A stretch of DNA of 64,000 nt, taken from the NCBI RefSeq assembly GCF_024346455.1, contig NZ_JAGQCY010000002.1:186001-250000 (forward strand), read 5' to 3'. The translations under genes were made by a program, and so were the position numbers. This document shows, one piece after another, positions 1 through 64,000 of this stretch; position 1 is the first letter of the stretch, and the number at the start of each line of letters is the position of its first letter. The notes below the pieces were generated by a model. It saw only the letters and a program-made list of their open reading frames with translations. It was not told the origin of the DNA and ran no database searches. This DNA is from Cyanobium sp. Aljojuca 7A6. Lineage in GTDB: Bacteria; Cyanobacteriota; Cyanobacteriia; PCC-6307; Cyanobiaceae.

Positions 1-987
1 GGCGATCGGATGGTCGGCGCAGGTGACCACCAGGGCCTCTTCGCTCAAGGTGCGCTCCTGGCCGTCAAGGGCCACAAAGGACTCACCGCTGCGGCCCTGG
101 CGCAGGCCGATACTCCCCGGCTGGGGAGTGGCACCAGTGAGTTCTCCCAGGCGATCCCGGTCGAAGGCGTGCAGGGGCTGGCCGGTTTCCAGCATCACCA
201 GGTTGGTGATATCGACCACGTTGTTGATGGGGCGCACACCGGCCCGCTCCAGCCGCTGGCGCAGCCAGTCCGGGGAGGGGCCCACCCGCACGCCCTCGAG
301 CGACGTGAGGCTGAACAGGCCCCCCGCCTCGATGGCCTCGCGGTCGGGCGCCGCTGGGGCCAGGGGCTCGGCCGCCACCACCGCCGCCGCCGCGGGGAAG
401 CTGGTGCTGCCGCCGCTGAGGGCTGCCACCTCCCGGGCGATCCCCCGCATCGACAGGCCATCGGGGCGGTTGGCGGTGATCGCCAGCTCCAGCACCTGGT
501 CATCCAGGCCCAGCAGCGGGCCCACGGCCGTCCCCAGTGGGGGCACGCTGGTCAGCAGCTTGTCGAGCTCGGCGATGCCGTCGCTGCCGTCGTCGAGGCC
601 CAGCTCCCGCAGGGAGCAGATCATGCCGCTGCTGGCCACCCCGCGCAGTTCGGCCGGTTTGATCGTCAGTCCCACAGCCGGCAGGGTGCTGCCCACCAGG
701 GCCACGGGCACGTGCAGACCCTGGCGCACATTCGGGGCGCCGCAGACAATCTGAAGGGGCTCGCCATCGCCCACATCCACCTTGCACACGCTGAGCTTGT
801 CGGCGTTGGGGTGGCGGTCGCGCTGCACCACGTGGCCCACCACCACGCCGGCCGCCCGGGCCGCCAGATCCTCGATGCCTTCCACCTCGAAGCCGGCGAT
901 CGAGAGGCGCTCCGCCAGGTGCCCAGGCTCCAGGCAGGCCGGATCCACGCTGACCAGCTCCCGGAGCCATTGGAGCGAAACCAGCAT
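1..987 (-). CDS. pheT: Phenylalanyl-tRNA synthetase beta subunit, 3' end cut by window edge
   Basis: This is the N-terminal 329 residues of the beta chain of the alpha2-beta2 phenylalanyl-tRNA synthetase, which charges tRNA-Phe in the cytosol. The ATG at 987 opens with MLVSLQWLRELV, the usual PheT beginning. An OB-fold tRNA-binding domain (about residues 40-150, with HPNADKLSVCKVDVG and VCGAPNV) follows, and then the start of the B3/B4 editing region, including RPINNVVDITNLVMLETGQPLH in two recognisable blocks. The frame stays open to the left edge, so the catalytic-like core and the C-terminal FDX-ACB domain lie outside the window. It is divergent from rpmG, with 112 bp between the two starts. 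Identity is secure; only completeness cannot be judged. Confidence 0.95.
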   Translation of the reverse strand, partial: MLVSLQWLRELVSVDPACLEPGHLAERLSIAGFEVEGIEDLAARAAGVVVGHVVQRDRHPNADKLSVCKVDVGDGEPLQIVCGAPNVRQGLHVPVALVGSTLPAVGLTIKPAELRGVASSGMICSLRELGLDDGSDGIAELDKLLTSVPPLGTAVGPLLGLDDQVLELAITANRPDGLSMRGIAREVAALSGGSTSFPAAAAVVAAEPLAPAAPDREAIEAGGLFSLTSLEGVRVGPSPDWLRQRLERAGVRPINNVVDITNLVMLETGQPLHAFDRDRLGELTGATPQPGSIGLRQGRSGESFVALDGQERTLSEEALVVTCADHPIA

Positions 988-1099
988 CGGAACGTTGCAC
1001 AGCAGCCATCCACCTTAGGAAGCGACCAAGGCCTGTCCCACCGGGAGGTATGGTGCTGAATCGTCTCCCTGCAACGCATACGCGGCGCAACGTCCTTCC

Positions 1100-1294
1100 A
1101 TGGCCAAGAACAAGGGCGTCCGGCTGGTGATCACCCTCGAGTGCACCGAATGCCGGTCCAACCCCGCCAAGCGGTCCCCTGGCGTGTCCCGTTACACGAC
1201 CCAGAAGAACCGCCGCAACACCACCGAACGGATTGAACTCAAGAAGTTTTGCCCCCACTGCAACGCACCCACCGTCCACAAGGAGATCAAGTGA
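1100..1294 (+). CDS. rpmG: 50S ribosomal protein L33
   Basis: This is a 64-residue large-subunit ribosomal protein located near the E site. It begins [18 protein letters not shown], typical of cyanobacterial and plastid L33. It carries two cysteine pairs, CTEC near residues 15-18 and CPHC near 51-54, so it is the zinc-binding C+ form rather than the cysteine-free form. The length is normal. It is followed after 89 bp by rpsR on the same strand, the usual cyanobacterial rpmG-rpsR pairing, and then by an RNase II gene, so these three are probably one operon. Confidence 0.97.
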
Positions 1295-1383
1295 GGTTGT
1301 TTCCCTTGCGGAAATCCCTCTCCTGACAACACTCCGGAGCCTGCAGCGGCAGTTCCCCCCCTTCGTTCCCTCACTCCGTTTCC

Positions 1384-1605
1384 ATGTCCAGTTCCTTCTT
1401 CAAAAAGCGCCTGTCGCCGATCAAGCCCGGTGATCCGATCGACTACAAGGACGTCGATCTGCTCAAGAAGTTCATCACCGAACGCGGCAAGATCCTTCCC
1501 CGCCGGCTCACCGGCCTGACGGCCAAGCAGCAGCGCGATCTCACCAATGCCGTCAAGCGGGCCCGGATCGTGGCCCTGCTGCCCTTCGTGAATCCCGAAG
1601 GCTGA
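1384..1605 (+). CDS. rpsR: 30S ribosomal protein S18
   Basis: This is a 73-residue small-subunit protein that sits with S6 on the platform of the 30S subunit. The sequence contains the family core [19 protein letters not shown] and the [13 protein letters not shown] block, with the usual basic C-terminal half. Its length matches cyanobacterial S18. It lies downstream of rpmG, and its stop codon is followed one base later by the TTG start of the RNase II gene, which implies co-transcription and probably translational coupling. Confidence 0.97.
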
Positions 1606-1606
1606 G

Positions 1607-3646
1607 TTGCCCGCCGCCTCGCGTCGGTTCACGGCGGGTGACCTGGTCGGCCTCCACGACGACAGTCGCAGTCTGCTCGCGGTCGTTGTGGCCGAAAAGG
1701 GCACGCGCCTCGATCTCAGGGTGGGTTTCGAAGCCAAGGCCGTCCAACGGGGAGTCCGGCAACTCGATCTGATCGCCGCACTGCCTGGCGATCAACCGCC
1801 CCCCTCCCGGCTGTCCCAACCCCCCTGGGGACTGAGCCAGGAGGCGTTGCAGCAGGCCGTCCCCAGCCCCCGGGAGCTGGGGGCGGCCTGGCTGCTGCTG
1901 CTGGACGAGCCGGCATCCCTGGACCTGGGCGACTTCGTCGACCTGATCGGCGACGGCGGCGACCCAATCCAGCGGGCCGCCTCCTGGCTCTGGCTGCAGG
2001 GCCCCCAGACCCTGTTCCGCTGGCGCCAGCAGCAGGTCGAAGCCCGGCCGCTGCTGGATGTGCGCCGGCTGCGCCGGGACGCCCGTCGCCAGAAGCTGGC
2101 GGAGCAGCGCCGACACCAGTGGCAGGACGCCCTGCGCCAGCGCCAGCCGATCGACCCGCAGCAGCTCGAGCCCGAGCAGCGCCAACAGCTGGCCCTGCTG
2201 CGGGAGTGGGCCGGCGGGGACATCAGCCGCCCCCTCCCCGACGACCTGCACCGCGCCCTTCAGGCGGCCCACTGCCCGATAGAAGCCTCGCCGATCCGGC
2301 ACCTGCTTGTGGATCTGGGCCAGTGGGAGCGCCACCATCTGCCCTCGCTGGAGAACACCACCTGGCAAGCGGGTTTCTCCGAGGAGCTTGAGGGTGAGGC
2401 GAGGCGGCTGGTGGACCTGGCCGCAACGGAGCGTCCCGGTGACGAGCGCCGCCGCGACCTCACCGGCTTGCACACCGTCACGATCGATGACGAGGACACC
2501 CGCGACATCGATGACGGCCTCTCCCTGGAGCGCGGGGCCGACGGCACACCGCGGCTGTGGATCCACATCGCCGACCCGGGGCGGCTGGTGGCGGCGGACA
2601 GCCCCCTCGACACAGAAGCCCGGCGCCGGGCCAGCAGCCTCTACCTGGCACGGGGCTCGCTGCCGATGTTCCCCGAGGTTCTCAGCACCGGCCCGATGAG
2701 CCTGCGCATGGGTCAGCGCAGCGCGGCCCTGAGCCTGTGGGTCGAGCTGGCCTCCGACGGCACGGTGGCCGGCTACGGGCTCGAGCCCAGCTGGGTGCAA
2801 CCCGCCTATCGGCTCAGTTATGCCGATGCCGATGAGCTGATCGAGCTGGCCCCGCCCCAGGAGCGCTACCTCGAGGAGATCCACGCCCTGATGGAGCTGC
2901 GGCGCCGCTGGCGCCTGGCCCGGGGGGCGCTCAACCTTGACCAGCCCGAGGGGCGAATCCGCTGTGACCACCAGGGCGCCCAGCTGGAGATCACCGAACC
3001 CTCGCCGTCACGGACGATGGTGGCCGAGGCCATGATCCTGGCCGGCGCCGTGATTGCCCAGCTCGGGCAGACGCAGAACCTGGCCCTGCCCTACCGCAGC
3101 CAGCTGGCGGCGGAACTGCCGCCTGAGGCTGAGCTGCAGGCCCTGCCGGCCGGTCCGGTGCGCCACGCGGCCATCAAGCGTTGCCTCAGCCGGGGCCTTC
3201 TCGGCACCAGTCCGGCCCCCCACTTCTCCCTGGGCCTGCCCTGCTACGTGCAGGCCACCTCACCGATCCGCCGCTACAACGACCTGCTGGTGCAGCGCCA
3301 GCTGCTGGCCCACCAGCAGGGAGAGCCGGTGCAGGATGAGGCCCAGCTGGGGACGCTGCTGAGCGAGCTGGAGGGGGCGATACGCCAGGGTCTGCAGATC
3401 GCCAGGGAGGATCAGCGCCACTGGCAGCAAGTGTGGTTCGAGGCGCAGGAGCAGCACCAGTGGCCGGGGTTGTTTCTGCGCTGGCTGCGGCCCCAGGACC
3501 GTCTCGGCCTGGTGCACCTGCCGGATCTGGCCATGGACCTGGCCGCCGAGTGCCATGGCGACCCCAGCCCCGGCGACGGGTTGCTGGTACGGCTGCAGCA
3601 GGTGGATTCCCTGCGGGACCTGCTGCGGTTCACGGCTGCCCCCTAG
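1607..3646 (+). CDS. RNase II/R family exoribonuclease (RNB domain)
   Basis: This is a 679-residue 3'-to-5' exoribonuclease expected to act in mRNA turnover and RNA processing. The catalytic RNB domain occupies about residues 285-600. It contains TIDDEDTRDIDDGLSL, whose aspartates are the metal ligands, then IHIADPGRLV, and the C-terminal QATSPIRRYNDLLVQRQL signature. The N-terminal part is shorter than in E. coli RNase R and fits the cyanobacterial RNase II-like form. The start is a TTG at 1607, one base after the rpsR stop; no nearby ATG keeps the N-terminal domain. The operon with rpmG and rpsR suggests growth-linked expression. Whether it behaves as RNase II or RNase R cannot be told from sequence alone. 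Confidence 0.9.
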   Translation: MPAASRRFTAGDLVGLHDDSRSLLAVVVAEKGTRLDLRVGFEAKAVQRGVRQLDLIAALPGDQPPPSRLSQPPWGLSQEALQQAVPSPRELGAAWLLLLDEPASLDLGDFVDLIGDGGDPIQRAASWLWLQGPQTLFRWRQQQVEARPLLDVRRLRRDARRQKLAEQRRHQWQDALRQRQPIDPQQLEPEQRQQLALLREWAGGDISRPLPDDLHRALQAAHCPIEASPIRHLLVDLGQWERHHLPSLENTTWQAGFSEELEGEARRLVDLAATERPGDERRRDLTGLHTVTIDDEDTRDIDDGLSLERGADGTPRLWIHIADPGRLVAADSPLDTEARRRASSLYLARGSLPMFPEVLSTGPMSLRMGQRSAALSLWVELASDGTVAGYGLEPSWVQPAYRLSYADADELIELAPPQERYLEEIHALMELRRRWRLARGALNLDQPEGRIRCDHQGAQLEITEPSPSRTMVAEAMILAGAVIAQLGQTQNLALPYRSQLAAELPPEAELQALPAGPVRHAAIKRCLSRGLLGTSPAPHFSLGLPCYVQATSPIRRYNDLLVQRQLLAHQQGEPVQDEAQLGTLLSELEGAIRQGLQIAREDQRHWQQVWFEAQEQHQWPGLFLRWLRPQDRLGLVHLPDLAMDLAAECHGDPSPGDGLLVRLQQVDSLRDLLRFTAAP

Positions 3647-3657
3647 GCCATCCCAGC

Positions 3658-3972
3658 TCAGGGACTGAGGTTGTACTGGCTCATCGCCTGCTGCTTGCAG
3701 ATGGTTTCGGCCTGCTGAATGGTGGCCCGGGCGTTCACTTGCTTGGCCACGCACGTGCAGGTGTCCTTCGCCAGGCCGGCCGGCACAGGCTTGCCCGCCT
3801 TGGCGAAGTCGGCGTTCACCGCCTGGGTGCAGTAGTGGATGATCAGCTGATCGCGCATGTTGTTGAGGCCCTGGGCCCGGGCGGGGAGGCAGGCCACCAG
3901 CAGAGCGGAACCCGCCAGGCAGAGCAGTGCAGGCAGGGGCCGACTGGCGAATCCGGGGTTGGTGACGACCAT
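3658..3972 (-). CDS. Small secreted protein with cysteine pairs, unknown function
   Basis: This is a 104-residue protein with an N-terminal signal peptide: a hydrophobic stretch at about residues 13-30, ending in LPARAQ, a plausible signal peptidase I site. The mature part has cysteines in HYCTQAV, KDTCTCVAKQ and ETICKQQ, which could form disulfides in the periplasm or thylakoid lumen. I do not recognise a family. It is convergent with the RNase II gene (11 bp between the stops). The gene upstream on the same strand encodes a membrane protein starting 37 bp away, so the two may share a transcript. Confidence 0.7.
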   Translation of the reverse strand: MVVTNPGFASRPLPALLCLAGSALLVACLPARAQGLNNMRDQLIIHYCTQAVNADFAKAGKPVPAGLAKDTCTCVAKQVNARATIQQAETICKQQAMSQYNLSP

Positions 3973-4009
3973 GGGGGGACGACAGGGAGTTGGAGCATTT
4001 TCGCCGACC

Positions 4010-4585
4010 TCAGGCCAGCGGGCAGCGCCGCCTCCAGAGCAGCAGCAGCACCAGCCCCACGCAGGCCAGGCCCACCGCCGCAGGGAACAACGCGGTGGTG
4101 AGTGTCAGCTGTTCCAGGGACAGGAGCACCAGCAGATTGCGCAGCACGAACAGGCTGTAGAAGCCAACCCGTTCCTGCTCCGGGTGGGAATAGGCCCGCC
4201 GCAGGGTGGGGCCGAAGCCCAGCAGATCCACCAGGGTGAGAATCACCACGGCCCAGAGAGGATCGGCAGTGAGCACCCAGAAGGGCAGAGCCGAGCTGGC
4301 CCCCAGCAGGAACAGCCAATCACTCGTCGTGATCTTCCCGTCGGCGCCATGGGCGTGGGCCAGCCAGGCGATGAGGAAGGTGATCAGGGCCGACACGCCT
4401 GTGGGCCAGGCGCCCACGCCGGCTCCACCGGCGCGTTGGGCCAGGAACACCAGCAGGGTGGTGACACCCCAGATCAGCCAGGAGAACACATGGGGGCGGG
4501 TGCGACCCGATCGGATCGAGACGATGTAGGGAAGGAAGGCCGCGAAGGTGAGCGCGATGGCCGCGACGCTGAGCAGCGGCTTCAC
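4010..4585 (-). CDS. Multi-pass membrane protein, unknown function
   Basis: This is a 191-residue protein with about six hydrophobic segments, starting MKPLLSVAAIALTFAAFLPY and ending in a short basic tail (WRRRCPLA). The first helix pair contains RSGRTRPHVFSWLIWG, and the repeat-like architecture resembles small PQ-loop or transporter-like membrane proteins. I cannot assign a family with confidence. Its ATG overlaps the stop of the upstream FAD oxidoreductase by four bases (ATGA), so the two are almost certainly translationally coupled and may work together at the membrane. Confidence 0.7.
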   Translation of the reverse strand: MKPLLSVAAIALTFAAFLPYIVSIRSGRTRPHVFSWLIWGVTTLLVFLAQRAGGAGVGAWPTGVSALITFLIAWLAHAHGADGKITTSDWLFLLGASSALPFWVLTADPLWAVVILTLVDLLGFGPTLRRAYSHPEQERVGFYSLFVLRNLLVLLSLEQLTLTTALFPAAVGLACVGLVLLLLWRRRCPLA

Positions 4586-6444
4586 GGCACGAGCCGCGAC
4601 ACCCGCAGCCAGGGGCCCCAGGGGTTGGCACAGCCGATCAGGGCCACAGGGGTGGGGCGATCGAGGCTCAGCAGCCAGTGGTGCAGCGCTGGCTCCAGGG
4701 CGATGAGTGGCCAGGCCCCCGTTTCGCCATGGAGCACGTAGCCGCCCTGGCCATCCGGTACCAGTTCGCCCCGCCAGAGGCGTTCGCCAGGCTCGGGGGG
4801 AGGGGCCCAGCCCGCCGGTGCCGCCAGCTCCGCGCTCGCCTCAAGCTGCCCATGCCGATCCAGTCGCTCCGGTGCCTCCAGCGCCTGACGCTGCCGCTCC
4901 CGCCAGAGGGGGTGATGCCAGGGGGTGTCCCATAACGGCAACACCCCGGCAGGGGCGACGAGATCGCTGATCAGGGCCTCCTGCAGGCGACGCACCGGCA
5001 GGGCGGCCGGCTCCAGCCCGTGGCGCACGCAAAGCGCCGCCGCCAGCCCGGCGGCCTGGCCGATGTTGAGCACCAGGGGCTGCAGCCGGGTAGCCCCATT
5101 CGCCATGTGGCTGACCCCGAAGCCTTTGTCGGCGGCCAGCAGGTTGGTCACTCCATCACTCACCAGGGCGCCGTAGGGAATCGTGAACGGGGTGCCGCTC
5201 CAACGCCCGCCCCAGCGGCAGCTCTTGGGGGCGAGGGGCCAGTCGCCGCCGGGGTAGTGGTGGTCATTGGCGTAGTTGCCCACGGCGATGCTGCTCAAGG
5301 CCCCATCGGCATCACGGCTGAGCGGGGCGATGCAGGCGCCGCTGGCCTGGGGCAGCAGGTGTTGCTCCAGCACCAGTTCCCGGGCCACCAGCCGGCGGCC
5401 CTCGCGCCAGTAGGGCATCAGCGCCAGGGACTCGCCACCGTCCAACCGGCCGGCCATGGCCTCTTCCTGGCTCGGGAAGACGGCTGCCGGCCCCAGCCAG
5501 CCGCCGCTGGCCTGGCGCAGGGCGGCGGCGAAGGCTTCGCTGTGGTCGCGCATGGCGGCCAGCAGCTCCCCTTCAGCCGCTTCGGCATCCGCGGCCCCGC
5601 CGGCGACCTGCTCGGCGAAGGCCCGTTCCAGGCCGTGGTGCCAGTCGTTGCCGTGCAGGGGCCAATTCAGCATCACCAGGCCTCCTGGCAGGCGGCCGTA
5701 GGTGAGGGTGCGCTCCAGGCCGAAGGCTTCGGTGGCCCTGGCAAACGGGGCGTCAAGGCACGGGGGGGAGTGACGCCAGGCGTCCCCCGCGGGGGCGGCC
5801 GGTCCTCCCCGTTCATCCAGCTGGCCCAGGCACACCCAGGTGGGCGATTGGACCGGCTGCTGCTGGAAGAAGGGCTCGCGCCGGAGGCGCTCGGCCGTGG
5901 GGGCGCTGGGCTCCTGCCATAGCTCTTTGGCTTCCCAGCCGAAGCGGAAGGGGGCCCCGGCCAGGGGAAACAGGTCGCCGCGGTCGCTGCCGTCGATGAC
6001 GATCGTTGGCAGCAGGCGCTGCTGGAGGCCGCCGTGCCCCACGCTCACGGCGCTGATGCGATCGCCGTCCCGCTCGATCGGCCCCAGCCGGGCCCCGGCC
6101 CACCATTCGAGCCGGGCTTCGGCGGCCACCCAGCGGCGCAGGATCCGTTCTGCGCTGGCGGGGCGGTAGCCGAAGCAGCTCACCCAGTTCTGATCCAGAC
6201 CCTCCGGCTCGCTTCTCTGCAAGGCCCGCAGCAGCGCCCCCCACAGGCCGCTCTGCCAGGGGCTCAGCTCATTGCCATCGGGGGCGCAGACGCCAGCGGC
6301 GCTCACCATCCCCCCTAGCCAGGGCCCGGGTGTGAGCAGCAGGGTGCGTGCCCCGGAGCGGGCGGCCTGGAGGGCCGCGGCAACACCACCGCTGCCACCG
6401 CCCCAGACGAGAACCTCTGCCCGGCGATCAAAGCCCGTGCGCAT
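4582..6444 (-). CDS. FAD-dependent oxidoreductase (FAD_oxidored family)
   Basis: This is a 620-residue flavoprotein. The N-terminus has a classic dinucleotide-binding motif, GGGSGGVAAALQAARSGA (residues about 15-32), followed by LGGMVSAAGV, the second signature of the large FAD-dependent oxidoreductase family that includes xanthan-lyase-like and BFD-type proteins. A C-terminal FAD block (NLLAADKGFGVSHMANGATR, with VLNIGQAAGLAAAL) is also clear. The substrate is unknown. The gene overlaps the downstream membrane-protein gene by four bases. Upstream, 149 bp separate it from the divergent metG. The family call is firm; the reaction is not known. Confidence 0.8.
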   Translation of the reverse strand: MRTGFDRRAEVLVWGGGSGGVAAALQAARSGARTLLLTPGPWLGGMVSAAGVCAPDGNELSPWQSGLWGALLRALQRSEPEGLDQNWVSCFGYRPASAERILRRWVAAEARLEWWAGARLGPIERDGDRISAVSVGHGGLQQRLLPTIVIDGSDRGDLFPLAGAPFRFGWEAKELWQEPSAPTAERLRREPFFQQQPVQSPTWVCLGQLDERGGPAAPAGDAWRHSPPCLDAPFARATEAFGLERTLTYGRLPGGLVMLNWPLHGNDWHHGLERAFAEQVAGGAADAEAAEGELLAAMRDHSEAFAAALRQASGGWLGPAAVFPSQEEAMAGRLDGGESLALMPYWREGRRLVARELVLEQHLLPQASGACIAPLSRDADGALSSIAVGNYANDHHYPGGDWPLAPKSCRWGGRWSGTPFTIPYGALVSDGVTNLLAADKGFGVSHMANGATRLQPLVLNIGQAAGLAAALCVRHGLEPAALPVRRLQEALISDLVAPAGVLPLWDTPWHHPLWRERQRQALEAPERLDRHGQLEASAELAAPAGWAPPPEPGERLWRGELVPDGQGGYVLHGETGAWPLIALEPALHHWLLSLDRPTPVALIGCANPWGPWLRVSRLVP

Positions 6445-6593
6445 CTGTGACGAGGGGGCCGGGATCAGGGGGCCAGCATCCCACCCTGGGACCCCAGTGG
6501 GGCCACAGTTAAGATCCGAGCCCCGGGCCAGGTCCGATCGGTGTCACGGGGAACCTTCCTGTCGCCGGCGGATCCGGCCGACGTCGCCTGCCG

Positions 6594-8144
6594 ATGACCT
6601 ATACCCTCACCACCCCCCTTTACTACGTCAACGACCGCGCCCACCTGGGCAGCACCTACACCACACTGGCCTGCGACAGCATCGCCCGCTTTCGGCGGCT
6701 GCAGGGAGAGCGGGTGACCTTCATCACCGGCTGCGACGAGCACGGCCTCAAGATCCAGCGCTCAGCGGAAGCCTCCGGCCTCACCCCCCAGGCCCATTGC
6801 GATGCCATCAGCGGCGAGTACCGCGACCTCTGGCGGCGCTGGGGCATCAGCAACGACCGCTTCATCCGCACCACCGACCCCCGCCACCGGGCGATCGTCG
6901 AGCAGTTCTTCGCCCGGGTCGAAGCCAGCGGCGATGTGATCGAAGGCCGCCAGCAGGGGTGGTACTGCGTCGCCTGTGAGGAGTTCAAGGAGGAATCAGC
7001 GGCGGCCCAGGAGCCCCACTGCCCCATCCATCTGCGCCCCCTGGAGTGGCGCGATGAGCTCAACCTGTTCTTCCGTCTCTCCCGCTACCAGGAGCAGATC
7101 GAGCAGCTGGTGGCCAGTGAGACTTTCATCGCGCCGCGCTCCCGGCGCCGGGAGGTGGAGAACTTCGTTGCCGGAGGCCTGCGCGACTTTTCCATCTCCC
7201 GGCTCGATCTGCCCTGGGGCATCCCCGTTCCCGGCTACGAGGGCCACACCTTTTATGTGTGGTTTGACGCCCTGCTCGGCTACCTCTCGGCCCTGTTGGG
7301 CCCCGATGATCCCGCCGACCTGGGCCTGCTGGCCGAGCGCGGCTGGCCCGCCCAGCTGCACGTGATCGGTAAGGACATCCTGCGTTTCCATGCCGTCTAC
7401 TGGCCGGCGATGCTGCTGTCGGCCGGCCTGCCCCTTCCTGAGAAGGTCTTCGGCCATGGTTTCCTCACCCGGGAGGGGCAGAAGATGGGCAAGTCGCTCG
7501 GCAACGTGCTCGATCCCGACATGCTGCTGCAACGCTGCGGCGCCGATGCGGTGCGCTGGTACCTGCTGCGCGACATCCCCTTCGGTGATGACGGCGATTT
7601 CCAACAGCAGCGCTTCAGCGACCTGGTCAACAACGACCTGGCCAACACGATCGGCAACCTGCTCAATCGCACGTCTTCCATGGCGCGTCGCTGGTTTGAT
7701 GAGGCCGTGCCACCGGCCGGAGACGCCGCTGACGCCGACCATCCCCTGGCCCTGCGTGCGACGGCTTGCGGCGTTGCCGTTGACGCCGCCTTCGAGGCGC
7801 TGGATTTCCGCATGGCTGCCGTGGCGATCCTGGAGCTGGCGGAGGCGGCCAACGGCTTTCTCAATGACCGGGCCCCCTGGAAGGCCATCAAGAGCGAAGA
7901 GGGCCGGGCAGGGGTGGCCGAAGACCTCTATGCGGTTCTGGAAACCAGCCGCTGGGTGGCTGTGCTGCTGGCTCCCCTGCTGCCGGATCTCTCGGGGCGC
8001 ATGCTGGGCCAGCTGGGCCAACCGCCGCTGGCAGGCGACACCGGCTGGACGGCGGCCCGACACTGGGGGAAGCTGGCCTGCGGCCATCCCCTGCCCGAGC
8101 CAACACCGGTGTTGACCCGTCTGGAACTGGATTCCCCCCTTTGA
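6594..8144 (+). CDS. metG: Methionyl-tRNA synthetase
   Basis: This is a 516-residue class I synthetase that attaches methionine to initiator and elongator tRNA-Met. It has the HIGH-like motif HLGST (about residues 18-22), the zinc knuckle built from CVAC and a later CPIHLRPLEW, and the KMSKS equivalent KMGKSLGN near residue 299. The anticodon-binding helical domain follows. The protein lacks the C-terminal EMAP-like tRNA-binding extension present in E. coli, giving the short form common in cyanobacteria. Its stop overlaps the TTG start of lptC (TTGA), so the two are translationally coupled. A TAAGAT element about 85 bp upstream could be the -10 box. Confidence 0.96.
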   Translation: MTYTLTTPLYYVNDRAHLGSTYTTLACDSIARFRRLQGERVTFITGCDEHGLKIQRSAEASGLTPQAHCDAISGEYRDLWRRWGISNDRFIRTTDPRHRAIVEQFFARVEASGDVIEGRQQGWYCVACEEFKEESAAAQEPHCPIHLRPLEWRDELNLFFRLSRYQEQIEQLVASETFIAPRSRRREVENFVAGGLRDFSISRLDLPWGIPVPGYEGHTFYVWFDALLGYLSALLGPDDPADLGLLAERGWPAQLHVIGKDILRFHAVYWPAMLLSAGLPLPEKVFGHGFLTREGQKMGKSLGNVLDPDMLLQRCGADAVRWYLLRDIPFGDDGDFQQQRFSDLVNNDLANTIGNLLNRTSSMARRWFDEAVPPAGDAADADHPLALRATACGVAVDAAFEALDFRMAAVAILELAEAANGFLNDRAPWKAIKSEEGRAGVAEDLYAVLETSRWVAVLLAPLLPDLSGRMLGQLGQPPLAGDTGWTAARHWGKLACGHPLPEPTPVLTRLELDSPL

Positions 8145-9271
8145 CCCCTTCCCTCCTGGCCCGACCCTGGCACCTGGCGGCCTCGCTGCTGCTGCTCTCG
8201 GGCTGCGGTGGCGGCGAGGTCACCCGCGAGACGCCCCCTACCCCCTTCGTGTTCCGCTCCCTGAATCTGCGCCAGCAGGACGTGCTGGGGCGGCCGAACT
8301 GGGAGCTCACCAGTCCGGAAGCCCGCTATGACCTGCGCCGGCGCGTCGCCCGGGCTCTGCGGCCCCGTGGCGTGATCTACAGCGGCGGCAAGCCGGCCTA
8401 TCGGGTGGAAGCCTCCACCGGAACGGTGATCAACGACGGGGCCGTGATCCTGCTGGAGGGGCGGATCCGCCTGCAGCGCCTGGGCAGCGCACCGGTGATG
8501 ATCCAGGGTTCACGGGTGCGCTGGCTCCCCAGCCGCAACCTGATGGAGATTGACCGGCACCCCGAGGGCTTTGATCCCCACACCAGGTTGTCCGCCGAGC
8601 GGGCCACCTTCCGCATCGACAAGGACACCCTGGAACTGCAAGGGAAGCCGCAGCTCAAGCGCTGGTCCCAGGCCTTCGATCCCTTCCTGGCCAATCCCGT
8701 CGGCTCCCCCCAGATCGTGGTGACCGTGGCGTCGGTGCTGTGGCAACCCGGCAGTGGCGCTCTCACCGCGGGGGGGCCGGTGCTGGGGGAACGGCGGCCG
8801 CCGGGGTCGGCCGCTGGCGCTCCTCTCCAGACCCTCACGGCCACCTCGCTGAACGGGAACACCCAGACGCAGTTGTTCAACCTCGGGCCGCCGGTGCTGT
8901 TCAAGGATCCGGCGGTGGCGGGCGGCGTCAGTGCCCGGGGCAAGGCCATGCAGGTGGATGCGGCCCAGAAGCTGGTGCGGATTCCGGTGGGTTGCCTGAT
9001 CGAGCAGGCCGGAGCCAGCCTCCAGGCCCGGAGCTGCGCCTGGAACTGGCAGACCCAGGCGATCGCGGCTGATGGCTCGGTGTTGCTGCAACGGCCCGCC
9101 AGTCGCCAGCTCACCCGGGGCAGCTTGCTGCGGGGCCAGCTGGGCGAGAAGGGTTCCGTCATCGTGACCGCCCCGGGCGGGCGGGTGTTCAGCCAGTTCC
9201 AGGTGCCGCCGTCGAAGACACCTCCTCGGCCGGCTCCTCCCCGCCCGAAACCCGAGCCAATTCGCCTGTAA
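8141..9271 (+). CDS. lptC: LptC-like lipopolysaccharide export protein (lipoprotein)
   Basis: This 376-residue protein is probably the bitopic periplasmic LptC that passes lipopolysaccharide from the LptBFG transporter to LptA. The N-terminus has a hydrophobic segment ending in a lipobox, LLSGC, at about residues 18-22. The LptC/OstA-like beta region starts with RQQDVLGRPNWELTSPEARYD and continues through GTVINDGAVILLEGRIR. It is about twice the length of enterobacterial LptC, as is usual for cyanobacterial homologues. The start is a TTG overlapping the metG stop; no better start precedes the signal sequence. The proline-rich tail (PPRPAPPRPKPEP) overlaps the convergent gene by 83 bp. The lptA-lptB-lptF/G genes are 30 kb away. 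Confidence 0.78.
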   Translation: MTPSLLARPWHLAASLLLLSGCGGGEVTRETPPTPFVFRSLNLRQQDVLGRPNWELTSPEARYDLRRRVARALRPRGVIYSGGKPAYRVEASTGTVINDGAVILLEGRIRLQRLGSAPVMIQGSRVRWLPSRNLMEIDRHPEGFDPHTRLSAERATFRIDKDTLELQGKPQLKRWSQAFDPFLANPVGSPQIVVTVASVLWQPGSGALTAGGPVLGERRPPGSAAGAPLQTLTATSLNGNTQTQLFNLGPPVLFKDPAVAGGVSARGKAMQVDAAQKLVRIPVGCLIEQAGASLQARSCAWNWQTQAIAADGSVLLQRPASRQLTRGSLLRGQLGEKGSVIVTAPGGRVFSQFQVPPSKTPPRPAPPRPKPEPIRL

Positions 9272-9872
9272 GGCGCCGGCCCCAACCCTCCACCCAGACG
9301 AGGTCGCTGCGGCTGAAACAGCGGGGTGACCAGCCGCCCAGGACCAGTACGCCCTCGTCGCCCAGGGGCTGGACCAGCACCGCCGGCAGCCCTGGGGGAA
9401 GGGCGGCGAATTCATCCCGACCCGGATAGAGCTTCAGATCCACCAGGGAGATCGCCTTGCCTGTGGCCATCGAACGCCTGCAGATCGCACCCGGACTGAA
9501 GCCACCGCTGCCAAGCAGACCCCGTTCCAGCAGGAGGCGGCCGCGCCAGTGGAGCAGCAGCACCGCCGCCGGCGTCGCCGTCAGGAGCATCGTGCTGCCC
9601 CAGCCCAACTCTTCGGCCAGCGGAGCCTCCAGATCCGGAGCCAGGTGGAGTCCCTCGCGGCCTTCCAGGGGCACCCGTTCCGGCGCCACGGGCTCCACCC
9701 GCTGCCAGAGCAGGGACACCAGTAACAACAGCACCGACAGGATGCTGCCCAGCACCGAGGCCCGCTCCAACGATGGATCGAGGTTGGGGGCGGTCATCTG
9801 GTTGACCACGACCAGAACCAGCCCCGTCAGACCACTGGCCAGAACGACGCGGGCGGCGGCGGGCATCGCCAT
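9189..9872 (-). CDS. Complex C cofactor-assembly factor-like protein (CCB2/CCB4 family)
   Basis: This 227-residue membrane protein has two N-terminal hydrophobic helices (about residues 8-30 and 40-58) followed by a soluble domain. It resembles the CCB2/CCB4 proteins of chloroplasts and cyanobacteria, which help attach heme c(i) to cytochrome b6 of the b6f complex. The recognisable features are the ELGWGSTMLLTATPAAVLLLHW block and the later LYPGRDEFAALPPGLPAVLVQPLG block. The last 27 codons overlap antisense with the tail of lptC. The assignment rests on overall pattern, so I hold it moderately. Another possibility is an unrelated two-helix thylakoid protein. Confidence 0.55.
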   Translation of the reverse strand: MAMPAAARVVLASGLTGLVLVVVNQMTAPNLDPSLERASVLGSILSVLLLLVSLLWQRVEPVAPERVPLEGREGLHLAPDLEAPLAEELGWGSTMLLTATPAAVLLLHWRGRLLLERGLLGSGGFSPGAICRRSMATGKAISLVDLKLYPGRDEFAALPPGLPAVLVQPLGDEGVLVLGGWSPRCFSRSDLVWVEGWGRRLTGELARVSGGEEPAEEVSSTAAPGTG

Positions 9873-9950
9873 CGTGGAGTTCCATGGTCCGAAGGTGACT
9901 TCAGGATGCCGGAACGCTGCGGCAACGGCAGACTGGTGTCGTCTCGCACG

Positions 9951-10652
9951 ATGGACTTGGCTTCAGTGAGCCCTTTGCGGCGGTCCCTGTTTTCCCTGGT
10001 GCTGGCCCTGGGCTTGGTGCTGGCCGCTCCGGTCGCGGCCGTGCTGGCCCTGTCCACCGCCGACCTGCCGACCCGCCCACCGGTCGAGCATGTGCTTGAT
10101 GGCGCCAAGGTGCTCAGCCGGGCCGGCAAAGCCGAAATTGAGCACCAACTGGAGGACTTCTCCGCCGAACGGGTCGACGCTCGCCTGATCACTCTCAGCC
10201 GTCTGGATTACGGCCTCGGCCTCAACAGCCTGGCCGAGCAGTTGCTGGAGCGCTGGTCGGCCGATCCCCCGGCTGGCAGCAGCCCGGATCCGCTGCTGCT
10301 GCTTCTGATCGATACCCAGACCCGTGCCACGGCCATTGCCGCCCAGGCCCCCCTCGACCGGCAGCTGCCCACCGAACTGCTTCAGAGCACGGCTGCCACC
10401 ACCATGGCCCAACCGCTGCGCAGCGGCGATCGCTACCGACAGGCGGCTGTCGATGCCCTGCAACGGCTTGCCACCGTTCTCCAGGGCGGTGAAGATCCGG
10501 GAGAACCCGTCGTCGAGGAGAGCGCCGCCGTCGTCAGCAACATTCCCAGCCGCGAAGAGACCTCCAGCAGCAACGCCTTCACCTGGGTGATCGTCCTGCT
10601 GGTGGTGGGGACCGTGGTACCGATGCTGACCTGGTGGGTCTTCTCCCGTTGA
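9951..10652 (+). CDS. TPM-domain membrane protein (Psb32-like)
   Basis: This 233-residue protein has a signal or anchor helix at about residues 10-33. A TPM/DUF477 domain follows (residues 45-175, with HVLDGAKVLSRAGKAEIEHQL and DPLLLLLIDTQTRA as landmarks), and a C-terminal transmembrane helix ends at a tryptophan-rich WWVFSR. In cyanobacteria and plants this family includes Psb32/TLP18.3, linked to photosystem II repair under high light. I chose ATG 9951 because it lies just before the hydrophobic segment; an in-frame start at 9906 would add 15 unlikely residues. It is followed by pcxA after 22 bp on the same strand. Confidence 0.75.
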   Translation: MDLASVSPLRRSLFSLVLALGLVLAAPVAAVLALSTADLPTRPPVEHVLDGAKVLSRAGKAEIEHQLEDFSAERVDARLITLSRLDYGLGLNSLAEQLLERWSADPPAGSSPDPLLLLLIDTQTRATAIAAQAPLDRQLPTELLQSTAATTMAQPLRSGDRYRQAAVDALQRLATVLQGGEDPGEPVVEESAAVVSNIPSREETSSSNAFTWVIVLLVVGTVVPMLTWWVFSR

Positions 10653-10674
10653 TCCCTCCGCGCCGTGCCTCCCC

Positions 10675-11820
10675 ATGGGACTGACTGACTGGATGGGCAC
10701 CTTCGGGCGGGCCCAATCCCTCGACCTGAGCTCCGATCTCGAGCGCGGCTATGAAGCCGCCCTGCTCATCCAGAGCATTGAGATGGAGCACTACAACGAC
10801 CGCCCGGTGCGTCCAGAACTGGAGCTCAGGATTCCGCGGGCGATGCAGGCCCAGGTGCTGCGTCGCTTCCGGGCCGCCCTGCAGGTCTGCCGTCAGGCCA
10901 GGACGGTGCTGACCCCCTACCGACAGGAACTCTCGGGCCAGGAACTGCGCCAGTTCCAGCTGATCGACATGGTCACGGGTCGTTACGCCGTTGAACGGGA
11001 GGAGTTGCCGGCTCTCAGCCGCTCGCCGGAGATGCTGCCCCGCAGCCTGGTGAGCGTGGTTGATACCGTGCGGCGCCAGCTGGACCCGGAAGCGGAGGCG
11101 AGCGTGGTGGCCGGCTTCCGCCGCCGCCGCGATTCCACCCTGGTGTCCCTGCGCATCCTGCTGTTGTTGATTCTGGTGCCGGTGCTGGTGCAACAGGTCA
11201 GCCGCACCTATGTGGTGTCTCCCCTGGTGGATCGCTTCGCCCCCGACAACGCCTTCCTCACCTACCCGAAACCCCAGCTGGAGGAACGGGCGGTCGAGAA
11301 GTTGCGCGTCTACCAGGCGGAGATCGAGTTTGATGCCCTGCTGGAGGGCAAGCCGCTGCCAAGCCGCGAGGAGCTCCAGAAGGAGCTGTCCACGCGGGCC
11401 CAGATCCTCAAGGAGGAGGCCGATCAGGAAAGCACCCATGCCATCAAGAACGTCCTAGCGGACATCTCCGGTTTCATCGGCTTCGTGGTGATCGCCATCT
11501 TCGGTCGGCGTGATGTCCAGGTGCTGCGCGGCTTCATCGACGAACTTGTGTATGGCTTGAGCGACAGCGCCAAGGCCTTCGCCATCATTTTGTTCACTGA
11601 TATCTTCGTGGGATTCCACAGTCCCGAAGGCTGGACCGTTCTGCTCGGTGGTATCGCTAACCATCTTGGACTGCCGGCCCGGGAAAACTTCGTGATGCTC
11701 TTCATCGCCACGTTCCCGGTGGTACTGGCCACGATCTTCAAGTACTGGATTTTCCGCTACCTCAACCGCGTTTCGCCGTCCTCGGTGGCCACCCTGCGCA
11801 ACATGAACGGTGGCAGCTGA
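10675..11820 (+). CDS. pcxA: Proton extrusion protein PcxA (CemA/CotA family)
   Basis: This 381-residue inner-membrane protein is needed in Synechocystis for light-induced proton extrusion and is homologous to plastid CemA. The soluble N-terminal domain is followed by transmembrane helices around residues 160-178, 265-280, 300-315 and 345-365. Conserved blocks include FGRRDVQVLRGFIDELVYGLSDS and FTDIFVGFHSPEGWTVLLGG, both hallmark CemA sequences. The length is slightly below the 400-440 residues of other PcxA proteins. The last codons overlap the GTG start of cobU by 11 bp. The context (TPM protein, PcxA, CCB-like) groups several thylakoid or membrane physiology genes. Confidence 0.93.
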   Translation: MGLTDWMGTFGRAQSLDLSSDLERGYEAALLIQSIEMEHYNDRPVRPELELRIPRAMQAQVLRRFRAALQVCRQARTVLTPYRQELSGQELRQFQLIDMVTGRYAVEREELPALSRSPEMLPRSLVSVVDTVRRQLDPEAEASVVAGFRRRRDSTLVSLRILLLLILVPVLVQQVSRTYVVSPLVDRFAPDNAFLTYPKPQLEERAVEKLRVYQAEIEFDALLEGKPLPSREELQKELSTRAQILKEEADQESTHAIKNVLADISGFIGFVVIAIFGRRDVQVLRGFIDELVYGLSDSAKAFAIILFTDIFVGFHSPEGWTVLLGGIANHLGLPARENFVMLFIATFPVVLATIFKYWIFRYLNRVSPSSVATLRNMNGGS

Positions 11821-12388
11821 GTCCCCCTCCGAGGAACCTCGCCACCCACGCCTCATCCTCGTCAGCGGGCCCTCGCGGGGGGGCAAGAGCCGCTGGGCCG
11901 AGCATTTGGCCGCCCAGACCGGTCTGGCGGTTGTGTACCTGGCCACCGGGCCGACGCTGCCCGATGACCCGTCCTGGCAGGAGAGGCTGCAGCGCCATCG
12001 CCAGCGGCGCCCGCCCCAGTGGGGCTGCCGGGAGGTGGGTGGCGAACTCGCCGCCGCTCTCGCCGGTCTGGAATCGGGCCAGTTGGGCCTGGTGGACTCC
12101 CTCGGGACCTGGGTGGCCGCCCATCTGGACCTGGAGCCGGACGTCTGGACGAGACGCTGCGATGAGCTGATTGCGGCTGTTGACCGCTGCCAAACGCCCC
12201 TGGTGGTGGTCTGCGAGGAAACGGGATGGGGTGTGGTGCCAGCCACGGCGGCGGGATTCCGCTTCCGCGACCGGCTCGGGACGATGCAGCAGGAGCTTCA
12301 AGGCCGCAGCGAGGCGGCCTGGCTTGTCCTGCAGGGTCGCGCGATCGACCTGCTGGCCCTCAGCCAGCCTGTCCCCCCCTGCGGCTGA
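11810..12388 (+). CDS. cobU: Adenosylcobinamide kinase / adenosylcobinamide-phosphate guanylyltransferase
   Basis: This 192-residue enzyme phosphorylates adenosylcobinamide and then transfers GMP to it, in the nucleotide-loop assembly part of cobalamin (here probably pseudocobalamin) synthesis. The P-loop is SGPSRGGKS at about residues 19-27. A family RHRQRRPPQW block, a VDSLGTWVAAHL block and the C-terminal VVVCEETGWGVVP / RFRDRLGTMQQEL signature follow in order. The start is GTG at 11810, inside the end of pcxA, which means coupled translation. The trmL gene follows after 12 bp. No other cobalamin synthesis gene is nearby, although a CobW-type GTPase occurs at 17 kb. Confidence 0.9.
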   Translation: MAAESPSEEPRHPRLILVSGPSRGGKSRWAEHLAAQTGLAVVYLATGPTLPDDPSWQERLQRHRQRRPPQWGCREVGGELAAALAGLESGQLGLVDSLGTWVAAHLDLEPDVWTRRCDELIAAVDRCQTPLVVVCEETGWGVVPATAAGFRFRDRLGTMQQELQGRSEAAWLVLQGRAIDLLALSQPVPPCG

Positions 12389-12400
12389 GGCCCGCTCCCC

Positions 12401-12892
12401 ATGCCCCGCGTCGTTCTGTTCCAACCCCAGATTCCCCCGAACACGGGCAATGTGGCGCGGACCTGCGCCGCCACCGGCTCAGAGCTGCATCTGATCGAAC
12501 CCCTCGGCTTCACGATCAGCGACCGCCACCTGCGCCGGGCTGGACTGGATTACTGGCCCTGGGTATCGCTGCAGTGCCACGCCGATCTGGCCTGTTTCCA
12601 GGCCGAACGGCAGCGGCGAGGCGGCCGCCTTGTGGCCCTCAGCAGCCAGGTGGACGCGGCCTACACCGATTTCAGCTTTCGTCCCGACGACTGGCTGCTG
12701 TTCGGACGCGAGTCGGACGGATTACCGAACGCCCTGCAGGCGTCGGCCGAGGCGCGGCTAACCATCCCCATGGCCCGCGCTGCCCGCCACGGGGAGGGGG
12801 GCGTCCGCAGCCTGAATCTCTCGGTGTCCGTTGGCATCGTGCTGTTCGAGGCCCTGCGCCAGCTGGAACCCGATGGGCGAACCGACGGCTGA
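12401..12892 (+). CDS. trmL: tRNA (cytidine/uridine-34 2'-O)-methyltransferase TrmL
   Basis: This 163-residue SPOUT-class methyltransferase modifies the wobble ribose of certain tRNA-Leu species. It shows the whole family signature: QPQIPPNTGNVARTCAATG at the N-terminus, LFGRESDGLPNAL in motif 2, and RSLNLSVSVGIVLFEALRQ in the trefoil-knot motif 3 that binds S-adenosylmethionine. The length equals that of E. coli TrmL (157). It sits 12 bp after cobU in the pcxA-cobU-trmL run. Confidence 0.93.
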   Translation: MPRVVLFQPQIPPNTGNVARTCAATGSELHLIEPLGFTISDRHLRRAGLDYWPWVSLQCHADLACFQAERQRRGGRLVALSSQVDAAYTDFSFRPDDWLLFGRESDGLPNALQASAEARLTIPMARAARHGEGGVRSLNLSVSVGIVLFEALRQLEPDGRTDG

Positions 12893-13031
12893 GATCAGAG
12901 CGGGGCTGTCCTGCCGACCCGTCCGGGTTGTGCCTGAGGAACCTTGCCGCAGGAGGTTCATGGCGCTACTCTCTGCCGGACCCGCAGATGTTGGCTTCTC
13001 TGCTGGGTTTTGTCCGACGGATGTGAAATGC

Positions 13032-14054
13032 ATGAAGCCTTTCCGCTTGATTCTTCCCTTTCTTCTCTCCACACCGGCCGTCGTGCCGCTCGTGGCCGTC
13101 TTTGCTGACGACGCCGCCAACACCACGTCCACCGAAACCCTCCTGGCCTCCCTGCCCACCTCCACTGACCGGGTCTGGGTCAAGGTGCGCCGTCCTGTGT
13201 CCATTGAGGAGCTCTCCACGGCCCTCAACCTTGATGAAAGCCGCCTGGCCCGTCTGAACGACGTCGACGAAGACCATCGCTTCAGCAATGGCGACTGGCT
13301 CGTGGTGCCGTCCCGCGGCAAGGAACGCCTCGGACGCATCGCCTCGCTGGACACCTCCGTCCAGCGCCAGTCCGCGCCGATGTCCACCCCTCCGCCGGTG
13401 GAGGACGACGGGATCGTGCGTCTCGGCGACACCCTGCTGAAGCTGGCTCAGCGCTACGGCCTCAGCGTGGCCGAGCTTGTCCGGCTGAATCCAGGCCTGG
13501 AAACCGCCCGCCTCGTGGTGGGCAGTCAGGTGCGCCTGGTCCAGTCGGCCCCTGGCCGTTCCCGCATGCTGCTGGGCCTGAAGCCAACGGTGAGCGGTGG
13601 CATCAGCTGGCCCGACATCCCGGATTTCGGTGACCCCCAGCCCCCGTTCAATGGCGGCACCAACGCACCTTCCACCACCTGGATCTGGCCCACCAAAGGG
13701 GTCTTCACCTCCGGCTTCGGCTGGCGATGGGGCCGGATGCACAAAGGCATCGACGTGGCCAACAACGTTGGAACTCCGATCATGGCCGCCAAGGAAGGTC
13801 AGGTCTCCTTCGCCGGCTGGCATGCGGGCGGCTACGGCTACCTCGTGGAGATCAACCACCCTGACGGCAGCCGCAGCTTGTACGCCCACAACAGCCGCCT
13901 GCTGGTGACCAAAGGTGAGATGGTCTCCCAGGGCCAGGTGATCAGCCAGATGGGCAGCACAGGCCGGAGCACCGGTCCCCACCTGCACTTTGAGATCCAC
14001 CCCCCCGGCCGTGGAGCCGTCAACCCCCTGCAGGTGCTCCCGCCTCGGGCCTGA
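13032..14054 (+). CDS. Secreted LysM plus M23 peptidase, murein hydrolase-like
   Basis: This 340-residue exported protein probably cleaves or remodels peptidoglycan. The N-terminal signal peptide runs from MKPFRLILPF to about AVFA. Two LysM-type peptidoglycan-binding regions follow (about residues 50-95 and 120-165, the second with VRLGDTLLKLAQRYGLSVAELVRLNPGL). The C-terminal M23 domain has the zinc ligands of the lysostaphin family: the H of KGIDVAN context, and HxH in TGPHLHFEIHP. ATG 13032 is preferred because it gives a clean signal peptide. ATG 12960 has a Shine-Dalgarno AGGAGG only three bases away and would add 24 residues. It could also be a non-catalytic NlpD/EnvC-type activator. 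Confidence 0.85.
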   Translation: MKPFRLILPFLLSTPAVVPLVAVFADDAANTTSTETLLASLPTSTDRVWVKVRRPVSIEELSTALNLDESRLARLNDVDEDHRFSNGDWLVVPSRGKERLGRIASLDTSVQRQSAPMSTPPPVEDDGIVRLGDTLLKLAQRYGLSVAELVRLNPGLETARLVVGSQVRLVQSAPGRSRMLLGLKPTVSGGISWPDIPDFGDPQPPFNGGTNAPSTTWIWPTKGVFTSGFGWRWGRMHKGIDVANNVGTPIMAAKEGQVSFAGWHAGGYGYLVEINHPDGSRSLYAHNSRLLVTKGEMVSQGQVISQMGSTGRSTGPHLHFEIHPPGRGAVNPLQVLPPRA

Positions 14055-14100
14055 TCTGCCATGGGGGCCGAGAAGGTGATCGTCTAGGATCACTTCGATT

Positions 14101-14174
14101 GGCTCGGTAGCTCAGCTGGTTAGAGCGTGGGATTCATAACCCCAAGGTCGGGAGTTCAAGTCTCCCCCGAGCCA
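14101..14174 (+). tRNA. trnM-CAT: tRNA-Met (CAT), elongator type
   Basis: This is a 74-nt cloverleaf. The acceptor stem GGCTCGG (14101-14107) pairs with CCGAGCC (14167-14173) and the discriminator is A. The D-arm is GCTC...GAGC, the anticodon loop TTCATAA has CAT, and the T-arm carries GTTCAAG. The first base pair is G-C, not the mismatched C-A of initiator tRNA, and the three G-C pairs typical of initiators are absent from the anticodon stem base. It is therefore elongator Met, although a lysidine-modified tRNA-Ile2 cannot be formally excluded. CCA is not encoded. A TAGGAT element at 14085-14090 is well placed to be the -10 box. Confidence 0.95.
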
Positions 14175-14255
14175 TTGTGGAGACGTCATTCCACATGATG
14201 CAAACATTTGAGGCCTGCATCCATGGGGATGCTGACTCAACAGTTTCAGGCCCCT

Positions 14256-14287
14256 GAGCCTTTGATCATTCCACCCATCAAAGGCTC
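14256..14287. terminator. Stem-loop between convergent tRNA-Met and unknown gene
   Basis: This is a perfect 11-bp inverted repeat (GAGCCTTTGAT, 14256-14266, and ATCAAAGGCTC, 14277-14287) with a 10-nt loop. On the plus strand TTCTT follows the stem. It lies 82 nt past the tRNA and 11 nt past the stop of the minus-strand gene ending at 14299, so it could stop transcripts from both sides. The T-tract is weak, which lowers certainty. Confidence 0.6.
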
Positions 14288-14298
14288 TTCTTGCAGCT

Positions 14299-14646
14299 TC
14301 AGCGCATCTCGATGGCGTTGAGCCGTTCGCGGAAACTGCGGGCATTGGCGGCCTCCTGACTTTCTGCCGTTTCAATGGGAACCTGCACCGGAGTGATCAC
14401 GGGCAGGGGGGCAGGAGCGGCGGCTTGGGGGGTCTGAATCGGACGACGGCTGCGGCCGTAGCCCCCAGCCTGGGAGCGGTTCTGAAGGGCGCGGGTGAGA
14501 CTTTTGCTGCGGTTGGCGGCGCCAACGGTCTCGCCATCCTTGGGACGGATCAGGGGGTTGCCTTTGAGTTCGGAGCGCAGCTGATTGATCAGGCGGAAAT
14601 GACCAGTGGTGTTGTACTTACGCAGAACGGTTGGATCCCAACCCAT
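14299..14646 (-). CDS. Conserved cyanobacterial protein of unknown function
   Basis: This 115-residue protein has a distinctive N-terminus (MGWDPTVLRKYNTTGHFRL, then INQLRSELKGNPLIRPKD) that I associate with an uncharacterised protein in picocyanobacteria. A basic middle (RALQNRSQAGGYGRSRRP) and a proline/alanine-rich low-complexity stretch (about residues 72-90) follow, and the tail is SFRERLNAIEMR. There is no signal peptide and no transmembrane helix. It is divergent from the peroxiredoxin gene, with 91 bp between. The basic, partly disordered composition would suit nucleic acid or ribosome contact, but that is only inference. Confidence 0.7.
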   Translation of the reverse strand: MGWDPTVLRKYNTTGHFRLINQLRSELKGNPLIRPKDGETVGAANRSKSLTRALQNRSQAGGYGRSRRPIQTPQAAAPAPLPVITPVQVPIETAESQEAANARSFRERLNAIEMR

Positions 14647-14737
14647 GACGGATTCATGTCTAGCTTTTCAACCATCGTAGGACCAGGCTCGTTGGGGGCA
14701 GCATGGGGGTTAACCCCCTACCCAGGACAGCCGCACC

Positions 14738-15337
14738 ATGACCAGCTCCGGCAGGCTCGTCGGCCTACAGGCCCCCGACTTTCGCGCCACCGCCGTGGTG
14801 GAGCAGGAGTTCCGCGAGCTGTCGCTGCGCGACTACCGCGGCAGACATGTGGTGCTGTTCTTCTACCCCCTCAATTTCACCTTCGTCTGTCCTACGGAGA
14901 TCACCGCCTTCAGCGATCGCCACGCAGACTTCGCCCGCCTCGCCACCGACATCCTGGCCGTTTCCGTCGACAGCCCCTTCAGCCATCTGGCCTGGGTGCA
15001 GACCGAGCGCAAGAGCGGTGGCCTGGGGGATGTGGCCTACCCGCTGATTTCGGACCTTAACAAGGAGATCTCCAGGGCTTACCAGGTGCTGGATGAAGCG
15101 GCTGGCACTGCCCTGAGGGGACTGTTCCTGATCGATCCCGACGGCATGATCCGGCACAGCACCATCAACGACCTGGCCGTCGGCCGCAGCGTCGATGAAA
15201 CCCTGAGGGTGCTGCAGGCCTTCCAACTGGTGCGGAACCACCCGGGCCAGGTCTGCCCCGCCGACTGGACCCCGGGAGCGCGCACCCTGGCGCCAGACCC
15301 CCAGGGCAGCAGGGATTTTTTCGCCGCGCTGGAGTGA
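14738..15337 (+). CDS. Typical 2-Cys peroxiredoxin
   Basis: This 199-residue thiol peroxidase reduces hydrogen peroxide and organic peroxides using thioredoxin-type electron donors. The peroxidatic cysteine lies in the signature FTFVCPTEI (about residue 52) and the resolving cysteine in GQVCPADW (about residue 173), so it is the dimeric typical 2-Cys form. The conserved [11 protein letters not shown] block is present, as is [13 protein letters not shown]. It stands alone as a plus-strand gene and converges on purQ with 4 bp between the stops. In cyanobacteria such enzymes protect the photosynthetic apparatus. Confidence 0.94.
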
Positions 15338-15341
15338 CGCC

Positions 15342-15995
15342 TCAGCCCAGCAACGAGGCCAGCAGGCGGCGGCCGTCCAGCCCGCCGGTGACGGGATCGC
15401 AGGCCCGCTCCGGGTGGGGCATCAGGCCGAGCACATGGCCCGCCGGGTTCGTCAGACCGGCCACATCCCCTCGCGAGCCATTCGGGTTGGCGACATAGCG
15501 CAGCACGACACAGCCCTGATCCTCGAGGCGCTGCAGCTCCTCCGGCTCCACCTGGTAGCGCCCTTCCCCGTGGGCGATGGGCAGGCTGATCCGCTCGCCG
15601 CCGCCGTAGGCACCCAGCCAGCGGCAGGCTCCCGGCCGTACCTCCAGCTCGCTGCTCTGGCAGAGGAAGTGCAGGTCCCGGTTACGGGTCAGGGCGCCCG
15701 GGAGCAGGCCCATTTCCGTGAGGACCTGGAAACCGTTGCAGATGCCGAGCACCGGACCGCCGCGGTCGGCGAACGTGCGCACTTCCTCCAGCACCGGGGC
15801 GAAACGGGCGATGGCGCCGCAGCGCAGGTAGTCGCCGTAGCTGAAGCCCCCCGGGAGCACAACGGCGTCCAGGCCGGAAAGGTCCCGTTCCTCATGCCAG
15901 AGGAAGCGCACAGGGATGTCCAGACAGCCCTCCAGGGCCCAGGCCACGTCCCGGTCACAGTTGGATCCAGGAAACACAACAATGCCAACGGTCAT
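15342..15995 (-). CDS. purQ: Phosphoribosylformylglycinamidine synthase, glutaminase subunit PurQ
   Basis: This 217-residue class I glutamine amidotransferase supplies ammonia to PurL in the fourth step of purine synthesis. It begins [15 protein letters not shown]. The catalytic cysteine is in [12 protein letters not shown] (about residue 86). The histidine-glutamate pair is in [11 protein letters not shown] near the C-terminus. The length is typical of the small, separate PurQ used with PurS and small PurL. It lies 13 bp downstream of purS in a two-gene operon; purL is not in this window. Confidence 0.96.
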
Positions 15996-16008
15996 CGGTT
16001 TGCTCCCC

Positions 16009-16275
16009 TCAGCCCGCTTCCGCCAGATCCAGGGACCAATCCTCGATCACCGGATTGGCCAGCAGACGGTCACTGAGCAATTCGAGTCGGGCCTGGGCGG
16101 TGGCCCGATCCGGCGCCTCCAGATCCAGTTCGATCGCCTTGCCGATCCGCAGCCGCTTCACGCCCTCCACCCCGAGACGGGCAGCGGCGGCCCGGGTGGC
16201 TTCGCCAGCGGGATCCAGGACGGAGGGTCGCAGGGAGACCTGAACGCGGGCGTTGAAGAGCGGCACCGGAGGCAC
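16009..16275 (-). CDS. purS: Phosphoribosylformylglycinamidine synthase subunit PurS
   Basis: This 88-residue structural subunit bridges PurQ and PurL in the FGAM synthase complex. Landmarks are [42 protein letters not shown] and the C-terminal [13 protein letters not shown], all family-typical. The length is normal. It is directly upstream of purQ, and its start is close to that of a divergent small secreted-protein gene, so the promoters of the two must lie within each other's 5' region. Confidence 0.93.
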
Positions 16276-16360
16276 GGACGTTTGTTAAATCTTGGCAGCA
16301 CGCCCCACCAGCGTCCCGCTGGCTGACCAGGCTGGAAATGGTCCTCCGTACCACTTGGCC

Positions 16361-16723
16361 GTGGTGCCTTCCCTGCGAAGGTTTCTGCTGGATTCACTGG
16401 GCCATCGCTTGCTGGCCTGGGTCATGGGTCTCTCCCTGGCTTGCGCCGCCCTGCAAGCCCATTCCCTGCCGGGGCTGGTCGCGTTGCAGTGCCGCCTGGC
16501 GGATGGTCCCTGGCAGGACTGCCACATGCAGGTGGAGGAGCTGGGCCTGCACTGGTTCCTGCTGGTGGGGGGTGAGCGGATCGAATTCCGCCACGATGGC
16601 CGGGGCAAGGTGACGATGCTGAAGCCCTCCGGCGGCTGGCAGCCGGTGAACAGCCGCTGGGTGGAAAACAAGGATCTCTGTTGGGATGGGGTCTGCGCCA
16701 GGGGGGACATCCCCCTCGACTGA
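16361..16723 (+). CDS. Small exported protein, unknown function
   Basis: This protein has about 120 residues with an N-terminal hydrophobic segment (about residues 5-33, ending CAALQAHS) that looks like a signal peptide. The mature part contains four cysteines (LQCRLAD, DCHMQVEE, KDLCWDGVCARGD) and a short basic-aromatic region. I recognise no family. The start is uncertain: GTG codons at 16361 and 16364 fit the signal peptide best. A TTG at 16292 would add 23 residues and nearly reach purS. It converges on the CobW-type gene with 16 bp between. Confidence 0.6.
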   Translation: MVPSLRRFLLDSLGHRLLAWVMGLSLACAALQAHSLPGLVALQCRLADGPWQDCHMQVEELGLHWFLLVGGERIEFRHDGRGKVTMLKPSGGWQPVNSRWVENKDLCWDGVCARGDIPLD

Positions 16724-16739
16724 CCTGGTCTGTCGCTGC

Positions 16740-17822
16740 TCAGAGCTGATCGAGGGCCAGGCGCAGGGGCCCGGCGGCTCCGGCGGTGGCCAGGACCACC
16801 AGCTCCAGTCCATCGGCGTTCTGCTCGCCGGGGTCAGCGGCGGCCTCATCGCCTGGGGGGGAAGACGCGCGCTCCTCGTACCAGCACTCGAGACGACGGC
16901 CCACCCCCTGGATCTGCAACGGCAGCTTCTTGCCGGCCTGGCGCAACCGGCCCTTGAGTCGCACCACCGGATGGGCGATCAGGAGTTGCTGCAGCTCCGT
17001 TTCCAGGGCGGCCCGCTGCCAGCGCCCGGAGCGACGCAGCAGCAGGGATTCCATCGCCACGTGGGCGTGGTCGTGGTGATCGTGGTCGTGGTCGTGATCG
17101 TCGTGGTGGTGATCGCCCTCCTCCCTGCCAGGCCCATCCAGCACCAGGGATGGATCGAGCTGGCCCCGGGCCATCGGCAGCACCACGGTGCCGGGGCGCA
17201 GGCCCGCAGCCAGGCTGGCCTTCACCTGCTCGAAAGCCTCCGGCTGCAGCCGGTCGGCACGGCTGACCAGCACAAGATCGGCGGCACCGAGCTGATCGGC
17301 GAACAGCTCCTCGATGGCGCTGATGTGGTCGAGGCTGGGATCGGCCTGGCGCTGGGCTTCCACGGCGGCGGCATCACCCACCACATGGCCGGCAGCCAGG
17401 GCTTCGCCGTCCACCACCGTCACCACCCCATGCACACGTGTGCGGCTGCGGATCTCCGGCCAGCCGAAGGCGGCCACCAGGGGTTCGGGCAGGGCCAGGC
17501 CACTGGTTTCCACCACGATGCCGTCGAGACGGTCGGCGCGCTCCAGCAGGCGGGTCATGGTGGGCAGGAACTCGTCCTGCACCGTGCAGCAGAGGCAGCC
17601 ATTGGCGAGTTCCACCAGGCGGCCCTCGAGCTCATCGTCCGGACAGAAGCCGCAGGCGGCGATCAGGTCGCCGTCGATACCCACCTCGCCGAACTCATTG
17701 ACCAGCACGGCCAGGCGAAGACCGCTCTCCAGCAGCAGGTGGCGCAGCAGGGTGGTCTTACCGGCCCCCAGAAATCCGGTCACTACCGTGACCGGAAGAC
17801 GTCTTGAGGGGGTGGCCATCAT
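16740..17822 (-). CDS. CobW/COG0523-type GTPase with histidine-rich metal loop
   Basis: This 360-residue G3E-family GTPase probably acts as a metallochaperone or metal-insertion factor. The P-loop is GFLGAGKTT (about residues 16-24) and the family metal motif GCLCCT has cysteines near 76, 78 and 79. NKxD-type recognition is replaced by SRAD, as in many members. Around residues 235-262 there is a run of Asp and His (DHHHDDHDHDHDHHDHAH) before the C-terminal CobW_C domain, which ends in a GRRLECWYEER block. The ATG pair at 17822/17819 is preferred to an upstream GTG. The substrate metal (zinc, cobalt or iron) cannot be told; no zur box or B12 riboswitch is visible. Confidence 0.85.
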   Translation of the reverse strand: MMATPSRRLPVTVVTGFLGAGKTTLLRHLLLESGLRLAVLVNEFGEVGIDGDLIAACGFCPDDELEGRLVELANGCLCCTVQDEFLPTMTRLLERADRLDGIVVETSGLALPEPLVAAFGWPEIRSRTRVHGVVTVVDGEALAAGHVVGDAAAVEAQRQADPSLDHISAIEELFADQLGAADLVLVSRADRLQPEAFEQVKASLAAGLRPGTVVLPMARGQLDPSLVLDGPGREEGDHHHDDHDHDHDHHDHAHVAMESLLLRRSGRWQRAALETELQQLLIAHPVVRLKGRLRQAGKKLPLQIQGVGRRLECWYEERASSPPGDEAAADPGEQNADGLELVVLATAGAAGPLRLALDQL

Positions 17823-17894
17823 CAGAGAAGAGGCAAAGGCAAGCACCAGAACCTAGGGGAGTTGCGGCCACCCCGATGCAGGGCCAGCGGGGCG

Positions 17895-18431
17895 TCAGCG
17901 GCAGCCAAGGCTTTCGCTGGTCGTCACGCCGGTGACGGGGTGGCGGCCGGACGCGCGGGCACAGAGGGCTTTTTGCTCAGGCATATCGAGCACGGCGTCG
18001 CTGAAATCAGCCCCTTCGATCTGGGCATCCCGAAAGCGGCTCTGCATCAGCATGGCGTTGCGGAACTGGGTCCCGCGCAGGTCAGCACCGTCGAAGCGGG
18101 TGGCGAACGCCACCACGTCCTCAAGATCGGCGCCGCGCAGATCCGCCTGGCGCAGATCGGTGGCATTGAACACGGCCCCACGCAGATCGGCATCCCGCAG
18201 GTCAAAGCCCTCCATGGAGGCCTTGAGGAATTCCTGTTGCTGCAGATTGCGCCCCCGCAGATCCGGATCGAGATCCTGGAAGGAACGCTGGGCCCGCAGC
18301 TCCGGGGCGGTGATCGCCAGCGCCGGTCCCACCGGCAGCGCGGCCCAGAGCATCACCAGGGTCAGAAGGGCACCCAGCAGGCCGCAGGCCCTGCGGGCGA
18401 TCGCGGCAAAGGACTGAAAGCTGGGGGCCAT
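17895..18431 (-). CDS. Secreted pentapeptide-repeat protein, probably lumenal
   Basis: This 178-residue protein has a signal peptide (hydrophobic residues about 15-38, cleavage near GPALA). A right-handed beta-helix of A(D/N)LXX repeats follows (DLRDADLRGAVFNATDLRQADL and further copies to about residue 150). It ends in a short tail with two cysteines (ALCARASG, SLGCR). Lumenal pentapeptide proteins such as TL15/TL17 occur in cyanobacteria and plastids with mostly unknown roles. It is divergent from the Upp-like gene (48 bp between starts). Confidence 0.8.
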   Translation of the reverse strand: MAPSFQSFAAIARRACGLLGALLTLVMLWAALPVGPALAITAPELRAQRSFQDLDPDLRGRNLQQQEFLKASMEGFDLRDADLRGAVFNATDLRQADLRGADLEDVVAFATRFDGADLRGTQFRNAMLMQSRFRDAQIEGADFSDAVLDMPEQKALCARASGRHPVTGVTTSESLGCR

Positions 18432-18479
18432 GCCACACCGGTACGCTGCCGGTTCAAGCTATGGCAGACGCAGCCCGTC

Positions 18480-19145
18480 ATGAGCATGTCCCTGCGGGTG
18501 GTGGTCCCCCCCCATCCCCTGATCGGCCACTGGCTCACCCTGCTGCGTGATGGCGCCACCCCCTCGCCCCTGTTTGCCACGGCGATGGCGGAACTGGGCC
18601 GCTGGCTCACCTATGAATCCCTGCGCGATTGGCTGCCCCATCGCCGGGTGACGGTCGAGACGCCCCTTGGCCGCAGCGAAGGCCAGGTGGTGGATCCGGA
18701 GATCCCCCTGCTGGTGATCCCGGTGCTGCGGGGGGGGCTCGGCCTGTGGCAGGGGGCCCAGACGGTGTTGCCTTCAGCCCAGCTGGCCCACGTGGGCATC
18801 GAGCCCTGCGGGCCTGAGCACCAGCCCCACTGGTTCCTGGATGATCTGCCCGCCACCATCGATCCCCGCAGCGGCGTGCTGGTGTTCCTGCCCTGCCTGG
18901 CCAGCGGATCCATCCTGGTGGCGCTGCTGGACCGGCTCCAGGGTCTTGGTGTGGAAGGCCAGCGGCTACGGGTGATCACTCCCCTGGCGGCCAGCCCCGG
19001 TCTCAAAGTCGTGGGGGAGCGCCACAGCCAGCTCACCATCTACTGCGCTGGCATTGACCCTGAAGTGGACAATCGGCATCGCATCGTGCCCGGCTTCGGG
19101 GAGGTGAGTGAGCGGCTGTATGGGATCGCTTCCGCCACTGCCTAG
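18480..19145 (+). CDS. Uracil phosphoribosyltransferase-like protein with degenerate PRPP loop
   Basis: This 221-residue protein aligns over its whole length with Upp (UMP from uracil and PRPP). It has PHPLIGHWLTLLRD and GRWLTYESLRDWLP at the N-terminus, PVLRGGLGLWQGAQ in the middle and VITPLAASPGLKVVGE towards the C-terminus. The PRPP-binding loop, normally an acidic pair followed by ATGGS, reads VFLPCLASGSILVALL (about residues 135-150) and lacks the acidic residues. Activity as a phosphoribosyltransferase is therefore doubtful. ATG 18480 gives MSMSLRVVVPPHPL. I believe related proteins are annotated as Upp in other picocyanobacteria. Seen: the altered loop; inferred: loss or change of function. 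Confidence 0.8.
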   Translation: MSMSLRVVVPPHPLIGHWLTLLRDGATPSPLFATAMAELGRWLTYESLRDWLPHRRVTVETPLGRSEGQVVDPEIPLLVIPVLRGGLGLWQGAQTVLPSAQLAHVGIEPCGPEHQPHWFLDDLPATIDPRSGVLVFLPCLASGSILVALLDRLQGLGVEGQRLRVITPLAASPGLKVVGERHSQLTIYCAGIDPEVDNRHRIVPGFGEVSERLYGIASATA

Positions 19146-19185
19146 GCTGGGTTCCCCTTCCGAGCTCACTGACGGGTGCAGGTTC

Positions 19186-19470
19186 ATGGCTGATTCCAGG
19201 GAGCAATCGTCCGCCGGTGGGCTCGTGCTGCTGGCGGGAGCCGCCGGTGTGGTGGTGGGAGCTGCAGGCCTGGCGGTCTGGCTGCTGCGCCGCGCCGAAC
19301 GGCGGCACCTTGTCCAGCGCCAGCTGCGGATGCTGCGGCTCTCCCGGTTGGCGGAGGCCAGCGGCGAGCCGCCGGTGGGTCGTGACCAGCTGCATGACCG
19401 CGTCCAGAAACTCAACCAGGCGATTGACGAGGTGCGCCGTCAGCTGGAGCAGCTGCAGCCCCAGCCCTGA
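19186..19470 (+). CDS. Small single-helix membrane protein, unknown
   Basis: This 94-residue protein starts at ATG 19186. One transmembrane helix (about residues 10-34) is followed by a charged, coiled-coil-like helix (AERRHLVQRQLRMLRLSRL and the C-terminal LNQAIDEVRRQLEQLQ). There is no family I recognise. It sits between the Upp-like gene (40 bp after it) and ilvD (48 bp before it), all on the same strand, and could be co-transcribed with them. An earlier in-frame start would overlap the upstream gene and is less likely. Confidence 0.6.
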   Translation: MADSREQSSAGGLVLLAGAAGVVVGAAGLAVWLLRRAERRHLVQRQLRMLRLSRLAEASGEPPVGRDQLHDRVQKLNQAIDEVRRQLEQLQPQP

Positions 19471-19518
19471 GGGCGCAGGCCCCTCGGTAAGTTGCTGCAG
19501 AACCGATCCTCCCCGGCC

Positions 19519-21195
19519 ATGCTGCGCTCCGACGCCATCACCAAGGGCCTCCAACGCTCCCCCAACCGGGCCATGCTCCGGGCCGTGGGATTCGGGGACG
19601 ATGACTTCGGCAAGCCGATCGTGGCGATCGCCAACGCGTACAGCACGATCACGCCCTGCAACATCGGCCTCAACGACCTGGCCCGGCGGGCCGAGCAGGC
19701 CTTCCGCGGCGCTGGAGCGATGCCGCAGATGTTCGGCACCATCACCGTCAGCGATGGCATCTCGATGGGGACCGAGGGGATGAAGTATTCACTCGTATCG
19801 CGCGAGGTGATTGCCGACTCGATCGAGACCGCCTGCAACGCCCAGAGCATGGATGGCCTGCTGGCCATCGGCGGTTGCGACAAGAACATGCCCGGCGCCA
19901 TGCTTGCCATGGCCCGCATGAACATCCCGGCCATCTTCGTGTACGGAGGCACGATCAAACCGGGGAAACTGGGGCCCTGCGATCTCACCGTGGTGAGCGC
20001 CTTTGAGGCGGTGGGGCAGTATTCCGGTGGGCGGATTGGTGAGGCAGAGCTGCTGGCGATCGAAAAGAACGCCTGTCCGGGCGCCGGCAGCTGCGGCGGC
20101 ATGTTCACCGCCAACACGATGAGCTCAGCCTTCGAAGCCTTCGGCCTCAGCCTGCCCTACAGCTCCACGATGGCGGCGGAAGATCCGGAGAAGGCGGACA
20201 GCGCCGCCCGCTCGGCCGAGGTGCTGGTGCAGGCGATCGCGGCTGACATCCGGCCGCGGGATCTGCTCACCCGGGAGGCCTTCGAGAACGCCATCAGCGT
20301 CATCATGGCGGTGGGCGGCTCCACCAATTCGGTGCTGCATCTGCTGGCCATCGCCCGTACGGCCGGTGTGCCTCTCTGCATCGACGATTTCGAGACGATC
20401 CGCCAGCGGGTTCCGGTGATCTGTGATCTCAAGCCCAGCGGACGCTTCGTGACCGTGGATCTGCACCGGGCCGGCGGCATTCCCCAGGTGATGAAGCTGC
20501 TCCTGGATGCCGGGCTGCTGCACGGCGACTGCCGCACCATCGAGGGGCGCACCCTCGCCGAGGTGCTGGCTGCTGTGCCCTCCGAGCCCCCGGCCGATCA
20601 GGAGGTGATCCGGCCCCTCTCCAACCCCCTCTACGCCCAGGGGCACCTGGCGATCCTGCGGGGCAACCTGGCGGAAGAGGGCAGCGTGGCCAAGATCAGC
20701 GGCGTCAAGAATCCGGTGATCACAGGCCCTGCGCGGGTGTTCGAGAGCGAGGAGGCTGCCCTGGCGGCCATCCTCGAGAAGCGCATCAGTGCCGGCGATG
20801 TGGTGGTGATCCGCTACGAGGGTCCCGTGGGCGGCCCTGGCATGCGCGAAATGCTGGCCCCCACCGCGGCGATCATCGGCGAAGGGCTGGGCGATTCGGT
20901 GGCCCTGATCACCGATGGTCGCTTTTCTGGCGGCACCTACGGCATGGTGGTGGGCCACGTGGCCCCGGAAGCCGCCGTGGGCGGCACCATTGCTCTGGTG
21001 CAGGAAGGTGACAGCATCACGGTGGACGCCAAGCAACGCCTGATCCAGCTCAATGTGACGCCCGACGAGCTGGCGCAACGCCGCAGCGCCTGGACGAAGC
21101 CCGAACCCCGCTATCGGACCGGGGTGCTCGGCAAGTACGCCCGCCAGGTGAGCAGCAGCAGCCTGGGGGCGGTGACCGACCAACCCAGCGAATGA
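19519..21195 (+). CDS. ilvD: Dihydroxy-acid dehydratase
   Basis: This 558-residue Fe-S enzyme of branched-chain amino acid synthesis dehydrates dihydroxy-isovalerate and dihydroxy-methylvalerate to the 2-keto acids. The start [19 protein letters not shown] matches the family; a TTG nine codons upstream was not used. Cluster cysteines lie in NTITPC (as ITPCNIGLN), [11 protein letters not shown] and [14 protein letters not shown]. The C-terminal [22 protein letters not shown] block is present. It is the last gene of a plus-strand run. Other ilv genes are not in the window. Confidence 0.97.
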
Positions 21196-21280
21196 TCGAC
21201 CGACAGATCGGGTGCCATCAAGCCTCGGTTCAGCCCGGTTTCAGAATCGTGCAACTCGCACAGCCTGATGCAGACCTGCA

Positions 21281-21316
21281 CTGCCGGCGCCGGCAGCGCG
21301 CTGCTGATCACAGCAG
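21281..21316. repeat. Cluster of overlapping palindromes after ilvD
   Basis: Three inverted repeats overlap here. They are a perfect 16-bp palindrome (CTGCCGGCGCCGGCAG, 21281-21296), a 12-bp palindrome (GCAGCGCGCTGC, 21293-21304) and a stem-loop CTGCTG-ATCA-CAGCAG (21301-21316). They lie 85 bp past ilvD and about 80 bp before the ribbon-helix-helix gene. No T-tract follows, so it is not a standard intrinsic terminator. It could be a transcript-end structure or a protein-binding site. Confidence 0.55.
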
Positions 21317-21397
21317 GGTGAATCGCTGTCCAGCCCTTGATTCATCTCTCGTAGGTGAGTCAAGGCTGACATCTTTGGCAGCACTCAGTTCGTGAAA

Positions 21398-21658
21398 ATG
21401 GGCCTAGATCTGTTGGGTAGTAGCGATGAACCCATGCGAAGCCATTCGACACCAGGTCCTTTTCTGCGGCCTGTGAGGGTCACGATCACCATCCCATACA
21501 ACGCCTATCAGGCCCTGATTGAGCGCAGCAACCACCAGGGACGTTCGCTCTCCAATCTTGCTGCCTACTTGCTGGAAACGTCGCTGCAGGCCATCCACCC
21601 CGTGGAGTACAGCCAGAGCCGTACTGAAGCCATCGACGGCTTCCAGCGTCGCGCCTGA
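21398..21658 (+). CDS. Ribbon-helix-helix (CopG-like) DNA-binding protein
   Basis: This protein has about 86 residues. Residues 27-65 read as an RHH domain: a beta strand (RPVRVTITIPYNAYQ) followed by two helices (ALIERSNHQGRSLSNLAAYLLETSL) containing the usual GRSLSNLA turn. Such small cyanobacterial proteins usually bind DNA as dimers, sometimes as antitoxins. No toxin gene is adjacent: the next gene is a convergent AraC regulator 18 bp away. The start is uncertain between GTG 21392, ATG 21398 and ATG 21434; all keep the RHH domain. The target is unknown. Confidence 0.65.
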   Translation: MGLDLLGSSDEPMRSHSTPGPFLRPVRVTITIPYNAYQALIERSNHQGRSLSNLAAYLLETSLQAIHPVEYSQSRTEAIDGFQRRA

Positions 21659-21676
21659 GAGCGTCGCTCCCGGCGG

Positions 21677-22723
21677 CTACTCCGGCCGGGATTCCCGCAG
21701 CAGCTGGGACGGTTTGACGTGAAAGCGCTGCTGAAAATCCACGCTGAATAACCCGAGGGAGCGGTAGCCGCATTCCGTGGCAATGCTCCCCACCGAATCA
21801 CTCGGTTGGGGATTTTCCAGCCGTCTCCTGGCCAGGTCGAGACGATGATTCTTGATCCACTGGCTGGCACTGCAGCCCATCCGTTCGGCGAAGGCATACT
21901 GCAGAGCCCGACGTGAATAATGACTCCTGGACTCCAGGACTGTCAATGTCAGGGGACTACCGAGATTCTGCTTGATGTAGTCGATCAACTCATCAAAGGC
22001 GTCACGCCCCTGCCGCTGGCGATGCCTGAGGCGATCCAGGGAGTTCTCTTCGCGCAGATCCGGCAGAAGCATGGCCGCCATCAACCGATGGATCTGGTCA
22101 TCGATCTGCAGAGAATCAAGCAACCCCCGTCCATACCCGGAGAGTTGTCCGGCCATGTCCATTGTCTGCCTAAGGGCGGACAGGAGCGAAGGGGAGGCCG
22201 GATCCGCGGGCGGGCTCCAGCCGTGTGCCTGGGACAGGATCTCTTCCCAGCCAGCAGGCTGTTGGTGATACCCCCCCATGCTCAGCGCCACATGGAGGAG
22301 CTGTTCATCGGACAGGGTGAAAGCCACAGCAGAGGACAGAGAACTTTCCATCGAACATGGTGCCTTGGCCATCAACAGGCAGCAGCCGATGCCACAACGC
22401 CAGGTGCGGGAGGCCTGCCGCAGGCGCTGCTCGCCTCCGTAGCCAAGCACGGCGATGCGATCGCGGCGATCGCTGAACGTCACTCGCATGGGCTTGGCCG
22501 TCCAGGCGGTGGCCACCATGTTGCCGAGAGGAACATTGGTGCCGCAAAACCACCAGGATGGTGCAGGTTCAAGCGGCAGCAGCGCGATCAGTGGCAACGC
22601 CTCCTGCATGAGCAAGGCGCAGGCCTTTGGATCCTCACTGAATGGAAGCTGGGGTAGGAGGGGATTCGAGAAGCAAGAAGCCTGTTGATGCCGCAGATTG
22701 AGATTTTGGGGCTCTCTACTCAT
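21677..22723 (-). CDS. AraC-family transcriptional regulator
   Basis: This 348-residue regulator has a poorly conserved N-terminal sensing region (residues 1-240) and a C-terminal AraC/XylS DNA-binding domain. The domain reads NLGSPLTLTVLESRSHYSRRALQYAFAERMGCSASQWIK, with the first helix-turn-helix, and then SDSVGSIATECGYRSLGLFSVDFQQRFHVKPSQLLRE, the second helix-turn-helix and signature. I chose ATG 22723 because the Shine-Dalgarno AAGGAGG (22741-22735 on the minus strand) is 11 nt upstream; it overlaps the alternative GTG at 22735. It is divergent from a CheB-CheR-PAS gene, which is its most likely regulatory partner. The inducer is unknown. Confidence 0.88.
   Translation of the reverse strand: MSREPQNLNLRHQQASCFSNPLLPQLPFSEDPKACALLMQEALPLIALLPLEPAPSWWFCGTNVPLGNMVATAWTAKPMRVTFSDRRDRIAVLGYGGEQRLRQASRTWRCGIGCCLLMAKAPCSMESSLSSAVAFTLSDEQLLHVALSMGGYHQQPAGWEEILSQAHGWSPPADPASPSLLSALRQTMDMAGQLSGYGRGLLDSLQIDDQIHRLMAAMLLPDLREENSLDRLRHRQRQGRDAFDELIDYIKQNLGSPLTLTVLESRSHYSRRALQYAFAERMGCSASQWIKNHRLDLARRRLENPQPSDSVGSIATECGYRSLGLFSVDFQQRFHVKPSQLLRESRPE
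22457..22473. repeat. Tandem HIP1 octamers
   Basis: Two copies of the cyanobacterial highly iterated palindrome GCGATCGC stand at 22457-22464 and 22466-22473, one base apart, inside the AraC gene. Single copies occur elsewhere, for example at 10426-10433. HIP1 abundance is a cyanobacterial genome signature. Confidence 0.85.
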
Positions 22724-22955
22724 CGAATGGCCCACCTCCTTGCCGGTTCTTTATAATTTTATCACATTTTATGTCGAAGGCGCCCTTGGGGTTCAAGGCT
22801 GCGCTTTGTCGGCAATCGTCAGTCTCTGCACTTCGATTGACTCGCTGACTGAATCTGAAGCCTATCTTTGTCATCATAACATGCAAGGGAGGTCCGCAGG
22901 GTTCTGCAGGCCAACTCCATTGGACCGAATGGCCTCTTAGCGGATCGAATGGGCC
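22724..22955. promoter_or_regulatory. Repeated CGAATGG(G)CC motif, possible operator
   Basis: The motif CGAATGGCC occurs at 22724-22732, beside the AraC start, and at 22926-22934. A one-base variant, CGAATGGGCC, stands at 22946-22955. The last two are in the same orientation and start 20 bp apart, two helical turns, which is the geometry of AraC-type direct-repeat half-sites. The copy at 22724 is about 200 bp away, so looping is conceivable. That these bind the divergent AraC protein is inference. Confidence 0.4.
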
Positions 22956-23072
22956 AACGGTTCTGGCATGGGAGGCTGCTTCTGATCCGTCGCTGGATCA
23001 ACCCTCGGGCCAGAGGTTGCCCTGCGGTCTGCGGTTAGAGTTCAAAGTTAGCCCTGCACGGCCTATCTGCAG
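22736..23072. other. 337-bp divergent intergenic region, comparatively AT-rich
   Basis: No reading frame here looks coding. The AraC-proximal end is unusually AT-rich for this window and holds the AraC promoter. The middle has the second and third CGAATGG(G)CC copies. The end nearest the CheB-CheR gene shows no clear -10/-35 pair or Shine-Dalgarno sequence before ATG 23073. Confidence 0.6.
22750..22777 (-). promoter_or_regulatory. Sigma70-type promoter for the AraC gene
   Basis: On the minus strand a -35 box TCGACA (22777-22772; one mismatch to TTGACA), a 16-bp spacer and a -10 box TATAAA (22755-22750; one mismatch to TATAAT) are followed by the AAGGAGG ribosome-binding site and ATG 22723. 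The leader would be about 20 nt. It is the best promoter match I found in the window. Confidence 0.6.
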
Positions 23073-26000
23073 ATGCAACAATCCAGTGACGCAGTGCCGT
23101 TGCAGACGCCATCCTCTGACTCCCTTGTCGATGCCTTGCCATCTTCGGGGACAGCTGGAGAAATCGAGAATGATTTCAATGAGACATTGATGCATCTTGT
23201 CGGCATCGGCGCATCAGCAGGAGGGCTGGAGGCACTGCAACTGCTTCTGACCAGCCTCGCCCCCGGTGGCAGCGTGGCCTATGTCGTGGCTCAGCACCTG
23301 GCCCCCGACCACGGCAGCTTGATGGTCGATCTGCTGGCCCGGGTCACGCCGCTGCAGGTGGTCAAGGCGGTGGATGGGGCCGTGTTTCTCCCCGACACCA
23401 TCACCGTGTGTCCACCCAATCACGACATCCGCGTGCAGGGGAACCGGGTGGCCCTGGTGGACCCCGAACCGCGCTTCGGTCCCAGCCCCAGCATCGATCG
23501 CCTGTTCGAATCGATCGCCGATCATTGGGCCGAGCGCGGCGCTGCCGTGGTGTTGTCGGGCACCGGATCCGACGGGGCCCGCGGTCTGCGGGCCGTTCGT
23601 GCCGCCGGCGGCCTCACCATCGCCCAGACCCCCGAGAGCGCCCGCTTCGATGGCATGCCCAGGGCCGCCATCGCCATGGGTGGGGCCGACCTCATCCTCG
23701 ACCCGGTCGCCATCGGTCAGCACCTCTGTGAGCTGATGCGTTCGGGCGACGACTGGGTGGAGCAAAACCTGCCGAAACCGGAGGCCCTGAATGTCAGCAG
23801 CGCCCTGGAGCTGCTCAAGCACAACAGCGGCATCGACTTCAGCCAGTACAAGCACTCCACGCTGCAGCGGCAGCTGTCGCGGCGCATGGCGCTGCGCCAG
23901 ATGGACACCATGGAGCAGTACCTGCAGCTGCTGACGGCCGACCGCAATGAGTCGTCAGCCCTGGTCCAGAACCTGCTGGTCACCGTCACGTCCTTTTTCC
24001 GCGACCCCGAATCCTTCACGGCCCTGGGCGACCTGCTGCGGGCCTATGTGGCCCAGCGCACCCGCCGGGATCGCCTCAGGGTGTGGGTGCCCGGATGTGC
24101 CACCGGCGAAGAGGTGTACTCCATCGGCATGCTGATCAGCGAGGTGCTCGACCATCCCCAGGATCTGAGCCATCACCTCAAGATCTTCGGCACCGATCTC
24201 GACGAGGAAAGCCTGGGCCTGGCGCGCCGGGCCACCTACCCGGCGTCGACCGTCATGGCGATCCCGGAAGCCCTGCGGGAGCGGTTTGTGGTTCGTCACA
24301 ACGGCGAGATGCAGATCAGCGAAGCCCTGCGCAACTGCGTCGTGTTCGCCCGTCACAACGTGGGAATGGACCCTCCCTTCCCGCGGCTGGATCTGATCTG
24401 CAGCCGCAATACCCTCATCTACTTCACCCCGCCCCTGCAGGACCGGGTGCTGGGCCTGTTTCGTTTCGGCCTGCTGCCCTCCGGTCTGCTGTTCCTGGGG
24501 CGGACCGAATCGCTCGGCAGCCGCACCCAGGGCTTCGGTGTGGCCAATGCCGAGCACCGCATCTTCTATCGCACCGCCGAGAACCAGCCCAGCCGCCACT
24601 CCATCTTCACCCAGCCGGCCCAGCGCCCCCCCCAGATGTTCAGCCCGGTGGGCCGCATCTCGATCCTGCGGGAAACCGTGGTGGAGGAGCACGTCGCCAC
24701 CCTGGAAGCCCTGGTGCGCAGCACGTTTCCCCCCTGCGTGGTGCTCGATGAAGCCCACGAACTTGTAGAAGTGATCGGCGATGTCAGCCCCTACTGCCGG
24801 CTGCCGGAGGGCCGGATCTCCAGTGCCGCCACCACCTTTCTGCTGCCGGATCTGCAGGCCGAAGCCCGCGCCCTGCTGCTGATCGTTCGGGCCGATGGCC
24901 AACCGGTGCGCAGCCGGGTGCTGCACCTGCCCGCCTTCGGCCTGCGCCTGCAGCTGGAGGCCCGGCCCCTGGAAGTGAACGAGCGGCTGCTGACGCTGCT
25001 GAGCTTTCTGCCTGAGCCGGCCGATGGACCGGAACCCGCCAGCAGTGGCGAGCCCGTCACCCGGGCACCGGACTTCGACCAGCAGATCGCCAGGCTGGAG
25101 AAGGAGCTGCTCGCCAGCCACGACACCCTGCGGCGCTCGATGGCCGACCTGGAGGGGGCCAACGAAGAACTGGAAGCTTCCGCCGAGGAGCTGCAGGCCT
25201 CCTCCGAGGAACTGCAGTCGTCGAATGAGGAGCTGGAATCCTCCAACGAGGAGCTGCAGGCCACCAACGACGAACTGGGCACCCTCAATCAGCAGCTGCG
25301 GGCCAAGACGGAGGACCTGCAGGAGCTCAGCTCCGATCTCGAGAACATTCAGCGGTCCCTGAACCAGGGGATGGTGATCGTCGACCGGGAGCTGCGGATC
25401 ACCCGCTACACGCCGCTGGCGGTGCGCGTCTTCGCCCTGGTGGAGGGGGACATCGGCCAGCCCCTGCTGGGGATCCCCACCACGGTGGCCCTTCCTGGCC
25501 TGCGGTCGGCCCTGGGGGAGGTGCTGGCCGGCGCCTCCCGGCGCAGCATCGAGGCGGTGAACGAGGAGATCGCCTACCTGGCCCAGGTGCTGCCCTACCA
25601 GGAAAAGGAGGGGCAGCGCCGCGGGGCCATCGTCACACTCACCGACGTGTCGGAACTGCAGGCCCTGCGCATGGCCGCTGAGGCCTCCCTGGATTCCTTC
25701 TCCAGCCTCACCGATGCCCTCGACGAAGCGGTCTGGAAAAGGGACGACACCCTGCACCGCCTCCTCTACGCCAGCAAGCGCATCCTGCCCCTGACGGGCT
25801 GGACCCCGGCCGAGCTGTTCGCCCATTCGGAACTGCTCGATGACGCCATCGATCCGGCCGACCGCGAGCGGGTCTGGGCCAGCCGCAACCTGAGACAGGG
25901 TGGCTGGTCGGTGGAATACCGGATCATCCGCCGCGATGGCCAGCGCCGCTGGGTGAAGGAAAACGCCCGGGTGCTCACTGAAGCCATGGATCGCTACGTG

Positions 26001-26405
26001 GTCGGCACCCTGGCCGACGTGACGGAGCAGCGCCAGATCGGGAAGCATGGCCAGGACCTGAGCGTTCTCTTCGAGACCCTGATCCGCAGCACCAGCTTCG
26101 CCCTGGCGGTGTTCGACGCCGAGCAGCGGGTGGTGATGGTCAATGGCAGCCTCTGCGAACGCCTCGGCTTCGACCGGGCCAGCCTGGTGGGCTCGCCGGC
26201 GTCCCTCTTCTGCGCTCTGCCGGAGGCGGTGTGGGCGGACTCGGTCAGCGACGTCGCCACCGCGGAGCCGGTGATGCGCAGCGAGCGCCTCAGCCTGCGG
26301 CACCGGGATGGCCGAACGCTGCAGGCAGCGGCCGAACTCTGGCGCCTGCCGTCATCGGTGGGGATCGGGGCCCTGCTGGTGGTGCTGCCGTCGTCTCAAC
26401 CCTGA
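23073..26405 (+). CDS. CheB-CheR-PAS fusion sensor protein without kinase domain
   Basis: This 1110-residue protein begins with a CheB methylesterase domain (about 40-225). Its catalytic triad is visible as Ser48 in GIGASAGG, His75 in VAQHLAPDHG and Asp167 in LSGTGSDGARG. A CheR N-terminal and methyltransferase region follows (about 245-510), with SAM motif VPGCATGEEVYS and the RNTLIYF block. A heptad-rich coiled coil (about 680-770, repeated NEELE/SSEELQ) leads into three PAS-type segments (about 785-880, 890-985 and 1000-1105). The family usually ends in a histidine kinase, often HWE type, but this protein stops after the last PAS with a normal TGA. No chemoreceptor or kinase gene is adjacent. 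Its role is probably signalling by methylation; the substrate is unknown. Confidence 0.87.
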   Translation: MQQSSDAVPLQTPSSDSLVDALPSSGTAGEIENDFNETLMHLVGIGASAGGLEALQLLLTSLAPGGSVAYVVAQHLAPDHGSLMVDLLARVTPLQVVKAVDGAVFLPDTITVCPPNHDIRVQGNRVALVDPEPRFGPSPSIDRLFESIADHWAERGAAVVLSGTGSDGARGLRAVRAAGGLTIAQTPESARFDGMPRAAIAMGGADLILDPVAIGQHLCELMRSGDDWVEQNLPKPEALNVSSALELLKHNSGIDFSQYKHSTLQRQLSRRMALRQMDTMEQYLQLLTADRNESSALVQNLLVTVTSFFRDPESFTALGDLLRAYVAQRTRRDRLRVWVPGCATGEEVYSIGMLISEVLDHPQDLSHHLKIFGTDLDEESLGLARRATYPASTVMAIPEALRERFVVRHNGEMQISEALRNCVVFARHNVGMDPPFPRLDLICSRNTLIYFTPPLQDRVLGLFRFGLLPSGLLFLGRTESLGSRTQGFGVANAEHRIFYRTAENQPSRHSIFTQPAQRPPQMFSPVGRISILRETVVEEHVATLEALVRSTFPPCVVLDEAHELVEVIGDVSPYCRLPEGRISSAATTFLLPDLQAEARALLLIVRADGQPVRSRVLHLPAFGLRLQLEARPLEVNERLLTLLSFLPEPADGPEPASSGEPVTRAPDFDQQIARLEKELLASHDTLRRSMADLEGANEELEASAEELQASSEELQSSNEELESSNEELQATNDELGTLNQQLRAKTEDLQELSSDLENIQRSLNQGMVIVDRELRITRYTPLAVRVFALVEGDIGQPLLGIPTTVALPGLRSALGEVLAGASRRSIEAVNEEIAYLAQVLPYQEKEGQRRGAIVTLTDVSELQALRMAAEASLDSFSSLTDALDEAVWKRDDTLHRLLYASKRILPLTGWTPAELFAHSELLDDAIDPADRERVWASRNLRQGGWSVEYRIIRRDGQRRWVKENARVLTEAMDRYVVGTLADVTEQRQIGKHGQDLSVLFETLIRSTSFALAVFDAEQRVVMVNGSLCERLGFDRASLVGSPASLFCALPEAVWADSVSDVATAEPVMRSERLSLRHRDGRTLQAAAELWRLPSSVGIGALLVVLPSSQP

Positions 26406-26827
26406 TCGGGCTGCAGCAGGGCCCTGAGGCGGCGGGCTAGGGCCTCCAGCGGATCGCCCTCGGGCGGACAGCTGCTGCGCAGCCCCGTGGCCCCATCCAT
26501 CCAGACCGGGTGGCTTCCGTGCCACAGCAGCGGTTGATCGTCCCTGTGGCACCAGGCGAGGGTGAGGTTGAGCGCCTCGCCGCTGCTGTAGATCTCCAGC
26601 TCCAGATCTTCCGCCGGCAGCCGCTCGCCCTCGGGCGTGCGGGCCTCCAGGCGCAGGCAGAGGTCGAGGCTGTGGTGCGTCTCGGCGTCCGCCTCGGCTG
26701 CCGAGACGCCGTGGCTGGGCGACACCACGGCATGGCGCAGGGGCTTGCGGCAGAGGTCGGCCGCTGCCGCCACCAACCGGCTCAGGTCTGTGTTGGCGCT
26801 GCCGATCGAAGACTCAGGCGACGGCAT
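26396..26827 (-). CDS. Unknown protein at end of carbon-metabolism run
   Basis: This 143-residue soluble protein has no signal peptide or helix. It starts MPSPESSIGSANTDLSRLV and ends with a helical LEALARRLRALLQPDQG. The middle is mostly predicted strand, with DLCLRLEARTPEGERLP and LTLAWCHRDDQPLLWHG. I recognise no family. The start overlaps the end of the CIA30-family gene by 14 bp and the stop overlaps the convergent CheB-CheR gene by 10 bp. The overlap suggests coupled expression with CIA30/pgl/gnd. Confidence 0.6.
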   Translation of the reverse strand: MPSPESSIGSANTDLSRLVAAAADLCRKPLRHAVVSPSHGVSAAEADAETHHSLDLCLRLEARTPEGERLPAEDLELEIYSSGEALNLTLAWCHRDDQPLLWHGSHPVWMDGATGLRSSCPPEGDPLEALARRLRALLQPDQG

Positions 26828-27368
26828 CGATCGCCATCAGCTCCAGCAGGAGCGGGCCGGCCCGGAAGCCTGGATTGGCGGTGCCGTCGTCGCCGAACTT
26901 GGAATGCAGGATCTGCAGCCGGGTGATGCGCGCGGCGTCGAACCGCAGCGGCAAGCCGAGGGGCAGGGCCTCGATCGGCTTGGCACGGATGGAGGGACGC
27001 AGCTGATCGAACGGAATCCGCAGCCGGCAGGGGCCATCGGCGGCGGTGGCGAAGTTGGCCACCCAGCGCACCCCGCCGGGAATCAGTTCGGTGAGGCCCG
27101 CCACCCCATCGGCGCAGGCGACGGCCAGCTTGTAGTGGCGGCCATCCCCCTGCAGCTCCAGTTCGAAGGCGGCCTGATCGGAAAGATCCAGGGGCGGGGA
27201 GAACACCGGCGAGCGGCAGCTGACGAAGCCACCGCCCTGCTCCACCACCTCCGCCTCCAGCCGCAGCCCACGGCTGCTGACCGTGCAGACGCCGCTGCTG
27301 CGGCCGCCCATCACGGTGTCGTTGAGGGCATGCCAGCCGCTGAAACCATCGCCACTCACCACCTGCAT
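26814..27368 (-). CDS. CIA30-family protein (complex I intermediate-associated type)
   Basis: This 184-residue beta-sandwich protein of the CIA30/NDUFAF1 family has the signatures FSGWHALNDTVMGGRSSG near the N-terminus, SPVFSPPLDLSDQAAFELELQGDG and the C-terminal GDDGTANPGFRAGPLLLEL. Mitochondrial members help assemble complex I. Cyanobacterial ones are poorly known and may bind carbohydrates or assist protein complexes. I chose ATG 27368, 8 bp after the pgl stop; an earlier ATG at 27410 would add a proline run inside pgl. Confidence 0.8.
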   Translation of the reverse strand: MQVVSGDGFSGWHALNDTVMGGRSSGVCTVSSRGLRLEAEVVEQGGGFVSCRSPVFSPPLDLSDQAAFELELQGDGRHYKLAVACADGVAGLTELIPGGVRWVANFATAADGPCRLRIPFDQLRPSIRAKPIEALPLGLPLRFDAARITRLQILHSKFGDDGTANPGFRAGPLLLELMAIDAVA

Positions 27369-27375
27369 AGTCGCT

Positions 27376-28116
27376 TCAGCGGGGGGGAAGGTCGGCGGCG
27401 GCGGCGGCATCGGCGAGGATCACCACCTCGGAGGCTGGCCGCACCAAGCGGGCGGGGGTGCGCTCGGCGGGCTCACTGGGATCCAGCAGCCGGGCGAGCG
27501 CCTGGCGTTTGCCGGCGCCGCTGACCAGAAAGATCACCCGACGGGCGGCCGAGAGCACCGGCGCGGTGAGGGTGATGCGGGGCAGCCCCTTGCCCTCGCC
27601 GATGGTGACGGCGCGGTCGACCACTCCGGGGGCCGCCGTGCCGGGAAACAGGGAGGCCGTATGGCCGTCGTCGCCCAGGCCCAGCAGGATGACATCAAAG
27701 CGGGGCAGCAGGCCGGGACAGAGCAGCGCCAGTTCCTCGGCATAGGCCACGGCGCTGGCCTCCGGATCGGGCCGGTCGGTGGGCACCGGATGGAACCGGG
27801 CCCGGCTGGCTGGCGGCTGGGCCAGCAGCGTTTCGCGCAGCATGCGGGCATTGCTGGAGGGGTCGTCGGCCGGCACCCAGCGCTCGTCTCCCAGGAGCAC
27901 ATCGACACGCTCCCAGGGCAGGTGCTCGCCTCCCAGACGGCCATAGGCCGCCCGGGGGGTTTCGCCACCGGCCAGGGCAATCTGGGCCCGGTCCCGCTCG
28001 GCCAGGGCCAGGTCGATGCCGGCGGCGATCTGTTCGACCGCCTGGCGGGCCAGCTCCCCGGGGCTGGCGGCAACGATCAGGTGATAACGGGTGCTGGGTT
28101 CGGTCAATCGAGCCAT
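27376..28116 (-). CDS. pgl: 6-phosphogluconolactonase
   Basis: This 246-residue enzyme hydrolyses 6-phosphogluconolactone in the oxidative pentose phosphate pathway. Signatures are IALAGGETPRAAYGRL (residues about 46-61), DVLLGDERWVPADDPSSNARM and ILLGLGDDGHTASLFPGT, with the catalytic histidine in the last. It overlaps gnd by 13 bp and therefore is translated from the same message. The pairing with gnd supports use in night-time NADPH supply from glycogen. Confidence 0.95.
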   Translation of the reverse strand: MARLTEPSTRYHLIVAASPGELARQAVEQIAAGIDLALAERDRAQIALAGGETPRAAYGRLGGEHLPWERVDVLLGDERWVPADDPSSNARMLRETLLAQPPASRARFHPVPTDRPDPEASAVAYAEELALLCPGLLPRFDVILLGLGDDGHTASLFPGTAAPGVVDRAVTIGEGKGLPRITLTAPVLSAARRVIFLVSGAGKRQALARLLDPSEPAERTPARLVRPASEVVILADAAAAADLPPR

Positions 28117-29522
28117 TCGGTATGGAACGCGCCGGGGCGGTCCGTGCGTTCATAAGTATGGGAGCCGAAGCAGTCCCGCATCGCCTGCACCAGGTTCTGG
28201 GGCAGACGGCCGCTGCGGTAGCTGTCGATGTAATCGAGGGTGCTGCTCAGGCAGGGCACGGGGATGCCAGCCAGGGCCGCCCCCGCCACCACCTGGCGCA
28301 GGCCGTCCAGGCGTTGGTTGACCTGGGCGGCGAACCAGGGATCCAGCATCAGGTTGGGCAGGGAGGGGTTGGCGCCATAGGCGTCCTGGATGCGTTGCAG
28401 CAGCCGGGCCCGGATGATGCAGCCCCCCTTCCAGATCTGGCCGATGGCCGAGAAGTCGAGGTTGTAATCGTGGAGTTTGGAGGCCTCCTGCAGCAGGGCC
28501 ATGCCCTGGCCATAGCTGGCGATGCAGGCCAGGATGCAGGCATCCCGCAGCGGCGCCATGCCGGTGGCCGGCTCCCCCAGGGGGAAGCTGTAGGGGGCGG
28601 GGCCGTGCAGCACCGATTCGGCCGCCATTCGCTCACTGCGCAGGGAGCTCAGCACCCGGGCGTTGAGGGCGGCGTAGATGGTGGGCACGGGCACTCCCAT
28701 CTCCAGGGCGCTGACCACGGTCCACAGGCCGGTGCCCTTCTGGCCGGCGGCATCGACGATCAGCTCCACCAGATCGCCACCGCTTTCGGGATCCTTGGTG
28801 CGCAGGCACACCTCGGTGATCTCCACCAGGAAGGAGGCGAGCTCTTCGGTCTGGTTCCAGCCCCCCAGCACGTCGGCCATGGCGTCGCCATCGAGGCCGC
28901 CGATGCGCTTCATCAGGTCGTAGGCCTCGGCCAGGATCTGCTCGATGCCGTACTCAATGCCGTTGTGGACGGTCTTGACGAAGTGTCCGGCGCCGCCTGG
29001 GCCGATGTAGGTGACGCAGGGGCCGTCCTCCACCTGGGCGGCCATCTTGGTCACCAGGCTCTCAATGGCGTCATAGGCCGCCTTGGTACCGCCGGGCATC
29101 ATGCTCGGCCCCTCCAGGGCCCCCTTGGCGCCGCCGGAGACCCCCATGCCGATGTAGCCGAAGCTGTTGCTCTCCAGCTCCTTGACGCGCCGCTCGGTGT
29201 CGGTGAAGAGGGAGTTGCCGCCATCGATCAGCAGGTCACCTTCCTCGAGCAGGGGCGAGATGCTGGCGATGGTGGCGTCCACCGGATCGCCCGCCTTGAC
29301 CATCATCAGGATGCGGCGGGGCCGCTCCAGCGCACCCACGAACTCCTCCAGGGTGGCGGCCCCCACGATGTCCTTGCCGGCACCGCGTCCGGCCAGGAAG
29401 TCCTCGGTCTTGGCGTAGGTCCGGTTGTAGACAACGCTCGAGAACCCGTTTCTCTCGGCATTGAGGACCAGATTCTCACCCATCACGCCTAGGCCGATGA
29501 GTCCGAAATGCGCCTTGCCCAT
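28104..29522 (-). CDS. gnd: 6-phosphogluconate dehydrogenase (decarboxylating)
   Basis: This 472-residue enzyme makes ribulose 5-phosphate and NADPH. The Rossmann motif GLIGLGVMGENLVLNAERNG is at the N-terminus after MGKAHF, which fixes ATG 29522 (an upstream in-frame start would add 27 unconserved residues). The catalytic lysine region GAGHFVKTVHNGIEYG and the C-terminal IIRARLLQRI and FGSHTYERTDRPGAFH are clear. It lies between glgC upstream (113 bp) and pgl. Confidence 0.97.
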   Translation of the reverse strand: MGKAHFGLIGLGVMGENLVLNAERNGFSSVVYNRTYAKTEDFLAGRGAGKDIVGAATLEEFVGALERPRRILMMVKAGDPVDATIASISPLLEEGDLLIDGGNSLFTDTERRVKELESNSFGYIGMGVSGGAKGALEGPSMMPGGTKAAYDAIESLVTKMAAQVEDGPCVTYIGPGGAGHFVKTVHNGIEYGIEQILAEAYDLMKRIGGLDGDAMADVLGGWNQTEELASFLVEITEVCLRTKDPESGGDLVELIVDAAGQKGTGLWTVVSALEMGVPVPTIYAALNARVLSSLRSERMAAESVLHGPAPYSFPLGEPATGMAPLRDACILACIASYGQGMALLQEASKLHDYNLDFSAIGQIWKGGCIIRARLLQRIQDAYGANPSLPNLMLDPWFAAQVNQRLDGLRQVVAGAALAGIPVPCLSSTLDYIDSYRSGRLPQNLVQAMRDCFGSHTYERTDRPGAFHTEWLD

Positions 29523-29635
29523 AGGACCGAGGTCTCCTTGATTCGTTGGCAGTGTGGCCAGCGGTCGGCGCCTCGTCGGTGTCCTGGGGAGGGATGTCAG
29601 CAACTGCTGGCCCAGCCCTCCCCTTCACGCGCGGT

Positions 29636-30931
29636 TCAGATGACCGTGCCGTCGGCGATGGTGCCGTTTTTGACCACCACCACGATGCCGTTGCGGATGT
29701 AGAAGTTGAGCTCAGGTCGGTCGGCCTCCTCCACCCGATCCTTGTTGACGATGGTGACGTCGCGGCCGATGCGCACGTTCTTGTCAAGGATGGCCCCCTT
29801 GACTGTGGTGCCCCGGCCCACGCCGATCGGTGTGCCGCCCCGCTCGTGCAGCACCAGTCGCTCCTCCGAGGACTCGAAGAAGTCGGCGCCCATCACCAGG
29901 GTGTCCTGGAGCACCACCTCATCTTCGACGCGGGAGCGAACCCCCAGGACGCAGTGGTGGATGCTGCAGGCCTTCAGCAGGGAGCCTTCCCCGATGATCG
30001 ACTGGGTGACCTGGGCGTCCTGCAGCTTGCTGGGGGGCAGGTAGCGGGGCCGGGTGTAAATCGGGAACTTCTCGTCGTAGAACGAAAAGGCCGGGTTGGG
30101 TTGCTCGGTGAGGGCCAGGTTGGCCTCGTAGAACGCCCCGATCGTGCCGATGTCCTCCCAGTAGTCGTCGAAGAGGAAGGTCTGCAGATGGTCCCCTTCC
30201 CGCAGGGAGGTGGGGATGATCTCCTTGCCGAAATCGGTGGACTCCGGATTGCTGGCCAGCAGGTTGAACAGGGTGTTGCGGTTGAAGACGTAGATCCCCA
30301 TCGACGCCAGGAAGGGTCGTTTGACCGCTTCTTCGGCGGACAGACCCAGGCTTTCGGTGTTGACCCGCATCGCCTCCAGAGCGTCCCCCTTGGGCTTCTC
30401 GCTGAACTCCAGGATGCGGCCGTCGGAGGATGTCCGCATCAGGCCGAAGCCCTCGGCCTGGGCCCCATCCACCGGCAGGGCACCGACGGTCAGGTCGGCG
30501 CCGCAATCGATGTGGTGCTGGACGAACTTGCTGTAGTCCATCCGGTAGAGCTGGTCACCGGAGAGAATCAGGTAGTGGTCCACATCCCACTCCTGGAACA
30601 GCCACTGGTACTTGCGAACCGCATCGGCGGTGCCCTCAAACCAGCTGGGGCTGTCGGGGGTCTGCTGAGCGGCGAGCACCTCCACGAACCCCTGGCCGAA
30701 ACCGGCGGAGAGGTTGTAGCTCATCGTCAGGTGACGGTTGAGCGAAGCGCTGTTGAACTGGGTCAAGACGTAGATCTTGTTGATCTCCGAGTTGATGCAG
30801 TTGCTGATGGGAATATCGATCAGGCGGTACTTGCCCGCGAGGGGCACGGCGGGCTTGGCCCGCATCTTGGTGAGGGGATAAAGGCGTGTTCCCGCCCCGC
30901 CTCCCAGAATGATGGCCAGAACGCGTTTCAT
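29636..30931 (-). CDS. glgC: Glucose-1-phosphate adenylyltransferase (ADP-glucose pyrophosphorylase)
   Basis: This 431-residue enzyme makes ADP-glucose for glycogen and is the control point of carbon storage, usually activated by 3-phosphoglycerate and inhibited by phosphate. It has [21 protein letters not shown] at the N-terminus, the [10 protein letters not shown] block, [19 protein letters not shown] and the C-terminal left-handed helix repeats ([12 protein letters not shown]). ATG 30931 ([12 protein letters not shown]) is the conserved start. It lies between hemA and gnd. Confidence 0.96.
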
Positions 30932-31046
30932 GAGCCCAGTCCTCGGTCCTTGGCTGGCCAGACCGTACTGGAGCGTGGTGATGCGGAGCGCGGCGCGGCG
31001 GCAACTCGGTTCATGTTCCGTTGCAGTGGATTGTTGGGGCGGAGGC

Positions 31047-32357
31047 TCAGGCCTCCGGTGGGTCGTCGTGAAGCTCGAAGAGGTCGCGCAGGACCCCCAT
31101 GGAGGCCAGTCGCTGCTGGCGGGGCTGGGGGGCCCGCAGCTTGGTGACCGGGGTGTGCAGGATCTTGTTGATGATCCCCTTGCTGAGGGCTTCAACCACC
31201 TTCCTCTCCCGGGCGGAGAGGTCGGGGCCCATGCGGCTCAGGGCCTTCTGGAGCTCCTGCTCCCGGATGTCCTCCAGCTGCAGGCGCAACCGGTTGACCA
31301 GGGGGACCGCCTCGAGGCCGTCCCACCACTCCAGGAACAGGCGCGATTCCTCGGCCAGCAGCCCCTCGGCCTCGGCGGCCATCTCCCGGCGGGCCTCCTG
31401 GTTGCGGGCGACCACCTCCTGGAGATCGTCGACATCGAAACTGTCGACACCCGGCAGGTCGGCCGCATCCGCACCGATGTTGCGGGGCACACCGATATCG
31501 ATGAGCATCAGGCTGGAACGGCGGTTCAGTCCCTCCAGCCGGCGGGCCGTGATGATCGGCTCTTCGGCGCCAGTGCTGGTGAACACCAGCGAGCAGGTGC
31601 TCAGGCAGTGGTCGAGGTCGTCCAGGGGACGGCACTGCACCGGCAGGGCTGGGAAATCAGCCGCCAGAGCCTCGGCCCTGGAGACGGTGCGGTTGAGCAC
31701 CACCACGCCCCGGCAGCCCTTGGCCTGGAGGTGCTGCAGCAGCAGGCGGGCCATGCGGCCCGCCCCCACCACCGCCACCTGTTCCTGGTCGAGGGGAACC
31801 AGTTCGTCCCGGCCACGGGCCTGGCCCACCTTGAGCTGGGCCAGCTCCACGGCCGCCGAGCTGATCGACACCGCACCGGTGCCCAGGTTGGTTTCGGTGC
31901 GCACCCGCTTACCGGTGCTCACCGCCTGGTTGAGCAGGCGGTTGAGAATCGGCCCCACGGAGCGGTGCTCCTGGCCCAGGCGCACCATCTTCTTAACCTG
32001 GGAAAGGATCTGACCCTCCCCCAGCACCAGGCTGTCGAGGCCGGCGGCCACCCGCAGCAGGTGGCCCACCGCCTCCTCATGGTGGTAGGTGAACAGGTGG
32101 GGACGCAACTCCTCCACCGCCAGCCCGGACTGCTGGCTGAGGAAGTCGCCGACGGCGCTGATGCCCCGTTCGGGATGGCGCAGGAGGGTGTAGATCTCCA
32201 GCCGGTTGCAGGTGCTCAGGATCGAGGCCTCGATCACCTGTTCATCCGCCCGCAGCCGCTGGAGGGAATCCTCCATGGTCTGCTCGGGGATACTCAGGCG
32301 CTCGCGGATTTCCACCGGAGCCGTGCGATGGCTCAGACCGACGACGGCGATGTGCAT
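31047..32357 (-). CDS. hemA: Glutamyl-tRNA reductase
   Basis: This 436-residue enzyme reduces glutamyl-tRNA to glutamate-1-semialdehyde, the committed step of heme, chlorophyll and bilin synthesis. It begins [19 protein letters not shown]. The catalytic cysteine is in STCNRLEIY (about residue 50). The NADPH-binding motif [13 protein letters not shown] and the C-terminal dimerisation domain are present. It lies 34 bp downstream of glpX, linking pigment precursor supply to the carbon block. Confidence 0.97.
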
Positions 32358-32391
32358 GCAGGCGGGCTCCGAGGTCCGGGCTCTGGGGGAT

Positions 32392-33396
32392 TCAGCGCAG
32401 GGCGATGCTCTTGGCGCCCTCCTTGATGTGCACCGTATCGGTGAAGCGGGCGCTGCGGTCAAGGGAGCTGATGATCAGGCTGCTGGTGCGGGTGCAGTCG
32501 GGCTCGAACACGACGCCCTTGAACAGCAGGCCGGGGGTGATGCCGCTGCCGGCGAAGACGACGTTCTCACCGGAGGCCAGCTCCTCGGCTTCGTAGACCT
32601 TGTCGACGTCGGTGATGCCCATCTCGTTGAGGCGGGCGATGTTGCCCTCCTTGGTGTAGTCGGCCCACTCGGTGGTCTGGGCGACAGCGGGGTCATAGAC
32701 CAGCTGGCCCTGGAAGTGGCCGCCGAGGCAACGCAGGGCGGCGGCGGAGATGACGCCCTCGGGGGCGGCGCCGATGCCCATCAGGCAATGGGTGCCGGTG
32801 CCAGCGAAGCCGCAGGCGATGGCGGCCTGCACGTCGCCGTCACTGATCGGCTTGACCCGGGCGCCGGTGGCGCGGATTTCGGCGATCAGGCCCTTGTGGC
32901 GGGCACGGTCCATCACCACGATCACCAGATCGCTGGCGGGCATGCCCAGGCACTCGCTCAGGATGGCGATGTTCTCGGTGGCACTCTTGCGGATGTCCAC
33001 CTTGCCCTTGGCGGCCGGCGGTGCGGCCAGCTTCTTCATGTAGAAGTCGGGCGCATAGAAAAGGCCACCGCGGTCGCTGGCGGCCAGCACGGCCATCGAG
33101 CCGTCCTGGGCGTTGGCACAGAGGTTGGTGCCTTCGCAGGGATCGACGGCGAAATCGACGCCGGGGCCTGTGCCGCTGCCGACTTCCTCGCCGATGTAGA
33201 GCATCGGGGCTTCATCCCGTTCGCCCTCACCGATGACGATGCGGCCCTGCATGGCGATGCTGCCCATGCGGTGGCGCATCGCCTCCACGGCAGCGGCATC
33301 GGCTTCGTCCTTCTTGCCGAGCCCTGTCAGGCGGGCAGAGGCGATGGCGGCCTGCTCGACGACTTCGAGCAGTTCCTGGATGAGAGTGCGATCCAC
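32392..33396 (-). CDS. glpX: Fructose-1,6-/sedoheptulose-1,7-bisphosphatase, class II
   Basis: This 334-residue GlpX-type bifunctional phosphatase is an essential Calvin-cycle enzyme in cyanobacteria. Landmarks are [20 protein letters not shown], the metal-binding [16 protein letters not shown] and [16 protein letters not shown]. The length matches cyanobacterial F/SBPase. It is the first gene of the minus-strand block glpX-hemA-glgC-gnd-pgl. A TACGAT sequence (33517-33512) is a possible -10 box. Confidence 0.96.
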
Positions 33397-33564
33397 AACG
33401 GTCCGGCGGGGGGGAGGGCCTCAACGAGGGGCCGGTACGCCGGAGGCGGACCGCAAGCAAAGCGGGGAAAGATCCAGCCGCTGCAAGGCCTCTCGGAGTC
33501 GAAGCGGGGCCATCGTATCAGCGCGCCCGGGAGCCCCTCGGGAGTCCCAAGGTGGGCCGCTCCT

Positions 33565-33570
33565 TACAAT
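33565..33570 (+). promoter_or_regulatory. Possible -10 box of rpe
   Basis: TACAAT stands 30 bp before the rpe ATG in the 204-bp divergent region between glpX and rpe. It matches five of six consensus bases. No good -35 is seen at 17 bp. The rest of the region holds only GC-rich short inverted repeats. Confidence 0.4.
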
Positions 33571-33600
33571 CCCTTCATTCTTCCGCTGCGGTGGCCGTCC

Positions 33601-34284
33601 ATGAGCACCAAGCCCCTGGTGATCTCCCCGTCGATCCTCTCCGCCGACTTCTCCCGCCTCGGTGACGACGTCCGCGCCGTCGATGCCGCCGGTGCTGACT
33701 GGATCCATGTGGACGTGATGGACGGCCGCTTCGTGCCGAACATCACCATCGGCCCACTGATTGTCGAGGCGCTGCGGCCGGTGACGACCAAGCCCCTCGA
33801 TGTGCACCTGATGATCGTCGAGCCCGAGAGATACGTGGCTGATTTCGCCAAGGCGGGCGCCGACATCATCAGCGTCCAGGTGGAAGCCTGCCCCCACCTG
33901 CATCGCAACCTGAGCCAGATCAAGGACCTCGGCAAGATGGCCGGTGCCGTGCTCAACCCCAGCACCCCGCTCGACACCCTCGAGTACTGCCTTGAGCTCT
34001 GCGATCTGGTGCTGATCATGAGCGTCAACCCCGGATTCGGCGGCCAGAGCTTCATTCCCTCCCAGGTGGAAAAGATCCGCCAGCTACGCCGCCTCTGCGA
34101 CGAGCGCGGCCTCGATCCCTGGATCGAAGTTGACGGTGGCGTCAAGGGCAGCAACGCCTGGCAGGTGATCGAGGCGGGCGCCAACGCGATCGTCAGCGGC
34201 TCGGGCGTCTTCGGCCACGCCGACTACGCCGAAGCCATCACCGGCATCCGCAACAGCCGCCGTCCCGAACCGGCCCTGGTCTGA
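33601..34284 (+). CDS. rpe: Ribulose-phosphate 3-epimerase
   Basis: This 227-residue TIM-barrel enzyme interconverts ribulose 5-phosphate and xylulose 5-phosphate in the Calvin cycle and pentose phosphate pathway. The family signatures are [56 protein letters not shown] and [11 protein letters not shown]. The start is ATG 33601. It is divergent from glpX and converges on a GT39-like gene. Confidence 0.97.
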
Positions 34285-34314
34285 AGTCGCCTGCTTGGCA
34301 ACGGGGCCCATGCC

Positions 34315-35880
34315 TCAGGGCGAGGGCCTCACCAAGGCGCTCGGTCCATAAAAGCGAGGCAACGGGTAGGGAAGGGGTCCGAAGCGGGAGAAAGCCAGCC
34401 GCAGCGCCGGTCGTCCGGCGCGATGGATCTCAACGGTGCCCAGGGACTCGACGGGCCCCATCCAGGGCCCCCAGGAGGTTGGAACCACAGGCTGACCTGG
34501 CTCCTCAATCCCGAAGATCACGCCGCTGGTTCCCTGGAAGCCGTCGGCAGGCTGCCACCAGGCAAACCCTCGGGCATCAGGGTTGAAGGTGGTGAACGCC
34601 GCCCTGTGCCCGCGGCCCAAGGCCAGGGACAGGAAGCCCGGCAGGTCATAGCGGTTGGCGGCAATCAGCTGGGCCTCCTGGAGCGCCTGCCACAGGGCGG
34701 GGTGACGTTGCAGATCCCGGCGCAGGCTGTCAGGCGGCATCAGCTGCGTCGACGTGTCCAGCCCGACAGGCAGCCAGTGGTCGAACACCCCCCAGCGCAC
34801 CTGGGTCGCCAGGGTGAGCAGCAACGGCGGCAGGACCAGGGCCGTGCCCCACCCCCCCGCCAAGAGCCAAGGCCGCAGCCTGGGCCGTTTCAGCCCAGCG
34901 AGCCAGTCAGCGGCGAGGGGCAGCAGCAGCCACCAGGCCGGCACCAGCCAGCTCGCGAGCACATGCATCCGCCCGGTCAGAGCCACGAACACCACCAATT
35001 GGGGCAGCACCAGCCAACGCAGGAGCTGCCTGGAACCGGCGGCATCGTCCGGTCCCGATCGGGGCAGCAGGGCCAGCAACAGGACGACCCCGAGCGTGGG
35101 GAAGAGCAGCACCAACTGGGACAGAAGGAACAGGGGGGGAGAGGCCAGCGAATAACTGGCCCCTGCATCGATCCGGCCGCCCTGGAAGAGAAAGGAAACC
35201 CAGCCATGCTTCACGTTCCAGAGCCACAGAGGCGTTGACACGATCAGCCAGACCAGCCATCCCAGTGCTGGCCAGGGACTTCGGTAGAGGCTGCGTCGGT
35301 GGGGAGAGCCCAGACACCAGCCCAGCAGCGACAGCAGAACCAGAAAGGAGTGGTACTTCCCCAGGGTGACGAGGCCCAGAAGCAGGCCGAGCCCCACGGC
35401 CTCGCCCGCTGTGCCCGGAATCACCTTCGGGTGTCGGGACAGCCACCAGAGGAGTGCGGCCAGGGCCAGCAGCAAGGGGCTGTCCGGCAGCAGCAGGACG
35501 CCTCCGCACAGCAGAAGCACTGGGCAGAGACTGCCCAGGAGGGCACACAGCACAGCCGCGCGCTGGCCGAACCAGCGTTCTGTCGCTCCGGCCAGAAAGG
35601 CGAGCGCGATTGTGTAGCTCAGCAGGGATGGCACCCTCAGGGCGAGGATCGATCCCCCCAGCCGCTGGCCGGCCCAGGCCCAGAGCCCCACAGCAACGGG
35701 ATGGTCGAAATAGCTCAGGGCCGGATGCTGCCCGTAAAAGCTGTAGTAGGCCTCGTCGTAGCCGGGCGGCAGGATGGCGGAGAGTGCCAGTCTCAAGGCC
35801 AGTCCTGCCAGTAGAACCAGGGGGATCCGCAACCGTGGTGCAAGGAACCCTCGACACCAAGCTGGCAGTGTCCTAGTCAC
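34315..35880 (-). CDS. GT39/ArnT-like membrane glycosyltransferase
   Basis: This protein has about 521 residues with roughly 10-12 transmembrane helices. Near the N-terminus [29 protein letters not shown] contains the acidic loop motif (DEAYY, then DHP) of dolichyl-phosphate-mannose/ArnT-type transferases (PMT_2 family), which use polyprenyl-phosphate sugars on the periplasmic side. The acceptor could be lipid A, LPS or a protein. I chose GTG 35880, 8 bp inside the ccsA end; ATGs at 35895 and 35916 are alternatives. It is the last gene of the typA-lpt-ccsA run, in keeping with an envelope role. Confidence 0.75.
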
Positions 35881-36805
35881 CAAGGAACCAGCCATAGCTG
35901 TGCAGGCCGATGCCAAGCAGGTTGACCCCGATGTAGCAGACCGCGATCACCACCAGACCTGCGGAGGCCACGATCGCCGGCCGCCGCCCCTGCCAGCCAC
36001 GGATCAGCCGGGTGTGCAGGTAGGCCGCATAGACCAGCCAGCAGATCAGGGCCCAGGTCTCCTTGGGATCCCAGCTCCACCAGCTGCCCCAGGCCTCATT
36101 CGCCCAGACCGCGCCGCTCACCAGACCCACCGACAACAACAGGAAGCCCACCGTGATCGTGCGGTAGCTGAGGCTGTCGAGCTGTTCGCTGATGCGGAAG
36201 CTGCTGCTGCTTAGGGCCATGGCGCCAGGTCCGTCGCTGGCCAGCTGGGCCTGGCGGAAACCGCCGCTGCCGATCGAGCTGCCGCGCAACTCCAGATCCT
36301 GGTTGCGGTCGACGAACAACACAGCGACCGACAGCAGGGAGCCCACCAGCAGGGCGGCGTAGCTGACCATGATGACGCTGACGTGCATCACCAGCCAGCT
36401 GGAGCGCAACGCCGGCACCAAGGGAGAGGCCTCCTGGAGGCGATCGGGGAGGGCGAAGCTGGCGAAGGCCACGCAACCCAGCCCCATGGGGGTGGCCGCC
36501 GCCGCCACCAGGGGGTTGGGCCAGCTGCGTTCTACCAACAGCTGGGTGAGGGTGCAGGCCCAGGCCAGGAAACAGAGCGACTCGTAGAGGTTGCTGATCG
36601 GGAAGTGGCCCGACTCCCACCAACGCAGCACCAACTGGGCCGTCAGGCAGAGGTTGGCAGAGGCCACCAACATCCTCACCACCGGGTTGCTGCGGCCGCC
36701 GCTGACGGACCAGAAGGCGATGGGCAAGACCAGCAGCAGCAGGGCGAAGGCGGCGAGACCAAGACCGATGACCGGATCGTTCACCAGGGTGCGGTTCGAA
36801 ACCAA
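35873..36805 (-). CDS. ccsA: Cytochrome c biogenesis protein CcsA (System II)
   Basis: This 310-residue multi-pass membrane protein carries the tryptophan-rich heme-handling motif [16 protein letters not shown] (about residues 232-247) and a conserved periplasmic histidine late in the sequence ([10 protein letters not shown]). Together with Ccs1 it delivers heme to apocytochromes c such as cytochrome f and c6 in the lumen. The family is also called CcsB in some naming schemes. Eight helices are expected. It starts 33 bp after the lptF/G gene stop. ccs1 is not in the window. Confidence 0.92.
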
Positions 36806-36838
36806 ACCACTCTGCCGTGTCGTCCGTCGGGTGGAGCC

Positions 36839-38059
36839 TCAGCGGCTGGCCTGGCGCAGCAGCCAGAGCCCACCGGCCAGCCCGATGATCACGGGCAGCC
36901 AGGCCGCCAAGAAGGGCATCAAGGTGCCCGTCACCCCGAGGGAGCTGAAGATGAAGGACATCAGGTAGTAGCCAAAAATCAGCAGCACGCTGATGCCGAA
37001 ACCCTGGCTGCGGCTCGTGCGGGAGTTGGGCCGGACCCCCAGGCTGCTGCCGATCAACCCAAACACCAGACAGATGGCCGGGAACGCGAACTTCTCCTGG
37101 ATGCGCACCCGCAGGCGTCGTGCCTCCTTGGTGTTGTTGGCCTCCAACAGGAGCCGTTCCGCCGTGAGCGCCTGTCCGACGGTCATGGTGCTGGCGTCGG
37201 TGGGCAGCTGGGCCACCTCAATCGGATCTCGGGTGAAGGGGTAGAGGTAGCGGTCGAAGCTGGCGGAGGTGGTGGTGCCAGTGGCGACATCGATGTTGGT
37301 GATCCGGCCGTTGGTGAACTCCCACATCCCCTTCTCTTCATTCCATTTGCCAATCAGTGCCGTCAGCATCTGGCGATACCCTTCACGACTGAAGTCCAGC
37401 AACGTCACATCGAACATCACACCCTTGATGAACTTCCGGGCGAAAAAGATATGGCTCAGCACTTTGACCGAGTCGCCATTCGGCAACTTGGCGTCGCTGA
37501 AGCGGGAGTAGAGGGCGTTATCGCTCTGTTCGGTAGCGATGGCCTTGCCAAGGGCTCGCTCCAGGCTGTTGGTGGCCTCAAGATTGGCCCGTGGTACGAC
37601 TGCGTCGTTGAAGACGAACGTGAGCAGGGACATCACCAGGGCCAGGGCCATGGCTGGCAGCACCATGCGACGGGTGCTCACCCCCACACTGCGCAGGGCC
37701 GTCAGTTCGCTGCTCCCCGACAGGCGGCTGTAGGCCAACAGGGTGGCCATCAGGGTCGCCATCGGGAAGGACAGGACCAGAAAGGAGGGCAGCCGCAGCA
37801 GCAGCACCTTGACGGCCGCCAGCACCGGCAGCCCCGACTCCGCAACCCGGCGCACCAGCTCGAACACGGCTCCCACCGACAGGGAGACAGCCGTGAAGGC
37901 GGCGATGCCAAACAGCAGAGGGCCCAGTTGCTCCTGCAGCAGCCAGCGATCCAGCAGGGGGAGATCGCGCCATCGCGGTGTTCGCTTCCAGTCCCGCAGC
38001 CGTTCACGGCTGGGCAACTGCAGCCAGGTGGGGCGCTTCTCCAGCAGGGCTGCCTTCAA
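36839..38059 (-). CDS. LptF/LptG-family lipopolysaccharide export permease
   Basis: This 406-residue YjgP/YjgQ-family protein is the membrane part of the LPS extractor. Landmarks are LLDRWLLQEQLGPLLFGIAAF and the SFPMATLMATLLAYSRLSGSSELTALRSVGVS block, which is the coupling-helix region conserved in LptF and LptG. A periplasmic beta-jellyroll region (about 175-300) and three C-terminal helices follow. Only one permease gene is present here, as is usual in cyanobacteria, so it may form a homodimer. It overlaps lptB by four bases. Confidence 0.9.
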   Translation of the reverse strand: MKAALLEKRPTWLQLPSRERLRDWKRTPRWRDLPLLDRWLLQEQLGPLLFGIAAFTAVSLSVGAVFELVRRVAESGLPVLAAVKVLLLRLPSFLVLSFPMATLMATLLAYSRLSGSSELTALRSVGVSTRRMVLPAMALALVMSLLTFVFNDAVVPRANLEATNSLERALGKAIATEQSDNALYSRFSDAKLPNGDSVKVLSHIFFARKFIKGVMFDVTLLDFSREGYRQMLTALIGKWNEEKGMWEFTNGRITNIDVATGTTTSASFDRYLYPFTRDPIEVAQLPTDASTMTVGQALTAERLLLEANNTKEARRLRVRIQEKFAFPAICLVFGLIGSSLGVRPNSRTSRSQGFGISVLLIFGYYLMSFIFSSLGVTGTLMPFLAAWLPVIIGLAGGLWLLRQASR

Positions 38060-38784
38060 AGCTGAAAGCCCTCACCGAGGTAGTGCCGCCGCACCAGGGG
38101 ATCGTTGGCCACCGACAGGGAAGGACCGGACGCCAGGATCTTGCCATCAGCAAGGATGTAGGCACGGTCGGTGATCGCCAGGGTTTCCCGGACGTTGTGG
38201 TCGGTGATCAGCACCCCCATCTGACGGTGGCGCAGGCTTTCGATCAAGGTTTGGAGGTCGGCCACGGCCATGGGATCAACCCCGGCAAAGGGTTCGTCGA
38301 GCAGCAGATAGCGGGGACCGTGGTTTCCCACCGCCAGGGCCCTGGCCACTTCGCAACGGCGCCGTTCCCCGCCGGAGAGCTGGTAGCCGCGGCGGTACTG
38401 AAAGCTGCCCAGATGGAAGTCGTTGATCAGCTCCTCAAGGCGTTGGCGACGTCCAGCTGGCTCCGATCCGCTCTCCTGCAGGGCCAGCATCAGGTTGTCT
38501 CGCACACTCAGCTGGCGGAACACACTGGCCTCCTGGGGGAGGTAGCCGATGCCGAGCCTGGCCCGGCGGGGCATCGGCAGATGGGCGACGGAGTCTCCAT
38601 CCAGCAGCACCTCGCCACAGTCGGGCCGAAGCAGCCCGGTGATCAGGTTGAAGGTGGTTGTCTTGCCGGCCCCGTTCGGACCGAGGAGCCCAACCACCTC
38701 ACCCGGCTGAAGGTCCAGGCTGACGTCGCTCACCAGGGGACGGCCTGCAAGGGTGATGGCCACCCTCTCCAGTACCAGGCTCAC
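38056..38784 (-). CDS. lptB: LPS export ABC transporter ATP-binding protein LptB
   Basis: This 242-residue ATPase powers LPS transport. Walker A is GPNGAGKTTTFNLI (about residues 35-48), the ABC signature is QLSGGERRRCEVARAL, Walker B is YLLLDEPFAGVDP and the switch histidine is in ITDHNVRET. The LptB-specific YLPQEASVFRQLSVRDNL is clear. It overlaps both lptA and the permease gene by four bases, so the subunits are made together. Confidence 0.95.
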   Translation of the reverse strand: MSLVLERVAITLAGRPLVSDVSLDLQPGEVVGLLGPNGAGKTTTFNLITGLLRPDCGEVLLDGDSVAHLPMPRRARLGIGYLPQEASVFRQLSVRDNLMLALQESGSEPAGRRQRLEELINDFHLGSFQYRRGYQLSGGERRRCEVARALAVGNHGPRYLLLDEPFAGVDPMAVADLQTLIESLRHRQMGVLITDHNVRETLAITDRAYILADGKILASGPSLSVANDPLVRRHYLGEGFQL

Positions 38785-39266
38785 GGCTTGGTGATGGCAG
38801 GCTTGGTGCTGCCCTGTTGCTGCAAGCGGAACTTGCTGAACACCTGCTTGCCGGCCGGTGGTTCCGCCACCATGCGCTCGCTGTCCAGCAGGTAAACAAG
38901 GCGCTCCGCCCGCAGGCGTTGGCCATCCGTATCGATCACGTCGACGTCGCCGGTGAGCACCAAACGCCCTTCGTTGCTGAAGTACTGCGCCTGCCGCGAC
39001 GTCGCCGTCATGCCGCGATCGGCATAGACGATGCGTACGTTCCCCGTGGCGGTGACGATGCCGTTCTGATTGTCGGCCTGCTGGCTATCGGACTCGATCG
39101 TGACCATGCCCGTGGCGGCAGCTTTCGCCCTGGGGGCCTGGGCAGCGACGGGACGGGACGGCAGCAGCAGCAAGGCGGCGGCAGCGAGCCCGGCGGCAAG
39201 CACGAACAACAACGGGCGTTGGGGCAGGGCCAAGGTGGGAATCGTTGAGGCCTTGAGTGTGCTCAA
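38781..39266 (-). CDS. lptA: LptA-like periplasmic LPS-binding protein
   Basis: This 161-residue protein has a signal peptide (hydrophobic residues 19-36, cleavage near PVAAQA). An OstA/LptA beta domain follows: TIESDSQQADNQNGIVTATGNV, RIVYADRGMTATSRQAQYFSNEGRLVLTGDVDVIDTDGQRLRAE in successive strands. It should bridge LPS across the periplasm between LptC and the outer-membrane LptD. It overlaps lptB and the DUF309 gene by four bases each. Confidence 0.88.
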   Translation of the reverse strand: MSTLKASTIPTLALPQRPLLFVLAAGLAAAALLLLPSRPVAAQAPRAKAAATGMVTIESDSQQADNQNGIVTATGNVRIVYADRGMTATSRQAQYFSNEGRLVLTGDVDVIDTDGQRLRAERLVYLLDSERMVAEPPAGKQVFSKFRLQQQGSTKPAITKP

Positions 39267-39675
39267 TGTACCGGCGACGTGCCCGCAGCTCGCGCCAGTT
39301 CCAGGCGCGGCAGGGGCAGGGAGTGGAGATCGCCCTGTTGCTGCAGGGCGCTAAGGCGCTCGGCTGCCATCAGTCGCAGGGGGGCCAGCGTCAAGCCAAG
39401 GGCTTCATCGCCGCAACGTCGCAGCCGCCCCAGGCCCTCGCCCATCAGCACCGTGGCGCCGTGACGGTTGTCCCGCTCCAGATGAAGTTCCGCCACAGCG
39501 ATCTGCAGCAGGCCCTGCAGGACAGGACGCATGGGTCCCTGGGTCTCCTGCCACAGCGCCTCTAAGCCGTCGTGGCAGGCATACCAGTCGGCGTTGTTGA
39601 AATCCACCACCGCCTGCCGCAGGCGTGGGTCGGCCTGCAGCAGGGTTTCCTCGTCGGCGAGCGGGGAGCCTTCGC

Positions 39676-39679
<4 letters not shown>
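39263..39679 (-). CDS. DUF309 family protein
   Basis: This 138-residue, all-helical protein has the DUF309 signature VVDFNNADWYACHDGLEALW (about residues 24-43) with the conserved N/W/H/E positions, followed by PVLQGLLQIAVAELHLERDN. The function is unknown, though the His/Glu pattern hints at a metal or small-ligand site. It overlaps typA by four bases at its start and lptA by four at its end, and so is tied to translation of both. Confidence 0.85.
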
Positions 39680-41484
<1,805 letters not shown>

Positions 41485-41793
41485 GGGGATGTCGTCCTGC
41501 GTTGTAAGGGGGAAAGGTTCGACGGAATCGAATCGACGCCGATCGTTTCCAGGGAAACGACAGGTTGATGGCGAGACGAAGAAGGCATGTCGCTGCCAAC
41601 GAGCCAGGGAAGTGGGCCGCTGAAGACGGGCCGCTTTTAATGGGGCCAACCAGCGCTCTGACGCTTCGTCAGGGTTTTCGGTGAAACCCTGCCGCGCCGG
41701 CCCGGTGGGACGTGTGGCGAACGTTGAAGCGAATCTTGATCCTACTCCCACCCCTTCCAGGCACCCAGGCGGCGGGTCTCCGCACCCTCCGGA
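41485..41793. promoter_or_regulatory. 309-bp non-coding stretch upstream of typA with two hairpins
   Basis: No convincing gene lies between typA and the VanY-type gene, both on the minus strand. It contains two stem-loops, CGTTTC-CAGG-GAAACG (41544-41559) and AGGGTTT-TCGGTG-AAACCCT (41671-41690). The first could belong to the typA leader. The second has no T-tract after it on either strand. A clear promoter was not found. Confidence 0.45.
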
Positions 41794-42516
41794 TCAGCGA
41801 GCCAGCCGCTGGGCCGGCTCGAACATCTCCAGGGCGTCGGTGGATCCTTCAAAGCGCCAGTGCCAAGGCTCATAGAGGACGCCTTGTTGGTTGCCCTTCG
41901 GAAAGGAACGCACGAAATGGAAACGGGCGGCGTGGCGATCCAGCCAGCGGTAGGCGTCGGTGTTTTCGAAGCTCTCCATCAGGTTGGTGGCGGGCAGGCG
42001 GCCGTCGCCCAGGTCCACCGCATAGCCGGTGCTGTGTTCGGAAAAGCCCGGCGGGGCGCTGACCCGGGCCCGGTCGGCTGAGGTCTGGTTGCGCTCGGCC
42101 TTGACATCAAAGAAGAGCTGCTTCTGCAGAGCGAGGCTGCGGTAGGCACTCAGAACTGTCAAAACAATGCCGTCGGCCTCAGCGGCGGCCCGCATCGCCT
42201 CCAACGCCCGGGCGGCCTGTGGCTGCAACAGCAGGCCCGGGGCAATCGCCACCAGATCCTCCGGGTTGGCCTCGGGGTAGGGGAAATGACCGAGTAACCG
42301 CCCATCCGGCCCCAGACGGGCCGCCAGTCCCGGCACCGGCGTGGGGGTGATCAGGCGGCGAAGCGGGCCGATCAGCAGCAGCACCGCACCACCGGCCAGC
42401 AGGGCACTGGTGAGCAGGACCTGAACCAAACGCCTGGGAAGGGAAGCCTGGCGGCGGGGACGGGGCGTGCTGCGCCTGGCCAGCGGAATGTCATCACCGG
42501 ACCCTGGGGCGGACAC
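41794..42516 (-). CDS. D-alanyl-D-alanine carboxypeptidase, VanY type
   Basis: This 240-residue protein is anchored by an N-terminal helix (about residues 31-50). The zinc peptidase domain has LSAYRSLALQKQLFF, then SEHSTGYAVDLGDG (SxHxxGxxxD ligands) and EPWHWRF with the catalytic glutamate and third histidine ligand. It trims the terminal D-Ala of peptidoglycan stem peptides in the periplasm. No vanA/vanH-type genes are nearby, so wall maturation rather than resistance is likely. It is divergent from chlP (126 bp). Confidence 0.9.
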   Translation of the reverse strand: MSAPGSGDDIPLARRSTPRPRRQASLPRRLVQVLLTSALLAGGAVLLLIGPLRRLITPTPVPGLAARLGPDGRLLGHFPYPEANPEDLVAIAPGLLLQPQAARALEAMRAAAEADGIVLTVLSAYRSLALQKQLFFDVKAERNQTSADRARVSAPPGFSEHSTGYAVDLGDGRLPATNLMESFENTDAYRWLDRHAARFHFVRSFPKGNQQGVLYEPWHWRFEGSTDALEMFEPAQRLAR

Positions 42517-42642
42517 TCCCTCAACGGCAAGCCAACGCTGATCTTAGGTGGGGGCTCATTTCAGTGGTTTTTCTACAGGACGGATGCCTGCCCGGCGGTG
42601 TTAGCTTCCACGCCACAGTCCAATGGCGGAGCAGGTTTCAAG

Positions 42643-44034
42643 ATGTTGCGAGTGGCAGTCGTGGGCGGCGGTCCCAGCGGTTCCTGTGCTGCGGAAGTTC
42701 TCGCCAAGGCAGGCATCCAGACCTGGCTGTTCGAGCGCAAGCTCGACAATGCCAAACCCTGCGGAGGCGCGATCCCGCTCTGCATGGTGGAGGAGTTCGA
42801 CCTGCCGGAATCCATCATTGACCGCAAGGTGCGGAACATGCGGATGATCTCTCCTTCCAACAGGGAAGTGGACATCCACCTCGAAAACAGCAACGAGTAC
42901 ATCGGCATGTGCCGCCGGGAAGTTCTCGACGGCTACCTGCGCAATCGGGCCGCCGATCTGGGGGCGCAGCTGGTCAATGGCCTGGTGCAGAGCATCGACA
43001 CCGGCAAGCAGCGTCAGGGCCCCTACACCCTCCATTACGCCGACTACTCCTCCGGAGGCCCCACCGGTGAACTGAAGACCCTCGAGGTGGATCTGATCGT
43101 CGGGGCCGACGGCGCCAACAGCCGCGTGGCCAAGGCCATGGATGCGGGTGATTACAACGTGGCGATCGCCTTCCAGGAGCGCATCCGCCTGCCAGCCGAG
43201 GAGATGGCGTATTACGAGGATCTGGCGGAGATGTATGTCGGCACCGATGTGTCTCCTGATTTCTACGCCTGGGTCTTCCCCAAGTACGACCACGTGGCGG
43301 TGGGCACCGGCACGATGCAGGTCAACCAGTCGCTGATCAAGGGCCTGCAGAAGGGCATTAGGGCGCGGGCCAGCCGACGCCTTCTGCGCGGCGAGGTGAT
43401 CAAGGTGGAAGCCCATCCGATTCCCGAGCATCCTCGCCCGCGGCGGGTTGTGGGCCGCATGGCTCTGGTGGGGGACGCGGCCGGTTACGTCACCAAGAGC
43501 TCCGGCGAGGGCATCTACTTCGCCGCCAAGAGTGGCCGGATGTGTGCCGAGGAAATCGTGGCGGCCAGCGCCTCCGGCAGCCGCATTCCCACCGAGAAGG
43601 ACCTCAAGGTCTACATCCGCAAATGGGACCGCAAGTACGGCGCCACCTACAAAGTCCTGGAGCTCCTGCAGAACATCTTCTACAGCAACGATGCCGCCCG
43701 TGAGGCGTTCGTGGAGATGTGCGATGACAAGGACGTGCAGCGTCTCACTTTCGACAGTTACCTGTATAAGCGGGTGGTGATGATGAACCCCTGGCAGCAG
43801 ATCAAGCTGACCGTCCTCACCCTGGGTGCGGTGCTTCGGGGCCAGGCCCTGGCCCCCGCCGGCTACAAGCCGGTGCCCAGTGCCGTTCGCTCGGCCGAGG
43901 AGGCGGAAGCGATTTTCCTGGCCGCAGAGCCGCGCTCTTCCATGAAGCCTGCAGGCGTGCATGCCACCACGGCGGTTGTGGATCCCCAGGCCGGTGGCGA
44001 TTCCGCCAAGGAACCGGAGCTGGTGGCCAAGTGA
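42643..44034 (+). CDS. chlP: Geranylgeranyl reductase
   Basis: This 463-residue flavoprotein reduces geranylgeranyl groups to phytyl for chlorophyll a, tocopherol and phylloquinone. The FAD motif VAVVGGGPSGSCAAEVLAKAG starts at residue 4, followed by KPCGGAIPLCMVEEFDLP, DLIVGADGANSRVAKAMDAGDY and GDAAGYVTKSSGEGIYFA. These are typical of plant/cyanobacterial ChlP rather than archaeal GGR. ATG 42643 places the Rossmann motif at the usual distance. It converges on the CNNM/CorC gene with 8 bp between. Confidence 0.96.
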   Translation: MLRVAVVGGGPSGSCAAEVLAKAGIQTWLFERKLDNAKPCGGAIPLCMVEEFDLPESIIDRKVRNMRMISPSNREVDIHLENSNEYIGMCRREVLDGYLRNRAADLGAQLVNGLVQSIDTGKQRQGPYTLHYADYSSGGPTGELKTLEVDLIVGADGANSRVAKAMDAGDYNVAIAFQERIRLPAEEMAYYEDLAEMYVGTDVSPDFYAWVFPKYDHVAVGTGTMQVNQSLIKGLQKGIRARASRRLLRGEVIKVEAHPIPEHPRPRRVVGRMALVGDAAGYVTKSSGEGIYFAAKSGRMCAEEIVAASASGSRIPTEKDLKVYIRKWDRKYGATYKVLELLQNIFYSNDAAREAFVEMCDDKDVQRLTFDSYLYKRVVMMNPWQQIKLTVLTLGAVLRGQALAPAGYKPVPSAVRSAEEAEAIFLAAEPRSSMKPAGVHATTAVVDPQAGGDSAKEPELVAK

Positions 44035-44042
44035 GAAACCGT

Positions 44043-45362
44043 TCAGGCCGTCCCCTCGGCCTGCGCTGAGGTCTTAGCGGTGCGACTCACCAGGAGTTTG
44101 TCGACCCGATTGCCATCCATATCCACCACTTCGATCTGAAGGTCATCCCACGCGAAGGACTCTCCGGCCCGGGGGATGTGCTCGAGATGGTGCATCACGA
44201 AGCCACCCAGGGTCTGGTAGCCCCCGCGGACTTCCTCCGGTAGTCGTCCTTTCTGCACCAGGTCCTTGAAGTCGGCGATATCGAGGGCGCCATCCAGGAG
44301 CCAGGAACCATCCTGGCGGACGATGATCATCGGGTCTTCTTTGTCCCTCGCCGAGGAAAGATCTCCCACGATCGCTTCCATCATGTCGTTGAGGGTGACC
44401 AGTCCCTCAATGCCACCAAATTCATCGGTCACCAAGGCGATGTGTACCCCACTGGTTCTGAATTGATCGATCAACTTCAGGGCTCTGGTGCTCTCGCCCA
44501 CGTAGAGCGGCGGCTGCAGAAAGGCCTCGATTTCCCGGGGGCCCTCTCGGAGCTGGGCCGCCAGAAAGGTGCGGCCACGCACCACGCCCACACAGGCGTC
44601 CAGGCTGTCGCGCGCCACCGGGAACAGGGAGTGATTCACCGCCATCACCCGCTCGAGATGGGATTGGGGCGACTCAGAGAGATCCAGCCAGCAGATGTCG
44701 GTGCGGGGGGTCATGATCGCCTTGACCGGCCGATCGGCCAGGCGAAACACACGCTCCACCATGGCGTGCTCCACCACATCGAACAGGCCTGATTCCTTGC
44801 CCCTGCGCAGCAGGGTCCGGATCTCGTCTTCGGTGATCTCCGGCTCACCACTCTCGCCGACGCCCATCAGGCTGAGCAGTCGATCGGTGGACGAGCCGAG
44901 CAGGTGGGCCAGGGGGGCTATCCAGCGCGACAGGGTCCGCATGGGAGGTGCCACCAGGCAGGCGATGCGCTCCGGGTCACTGAGGGCGATGCGCTTCGGC
45001 ACCAGTTCCCCCACCACCAGGGAGAGAAAGGTGATCAGTGTCACCACGATTCCCAGGGCCAGGGGTTCGGCCCAGGCGCGCAACGGAGGCAGGGTCTCCA
45101 GCAGCGGCTGCAAGCCCTCGGCCACCCTCGAGCCGCCCAGGGCGCCGCTGAGGATGCCGATCGAGGTGATGCCGATCTGCACCGTCGAGAGAAAATCATT
45201 GGGGGAACGGATTAGTTTCAGAGCCACTTCCGCCTTCGCATCCCCAGCCTCGGCCTGGTGCTCAAGGCGCAATCTCCGAGCCGACATCATGGCCAACTCC
45301 GAAGCTGAGAAGATCCCGTTGATCAGAATCAACAGGACGATGAGAAAACCGTCGAAAAGCAT
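44043..45362 (-). CDS. CNNM/CorC-type membrane protein (HlyC/CorC family)
   Basis: This 439-residue protein has an N-terminal DUF21/CNNM transmembrane domain (about residues 1-190, starting MLFDGFLIVLLILINGIFSASELAM). A pair of CBS domains (about 205-330, with MTPRTDICWLDL and EFGGIEGLVTLNDMMEAIVGDL) and a C-terminal CorC_HlyC domain follow. Members are implicated in Mg/Co ion homeostasis. I start at ATG 45362 just before the first helix; open frame upstream lacks conserved sequence. It is divergent from the PKS operon. Confidence 0.88.
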   Translation of the reverse strand: MLFDGFLIVLLILINGIFSASELAMMSARRLRLEHQAEAGDAKAEVALKLIRSPNDFLSTVQIGITSIGILSGALGGSRVAEGLQPLLETLPPLRAWAEPLALGIVVTLITFLSLVVGELVPKRIALSDPERIACLVAPPMRTLSRWIAPLAHLLGSSTDRLLSLMGVGESGEPEITEDEIRTLLRRGKESGLFDVVEHAMVERVFRLADRPVKAIMTPRTDICWLDLSESPQSHLERVMAVNHSLFPVARDSLDACVGVVRGRTFLAAQLREGPREIEAFLQPPLYVGESTRALKLIDQFRTSGVHIALVTDEFGGIEGLVTLNDMMEAIVGDLSSARDKEDPMIIVRQDGSWLLDGALDIADFKDLVQKGRLPEEVRGGYQTLGGFVMHHLEHIPRAGESFAWDDLQIEVVDMDGNRVDKLLVSRTAKTSAQAEGTA

Positions 45363-45492
45363 TGGCAAATCCAGTGATGACCCCACGGCCTCTGCGAACG
45401 GATGGGAAGGACAAGTTAATTGACACCCGTGGAAGCTCCATGGCAGGAAGCCCTTCTCTGGAGACTGCCACAGCGCTTCATGAATCGGATTA

Positions 45493-45515
45493 GCGTCAGA
45501 CAATTATCGCGTCAG
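45493..45515. promoter_or_regulatory. GCGTCAG direct repeat before the PKS operon
   Basis: GCGTCAG occurs at 45493-45499 and again at 45509-45515, flanking the AT-rich ACAATTATC, about 60-80 bp before ATG 45573. The 16-bp spacing and AT-rich centre could mark a regulator or promoter site. No canonical promoter pair fits. Confidence 0.3.
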
Positions 45516-45572
45516 TCTGCGAACGGAGCCCTCGCGACTGGCCAGCCGCCGAACCCTCAGCGATCGTCACCG

Positions 45573-46310
45573 ATGCATTGGCAGCCACTGGGCCAGCGGA
45601 ACCGACAACCTGAATGGATGGATCAGATCGGCATCGATGCCGCTGCGCACGACCAAGCCTTGCAAGGTCTGCGCCGGATCAATGCCTTGAGCGGTGCTGT
45701 GGGGTCCCTGTTCACGGAGATCAAGGCCCTGGCCGCTGAACAGGCGCACAGCCGCCCCCTGCGAATCCTGGATGTGGCCTGCGGCGGCGGTGATAACAGC
45801 ATCGCCCTGGCGGAACGCTGCCGAAACCATGGTCTGGCCGTGCAGGTCGACGGCTGCGATCTGAGCCAGCAGGCAGTGACCATCGCCAGTCGCACTGCCG
45901 CCGGAAAGCATCTGAAGGCCACCTTCTTCCAAGCCGACGCCTTGAGGGATCCCCTGCCGCTCGATTACGACGTCGTGGTCTGCAGTCTGTTTCTGCATCA
46001 TCTCGATGAGACCGCCGCCGTCGAACTGCTGCGCCGCATGGGCCAGTGCTGCCGCCAGCTCGTACTGGTGAACGACCTGATCCGCAGTCCCCTCGGGTAT
46101 GGGCTGGCGTGGGTGGGCTGTCGCCTGCTGAGTCGCTCCCCGATCGTGCATTTCGATGGTCCCGTTTCGGTGCAAGGGGCTTTCCGGATGGACGAGGCCC
46201 TGGATCTGACGATCCAGGCCGGCCTTGGGGGGGCCCGCGTCCGGCGCAGCTGGCCGGAGCGCTTCCTGCTCAGCTGGCGACGACCCGCCCTGGTCCTTCA
46301 GGCCCCATGA
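45573..46310 (+). CDS. SAM-dependent methyltransferase of type III PKS operon
   Basis: This 245-residue class I methyltransferase has motif I as ILDVACGGGDNSIALAERC (about residues 64-82), followed by VQVDGCDLSQQAV, the post-I acidic strand, and VVVCSLFLHHLDE in motif IV. The C-terminal part is hydrophobic. It is the first gene of a coupled operon with a flavoprotein and a type III PKS and probably O-methylates their phenolic lipid. Its stop overlaps the next ATG (ATGA). The start is not certain: ATG 45480 would add 31 residues. In Streptomyces the comparable srsB gene methylates alkylresorcinols. Confidence 0.8.
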   Translation: MHWQPLGQRNRQPEWMDQIGIDAAAHDQALQGLRRINALSGAVGSLFTEIKALAAEQAHSRPLRILDVACGGGDNSIALAERCRNHGLAVQVDGCDLSQQAVTIASRTAAGKHLKATFFQADALRDPLPLDYDVVVCSLFLHHLDETAAVELLRRMGQCCRQLVLVNDLIRSPLGYGLAWVGCRLLSRSPIVHFDGPVSVQGAFRMDEALDLTIQAGLGGARVRRSWPERFLLSWRRPALVLQAP

Positions 46311-47461
46311 GCGCACCGGAGTGGGATGTGATCGTGCTCGGGGCAGGTCCCGCTGGCGCCCTGGCGGCCCACCAGCTCTCCAGGCAGCGGCTGCGGGTGC
46401 TGCTGGTGGAGAAGCGCGCCTTTCCACGCTGGAAAGTCTGCGGCACCTGCCTCAACGGGGTGGCCCTCGGGGCGCTGGCACAGGCCGGTCTCCCGGGCCT
46501 GGTGGAGCAGCTGGGCGGTGTGCCCCTCGTCCGGCTGCGACTCGGCCTGCAGAAGCACCAGACGGACCTGGCCATCCCCCTGGGCCGGGCGCTCTCCCGG
46601 GGCAGCCTCGACCTGGCCCTCTGCGATGCCGCGGTGGCCGAAGGAACGGTGTTGCGAATGAACACCGAGGCCACGGTGGCTGGCCCCTGTCCAGGCGGCC
46701 GGCAGGTGCGACTCAACAGCGGCGCCATGCCTGAAACCACCAGCGCCAGGGTGGTGCTGCTGGCGACCGGGCTGGGCAGCTCAGGACTGAACCCTGCCAG
46801 CCCGATCCGGACTCGGGTCCAGGCCCACTCCAGAGTGGGTGCCGGCTGCCGGGTGGACGCCGGCGCCAGCCGCTATGGCCGGGGCACGATCCACATGGCG
46901 ATCGGACGGCACGGCTACGTCGGGCTGGTGCGCACCGAAGCCGGTGATCTCAACCTGGCGGCGGCCTTCGACCGGGCCCATCTGATCCAGGCGGGAGGAG
47001 CGGCCCTCGCCGCCGCCGGCGTGCTGGCGGAGGCCGGATTCGATCCCGTCCCCCAGGCGTCCGCCGCCACCTGGCTGGCCACCCCGGCCCTGACCGTTGG
47101 CCGTTGGCCGTTGGCGTCCGAGCGGTTGCTGTTGCTGGGGGACGCTGCCGGTTACGTCGAACCCTTCACGGGGGAGGGCATGGGCTGGGCGCTGGTGGGA
47201 GCTCTGGCGGCAGTGCCGCTGGTGCTGCAGGGCCAACACCAATGGAGCAGGGAGCTCGAACGGCAATGGGGCCAGCGCCACCGGCAGCTGATCGGATCTC
47301 GCCAACGCCTCTGTCGTGGACTGGCCTTCGCCCTGCGGCGTCCTGGCCTCAGCCGCGCTCTCCTGGCAGCGCTGGACCGCTGGCCGATCCTGGCTGCGCC
47401 CTTCCTGCACTCCATCGATGGCGCCAGCTTGACCCCGCTTGTCTCCAGGCCATGTCCCTGA
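46307..47461 (+). CDS. FAD-dependent monooxygenase/reductase of type III PKS operon
   Basis: This 384-residue flavoprotein opens with a Rossmann motif, VIVLGAGPAGALAAHQLSRQRLRV. FPRWKVCGTCLNGVAL follows, a cysteine-containing block shared with the geranylgeranyl reductase-like and hydroxylase families. The second FAD site is LLLLGDAAGYVEPFTGEGMGWAL (about residues 275-297). With a type III PKS and a methyltransferase it most likely hydroxylates an alkylresorcinol ring; reduction of an acyl chain is an alternative. The start ATG overlaps the methyltransferase stop, and the end overlaps the PKS start by 10 bp. Confidence 0.8.
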   Translation: MSAPEWDVIVLGAGPAGALAAHQLSRQRLRVLLVEKRAFPRWKVCGTCLNGVALGALAQAGLPGLVEQLGGVPLVRLRLGLQKHQTDLAIPLGRALSRGSLDLALCDAAVAEGTVLRMNTEATVAGPCPGGRQVRLNSGAMPETTSARVVLLATGLGSSGLNPASPIRTRVQAHSRVGAGCRVDAGASRYGRGTIHMAIGRHGYVGLVRTEAGDLNLAAAFDRAHLIQAGGAALAAAGVLAEAGFDPVPQASAATWLATPALTVGRWPLASERLLLLGDAAGYVEPFTGEGMGWALVGALAAVPLVLQGQHQWSRELERQWGQRHRQLIGSRQRLCRGLAFALRRPGLSRALLAALDRWPILAAPFLHSIDGASLTPLVSRPCP

Positions 47462-48549
47462 CCATTCAGGGCCTGGGAACGGCCCTGCCACCTCAGCGCA
47501 TCGCCCAGGGCGATGCCGCCACCATCGCGGCCCAGGTGGCCCTGCCCAACCAGGTCCCCTCTCCAGGCCAGCGCCGACTCCTGGATACCCTGCATCGCCG
47601 CTCGGGCGTCGCCACGCGCCACAGCGTCCTGCTCGATCCCCCCGGCAACGACCCCCGACAAACCTTCTTTGGAGCCACAAGCCCCGGCACCGGGGAGCGA
47701 ATGCGCCGCTATGCACGGGAGGCACCACCCCTGGCCCTGCGTGCCGTCGAGGGAGCCCTCGCACAAGCCCGGGTGTCCCCGGAACGGATCACCCATCTGA
47801 TCACGATCTCCTGCAGCGGCTTCGCGGCCCCCGGCATCGATCTCGCCTTGATGGCCGCCCTGCCGATGGACGCTGGCCTGGCGCGGACCCATGTGGGATT
47901 CATGGGCTGCCACGGGGCCCTCAACGGTCTGAGGGTCGCCGCCGGGTTCACCGCTGCCGAGCCGGGGGCCTGTGTGCTGCTCTGTGCCGTCGAGCTCTGC
48001 AGCCTCCATCTCCAGTACGGGTGGGATGCCGAGCGGATCGTGGCCAATGCCCTGTTCGCCGATGGGGCCGCCGCCCTGGTGGCCACCGGGGAGGCCCGGG
48101 CAGAGGGGGGCCCAGCCGCGGAGCCGCTGGGCCGGTTGATCGCCAGCGGCTCCCTTGTGGTGCCAGGCAGCACCGATGCCATGTCCTGGGAGATTGGTGA
48201 CCACGGCTTCGCCATGGGCCTGTCTCCACAGGTTCCTGATCTGATCAGCGAGCATCTGCGTCCCTGGCTGGAGGGGTGGCTGGCCTCCCACCACCTCACC
48301 TGCGCCGCCATCGGCTCCTGGGCCGTGCATCCCGGCGGGCCCCGCATTCTTTCAGCGGTCACCCAGGGCCTGGGGCTCGATCCACGACTGATCGAACCCT
48401 CGCGGTCGGTACTGCGGGACTACGGCAACATGTCGTCCCCGACGCTGCTGTTCATCCTCGAGCGGCTGCGGCGTTGCGGCGCCCCCGGGCCCTGCCTGGC
48501 CATGGCCTTCGGACCTGGCCTGTGCATCGAAGTGGCCCTGCTGGAGTGA
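47452..48549 (+). CDS. Type III polyketide synthase (alkylresorcinol/chalcone-synthase superfamily)
   Basis: This 365-residue homodimeric ketosynthase extends acyl-CoA starters with malonyl-CoA and cyclises the chain. The catalytic triad is complete: Cys153 in GFMGCHGALNGL, His293 in WAVHPGGPRIL and Asn326 in DYGNMSSPT, plus the GFGPG-like AFGPGLCIE loop near the C-terminus. The N-terminal ALPPQRIAQGD is typical of bacterial members. The operon with a methyltransferase and a flavoprotein matches phenolic-lipid clusters such as Streptomyces srsABC, and I recall the hierridin genes of Cyanobium as similar. The product is probably a methoxylated long-chain phenol; chain length cannot be read from sequence. 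Confidence 0.92.
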   Translation: MSLTIQGLGTALPPQRIAQGDAATIAAQVALPNQVPSPGQRRLLDTLHRRSGVATRHSVLLDPPGNDPRQTFFGATSPGTGERMRRYAREAPPLALRAVEGALAQARVSPERITHLITISCSGFAAPGIDLALMAALPMDAGLARTHVGFMGCHGALNGLRVAAGFTAAEPGACVLLCAVELCSLHLQYGWDAERIVANALFADGAAALVATGEARAEGGPAAEPLGRLIASGSLVVPGSTDAMSWEIGDHGFAMGLSPQVPDLISEHLRPWLEGWLASHHLTCAAIGSWAVHPGGPRILSAVTQGLGLDPRLIEPSRSVLRDYGNMSSPTLLFILERLRRCGAPGPCLAMAFGPGLCIEVALLE

Positions 48550-48585
48550 TCCAGCCTCAGCAACGCTGACCGCCTGCTGGCCGCT

Positions 48586-50751
48586 TCAGCCCCCCAGGCG
48601 GGTGAAGTCGGCAAGCACGGCGGCCTGGTTGCGCAGCACGGCCAGGAGCCGCAATCGGTTGCGGCGCACCTCAGGTTCCTCACACATCACCATGACGCTG
48701 TCGTCGCCATCAAAGAAGGCGGCCAGGGTGGCTCCGCTCTCCCCCAGCAAACGGGCGAGGGGCTCGTAGCGGGCAGTTCCGGTGGCGCCGGCATGCAGGG
48801 CCAACCGCTCCAGCACCGACAGCACCGCAGCCTCACTGGGGGAAACGAAGAGCTCCGGGTCCACCACGCCAGCCGGGCTGAGGACGTCAGCGGCCAGATC
48901 GGCGTGTTCGGCCAGGCGAGAGGCCCGTTGCACCACCGCTTGCACCAGGGGCAGGCGCTCCTCCAGGCGCAGGCTCCGCAGCAGCTCCACCCGGGCCCGG
49001 GCATCGGCCGGATCCCGCAACAGCCGCTCCAGGGAAGCGCCCTCTCCGGCCACGGCCTGCACCAGATCGGCGCTGGAGCCCTCCTCCTCCAGCAGGCTGG
49101 CGAGGCGCTGACGCAGGAAGTCGAGCAGGTCGGACGCCAAGACGAGTGGCTCGACCGCCAGGGCGGGCAGCAGGACCTGCCAATGGGCCGTCGCTTCGGC
49201 CATCACGGCCACCAGATCAAGCGACCAGCCTCGATCCCAGAGGATCTGCAACACACCGTTACCGGCACGGCGCAGGGCATAGGGGTCGGAGGAGCCGCTG
49301 GGCCTCTCTCCCCTGGCGAAAATGCTCAGCAGGAGCTCCAGTCGCTCGGCCAGGGCCAGCAGGGCGCCCGCCTCCGAACCCGGCAGGGCATCGCCGGCCC
49401 CACGGGGCTGGTAGTGCTCCAGCACCGCCAGGGCCACGGCGCGGGTTTCCCCCTCCGCCAGCAGGTATTTGGCCCCCATGATCCCCTGCAACTCCGGGAA
49501 TTCCCCCACCATCTGGCTGACCAGGTCGTGCTTGCAGAGGGGAGCGGCCCGGCGGGCGGCGCTGGCAGCCTCCTCGCCGATCGGCAGATGGCGACAAAGC
49601 TGATCGGCCAGCCAGGCGAGACGCCGGCTGCGGTCGGCCAGGCTTCCCAGCCCTTCGGCAAAGGTGACCCGGTCGAGGGCTTCCACCCGCTCGCCGCTGC
49701 TCTGACGGCGATCCGCCGCCAGGAAGAAGGCTGCGTCCGCCAGGCGCGCCCGCAGCACCCGCTCATTGCCGCGGCGAATCGTATCGGCGGCGGCCTCCAG
49801 ACCATTGGAGATGCAGAGGAAGCGCGGCATCAGCACCGCCTCCGCCACCAGGGCGAGGGGATCGCCTGAGGCCCCCGAGAGGCGCAGGGGCACATAGCGC
49901 TGGTGGGAACGCATCACCGTGCTGAGCACCTCCGGCGGCAGGGCCAGATAGGCGCTGTCGATGCGTCCCTCGATCAAGCGGGGGGATTCCACCAGGTCAA
50001 CCAGTTCGTCGAACAGCGCCTCTGGCAGATCCAGCTCGGCCCCAGCCCGCTCGGCGGCCGCCTCCAGCTCATGGCGAATCCTCTGTCCCCTGGCCTCCCG
50101 GTCAACCTGCACATCGGCGGCCTCCAGGGTGGCGGCGTAGGCCCCGGCGGAGGGGATCACCACCGCTCCTTGATGCAGACGATGGCCGCGGCTGAGGCGG
50201 CCGCTGCTCAGGGGCGGATCCACATCAGTGAGCTGCACCGGAACAATCGCCCCATCCAGCAGCGCCACGAGCCAGCGCAGGGGCCGGCTGAAGCGGCCGT
50301 CGCCATCGCCCCAGCGCATGAAGCGCCGACCCTGCAGGGAGCGGATCCAGCCGGGGATGCAGCCAGCCAGTACCTCCTCGGCAGAGCGGCCGGCCTCAGT
50401 GGTACGGGCGAACACGAAGGGGCCCTTGTCGGTGTCGCGGATCTCCAGATGCTCCGGCCCGCAGCCACAACGGCGGGCGAAGCCCAGGGCCGCCTGGGTG
50501 GGCTGGCCATCGCGGAACGCCTGCTGGGCCGGGGGGCCCTTGCGGTCTTCGACCAGGTCCTGCTGGCGCTCGGGCAATCCGGCGATGGTCACCGCCAGCC
50601 GGCGGGGGGTGCCGCTGGCGGTGATTCTGTCCCAGGACAGGCGGGCTCCCTGCAGATCCCTGGCCACAATCGCCTCCAGCTGGGGCTGGGCCAGGCGCAC
50701 GAAATCGGCCGGCAGTTCCTCGGTTCCGATCTCCAGAAGAAAGGTGGCCAT
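48586..50751 (-). CDS. glyS: Glycyl-tRNA synthetase beta subunit
   Basis: This 721-residue beta chain of the bacterial alpha2-beta2 GlyRS recognises tRNA. It begins ATFLLEIGTEELPADFV, the diagnostic N-terminus. RFMRWGDGDGRFSRPLRWLVALLD and the internal HD-like and anticodon-binding regions (SLDLVAVMAEA, AAFFDGDDSVMVMCEEPEVR) follow. ATG 50751 is used; open frame runs upstream but is not conserved. The gene converges on the PKS gene and is divergent from sir. glyQ is not in the window. Confidence 0.96.
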   Translation of the reverse strand: MATFLLEIGTEELPADFVRLAQPQLEAIVARDLQGARLSWDRITASGTPRRLAVTIAGLPERQQDLVEDRKGPPAQQAFRDGQPTQAALGFARRCGCGPEHLEIRDTDKGPFVFARTTEAGRSAEEVLAGCIPGWIRSLQGRRFMRWGDGDGRFSRPLRWLVALLDGAIVPVQLTDVDPPLSSGRLSRGHRLHQGAVVIPSAGAYAATLEAADVQVDREARGQRIRHELEAAAERAGAELDLPEALFDELVDLVESPRLIEGRIDSAYLALPPEVLSTVMRSHQRYVPLRLSGASGDPLALVAEAVLMPRFLCISNGLEAAADTIRRGNERVLRARLADAAFFLAADRRQSSGERVEALDRVTFAEGLGSLADRSRRLAWLADQLCRHLPIGEEAASAARRAAPLCKHDLVSQMVGEFPELQGIMGAKYLLAEGETRAVALAVLEHYQPRGAGDALPGSEAGALLALAERLELLLSIFARGERPSGSSDPYALRRAGNGVLQILWDRGWSLDLVAVMAEATAHWQVLLPALAVEPLVLASDLLDFLRQRLASLLEEEGSSADLVQAVAGEGASLERLLRDPADARARVELLRSLRLEERLPLVQAVVQRASRLAEHADLAADVLSPAGVVDPELFVSPSEAAVLSVLERLALHAGATGTARYEPLARLLGESGATLAAFFDGDDSVMVMCEEPEVRRNRLRLLAVLRNQAAVLADFTRLGG

Positions 50752-50858
50752 GCGGGGGGGCGGGCAGGACGCGACTGTATGCAAAGGAGGGAGATGGCGA
50801 TCAGCGCCAGCGGTCCGATCCGTCCCGTTCGCTAGTTTCGTTCCAACAACCCTTCTGC

Positions 50859-52634
50859 ATGCCGATGTCCTCGACGACAGTCGCCGACAGCACGTCGCTC
50901 CCATCGGCATCCCCCGCCAAACCCCCCACCAAACAGGAGGCGCTCAAGGCTGGCAGCGGCCACCTGCATGACCCGCTGGCCGCCGAACTGGGCAACGCGT
51001 TGCCCAGCTTCACCGATCCCGCCGTCCAGATCCTCAAGTTCCACGGCAGTTACCAGCAGGACGACCGGGACAAGCGTCGCAAGGGGGCTGAAAAGGACTG
51101 GCAGATGATGCTGCGGTTGCGGAATCCCGGCGGGCGCATTCCCACCTCTCTGTATCTGGCTCTCGATACCCTCGCCGATCGGCTGGGCAACGGCACCCTG
51201 CGCATCACCACGCGCCAGGCCTTCCAGATGCACGGCGTGCTGAAGACGGACCTCAAGGAGGTGATCGGCGGCATCGTGCGGGCCCTTGGCTCGACGCTGT
51301 CGGCCTGTGGCGACATCAACCGCAACGTCATGGCCCCGGCCGCCCCCTTCGAGCGCGATGGCTACCCGGAGGCCCGTCTGCTGGCCGATCAGATCGCCGA
51401 CCTGCTGGCGCCCCAGGCGGCCGAGGGGTCCTACCTGGACCTCTGGGTCGACGGCGACCTCAGCTACCGCATCAAGCCCAAGGGCCCCGTGAAGAAGGCG
51501 CGCAAGCTGCAGGAGAGCGGAGTCGTGTTCAGTGGCGACTCGGCCGAACCGCTCTACGGCGCTACCTACCTGCCCCGCAAGTTCAAGGTCGCCGTCACCG
51601 TTCCCGGTGACAACTCCGTCGACCTGCTGACCCAGGACATCGGCCTGGTGCTGTTCAGCGATCCCTCCGGCCGGCCGCTGGGCTGCAACGTCTACGTGGG
51701 CGGTGGCATGGGACGGACCCACAACAAGGAGGAGACCTTCGCCCGCACCGCCGATCCCCTCGGCTACGTGGCCGCCGCCCATGTGCTGGAGCTGGTACAG
51801 GCCATCGTGGCCCTGCAGCGCGACCATGGCGACCGCGAACAACGCCGCCATGCCCGGATGAAGTATCTGATCCACGACCGTGGTGTGGACTGGTTCAGGA
51901 CCGAACTGGGGCGCTACTTTCCCCATCCGATCAAGGGGATGCGCCGCGAACCGACCGCCGTCCTCACCGATTACCTGGGTTGGCACCGCCAGTCGCCGGG
52001 CCTGTGGTTCGTGGGTCTGCCGGTGCTGTGCGGGCGTCTCCAGGGGGACCTCAAGACCGGCCTGCGACGTCTCATCGAGACCTACCAGCTGGAGGTGCGA
52101 CTCACCCCCAACCAGGACCTGCTGCTCTGCAACATCGGCAGCGCCCAGCGGGTCTCGGTGCGGCAGGCCCTGGCGGAGCTGGGCCTCACCAGTCCAGAGG
52201 CCCCGCCCGCACTGGCGCGTCACGCCCTGGCCTGCCCGGCCCTGCCCCTCTGCGGCCTGGCCGTCACCGAGGCCGAGCGGGTCCTCCCCGATGTGCTCGC
52301 CCGCCTCGACGCGCTGCTGGAGCGCCTGGAGATCAGCAAGCCGCTCCTGGTGCGCATGACGGGCTGCCCCAACGGCTGCGCCCGCCCCTACATGGCCGAG
52401 ATCGGGTTGGTGGGGAGCGCGGTCGACACCTACCAGCTATGGCTCGGCGGTAGCCATGGCCTCACGCGTCTGGCCAGGCCCTACCTGGAGAAAATGCCCC
52501 TGGAGGAGCTGGAAGCGACCCTGGAGCCCCTGCTGACGGCCTGGCGCGACAAGGGCGGCCCCCGTAGCCGCTTCGGCGACTTCACTGAACGGCTCGGCGA
52601 CCAACGGGTGAGGGAGCTGCTCTCCCCCGCCTGA
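50859..52634 (+). CDS. sir: Ferredoxin-sulfite reductase
   Basis: This 591-residue siroheme and 4Fe-4S enzyme makes sulfide from sulfite with electrons from ferredoxin, for cysteine synthesis. TTRQAFQMHGVLKTDLKE, ACGDINRNVMAPAAPF and NVYVGGGMGRTHNKEETFAR are typical of plant/cyanobacterial Sir. The cluster cysteines are in ACPALPLCGLA (about 459 and 465) and TGCPNGCARPY (about 503 and 507). The N-terminal repeat domains are both present. A second ATG six bases downstream is equally possible. Confidence 0.95.
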   Translation: MPMSSTTVADSTSLPSASPAKPPTKQEALKAGSGHLHDPLAAELGNALPSFTDPAVQILKFHGSYQQDDRDKRRKGAEKDWQMMLRLRNPGGRIPTSLYLALDTLADRLGNGTLRITTRQAFQMHGVLKTDLKEVIGGIVRALGSTLSACGDINRNVMAPAAPFERDGYPEARLLADQIADLLAPQAAEGSYLDLWVDGDLSYRIKPKGPVKKARKLQESGVVFSGDSAEPLYGATYLPRKFKVAVTVPGDNSVDLLTQDIGLVLFSDPSGRPLGCNVYVGGGMGRTHNKEETFARTADPLGYVAAAHVLELVQAIVALQRDHGDREQRRHARMKYLIHDRGVDWFRTELGRYFPHPIKGMRREPTAVLTDYLGWHRQSPGLWFVGLPVLCGRLQGDLKTGLRRLIETYQLEVRLTPNQDLLLCNIGSAQRVSVRQALAELGLTSPEAPPALARHALACPALPLCGLAVTEAERVLPDVLARLDALLERLEISKPLLVRMTGCPNGCARPYMAEIGLVGSAVDTYQLWLGGSHGLTRLARPYLEKMPLEELEATLEPLLTAWRDKGGPRSRFGDFTERLGDQRVRELLSPA

Positions 52635-52704
52635 TCCCGGCCGATCGATTCCTTCGAACCGACCCGGGAGCCCGCTTACGGTGGGGTCTGTCCGAATCGC
52701 GCGC

Positions 52705-53136
52705 ATGCGGAACTCTGTGGCCGCTGCCATCCAGCCCCTGCTCCGCCCGCTCCTCTGCGGGGTGCTGCTGGGGCTGCTGCCTGGGCCTGGCGGGGCCAAC
52801 GAGGCGGCAGAGCGACCCAACCCACCGCAGGCGCCTGTCAGGTACTTCGATTCAGACCCGCAGGCCTGCAAGCCGGAGTCGATCAGCGCCTCCTACAAAA
52901 GCCATCTGCTGCCCTTCGCTGACCAGAGCCCCGAAGTGCTGGCCAAATTGCGCCGGGTGCAGGACGACATGACCCTCGCCAGCCTCAAACGCTGCGTCCA
53001 GAAAGGTCTGCTGACCCGTCCCCAGGCCAGCGTTCTGTTCCGGGAACTGGGCCTGACCCTGCCTGACACGGTCATCCCCGTGGTCGGTGGCGCTCCACCC
53101 GCCACCCGTCAACCCTCCCCGGCGACGGCGCCATAA
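52705..53136 (+). CDS. Small secreted protein, unknown
   Basis: This 143-residue protein has a signal peptide (hydrophobic residues about 7-30, ending PGPGGANE). The mature part has two cysteines (DPQACKPES, LKRCVQKGL) and helical stretches (HLLPFADQSPEVLAKLRRVQ), and a proline-rich tail. I recognise no family. ATG 52705 is preferred because the signal peptide starts there; a GTG at 52681 would add eight residues. The last 28 bp overlap the convergent VanX-type gene. Confidence 0.65.
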   Translation: MRNSVAAAIQPLLRPLLCGVLLGLLPGPGGANEAAERPNPPQAPVRYFDSDPQACKPESISASYKSHLLPFADQSPEVLAKLRRVQDDMTLASLKRCVQKGLLTRPQASVLFRELGLTLPDTVIPVVGGAPPATRQPSPATAP

Positions 53137-53816
53137 CGAGCCTGTGGCTCCTGGCATCGCCAGGCCCAGAGCTGGTCGCCGTGGCTGAAATGCCACCACT
53201 CATTCGGGTGCTGGGCAAACCCCGCCGCTCCCATCACCGCCGCCAAAAGGCGCCGGCGGGCGTGCCAGTCGGCGGCCTCGCTGAGCGGGACGGCCCCGGC
53301 ATAGTGATCGGGCTCGGAGATCGCCCCGATCGCGTCAATCTCCCCGCCCATCGCCAGGGGCTGGCCGCTGACGCCGGCCAGGGTGAGATCCACCGCAGCG
53401 CCAGTGCTGTGGGGGGGTGGGGTGGACGGATCGCTGCTCGGTGGTGCCCAGAAACGGTCCACCTCCGCCGCCACTCCCGCCTGGGCGTCCCCGCCGGCAT
53501 CGGGATCGAGACCCCGCTCCCGGCAGGCCGCACGGAACGCGTGGCGGACCATGAACGCCTGGACGGCGATGGGGCGCCAGGCATCAAAAATGGCCAGCCG
53601 CCATTGGGGTTGTTGCTGCTGGAGCAGGGCCTGGGCCGTCTCCAGCCGGGTGATCACCGCGCGGCGCAGCCGGAACGGACTGGCGCCAGCGCCATAGGGC
53701 GCCCCCAGGACTTGATAGGGATGGGGTTCCAGGGGCCATAGCGTCGCCGGCAAGTCGCCCAGGGGCTCGCCAGCGTCGTCGATGGGGATCGGACTCCAGG
53801 GGCGGAGGGGGGGCAT
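53109..53816 (-). CDS. D-alanyl-D-alanine dipeptidase, VanX/DdpX type
   Basis: This 235-residue zinc dipeptidase has IFDAWRPIAVQAFMV, then PHSTGAAVDLTLAG (HxxxxxxD zinc ligands) and EWWHFSHGDQLWAW with the catalytic glutamate and last histidine. It cleaves D-Ala-D-Ala, probably for recycling in the cytosol since no signal peptide is present. It follows recG by 34 bp. A glycopeptide-resistance role is unlikely without vanA/vanH-like neighbours. Confidence 0.9.
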   Translation of the reverse strand: MPPLRPWSPIPIDDAGEPLGDLPATLWPLEPHPYQVLGAPYGAGASPFRLRRAVITRLETAQALLQQQQPQWRLAIFDAWRPIAVQAFMVRHAFRAACRERGLDPDAGGDAQAGVAAEVDRFWAPPSSDPSTPPPHSTGAAVDLTLAGVSGQPLAMGGEIDAIGAISEPDHYAGAVPLSEAADWHARRRLLAAVMGAAGFAQHPNEWWHFSHGDQLWAWRCQEPQARYGAVAGEG

Positions 53817-53850
53817 GGCTGGGGAGACCGCCTCGGTTCGCTGTCGTGGC

Positions 53851-56334
53851 TCAATTCAACTGGGCCGCCTCCACCGAACGGCGGCGCTGGGCTTCCAGGG
53901 CCGCGCGCAGGTGAGGGTGGCGTTCCAGGGTCGGATCCACCGCCAGTAGTCGCTGCGCCGCCGACCGGGCCTCCTCCAGCACGGCACCGTCGTCACTGAG
54001 ACTGGCCAGGGCCAGGTCGGGCAAGCCCGACTGGCGGGTGCCGAGCACCTGGCCGGGCCCCCGCAGCCGCAAGTCCATCTCGGCGATCTCGAAGCCGTCG
54101 CCACTGCGGGCCAGCAGTTCCAGTCGCTGGCGGGCCATGGAGTTATCGCCTTCATGGAGCAGCAGACAGTGGGAGGCGGCGGCGCCCCGGCCAACCCGTC
54201 CCCGCAGCTGGTGCAGCTGGGCCAGGCCGAAGCGCTCGGCGTGCTCGATCACCATCACGCTCGCCTCCGGCACGTCCACCCCCACTTCCACCACCGTGGT
54301 GGAGACAAGCACCTGGGAGCGCCCCTCCTGGAAGGCGCTGATGGCGCGCTGCTTCTCCTCACCGCTCATGCGCCCGTGCAACAGACCCACCGCCAGGGTG
54401 GGGAACACCTCCTCATCCAGGTGGCGGTGCACCTCCACGGCGGAGCGCAGATCCAGCTTTTCTGATTCCTCCACCAGGGGCAGCACCACATAGGCCCGCT
54501 GGCCCTTGGCCACCTCCTGGCGCACAAGCTCCCAGGCACCGGGGCGCTCTGAGCCCCGCAGCAACCGAGTGCGGATCGGGGTGCGACCCGGCGGCAGTTC
54601 ATCGATCTGGCTGATGTCCAGATCGCCATGGATCGAGAGGGCCAGGGTGCGGGGGATCGGGGTGGCGGTCATGGTGAGCAAGTGGGGCTGGAGTCCCTTG
54701 GCCAGGAGACGATTGCGCTGGCGGACGCCGAAGCGGTGCTGCTCGTCCACCACCACCAGGCCGAGGCGATCGAACTGGACCGGATCCTCGAGCAGAGCGT
54801 GGGTGCCCACCAGCAGGTTCACCTGCCCGTTGGCCAGGTCCTGCAGCAGCTGGCGGCGACGGCGGGCGGGGGTGGAGCCGGTGAGCAGCTCAAGGCTGAC
54901 ATTGAGCTGGGGCATCCAGCCGGCCAGCTTGTGAAAGTGCTGGGCCGCCAACACTTCGGTGGGCGCCATCAGGGCCCCCTGGCAGCCCGCCTGGATGGCG
55001 CCGAGCAGGGCCGCCAGGGCCACCACCGTCTTGCCACTGCCCACGTCGCCCTGGACCAGCCTGGCCATGGGCTGGGGCCTCTCCATGTCGGAGCGGATCT
55101 CTGCCAGCACCCGGTTCTGGGCGCCGGTGAGGGGAAAGGGCAGCAGGGCGAGGAACCGGCTCACCAGGTCCTCGCCGCCGCTGGGCAGCAGCAGCGGTGG
55201 GGCCGGTGAGCGCCGCAGGCGCTCACGCCGCTGGCCCAGGGCCAGCTGCAGCAGGAGGAACTCGTCGAACACCAGGCGGCGGCGGCAGCGCTGCAACTCC
55301 TCGCGGTCGGCGGGGCGGTGCAGGCCCTGCAGGGCCTCGCCACGGCGCACCAGGCCCAGCTCCAGCCGCAGGGGCTCCGGCAGGGGATCGGGCCAGCGGC
55401 ACGCCGCGGGCAGCACCGCCGCGATGGCCCTGGCCAGGGTCTCGCCACTGAGACCCTCGGTGAGGGCATAAACGGGCACGAAGCGGCCGATCTGTTCCGA
55501 CCGCAGCGGTGCCCCGGGGGCCTCCAGCACCTCCAGCAGGGGATCGGCGAAGCCGGGGCCGTAGGGGCTCTCCTTCACAAGGCCGCTCACGGCCACCGTG
55601 GCCCCCAGCGGGTAGAGCCGCTGCTGGGCTTTCAACCAGCCGGGGCTGCTGAAGCGGCGGCCCGCGAAGAACCGCGTCACCTTCAGGCGGCCCGTGACGT
55701 CCTGGAGGTGCAGCTCCAGGATCGCCAGATTCGGGTTTCGGGGGCTGCCGAAAGCATGGCAGCGCTGCACCGTGGCCACGATGGTGGCGGTGCGTCCCGG
55801 CTCCAGCGCGGCGATGCGCACCAGATGGGCGTAATCGAGATAGTCGCGGGGGTAGTGGTGCACCAGGTCATGCACCACCAGCAGCCCCAGGGCGGCCAGG
55901 CGGGTGGCGGCCTTCGAACCGATGCCGGCCACCTCCGCGAGGGGGGTCTGGTCCGTCAGGCGGACCGCTGCGCCGCTGCCTGTCCGCTCCGCCGCGGTGG
56001 GCGGCACCAGCCGCAGGCGGGGGGGAGCCACCGGCAAGATCTCCCGGCGGCGGCAACGCAGCTCGTGCAGGGCCTGCCGCAGTTGTCGCACCAGTGACTG
56101 GCGGGCCACCAGGCCAAGATCTCCATAGCCGCCGAAGGCCTGGGCCAGGGCGGCCAGCTGCTGGCGCTCAGCGGCCTCCAGTCCCGCCTCCGGAGCGGCG
56201 AGGCTGGCGGTGATGAAGCCGCTGAAGCGGTCCCGCCGTCCCTGGAGATCGCCAAAGCCGGCTTCGGCCTCGAGGCGACAGGCGAGCTGCAGGGGCGTGC
56301 ACCAGGCGTCGACCGCCGAAAGGGCAGACACCAT
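53851..56334 (-). CDS. recG: ATP-dependent DNA helicase RecG
   Basis: This 827-residue branch-migration helicase rescues stalled replication forks and processes recombination intermediates. It has an OB-fold wedge domain (about residues 175-290), Walker A GDVGSGKTVVALAAL, the DEQHRFGVRQR DEAD-like box, MTATPIPRTLAL, and the C-terminal RGRVGRGAAASHCLLL TRG region. It is about 130 residues longer than E. coli RecG because of an N-terminal helical extension, as in cyanobacterial and plant forms. ATG 56334 lies 26 bp past the upstream gene; a start at 56826 would overlap that gene by 466 bp. Confidence 0.95.
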   Translation of the reverse strand: MVSALSAVDAWCTPLQLACRLEAEAGFGDLQGRRDRFSGFITASLAAPEAGLEAAERQQLAALAQAFGGYGDLGLVARQSLVRQLRQALHELRCRRREILPVAPPRLRLVPPTAAERTGSGAAVRLTDQTPLAEVAGIGSKAATRLAALGLLVVHDLVHHYPRDYLDYAHLVRIAALEPGRTATIVATVQRCHAFGSPRNPNLAILELHLQDVTGRLKVTRFFAGRRFSSPGWLKAQQRLYPLGATVAVSGLVKESPYGPGFADPLLEVLEAPGAPLRSEQIGRFVPVYALTEGLSGETLARAIAAVLPAACRWPDPLPEPLRLELGLVRRGEALQGLHRPADREELQRCRRRLVFDEFLLLQLALGQRRERLRRSPAPPLLLPSGGEDLVSRFLALLPFPLTGAQNRVLAEIRSDMERPQPMARLVQGDVGSGKTVVALAALLGAIQAGCQGALMAPTEVLAAQHFHKLAGWMPQLNVSLELLTGSTPARRRRQLLQDLANGQVNLLVGTHALLEDPVQFDRLGLVVVDEQHRFGVRQRNRLLAKGLQPHLLTMTATPIPRTLALSIHGDLDISQIDELPPGRTPIRTRLLRGSERPGAWELVRQEVAKGQRAYVVLPLVEESEKLDLRSAVEVHRHLDEEVFPTLAVGLLHGRMSGEEKQRAISAFQEGRSQVLVSTTVVEVGVDVPEASVMVIEHAERFGLAQLHQLRGRVGRGAAASHCLLLHEGDNSMARQRLELLARSGDGFEIAEMDLRLRGPGQVLGTRQSGLPDLALASLSDDGAVLEEARSAAQRLLAVDPTLERHPHLRAALEAQRRRSVEAAQLN

Positions 56335-56360
56335 CCCCCCTTCTCCGGCGGAGGCCCCGG

Positions 56361-57443
56361 TCAGTCGCTCGGGATCGATGGGGGGCGGATGTCCTGCAGC
56401 CAAAGCTGTTCGGCCTGATGGATCCGCGACCTCCGTTGAAGGCGGCGGAACTGCTGGGCCATTCTGCGAACCTCCTGGCGATGCTGCTGCAGACGCCGCC
56501 GGCACGTCCGCAGGCGGGGTTCCTCCAGTTCCAGCTCCACGGCCCGCAGCAACACCGCCATGGTCTGGGCCTGGGTGGAGCGGCTGGGGCCGAATGGCAG
56601 GGGAAGACGCATCAGGTTGGCGGGGGCAGCCATGGTTTCCAGCTGACCGTCCAGGACCGCATCCAGCAGGCTCACCGGCAGCAGGCTGCTGCTGACACCG
56701 CACCGCAGCAACTCCACATTGATGGCATGGGACAGGTTGCGGAGCCGCCGGCCCAGGGCCAGCTCCATGCCGTCCATCCAGCGGAGCACCTGCTCGGGAT
56801 CCTCCGGCAGCCGGCCGGCCTGCCACAGGGAGCGATCGTCTGTCGAAACAGGCTCTTCATCGTCGTCCTCGTCCTGCTCCAGCGCCTGGTCCTCGGGCTG
56901 TGCGTCCCCATCGGCGTCCTCGTCGGCCGCATCCTCGTCGTCGGAAGAGGTGCCGGCCCGACGGCCCAACGCTCCCAACAGGAAGGAGGATCCGGTCAGG
57001 GGTGGCGCCATGGCAATCTGAACCGACCCTGGCGGCAGGGGACCTGGGTCCGGGGAACGATCGCTGGTCTCCCCATTCCAGGTGAGCTCCTCCAGGAGCT
57101 GCTTCCGGTCGTGGCGCTCACGTCGCTCCTGCTCACGGGAGATCTGGGCGGCGAGGATCACCAGCTGCTCCACCGTCAGCAGGCTGGAGCAGCGACGCAC
57201 CAGCTCCCCAATCTGGTCGAGCAGCAGGCGGCGGCGTTCGACAGGCAGCGCGACATAGCGCTGGGGGTGAACCTGGGTGGCGAGATGGAAGCAGGCCTGC
57301 TGCACCCGCTGGGGCAGCACCTGACGCAGCACCTGGAGATACAGAGCCACATGGCGGTAGAGCTCCGGGTTCGACTGCGTCAGCCGCCGGGTCAGCTGCA
57401 GCAGCTCACCCGGCAGATCGATCGCGTCGGACGGTTCTCTCAA
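56361..57443 (-). CDS. Conserved protein with acidic linker, unknown function
   Basis: This protein has about 360 residues. An N-terminal helical domain (about 5-130, with YRHVALYLQVLRQVLPQRVQ and RRRLLLDQIGELVRRC) and a very acidic, low-complexity linker (about 170-200, mostly Asp and Glu) come first. A second helical domain (about 215-350, ending in a basic RRLQRRSRIHQAEQLW segment) follows. I recognise no family. No ATG is available after the tsf stop; TTG 57443 is 10 bp past it and gives a sensible N-terminus. It lies between tsf and recG on the same strand and is probably co-transcribed with rpsB-tsf. Confidence 0.65.
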   Translation of the reverse strand: MREPSDAIDLPGELLQLTRRLTQSNPELYRHVALYLQVLRQVLPQRVQQACFHLATQVHPQRYVALPVERRRLLLDQIGELVRRCSSLLTVEQLVILAAQISREQERRERHDRKQLLEELTWNGETSDRSPDPGPLPPGSVQIAMAPPLTGSSFLLGALGRRAGTSSDDEDAADEDADGDAQPEDQALEQDEDDDEEPVSTDDRSLWQAGRLPEDPEQVLRWMDGMELALGRRLRNLSHAINVELLRCGVSSSLLPVSLLDAVLDGQLETMAAPANLMRLPLPFGPSRSTQAQTMAVLLRAVELELEEPRLRTCRRRLQQHRQEVRRMAQQFRRLQRRSRIHQAEQLWLQDIRPPSIPSD

Positions 57444-57453
57444 AGGCTCGGGC

Positions 57454-58113
57454 TCAGGCCGCCGAGCCCATCGCCGCCACTTCCGCGGCGAAGTCGGACT
57501 GCTCGACCTCGATGCCCTCGCCGAGGGTGTAACGGGTGAAGCGGCGCACGCGGATGTTTTCGCCGGTCTTGCCGGCGGCCGACTTGACCATCTCACCCAC
57601 TGTCTGGGTGTTGTCGCGGATGAAGGGCTGGTCCATCAGAGCCAGCTCCTTGAGGCGCTTGCCGATGCGCCCGGCCACGATCTTGACCTTCATCTCCTCC
57701 TTCTTGCCGGCGAGGTCGTCACGGCCCATCTCGATGGACTTCTCGCGCTCCGCCACTTCGGGGGGAATGTCATCGGTGGTGACGTATTCCACGTTGGGGC
57801 AGGCGGCGATCTGCATCGCCACGTTGCGAACCAGCTCCTGGAAGAGTTCACCCCGGGCGACGAAATCGGTCTCACAGTTCACCTCCACCAGCACGCCAAC
57901 GCGGGCGCCGGTGTGGATGTAGCTGCCGACGGACCCTTCGGCTGCCGTACGGCCAGCTTTCTTCTCGGCGGTGGCGATGCCCTTCTGCCGCAGCCATTCG
58001 GCGGCCTTGGTGGCATCCCCACCGGACTCGGTGAGGGCCTTTTTGCAGTCCATCATGCCCGCGCCGGTCTTGTCGCGCAGTTCCTTGACGAGCTTCGCTG
58101 TGATCTCAGCCAT
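57454..58113 (-). CDS. tsf: Elongation factor Ts
   Basis: This 219-residue nucleotide exchange factor for EF-Tu starts [26 protein letters not shown]. It contains [20 protein letters not shown], the EF-Ts signature 2, and ends with the [11 protein letters not shown] block. The length matches short cyanobacterial EF-Ts. It follows rpsB by 38 bp, the universal rpsB-tsf order. Confidence 0.97.
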
Positions 58114-58151
58114 GGGTGGGGAGGGAGGGAGGTCGGGAGGGAGAGAAAGGC

Positions 58152-58868
58152 TCAGGCGTCTTCGTCGCCGCTGCGCTGATCCTGGGCTCCATGGCGGCCT
58201 TCATTGATGGCATCCGCGAGGCGGCCCAGCACCAGTTGCACGGAACGCACGGCGTCGTCATTGCAGGGAATGGGGACGTCGCAGAGATCCGGATCGCAGT
58301 TGGTGTCAAGCATCGACACGAGTGGGATATCGAGCTTGCGGCACTCGAGCACGGCGTTGGTTTCACGGCGCTGATCCACCAGCACCACCACATCGGGCAG
58401 ACGGCGCATGTTCTTCAGGCCACCGAGATACTTCTGCAGGCGGTCGAGTTCACGGCGCAGGACGGCGGCTTCCTTCTTGGGCCGCATGGCGATCGCACCG
58501 GAGGACTCCATCCGCTCCAGGTCCTTGAGGCGGTCGATGCGGGCGCGCATCGTGCTCCAATTGGTGAGCATGCCGCCCAGCCAGCGCTGGTTGACGTAAG
58601 AAGCTCCACAGCGGGCGGCTTCCTGGGCGATCACCTCAGAGGCCTGCTTCTTGGTGCCGACGAACAGAAAGCGCTTGCCGCTGCGGGCGGCACTGCGGGT
58701 CCATTTGTAGGCGTTGTTCATGCAGACGGCGGTCTGCACGAGATCGATGATGTGGACTCCGTTGCGCGCGCAATAGATGTAGCGCGACATCTTGGGATTC
58801 CAGCGACGGGTCTGGTGTCCGAAGTGGGCACCAGCTTCCATCATCTCGGAGAGAGTGACGACAGCCAT
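58152..58868 (-). CDS. rpsB: 30S ribosomal protein S2
   Basis: This 238-residue small-subunit protein starts [26 protein letters not shown], the family N-terminus. It contains [17 protein letters not shown] and the [33 protein letters not shown] region. It is the first gene of rpsB-tsf. The 111-bp leader upstream can form a pseudoknot whose last strand ends 15 nt before the ATG, suggesting feedback control of translation by S2. Confidence 0.97.
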
Positions 58869-58883
58869 TTTGGTTGGAGTGGG

Positions 58884-58958
58884 GTTTCGGGTTGGCCTCC
58901 ACCTGCCAGGGATGCCGCGCCATAGGGAAGGCAGCGGATCACCCGAAACGTGCAGGTG
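58884..58958 (-). promoter_or_regulatory. Predicted H-type pseudoknot in the rpsB leader
   Basis: In the minus-strand transcript CACCTGC (58958-58952) pairs with GCAGGTG (58906-58900), and GTTTCGGGT (58949-58941) pairs with ACCCGAAAC (58892-58884). The strands interleave, so the 7-bp and 9-bp stems form a pseudoknot 15 nt before the rpsB start. In enterobacteria S2 represses rpsB through a leader structure; equivalence here is inference. Confidence 0.5.
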
Positions 58959-58979
58959 TGCGGTGTTGGGGTTACCCCG

Positions 58980-59918
58980 TCAACCTACCAAATGGCCCTC
59001 CTGGCGGGCTTCGGCATGGAGGGCCCGCACCCCGAAGCGATTGAGGGGCAGCCGCAACAGCTCCATCGCCAGACCGGCCTTGCCGTGACGGATCAACCAG
59101 GCCAGTAAGGGCCGCAGGCTGCGTTCATTGATCAGGCCGCCCAGGGTGAGCAGCTCCCACAGCGCCAGGTGCAGCCAGGTGTACTGGATGATGAAGCGCA
59201 CCCGCCAGGTGGGGTGCTTGCGGTAAAACACCAGGCCCATGCGGGCCCGTTCCCGTTCCACCCGCACCAGGTCAGGGATCTGCTCAAGGCTCAGGGGCGG
59301 ATGCCAGTGGTAGCCAACGGCTTCAGGGCAGCGCACCAACCGCACGCCCATGCGCCGCAGCCGTTCCCCCAGCTCCAGGTCCTCCCAGCCGTAGAGGCGG
59401 AAGCCCGTGTCGAACAGACCCGACTGCTCCAGCACCCGGCGATCGATCGCCACGTTGCCCGTGGCGAAATAGGCCCAGGACAGGTCACTGAGCTTATGGG
59501 GTTCCGCCGTGGGCGCCTCGAAGTTGTGGGTGTTGATCACCGCGCCGTAGGTGAAGCAGAGTCGGTCGCCGCTCTCACTCCAGGCGCGCTGCAGGGCCGT
59601 GGCGTGGTGCAACAGGAAGCGCTCTGTCACCACCAGGTCGCTGTCGATGAAGACGATCACGTCGCCCCGGGCCTCGTCCACCCCCCGGTTGCGTCCTTCG
59701 GCGGGGCCGCCGTGGTCCTGGCGGATCAGGCGCAGGTGGGGGAAGGCGGTGGCATGGGCATCCAGCCAGCGCACCGTGTCATCGGTGGAGCCGTCATCCA
59801 CAAGCACCACCTCATAGACCTGCAGGGGGCCGCCGGTCTCCTGCCGCTCCAGGGCCTGCAGGCACTGGCGCAGGATCGGCAGCCGGTTGTAGGTGGGGAT
59901 GACGACGCTGATGAACAT
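58980..59918 (-). CDS. Family 2 glycosyltransferase
   Basis: This 312-residue GT-A fold enzyme begins FISVVIPTYNRLPILRQCLQALE. It has the nucleotide-sugar site VVLVDDGSTDDTVRW, the DxD-type FIDSDLVV and the RLYGWEDLELGERLRRMG block that holds the catalytic acidic residues. A C-terminal amphipathic region may sit on the membrane. The donor and acceptor are unknown. ATG 59918 is the natural start; upstream frame crosses the terminator at 59974-60003. Confidence 0.85.
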   Translation of the reverse strand: MFISVVIPTYNRLPILRQCLQALERQETGGPLQVYEVVLVDDGSTDDTVRWLDAHATAFPHLRLIRQDHGGPAEGRNRGVDEARGDVIVFIDSDLVVTERFLLHHATALQRAWSESGDRLCFTYGAVINTHNFEAPTAEPHKLSDLSWAYFATGNVAIDRRVLEQSGLFDTGFRLYGWEDLELGERLRRMGVRLVRCPEAVGYHWHPPLSLEQIPDLVRVERERARMGLVFYRKHPTWRVRFIIQYTWLHLALWELLTLGGLINERSLRPLLAWLIRHGKAGLAMELLRLPLNRFGVRALHAEARQEGHLVG

Positions 59919-59973
59919 CGGGGTTCTGGGCGTGGCAGGGCCGCAGGCAGGGAGGGTCGAAGATGGTGGCCAT

Positions 59974-60003
59974 AAAAAAGGGGGGATTCCGATCGAATCC
60001 CCC
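59974..60003 (-). terminator. Rho-independent terminator after the 51-residue protein gene
   Basis: On the minus strand GGGGGATTC, a short loop and GAATCCCCC form a 9-bp stem followed by TTTTTT. It stands 27 bp past the stop at 60031, so it should end transcripts entering from the small-protein gene and insulate the GT2 gene. It is the clearest intrinsic terminator I found in the window. Confidence 0.85.
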
Positions 60004-60030
60004 GGTGCCACCAAAACCGGACTGGCGCGA

Positions 60031-60186
60031 TCAGTCCGCGGCGCCGCCGTTGTTGGCCGTGCCGGTCACGCCGTTGCCGGCGCCTTCACCGCGGCCGTCG
60101 TTGCGCAGCTTGCGCTTCTTGAACTTGCGGGCATAGGCCCGGTTGCGCTCCTGCTTTTCCTTCTTCAGGTTCCTGCGTTTGGACAT
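60031..60186 (-). CDS. 51-residue basic protein, conserved small gene
   Basis: ATG 60186 opens a 51-residue protein with a very basic N-terminal half (MSKRRNLKKEKQERNRAYAR, then KFKKRKLRND) and a Gly/Asn/Ala-rich tail (GAGNGVTGTANNGGAAD). The lysine/arginine-rich helix suggests RNA, ribosome or DNA contact. It has its own strong terminator. I recognise no named family, though short basic proteins of this kind recur in picocyanobacteria. It lies downstream of devA (56 bp). Confidence 0.7.
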   Translation of the reverse strand: MSKRRNLKKEKQERNRAYARKFKKRKLRNDGRGEGAGNGVTGTANNGGAAD

Positions 60187-60242
60187 AGGGCTTCGGCGCT
60201 TCGAAAAGACTGTGAGGCTCCACCCTACTCAACAGGCCCGGA

Positions 60243-60986
60243 TCAACCGAGGGAGGCCTCACTGGCCCAGAGCCGTCCATCCTCCATCCGCACCAGCCGG
60301 TCGGCCACATCGAGGATGCGCGGATCATGGGTCACCATCAACACGGCACAGCCCTCGTCCCGGGCCAGCCGCTTGAGCAGATCCACCACCTCCCTGCCGG
60401 TGCGGCTGTCGAGGGCGGCGGTGGGTTCATCGGCCAGCAACAGGCGGGGGTGGGCGGCCAGGGCCCGGGCGATCGCCACCCGTTGCTTCTGGCCGCCGGA
60501 GAGGTCATGGGGGAGCTTGCTGAGGTGGTCGGAGAGCCCCACAGCCCGCAGCCACTCCCGGGAAAGGTCGCGGCGGGCGCGGTATCCCAGATCCGGCAGC
60601 AGGTCGGCCCCCATCTGCACGTTCTGCTCGGCGGTGAGGCAGCGCAGCAGGTTGTGGCCCTGGAAGATCATGCCAACGCTGCGGCGCAGCAGCTGGCGCT
60701 CGTGGCGGCTGGACCCCTTCAACTCGCAGCCCAGCACCTGCACCGATCCCTCCATCACCTGACGCAGGGCCCCCACCAGGGTCAGCAGCGTGGTCTTGCC
60801 GCACCCCGAAGGACCCGTGAGCAGCACCACCTCACCGGGGTGGATCTCCAGGTCGATGCCCTGCAGCACCTGACGCTCCATGGAGCCGGTGCCGTACCAG
60901 TGGCTGAGTCCGCGCACCGTCACTGTGGCGAGGCCATCGCCCGTGCTGGCGACAGGGGGGGCGGTACCGGGGTGGAGGGTGGTCAT
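60243..60986 (-). CDS. devA: DevA-type ABC exporter ATP-binding protein
   Basis: This 247-residue ATPase of the DevBCA/MacB-like export group has Walker A GPSGCGKTTLL, the signature DLSGGQKQRVAIARAL, Walker B LLLADEPTAALD and VTHDPRILD. The GTGSMERQVLQGIDLEI N-terminus is DevA-like. In heterocystous species the system exports glycolipids through TolC. In a unicellular strain the cargo is unknown. It lies 18 bp after devC. Confidence 0.88.
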   Translation of the reverse strand: MTTLHPGTAPPVASTGDGLATVTVRGLSHWYGTGSMERQVLQGIDLEIHPGEVVLLTGPSGCGKTTLLTLVGALRQVMEGSVQVLGCELKGSSRHERQLLRRSVGMIFQGHNLLRCLTAEQNVQMGADLLPDLGYRARRDLSREWLRAVGLSDHLSKLPHDLSGGQKQRVAIARALAAHPRLLLADEPTAALDSRTGREVVDLLKRLARDEGCAVLMVTHDPRILDVADRLVRMEDGRLWASEASLG

Positions 60987-61004
60987 CGGCTCAGGAAGAT
61001 CGAC

Positions 61005-62171
61005 TCAGAAGATGTCCGCTGGATCGGCGTCGCCCAGCTTGCGCATCGCCATCGCCGCCGAGCCCATGCACATCACCAGGATCATCAGAAAGACGGTGAT
61101 GGCCCGATCACTGGCCATCGCCACCGGCAGCTTGGTGGCGGCATGGATGACGGCGTACAGCACCTGGCCGGCGGCATAGGCGGGCAGGTAGCCGAAGATC
61201 GCCAGCAGCAGGCCCTCCCGGGCCACCACGCCGAGCAGGGTCAGCAGGCTGTAGCCCATGGCCATGAGGGTGGCGTATTCCGGCAGGTGGTCGCTGACAT
61301 CGGAATAGAGGATCTGGTAAACGATCACGCATCCCACCACGAAACCCATGGCGGCGCCCAGGGTGAAGATGAAGCCGATGGCGGTGCTGCTGCGCCAGTA
61401 GTCCATCTCGAGATCGAGGAAGCCCTGCTTGGTGAGGACGCTGACGTCCTCCGGCAACAGGCCCCGCAGGCGTTCCACCACACGGGCGGGATTGGCCCCG
61501 GGCCGCAGGCGGATCAGCCCCAGCTCGATGCTGCCGGGGGGGGTGTTGGGCAACAGGCTGAGAAAGGTTTCCCGGCTGGTGAGGATGTTGCCGTCGGCGC
61601 CGAAGGAGGCTCCGGCGCTGAACAGGCCCGCCACCCGCAGCCGTTTACCGGCCACTTCACTCTCCACGGTGCGACCCTCTCGGAACCATTGGGCCACCGG
61701 TCCGAATTCATCGCGGGACTGGTCATCGAAGAGCACCCTGCCCTTCTGGGTGAGACGGGGTGCCAGGGCGGTGACGGACGGATCGATGAACAGGGGGTCG
61801 CGGGGCTCAAACCCGAGGGCCAGGATCGAGCGGGTGCCTTTGGTCTTGGGGTTGCGCCACAACAGCAGGTTCCAATGCACCGGCGTGATGCCGGCCACAT
61901 CCGGATCAGCCATGGCCTGCACCAGCCGTCGCTGGGGGAAGCCGGTCATGCTGATCGAGCTCTTGGTGCGCGGGCTGAGCAGCACCAGATCAGTGTCGAA
62001 CAGCTTGTGCACCGTGATGCTGGAATCGAACAGGGCATCACGGAAGCCCAGCTGCATGAACATCAGGATCCCGGCGAAGGTGATCCCCGCCAGGGCCACG
62101 GCCAGGCGCATGGGCTGGCGGGTGAGCAAAAGCCAGGCCAGGGGGATCCGGCGTCCCTGCCAGAACGTCAT
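61005..62171 (-). CDS. devC: DevC-type ABC exporter permease
   Basis: This 388-residue FtsX/MacB-type permease has one N-terminal helix (AWLLLTRQPMRLAVALAGITFAGILMFMQLG context), a large periplasmic domain (about 45-260) and three C-terminal helices. RDALFDSSITVHKLFDTDLVLLSPRTKSS is characteristic of DevC. It overlaps the devB stop region by four bases and devA follows, so the transporter is made as a unit. Confidence 0.9.
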   Translation of the reverse strand: MTFWQGRRIPLAWLLLTRQPMRLAVALAGITFAGILMFMQLGFRDALFDSSITVHKLFDTDLVLLSPRTKSSISMTGFPQRRLVQAMADPDVAGITPVHWNLLLWRNPKTKGTRSILALGFEPRDPLFIDPSVTALAPRLTQKGRVLFDDQSRDEFGPVAQWFREGRTVESEVAGKRLRVAGLFSAGASFGADGNILTSRETFLSLLPNTPPGSIELGLIRLRPGANPARVVERLRGLLPEDVSVLTKQGFLDLEMDYWRSSTAIGFIFTLGAAMGFVVGCVIVYQILYSDVSDHLPEYATLMAMGYSLLTLLGVVAREGLLLAIFGYLPAYAAGQVLYAVIHAATKLPVAMASDRAITVFLMILVMCMGSAAMAMRKLGDADPADIF

Positions 62172-63196
62172 GGCTGCAGGCGGGCGATCACCTTGAGGCC
62201 GGTGAGGGAGGCGACCCTGGCCCCATCACGGGGATCGAGACGCACCCTCACCTCCACCACCCGGGCATCGGCATCACCGGTGGGATCGGTGGAGAGCACC
62301 TCCCGCTGGCGCACCTGGGGGCTGATGCGGCGCACCGTGCCCTGGAGGCTGCCTTCGAAACCACCGTTTTCACTGGTGAGGGTCACGGCCTGGCCGAGCC
62401 GCACCCGGTCGATGTCGCTCTCATAGACCTCCACCAGGGCTTCCATGCGATCGCTGGCCCCCAGTTCGAGGATGCCCTTGTCGCCGGGGCGTTCGCCGAC
62501 GCGGGACTGGATGCGCAGCACCGTGCCGGCGATCGGAGCCCTCAATTCGGTGTTGACCAGATCCGTGCCCGCCTTGACCAATGAGGCCCTGGCTTCCTGC
62601 AGCTCGCCCTGGAGCTCCAGGGTGCGCTGCTCAAGAGCATCGAGATCAGCGGCGGCATAGGCCCCATCACTGGCCAATTGGCGATAACGCTCCAGATCAC
62701 GTGTCTGGATGGTGAGCCGGCGGCCGAGGTTGGCGATGCGGGTGCGAATCAGTGCCAGTTCAGCCCGCTGCAGCGGCTGGTTGTCGAAGCGGGCCAGCAG
62801 TTGTCCGGCCTGCACCTTGTCGCCCTCGCTCACCAGCAGTTCGGTGATGCGGGGGCTTCCCCCAATGCCGGTGATCGGAGCCGCCAGGACGCGCACATCA
62901 CCATCGGGCTCCAGCTGGCCCAGGGCCGCCACTGCCTCCACCGGGGCTGGCGGCCTGGCGGCGGTGACAACCGGGGCCTTGGGAGGCTGCAGGCGCTGAT
63001 AAACAACGACACCCCCCACCAACAGGCCTGCCACACCGGCGACGATCAGGCCGTTGCGCCAGGGACCGGTGGGTCGTCGAAGAGCAGGTCTTCGATGTAG
63101 CGATCCGCCCACTGGGGGTTGAACGCCTTCTCCAGAACCCTGCGGGTCTTGTCGTTTTGTTTCTGTTGCTTGCAATACCTCAGCTGCCCTTGCCAT
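62168..63196 (-). CDS. devB: DevB-type periplasmic adaptor (HlyD family)
   Basis: This membrane-fusion protein links DevAC to an outer-membrane TolC. After one transmembrane helix ([19 protein letters not shown]) come the lipoyl half-motifs ([26 protein letters not shown] and [21 protein letters not shown]), a coiled-coil hairpin (about residues 145-210) and a beta-barrel domain. The start is uncertain. ATG 63196 overlaps pcyA by 151 bp; no other ATG precedes the helix, so a rare CTG close to the pcyA stop is the alternative. Confidence 0.85.
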
Positions 63197-63798
63197 CGGG
63201 CAACCGTAGCCGGGTCGTCATCGGCTTGGGAAGGGCTCACCTGGGCCGCTTCGGCGAGCACGCCCAGGAATGCGGCAACTTCCTCAACGAACCCCAGTTC
63301 CTCCGCCTCCGACACCGGCCGCACGAACAGCACATGGGGGGAGAAGATCGACCCCCAGGGGGGCAACTCCCGGACCTGCTCGAACGCCGGACGGGAGCGG
63401 GCGGCCAAGGCCTCGGCGATCGGCGCCGGCAGGAACTCCCCCACCGGCGAGAGGTCGACGATGGCGGCGCTCACCCCGGCCTTGCCGGCCACGATGTCGG
63501 CGCCGAAGACCGGCAGATCGTGGCGGGGATCGGGGAAAAAGACGCAGTGGAGGATCTGCAGTCCGGCGCCGAGGCGCGCCGTCTCCAGGTGCAGCTTGCG
63601 CAGGCCCCGGCAGCGGTGCACCTCGTTGCGGATGAAGAGCGCATCGCCATCGAGGCTGCCGCTGATCGCCTCCAGATCGGGGTCGATCGCCAGGGGGGCC
63701 AGATCCGGCAGATCGTTGCGACAGAGCCGGATCCTCTCGGCCAGAGCATCCACCAGCGGATGGATGCCACCGTCTCCGGTCCCAGCGACCTCACCCAT
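63046..63798 (-). CDS. pcyA: Phycocyanobilin:ferredoxin oxidoreductase
   Basis: This 250-residue ferredoxin-dependent bilin reductase converts biliverdin IXalpha to phycocyanobilin, the chromophore of phycobiliproteins. [21 protein letters not shown] holds the conserved Glu, [12 protein letters not shown] the active-site His and FGADIVAG the catalytic Asp, in PcyA order. VDLSPVG and the C-terminal [16 protein letters not shown] follow. ATG 63798 gives the usual length; earlier in-frame ATGs add unconserved sequence. It precedes devB on the same strand and is divergent from an M16 peptidase. Confidence 0.93.
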
Positions 63799-63840
63799 GG
63801 ACACGTCGTGACAGCAGAATGCGGATCCTGCCATGCGTCC

Positions 63841-64000
63841 GTGAGTGTGTCCCTGGGTTGTTGCGGGTCCTTGCTGCCCGGGCTGGCCGCCCCCATCAGC
63901 CACACCCTGAGCAATGGTGTCGAACTGGTGAAACTCGACCTGGAGGACGCCCCGCTGGTCTGCCTTGACTTCTGGTGCCGGGCCGGCAGCGCCTTCGAGC
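63841..64000 (+). CDS. M16-family zinc peptidase, 5' end only
   Basis: A GTG at 63841 opens a frame that runs to the right edge (53 codons seen). The translated start, with [20 protein letters not shown] and [13 protein letters not shown], matches the beginning of M16 (pitrilysin/processing peptidase-like) proteins, where NG..V and the F..R.GS.FE pattern precede the HxxEH zinc site. The zinc motif lies beyond the window. A second GTG six bases on is also possible. Confidence 0.75.

Follow-up and report, generated by a model that had tools for sequence, protein, structure and literature searches.

What does a compact operon ending in a type III polyketide synthase (PKS) make in Cyanobium sp. 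Aljojuca 7A6, and does this operon set the strain apart from its relatives? The operon lies in the window, the whole 64,000-nucleotide stretch (positions 186,001 to 250,000 of contig NZ_JAGQCY010000002.1) that was analysed here. With a probability of roughly 88%, we assign it to the already described hidABC type, giving a hierridin-like tailored alkylresorcinol lipid. Judging from the sequence, a long-chain alkylresorcinol is very probably made by these enzymes and then methylated and oxidised. The operon and its neighbors are arranged in the window as follows.

42598..44034, + strand: geranylgeranyl reductase ChlP, conserved flank outside the operon; 94–97% identical and syntenic in L002–L007 (L008: 93%)
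44043..45359, − strand: CorC/CBS-domain membrane protein, flank; syntenic in relatives, true start uncertain
45573..46310, + strand: hidA-type SAM-dependent methyltransferase (MT), 245 aa; Methyltransf_25, E = 9.7e-17
46307..47461, + strand: hidB-type FAD oxidoreductase, 384 aa, PHBH/GGR-type fold
47452..48549, + strand: hidC-type type III PKS, probable alkylresorcinol synthase, 365 aa; Chal_sti_synt_C 8.9e-22, Chal_sti_synt_N 5.1e-19
48586..50727, − strand: glycyl-tRNA synthetase beta subunit GlyS, flank; convergent with the PKS gene, true start slightly upstream

The three genes are co-directional and closely packed in the order MT, FAD, PKS. All three reading frames are open, and they confirm the gene positions and the overlaps of 4 bp (MT/FAD, ATGA) and 10 bp (FAD/PKS) given in a preliminary description of the locus; the flanks named there, ChlP/CorC and GlyS, hold in the window and in relatives. 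Comparison with five relatives gave dN/dS values of 0.14–0.32 for the MT, FAD and PKS genes, which indicates that the three ORFs are genes under selection. These values, along with the conservation of the operon across several phyla, demonstrate that it is not a chance arrangement. Pfam and NCBIfam are both consistent with the family assignments. The GC and GC3 of the operon resemble those of the neighboring genes, and the genome yielded no type III PKS besides this one. Near the operon no Rfam element was found, a promoter scan found none, and terminator matches stayed at chance level.

Two other genes of the window caught our attention. The gene at 23073-26405 encodes a CheB-CheR-PAS fusion protein of 1110 aa and contains an imperfect 21/63-bp repeat array at 25159-25298, and the 699-aa ORF at 60327-62426 has no Pfam match at E<=1e-8.

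Genome contigs searched at the protein level yielded 80 homologous loci. MT, FAD and PKS are all present in 68 of them, each in the same order and none otherwise; several of the remaining 12 lie near contig ends. The distance matrices of the three proteins correlate with r of 0.85–0.87, a level reached by 0 of 999 permutations, which fits joint inheritance of the three genes. Many cyanobacterial loci share the 10-bp overlap between FAD and PKS, as do a few loci of other phyla. We also notice that in one relative (L004 and L143) the flavoprotein frame extends by ~110 codons into the PKS, producing a frame overlap of 349 bp. Another genome of the same genus carries a divergent type III PKS and a hid-like flavoprotein (each 38% identical; G021:C75:40257-46424, L108 and L146) on opposite strands a few kb apart, possibly a second, different cluster type.

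The same arrangement has been published. In Cyanobium sp. LEGE 06113, the source of hierridins B and C, hidA (MT), hidB (oxidoreductase) and hidC (type III PKS) follow one another in this order (Costa et al. 2019, via PMC8086630 and PMC10896814). Among 47 hierridin-like clusters in cyanobacteria, hidA>hidB>hidC is the commoner and more conserved arrangement (PMC8086630), and MT-oxidoreductase-PKS is the usual order in Planctomycetota, with 58 such operons reported (PMC10896814). The window operon shares with hidABC the three gene types, their order, a picocyanobacterial host and a gatekeeper Met, a likeness drawn through published descriptions rather than sequence identity. It differs in that the PKS of its subclade is only about 55–60% identical to most other picocyanobacterial homologues, which is similar to its distance from planctomycetes. 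With the planctomycete operons (Gimesia maris and others) it shares the order, and their PKSs are proven to make C15/C17 alkylresorcinols (PMC10896814); they differ in phylum, in their unrelated flanks and in the probable C-methylation by the G. maris MT. Window and fetched planctomycete loci are about 46–57% (PKS), 39–52% (MT) and 32–49% (FAD) identical. The link to hierridins in Cyanobium drawn in the preliminary description was right, with the same gene set and order as hidABC. The MT-first order, once regarded as unusual, is no oddity because the operon is of the known hidABC type; it is the published hid standard, occurs in 68/68 complete loci and stands out only beside srsABC/pkqABC.

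The surroundings of the operon were compared in 17 genomes of the same genus, counting that of the window, in which GlyS is at least 80% identical to the window's GlyS. ChlP-CorC-operon-GlyS is an arrangement conserved in close relatives. The CorC-GlyS site holds the operon in 12 of the 17 genomes and deletion remnants in two, and CorC stands directly beside GlyS in the other three (G002, G006, G014). In both remnants the first ~25–40 MT codons are followed directly by an internal PKS segment, and the flavoprotein is gone: in G008 (L101:1440-2310) the MT start leads to PKS residues from about 105 onward, and in G004 (L111:1390-1700) to a C-terminal PKS piece. A search for a close flavoprotein copy elsewhere in these five non-carriers found none. 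Non-carriers nest within carriers in the GlyS tree, a pattern that we read as at least three losses of the operon, with G014 representing either a fourth loss or ancestral absence. For its group the operon is ordinary, and losses have occurred in several close relatives.

In the sister clade, whose PKSs are about 77–80% identical, the operon sits among other, unshared genes, and a common flank was sought there and not found. At one sister-clade locus (L166, G020:C1:948000-967900), members of one ~510-aa gene family flank the operon on both sides (ORFs 54-1604, 15166-16707 and 16934-18463); the family is transposase-like, which hints at mobility there. The preliminary view of a stable chromosomal trait rather than a mobile cluster holds only in part: inheritance at this site is vertical, yet the operon is dispensable in the surveyed genomes and occupies another place in the sister clade.

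The PKS belongs to the chalcone/stilbene synthase family, as evidenced by both Pfam domains and by its alignment to PKS18. The catalytic triad C153-H293-N326 is intact, as first described, and is invariant in 42 homologues; Trp246 and Met255 are invariant in the same set. The counterpart of Trp246 in M. tuberculosis PKS11 is a Trp that has been aligned to Trp281 of ArsB, the resorcinol/pyrone switch (PMC9927152); the link from Trp246 to ArsB is indirect, since our alignment runs through PKS11 and not ArsB itself. A Trp/Gly swap at this site of ArsB and ArsC shifts the product between resorcinol and pyrone (PMC6274091). Met255 occupies the gatekeeper column of CHS Phe265, where the HidC clade (3.2222) has Met and the PKS18 clade Cys (PMC8086630); our alignment confirms Cys for PKS18 itself. 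In a quick tree, built from rows without LEGE 06113 HidC (QBC65480) and without actinobacteria, the window PKS groups with picocyanobacterial homologues including those of Prochlorococcus MIT 0701, Synechococcus WH 5701 and Cyanobium (SH-aLRT 81 for the cyanobacterial clade). Planctomycete PKSs from homologous operons made penta- and heptadecylresorcinols when expressed in C. glutamicum (PMC10896814). Together, Trp246, Met255 and these heterologous products point strongly, by analogy, to 5-alkylresorcinol as the probable product. The earlier proposal that the operon serves phenolic-lipid (alkylresorcinol) biosynthesis has good support: the protein family, the phylogeny, the content of the operon and the key residues all agree with it.

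To our knowledge, no MT-FAD pair accompanies ArsB. This Azotobacter vinelandii enzyme likewise makes long-chain alkylresorcinols and has Trp at the cyclization switch; it differs in its setting, as its gene lies in the ars operon next to that of the pyrone synthase ArsC (PMC6274091).

The MT is 70–93% identical to homologous-operon MTs within its own clade and 39–59% outside it. Its model adopts a class I MT fold (pLDDT 92.8), whose best matches, many of them O-methyltransferases, also comprise the C-methyltransferases NovO and CouO. A PADLOC mad2 match was rejected as a generic MT-domain match. SrsB, the MT of Streptomyces griseus, probably belongs to the ICMT family, and an ICMT search of the window genome gave a sub-threshold match only. 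The G. maris MT probably C-methylates and HidA is reported as O-methylating; the planctomycete MT and FAD pair adds one methyl, probably on carbon, and hydroxylation is unreported (PMC10896814). A methoxylated product of the window operon is likely, but because these two cases differ we assign O- over C-methylation only tentatively.

The flavoprotein falls into the FAD_binding_3/geranylgeranyl-reductase superfamily and carries the motifs GAGPAG and GDAAG. As a ChlP/GGR-type geranylgeranyl reductase it was rejected, as it misses the curated cut-offs (GG-red superfamily TIGR02032, 93 versus 158.8 bits; ChlP, 21 versus 505), and from its sequence it is a member of the wider GGR superfamily only. 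Among full-length curated relatives other than reductases, the monooxygenase QhpG ranks best, with 57.6 bits, which is still below the cut-off. The cysteine block PRxKxCGxC had been thought to make this flavoprotein unusual; all family members, from several phyla, have it unchanged, and it is therefore a family trait and no local oddity. The model (pLDDT 90.5) shows a fold common to p-hydroxybenzoate hydroxylase (PHBH), geranylgeranyl reductases and flavin halogenases. Ring hydroxylation is its likeliest role, assigned only tentatively.

Could one of these enzymes be a different catalyst from the one assumed? The top fold matches of the flavoprotein are the flavin-dependent halogenases Mpy16, PltA, ChlB4, FasV and Bmp2 (Z 37–38), and the chlorination of hierridin C has no assigned enzyme (PMC8086630), which a phenol halogenase in place of a hydroxylase would explain. 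However, PHBH scores nearly as high (Z 34) in a fold common to hydroxylases, reductases and halogenases, and the halogenase motif WxWxIP (pattern W.W.I.) is absent from the window flavoprotein. In the segment G203-Y204-V-G206, which we take to be its counterpart, Y204 and G206 do not vary among 57 family members. A halogenase search of the genome gave one weak match, elsewhere (G000:C10, L174). We consider a halogenase here extremely improbable. An alkylpyrone synthase might be suspected in the PKS, as the pyrone synthase PKS18 is the nearest solved structure by sequence, with PKS11 slightly lower. Both are distant (162.9 bits for PKS18, against ~420–710 for hid-like homologues in the genus), and PKS18 has Leu in the Trp246 column, where the window enzyme carries the Trp of the resorcinol former ArsB. 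As the PKSs of homologous operons gave resorcinols, a pyrone is very improbable.

The pathway as a whole could also follow srsABC of Streptomyces griseus or pkqABC of Mycobacterium smegmatis, in which an alkylresorcinol becomes an alkylbenzoquinone (a polyketide quinone) that would carry electrons in the membrane instead of acting as an allelochemical. Those operons combine the same three activities, a type III PKS (Trp281), an MT and a hydroxylase/oxidoreductase acting on alkylresorcinol, and a flavin hydroxylase on the resorcinol would yield a quinol; the PKS comes first there, with two tailoring genes downstream (PMC9927152), and last in the window. The equation with srsABC in the preliminary description is accordingly apt in function and fails in gene order. 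The srs/pkq PKSs lie in another published clade (2.22 versus 3.222), hid-like enzymes standing apart from actinobacterial ones in that tree (PMC8086630). Moreover, the product known from cyanobacteria, a methoxylated phenol, is unlike their alkylquinone, and a core respiratory role sits poorly with the repeated losses in close relatives. We regard this quinone pathway as unlikely. A distinct alkylresorcinol or alkylquinone of the Cyanobium group, differing from hierridin in methyl position or oxidation and serving as an auxiliary membrane redox lipid that some lineages keep and others repeatedly lose, is distinctly unlikely. The two remnants and three empty sites among relatives might suggest that the operon is decaying or silent here as well. 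We give that idea hardly any credence, as the window operon has intact ORFs, purifying selection and conserved catalytic residues.

Based on the hidABC-type assignment, we propose the following route. The PKS would accept a long-chain acyl group from ACP or CoA on Cys153 and add three malonyl units. The chain length, probably C14-C18, is suggested tentatively. The resulting tetraketide would be closed by C2-C7 aldol condensation with decarboxylation into a 5-alkylresorcinol, whose ring the MT and the FAD enzyme may then methylate and hydroxylate, leading to a hierridin-like methoxylated alkylphenol or hydroquinone lipid.

With this strain, a known phenolic-lipid pathway reaches a further freshwater picocyanobacterium, and the earlier impression of an odd gene order or an odd flavoprotein is set right. 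The most usable new detail is the repeated, site-specific loss among close relatives: the 12 intact, two remnant and three empty sites provide natural pairs of carriers and non-carriers for finding the function of hierridin-like lipids.
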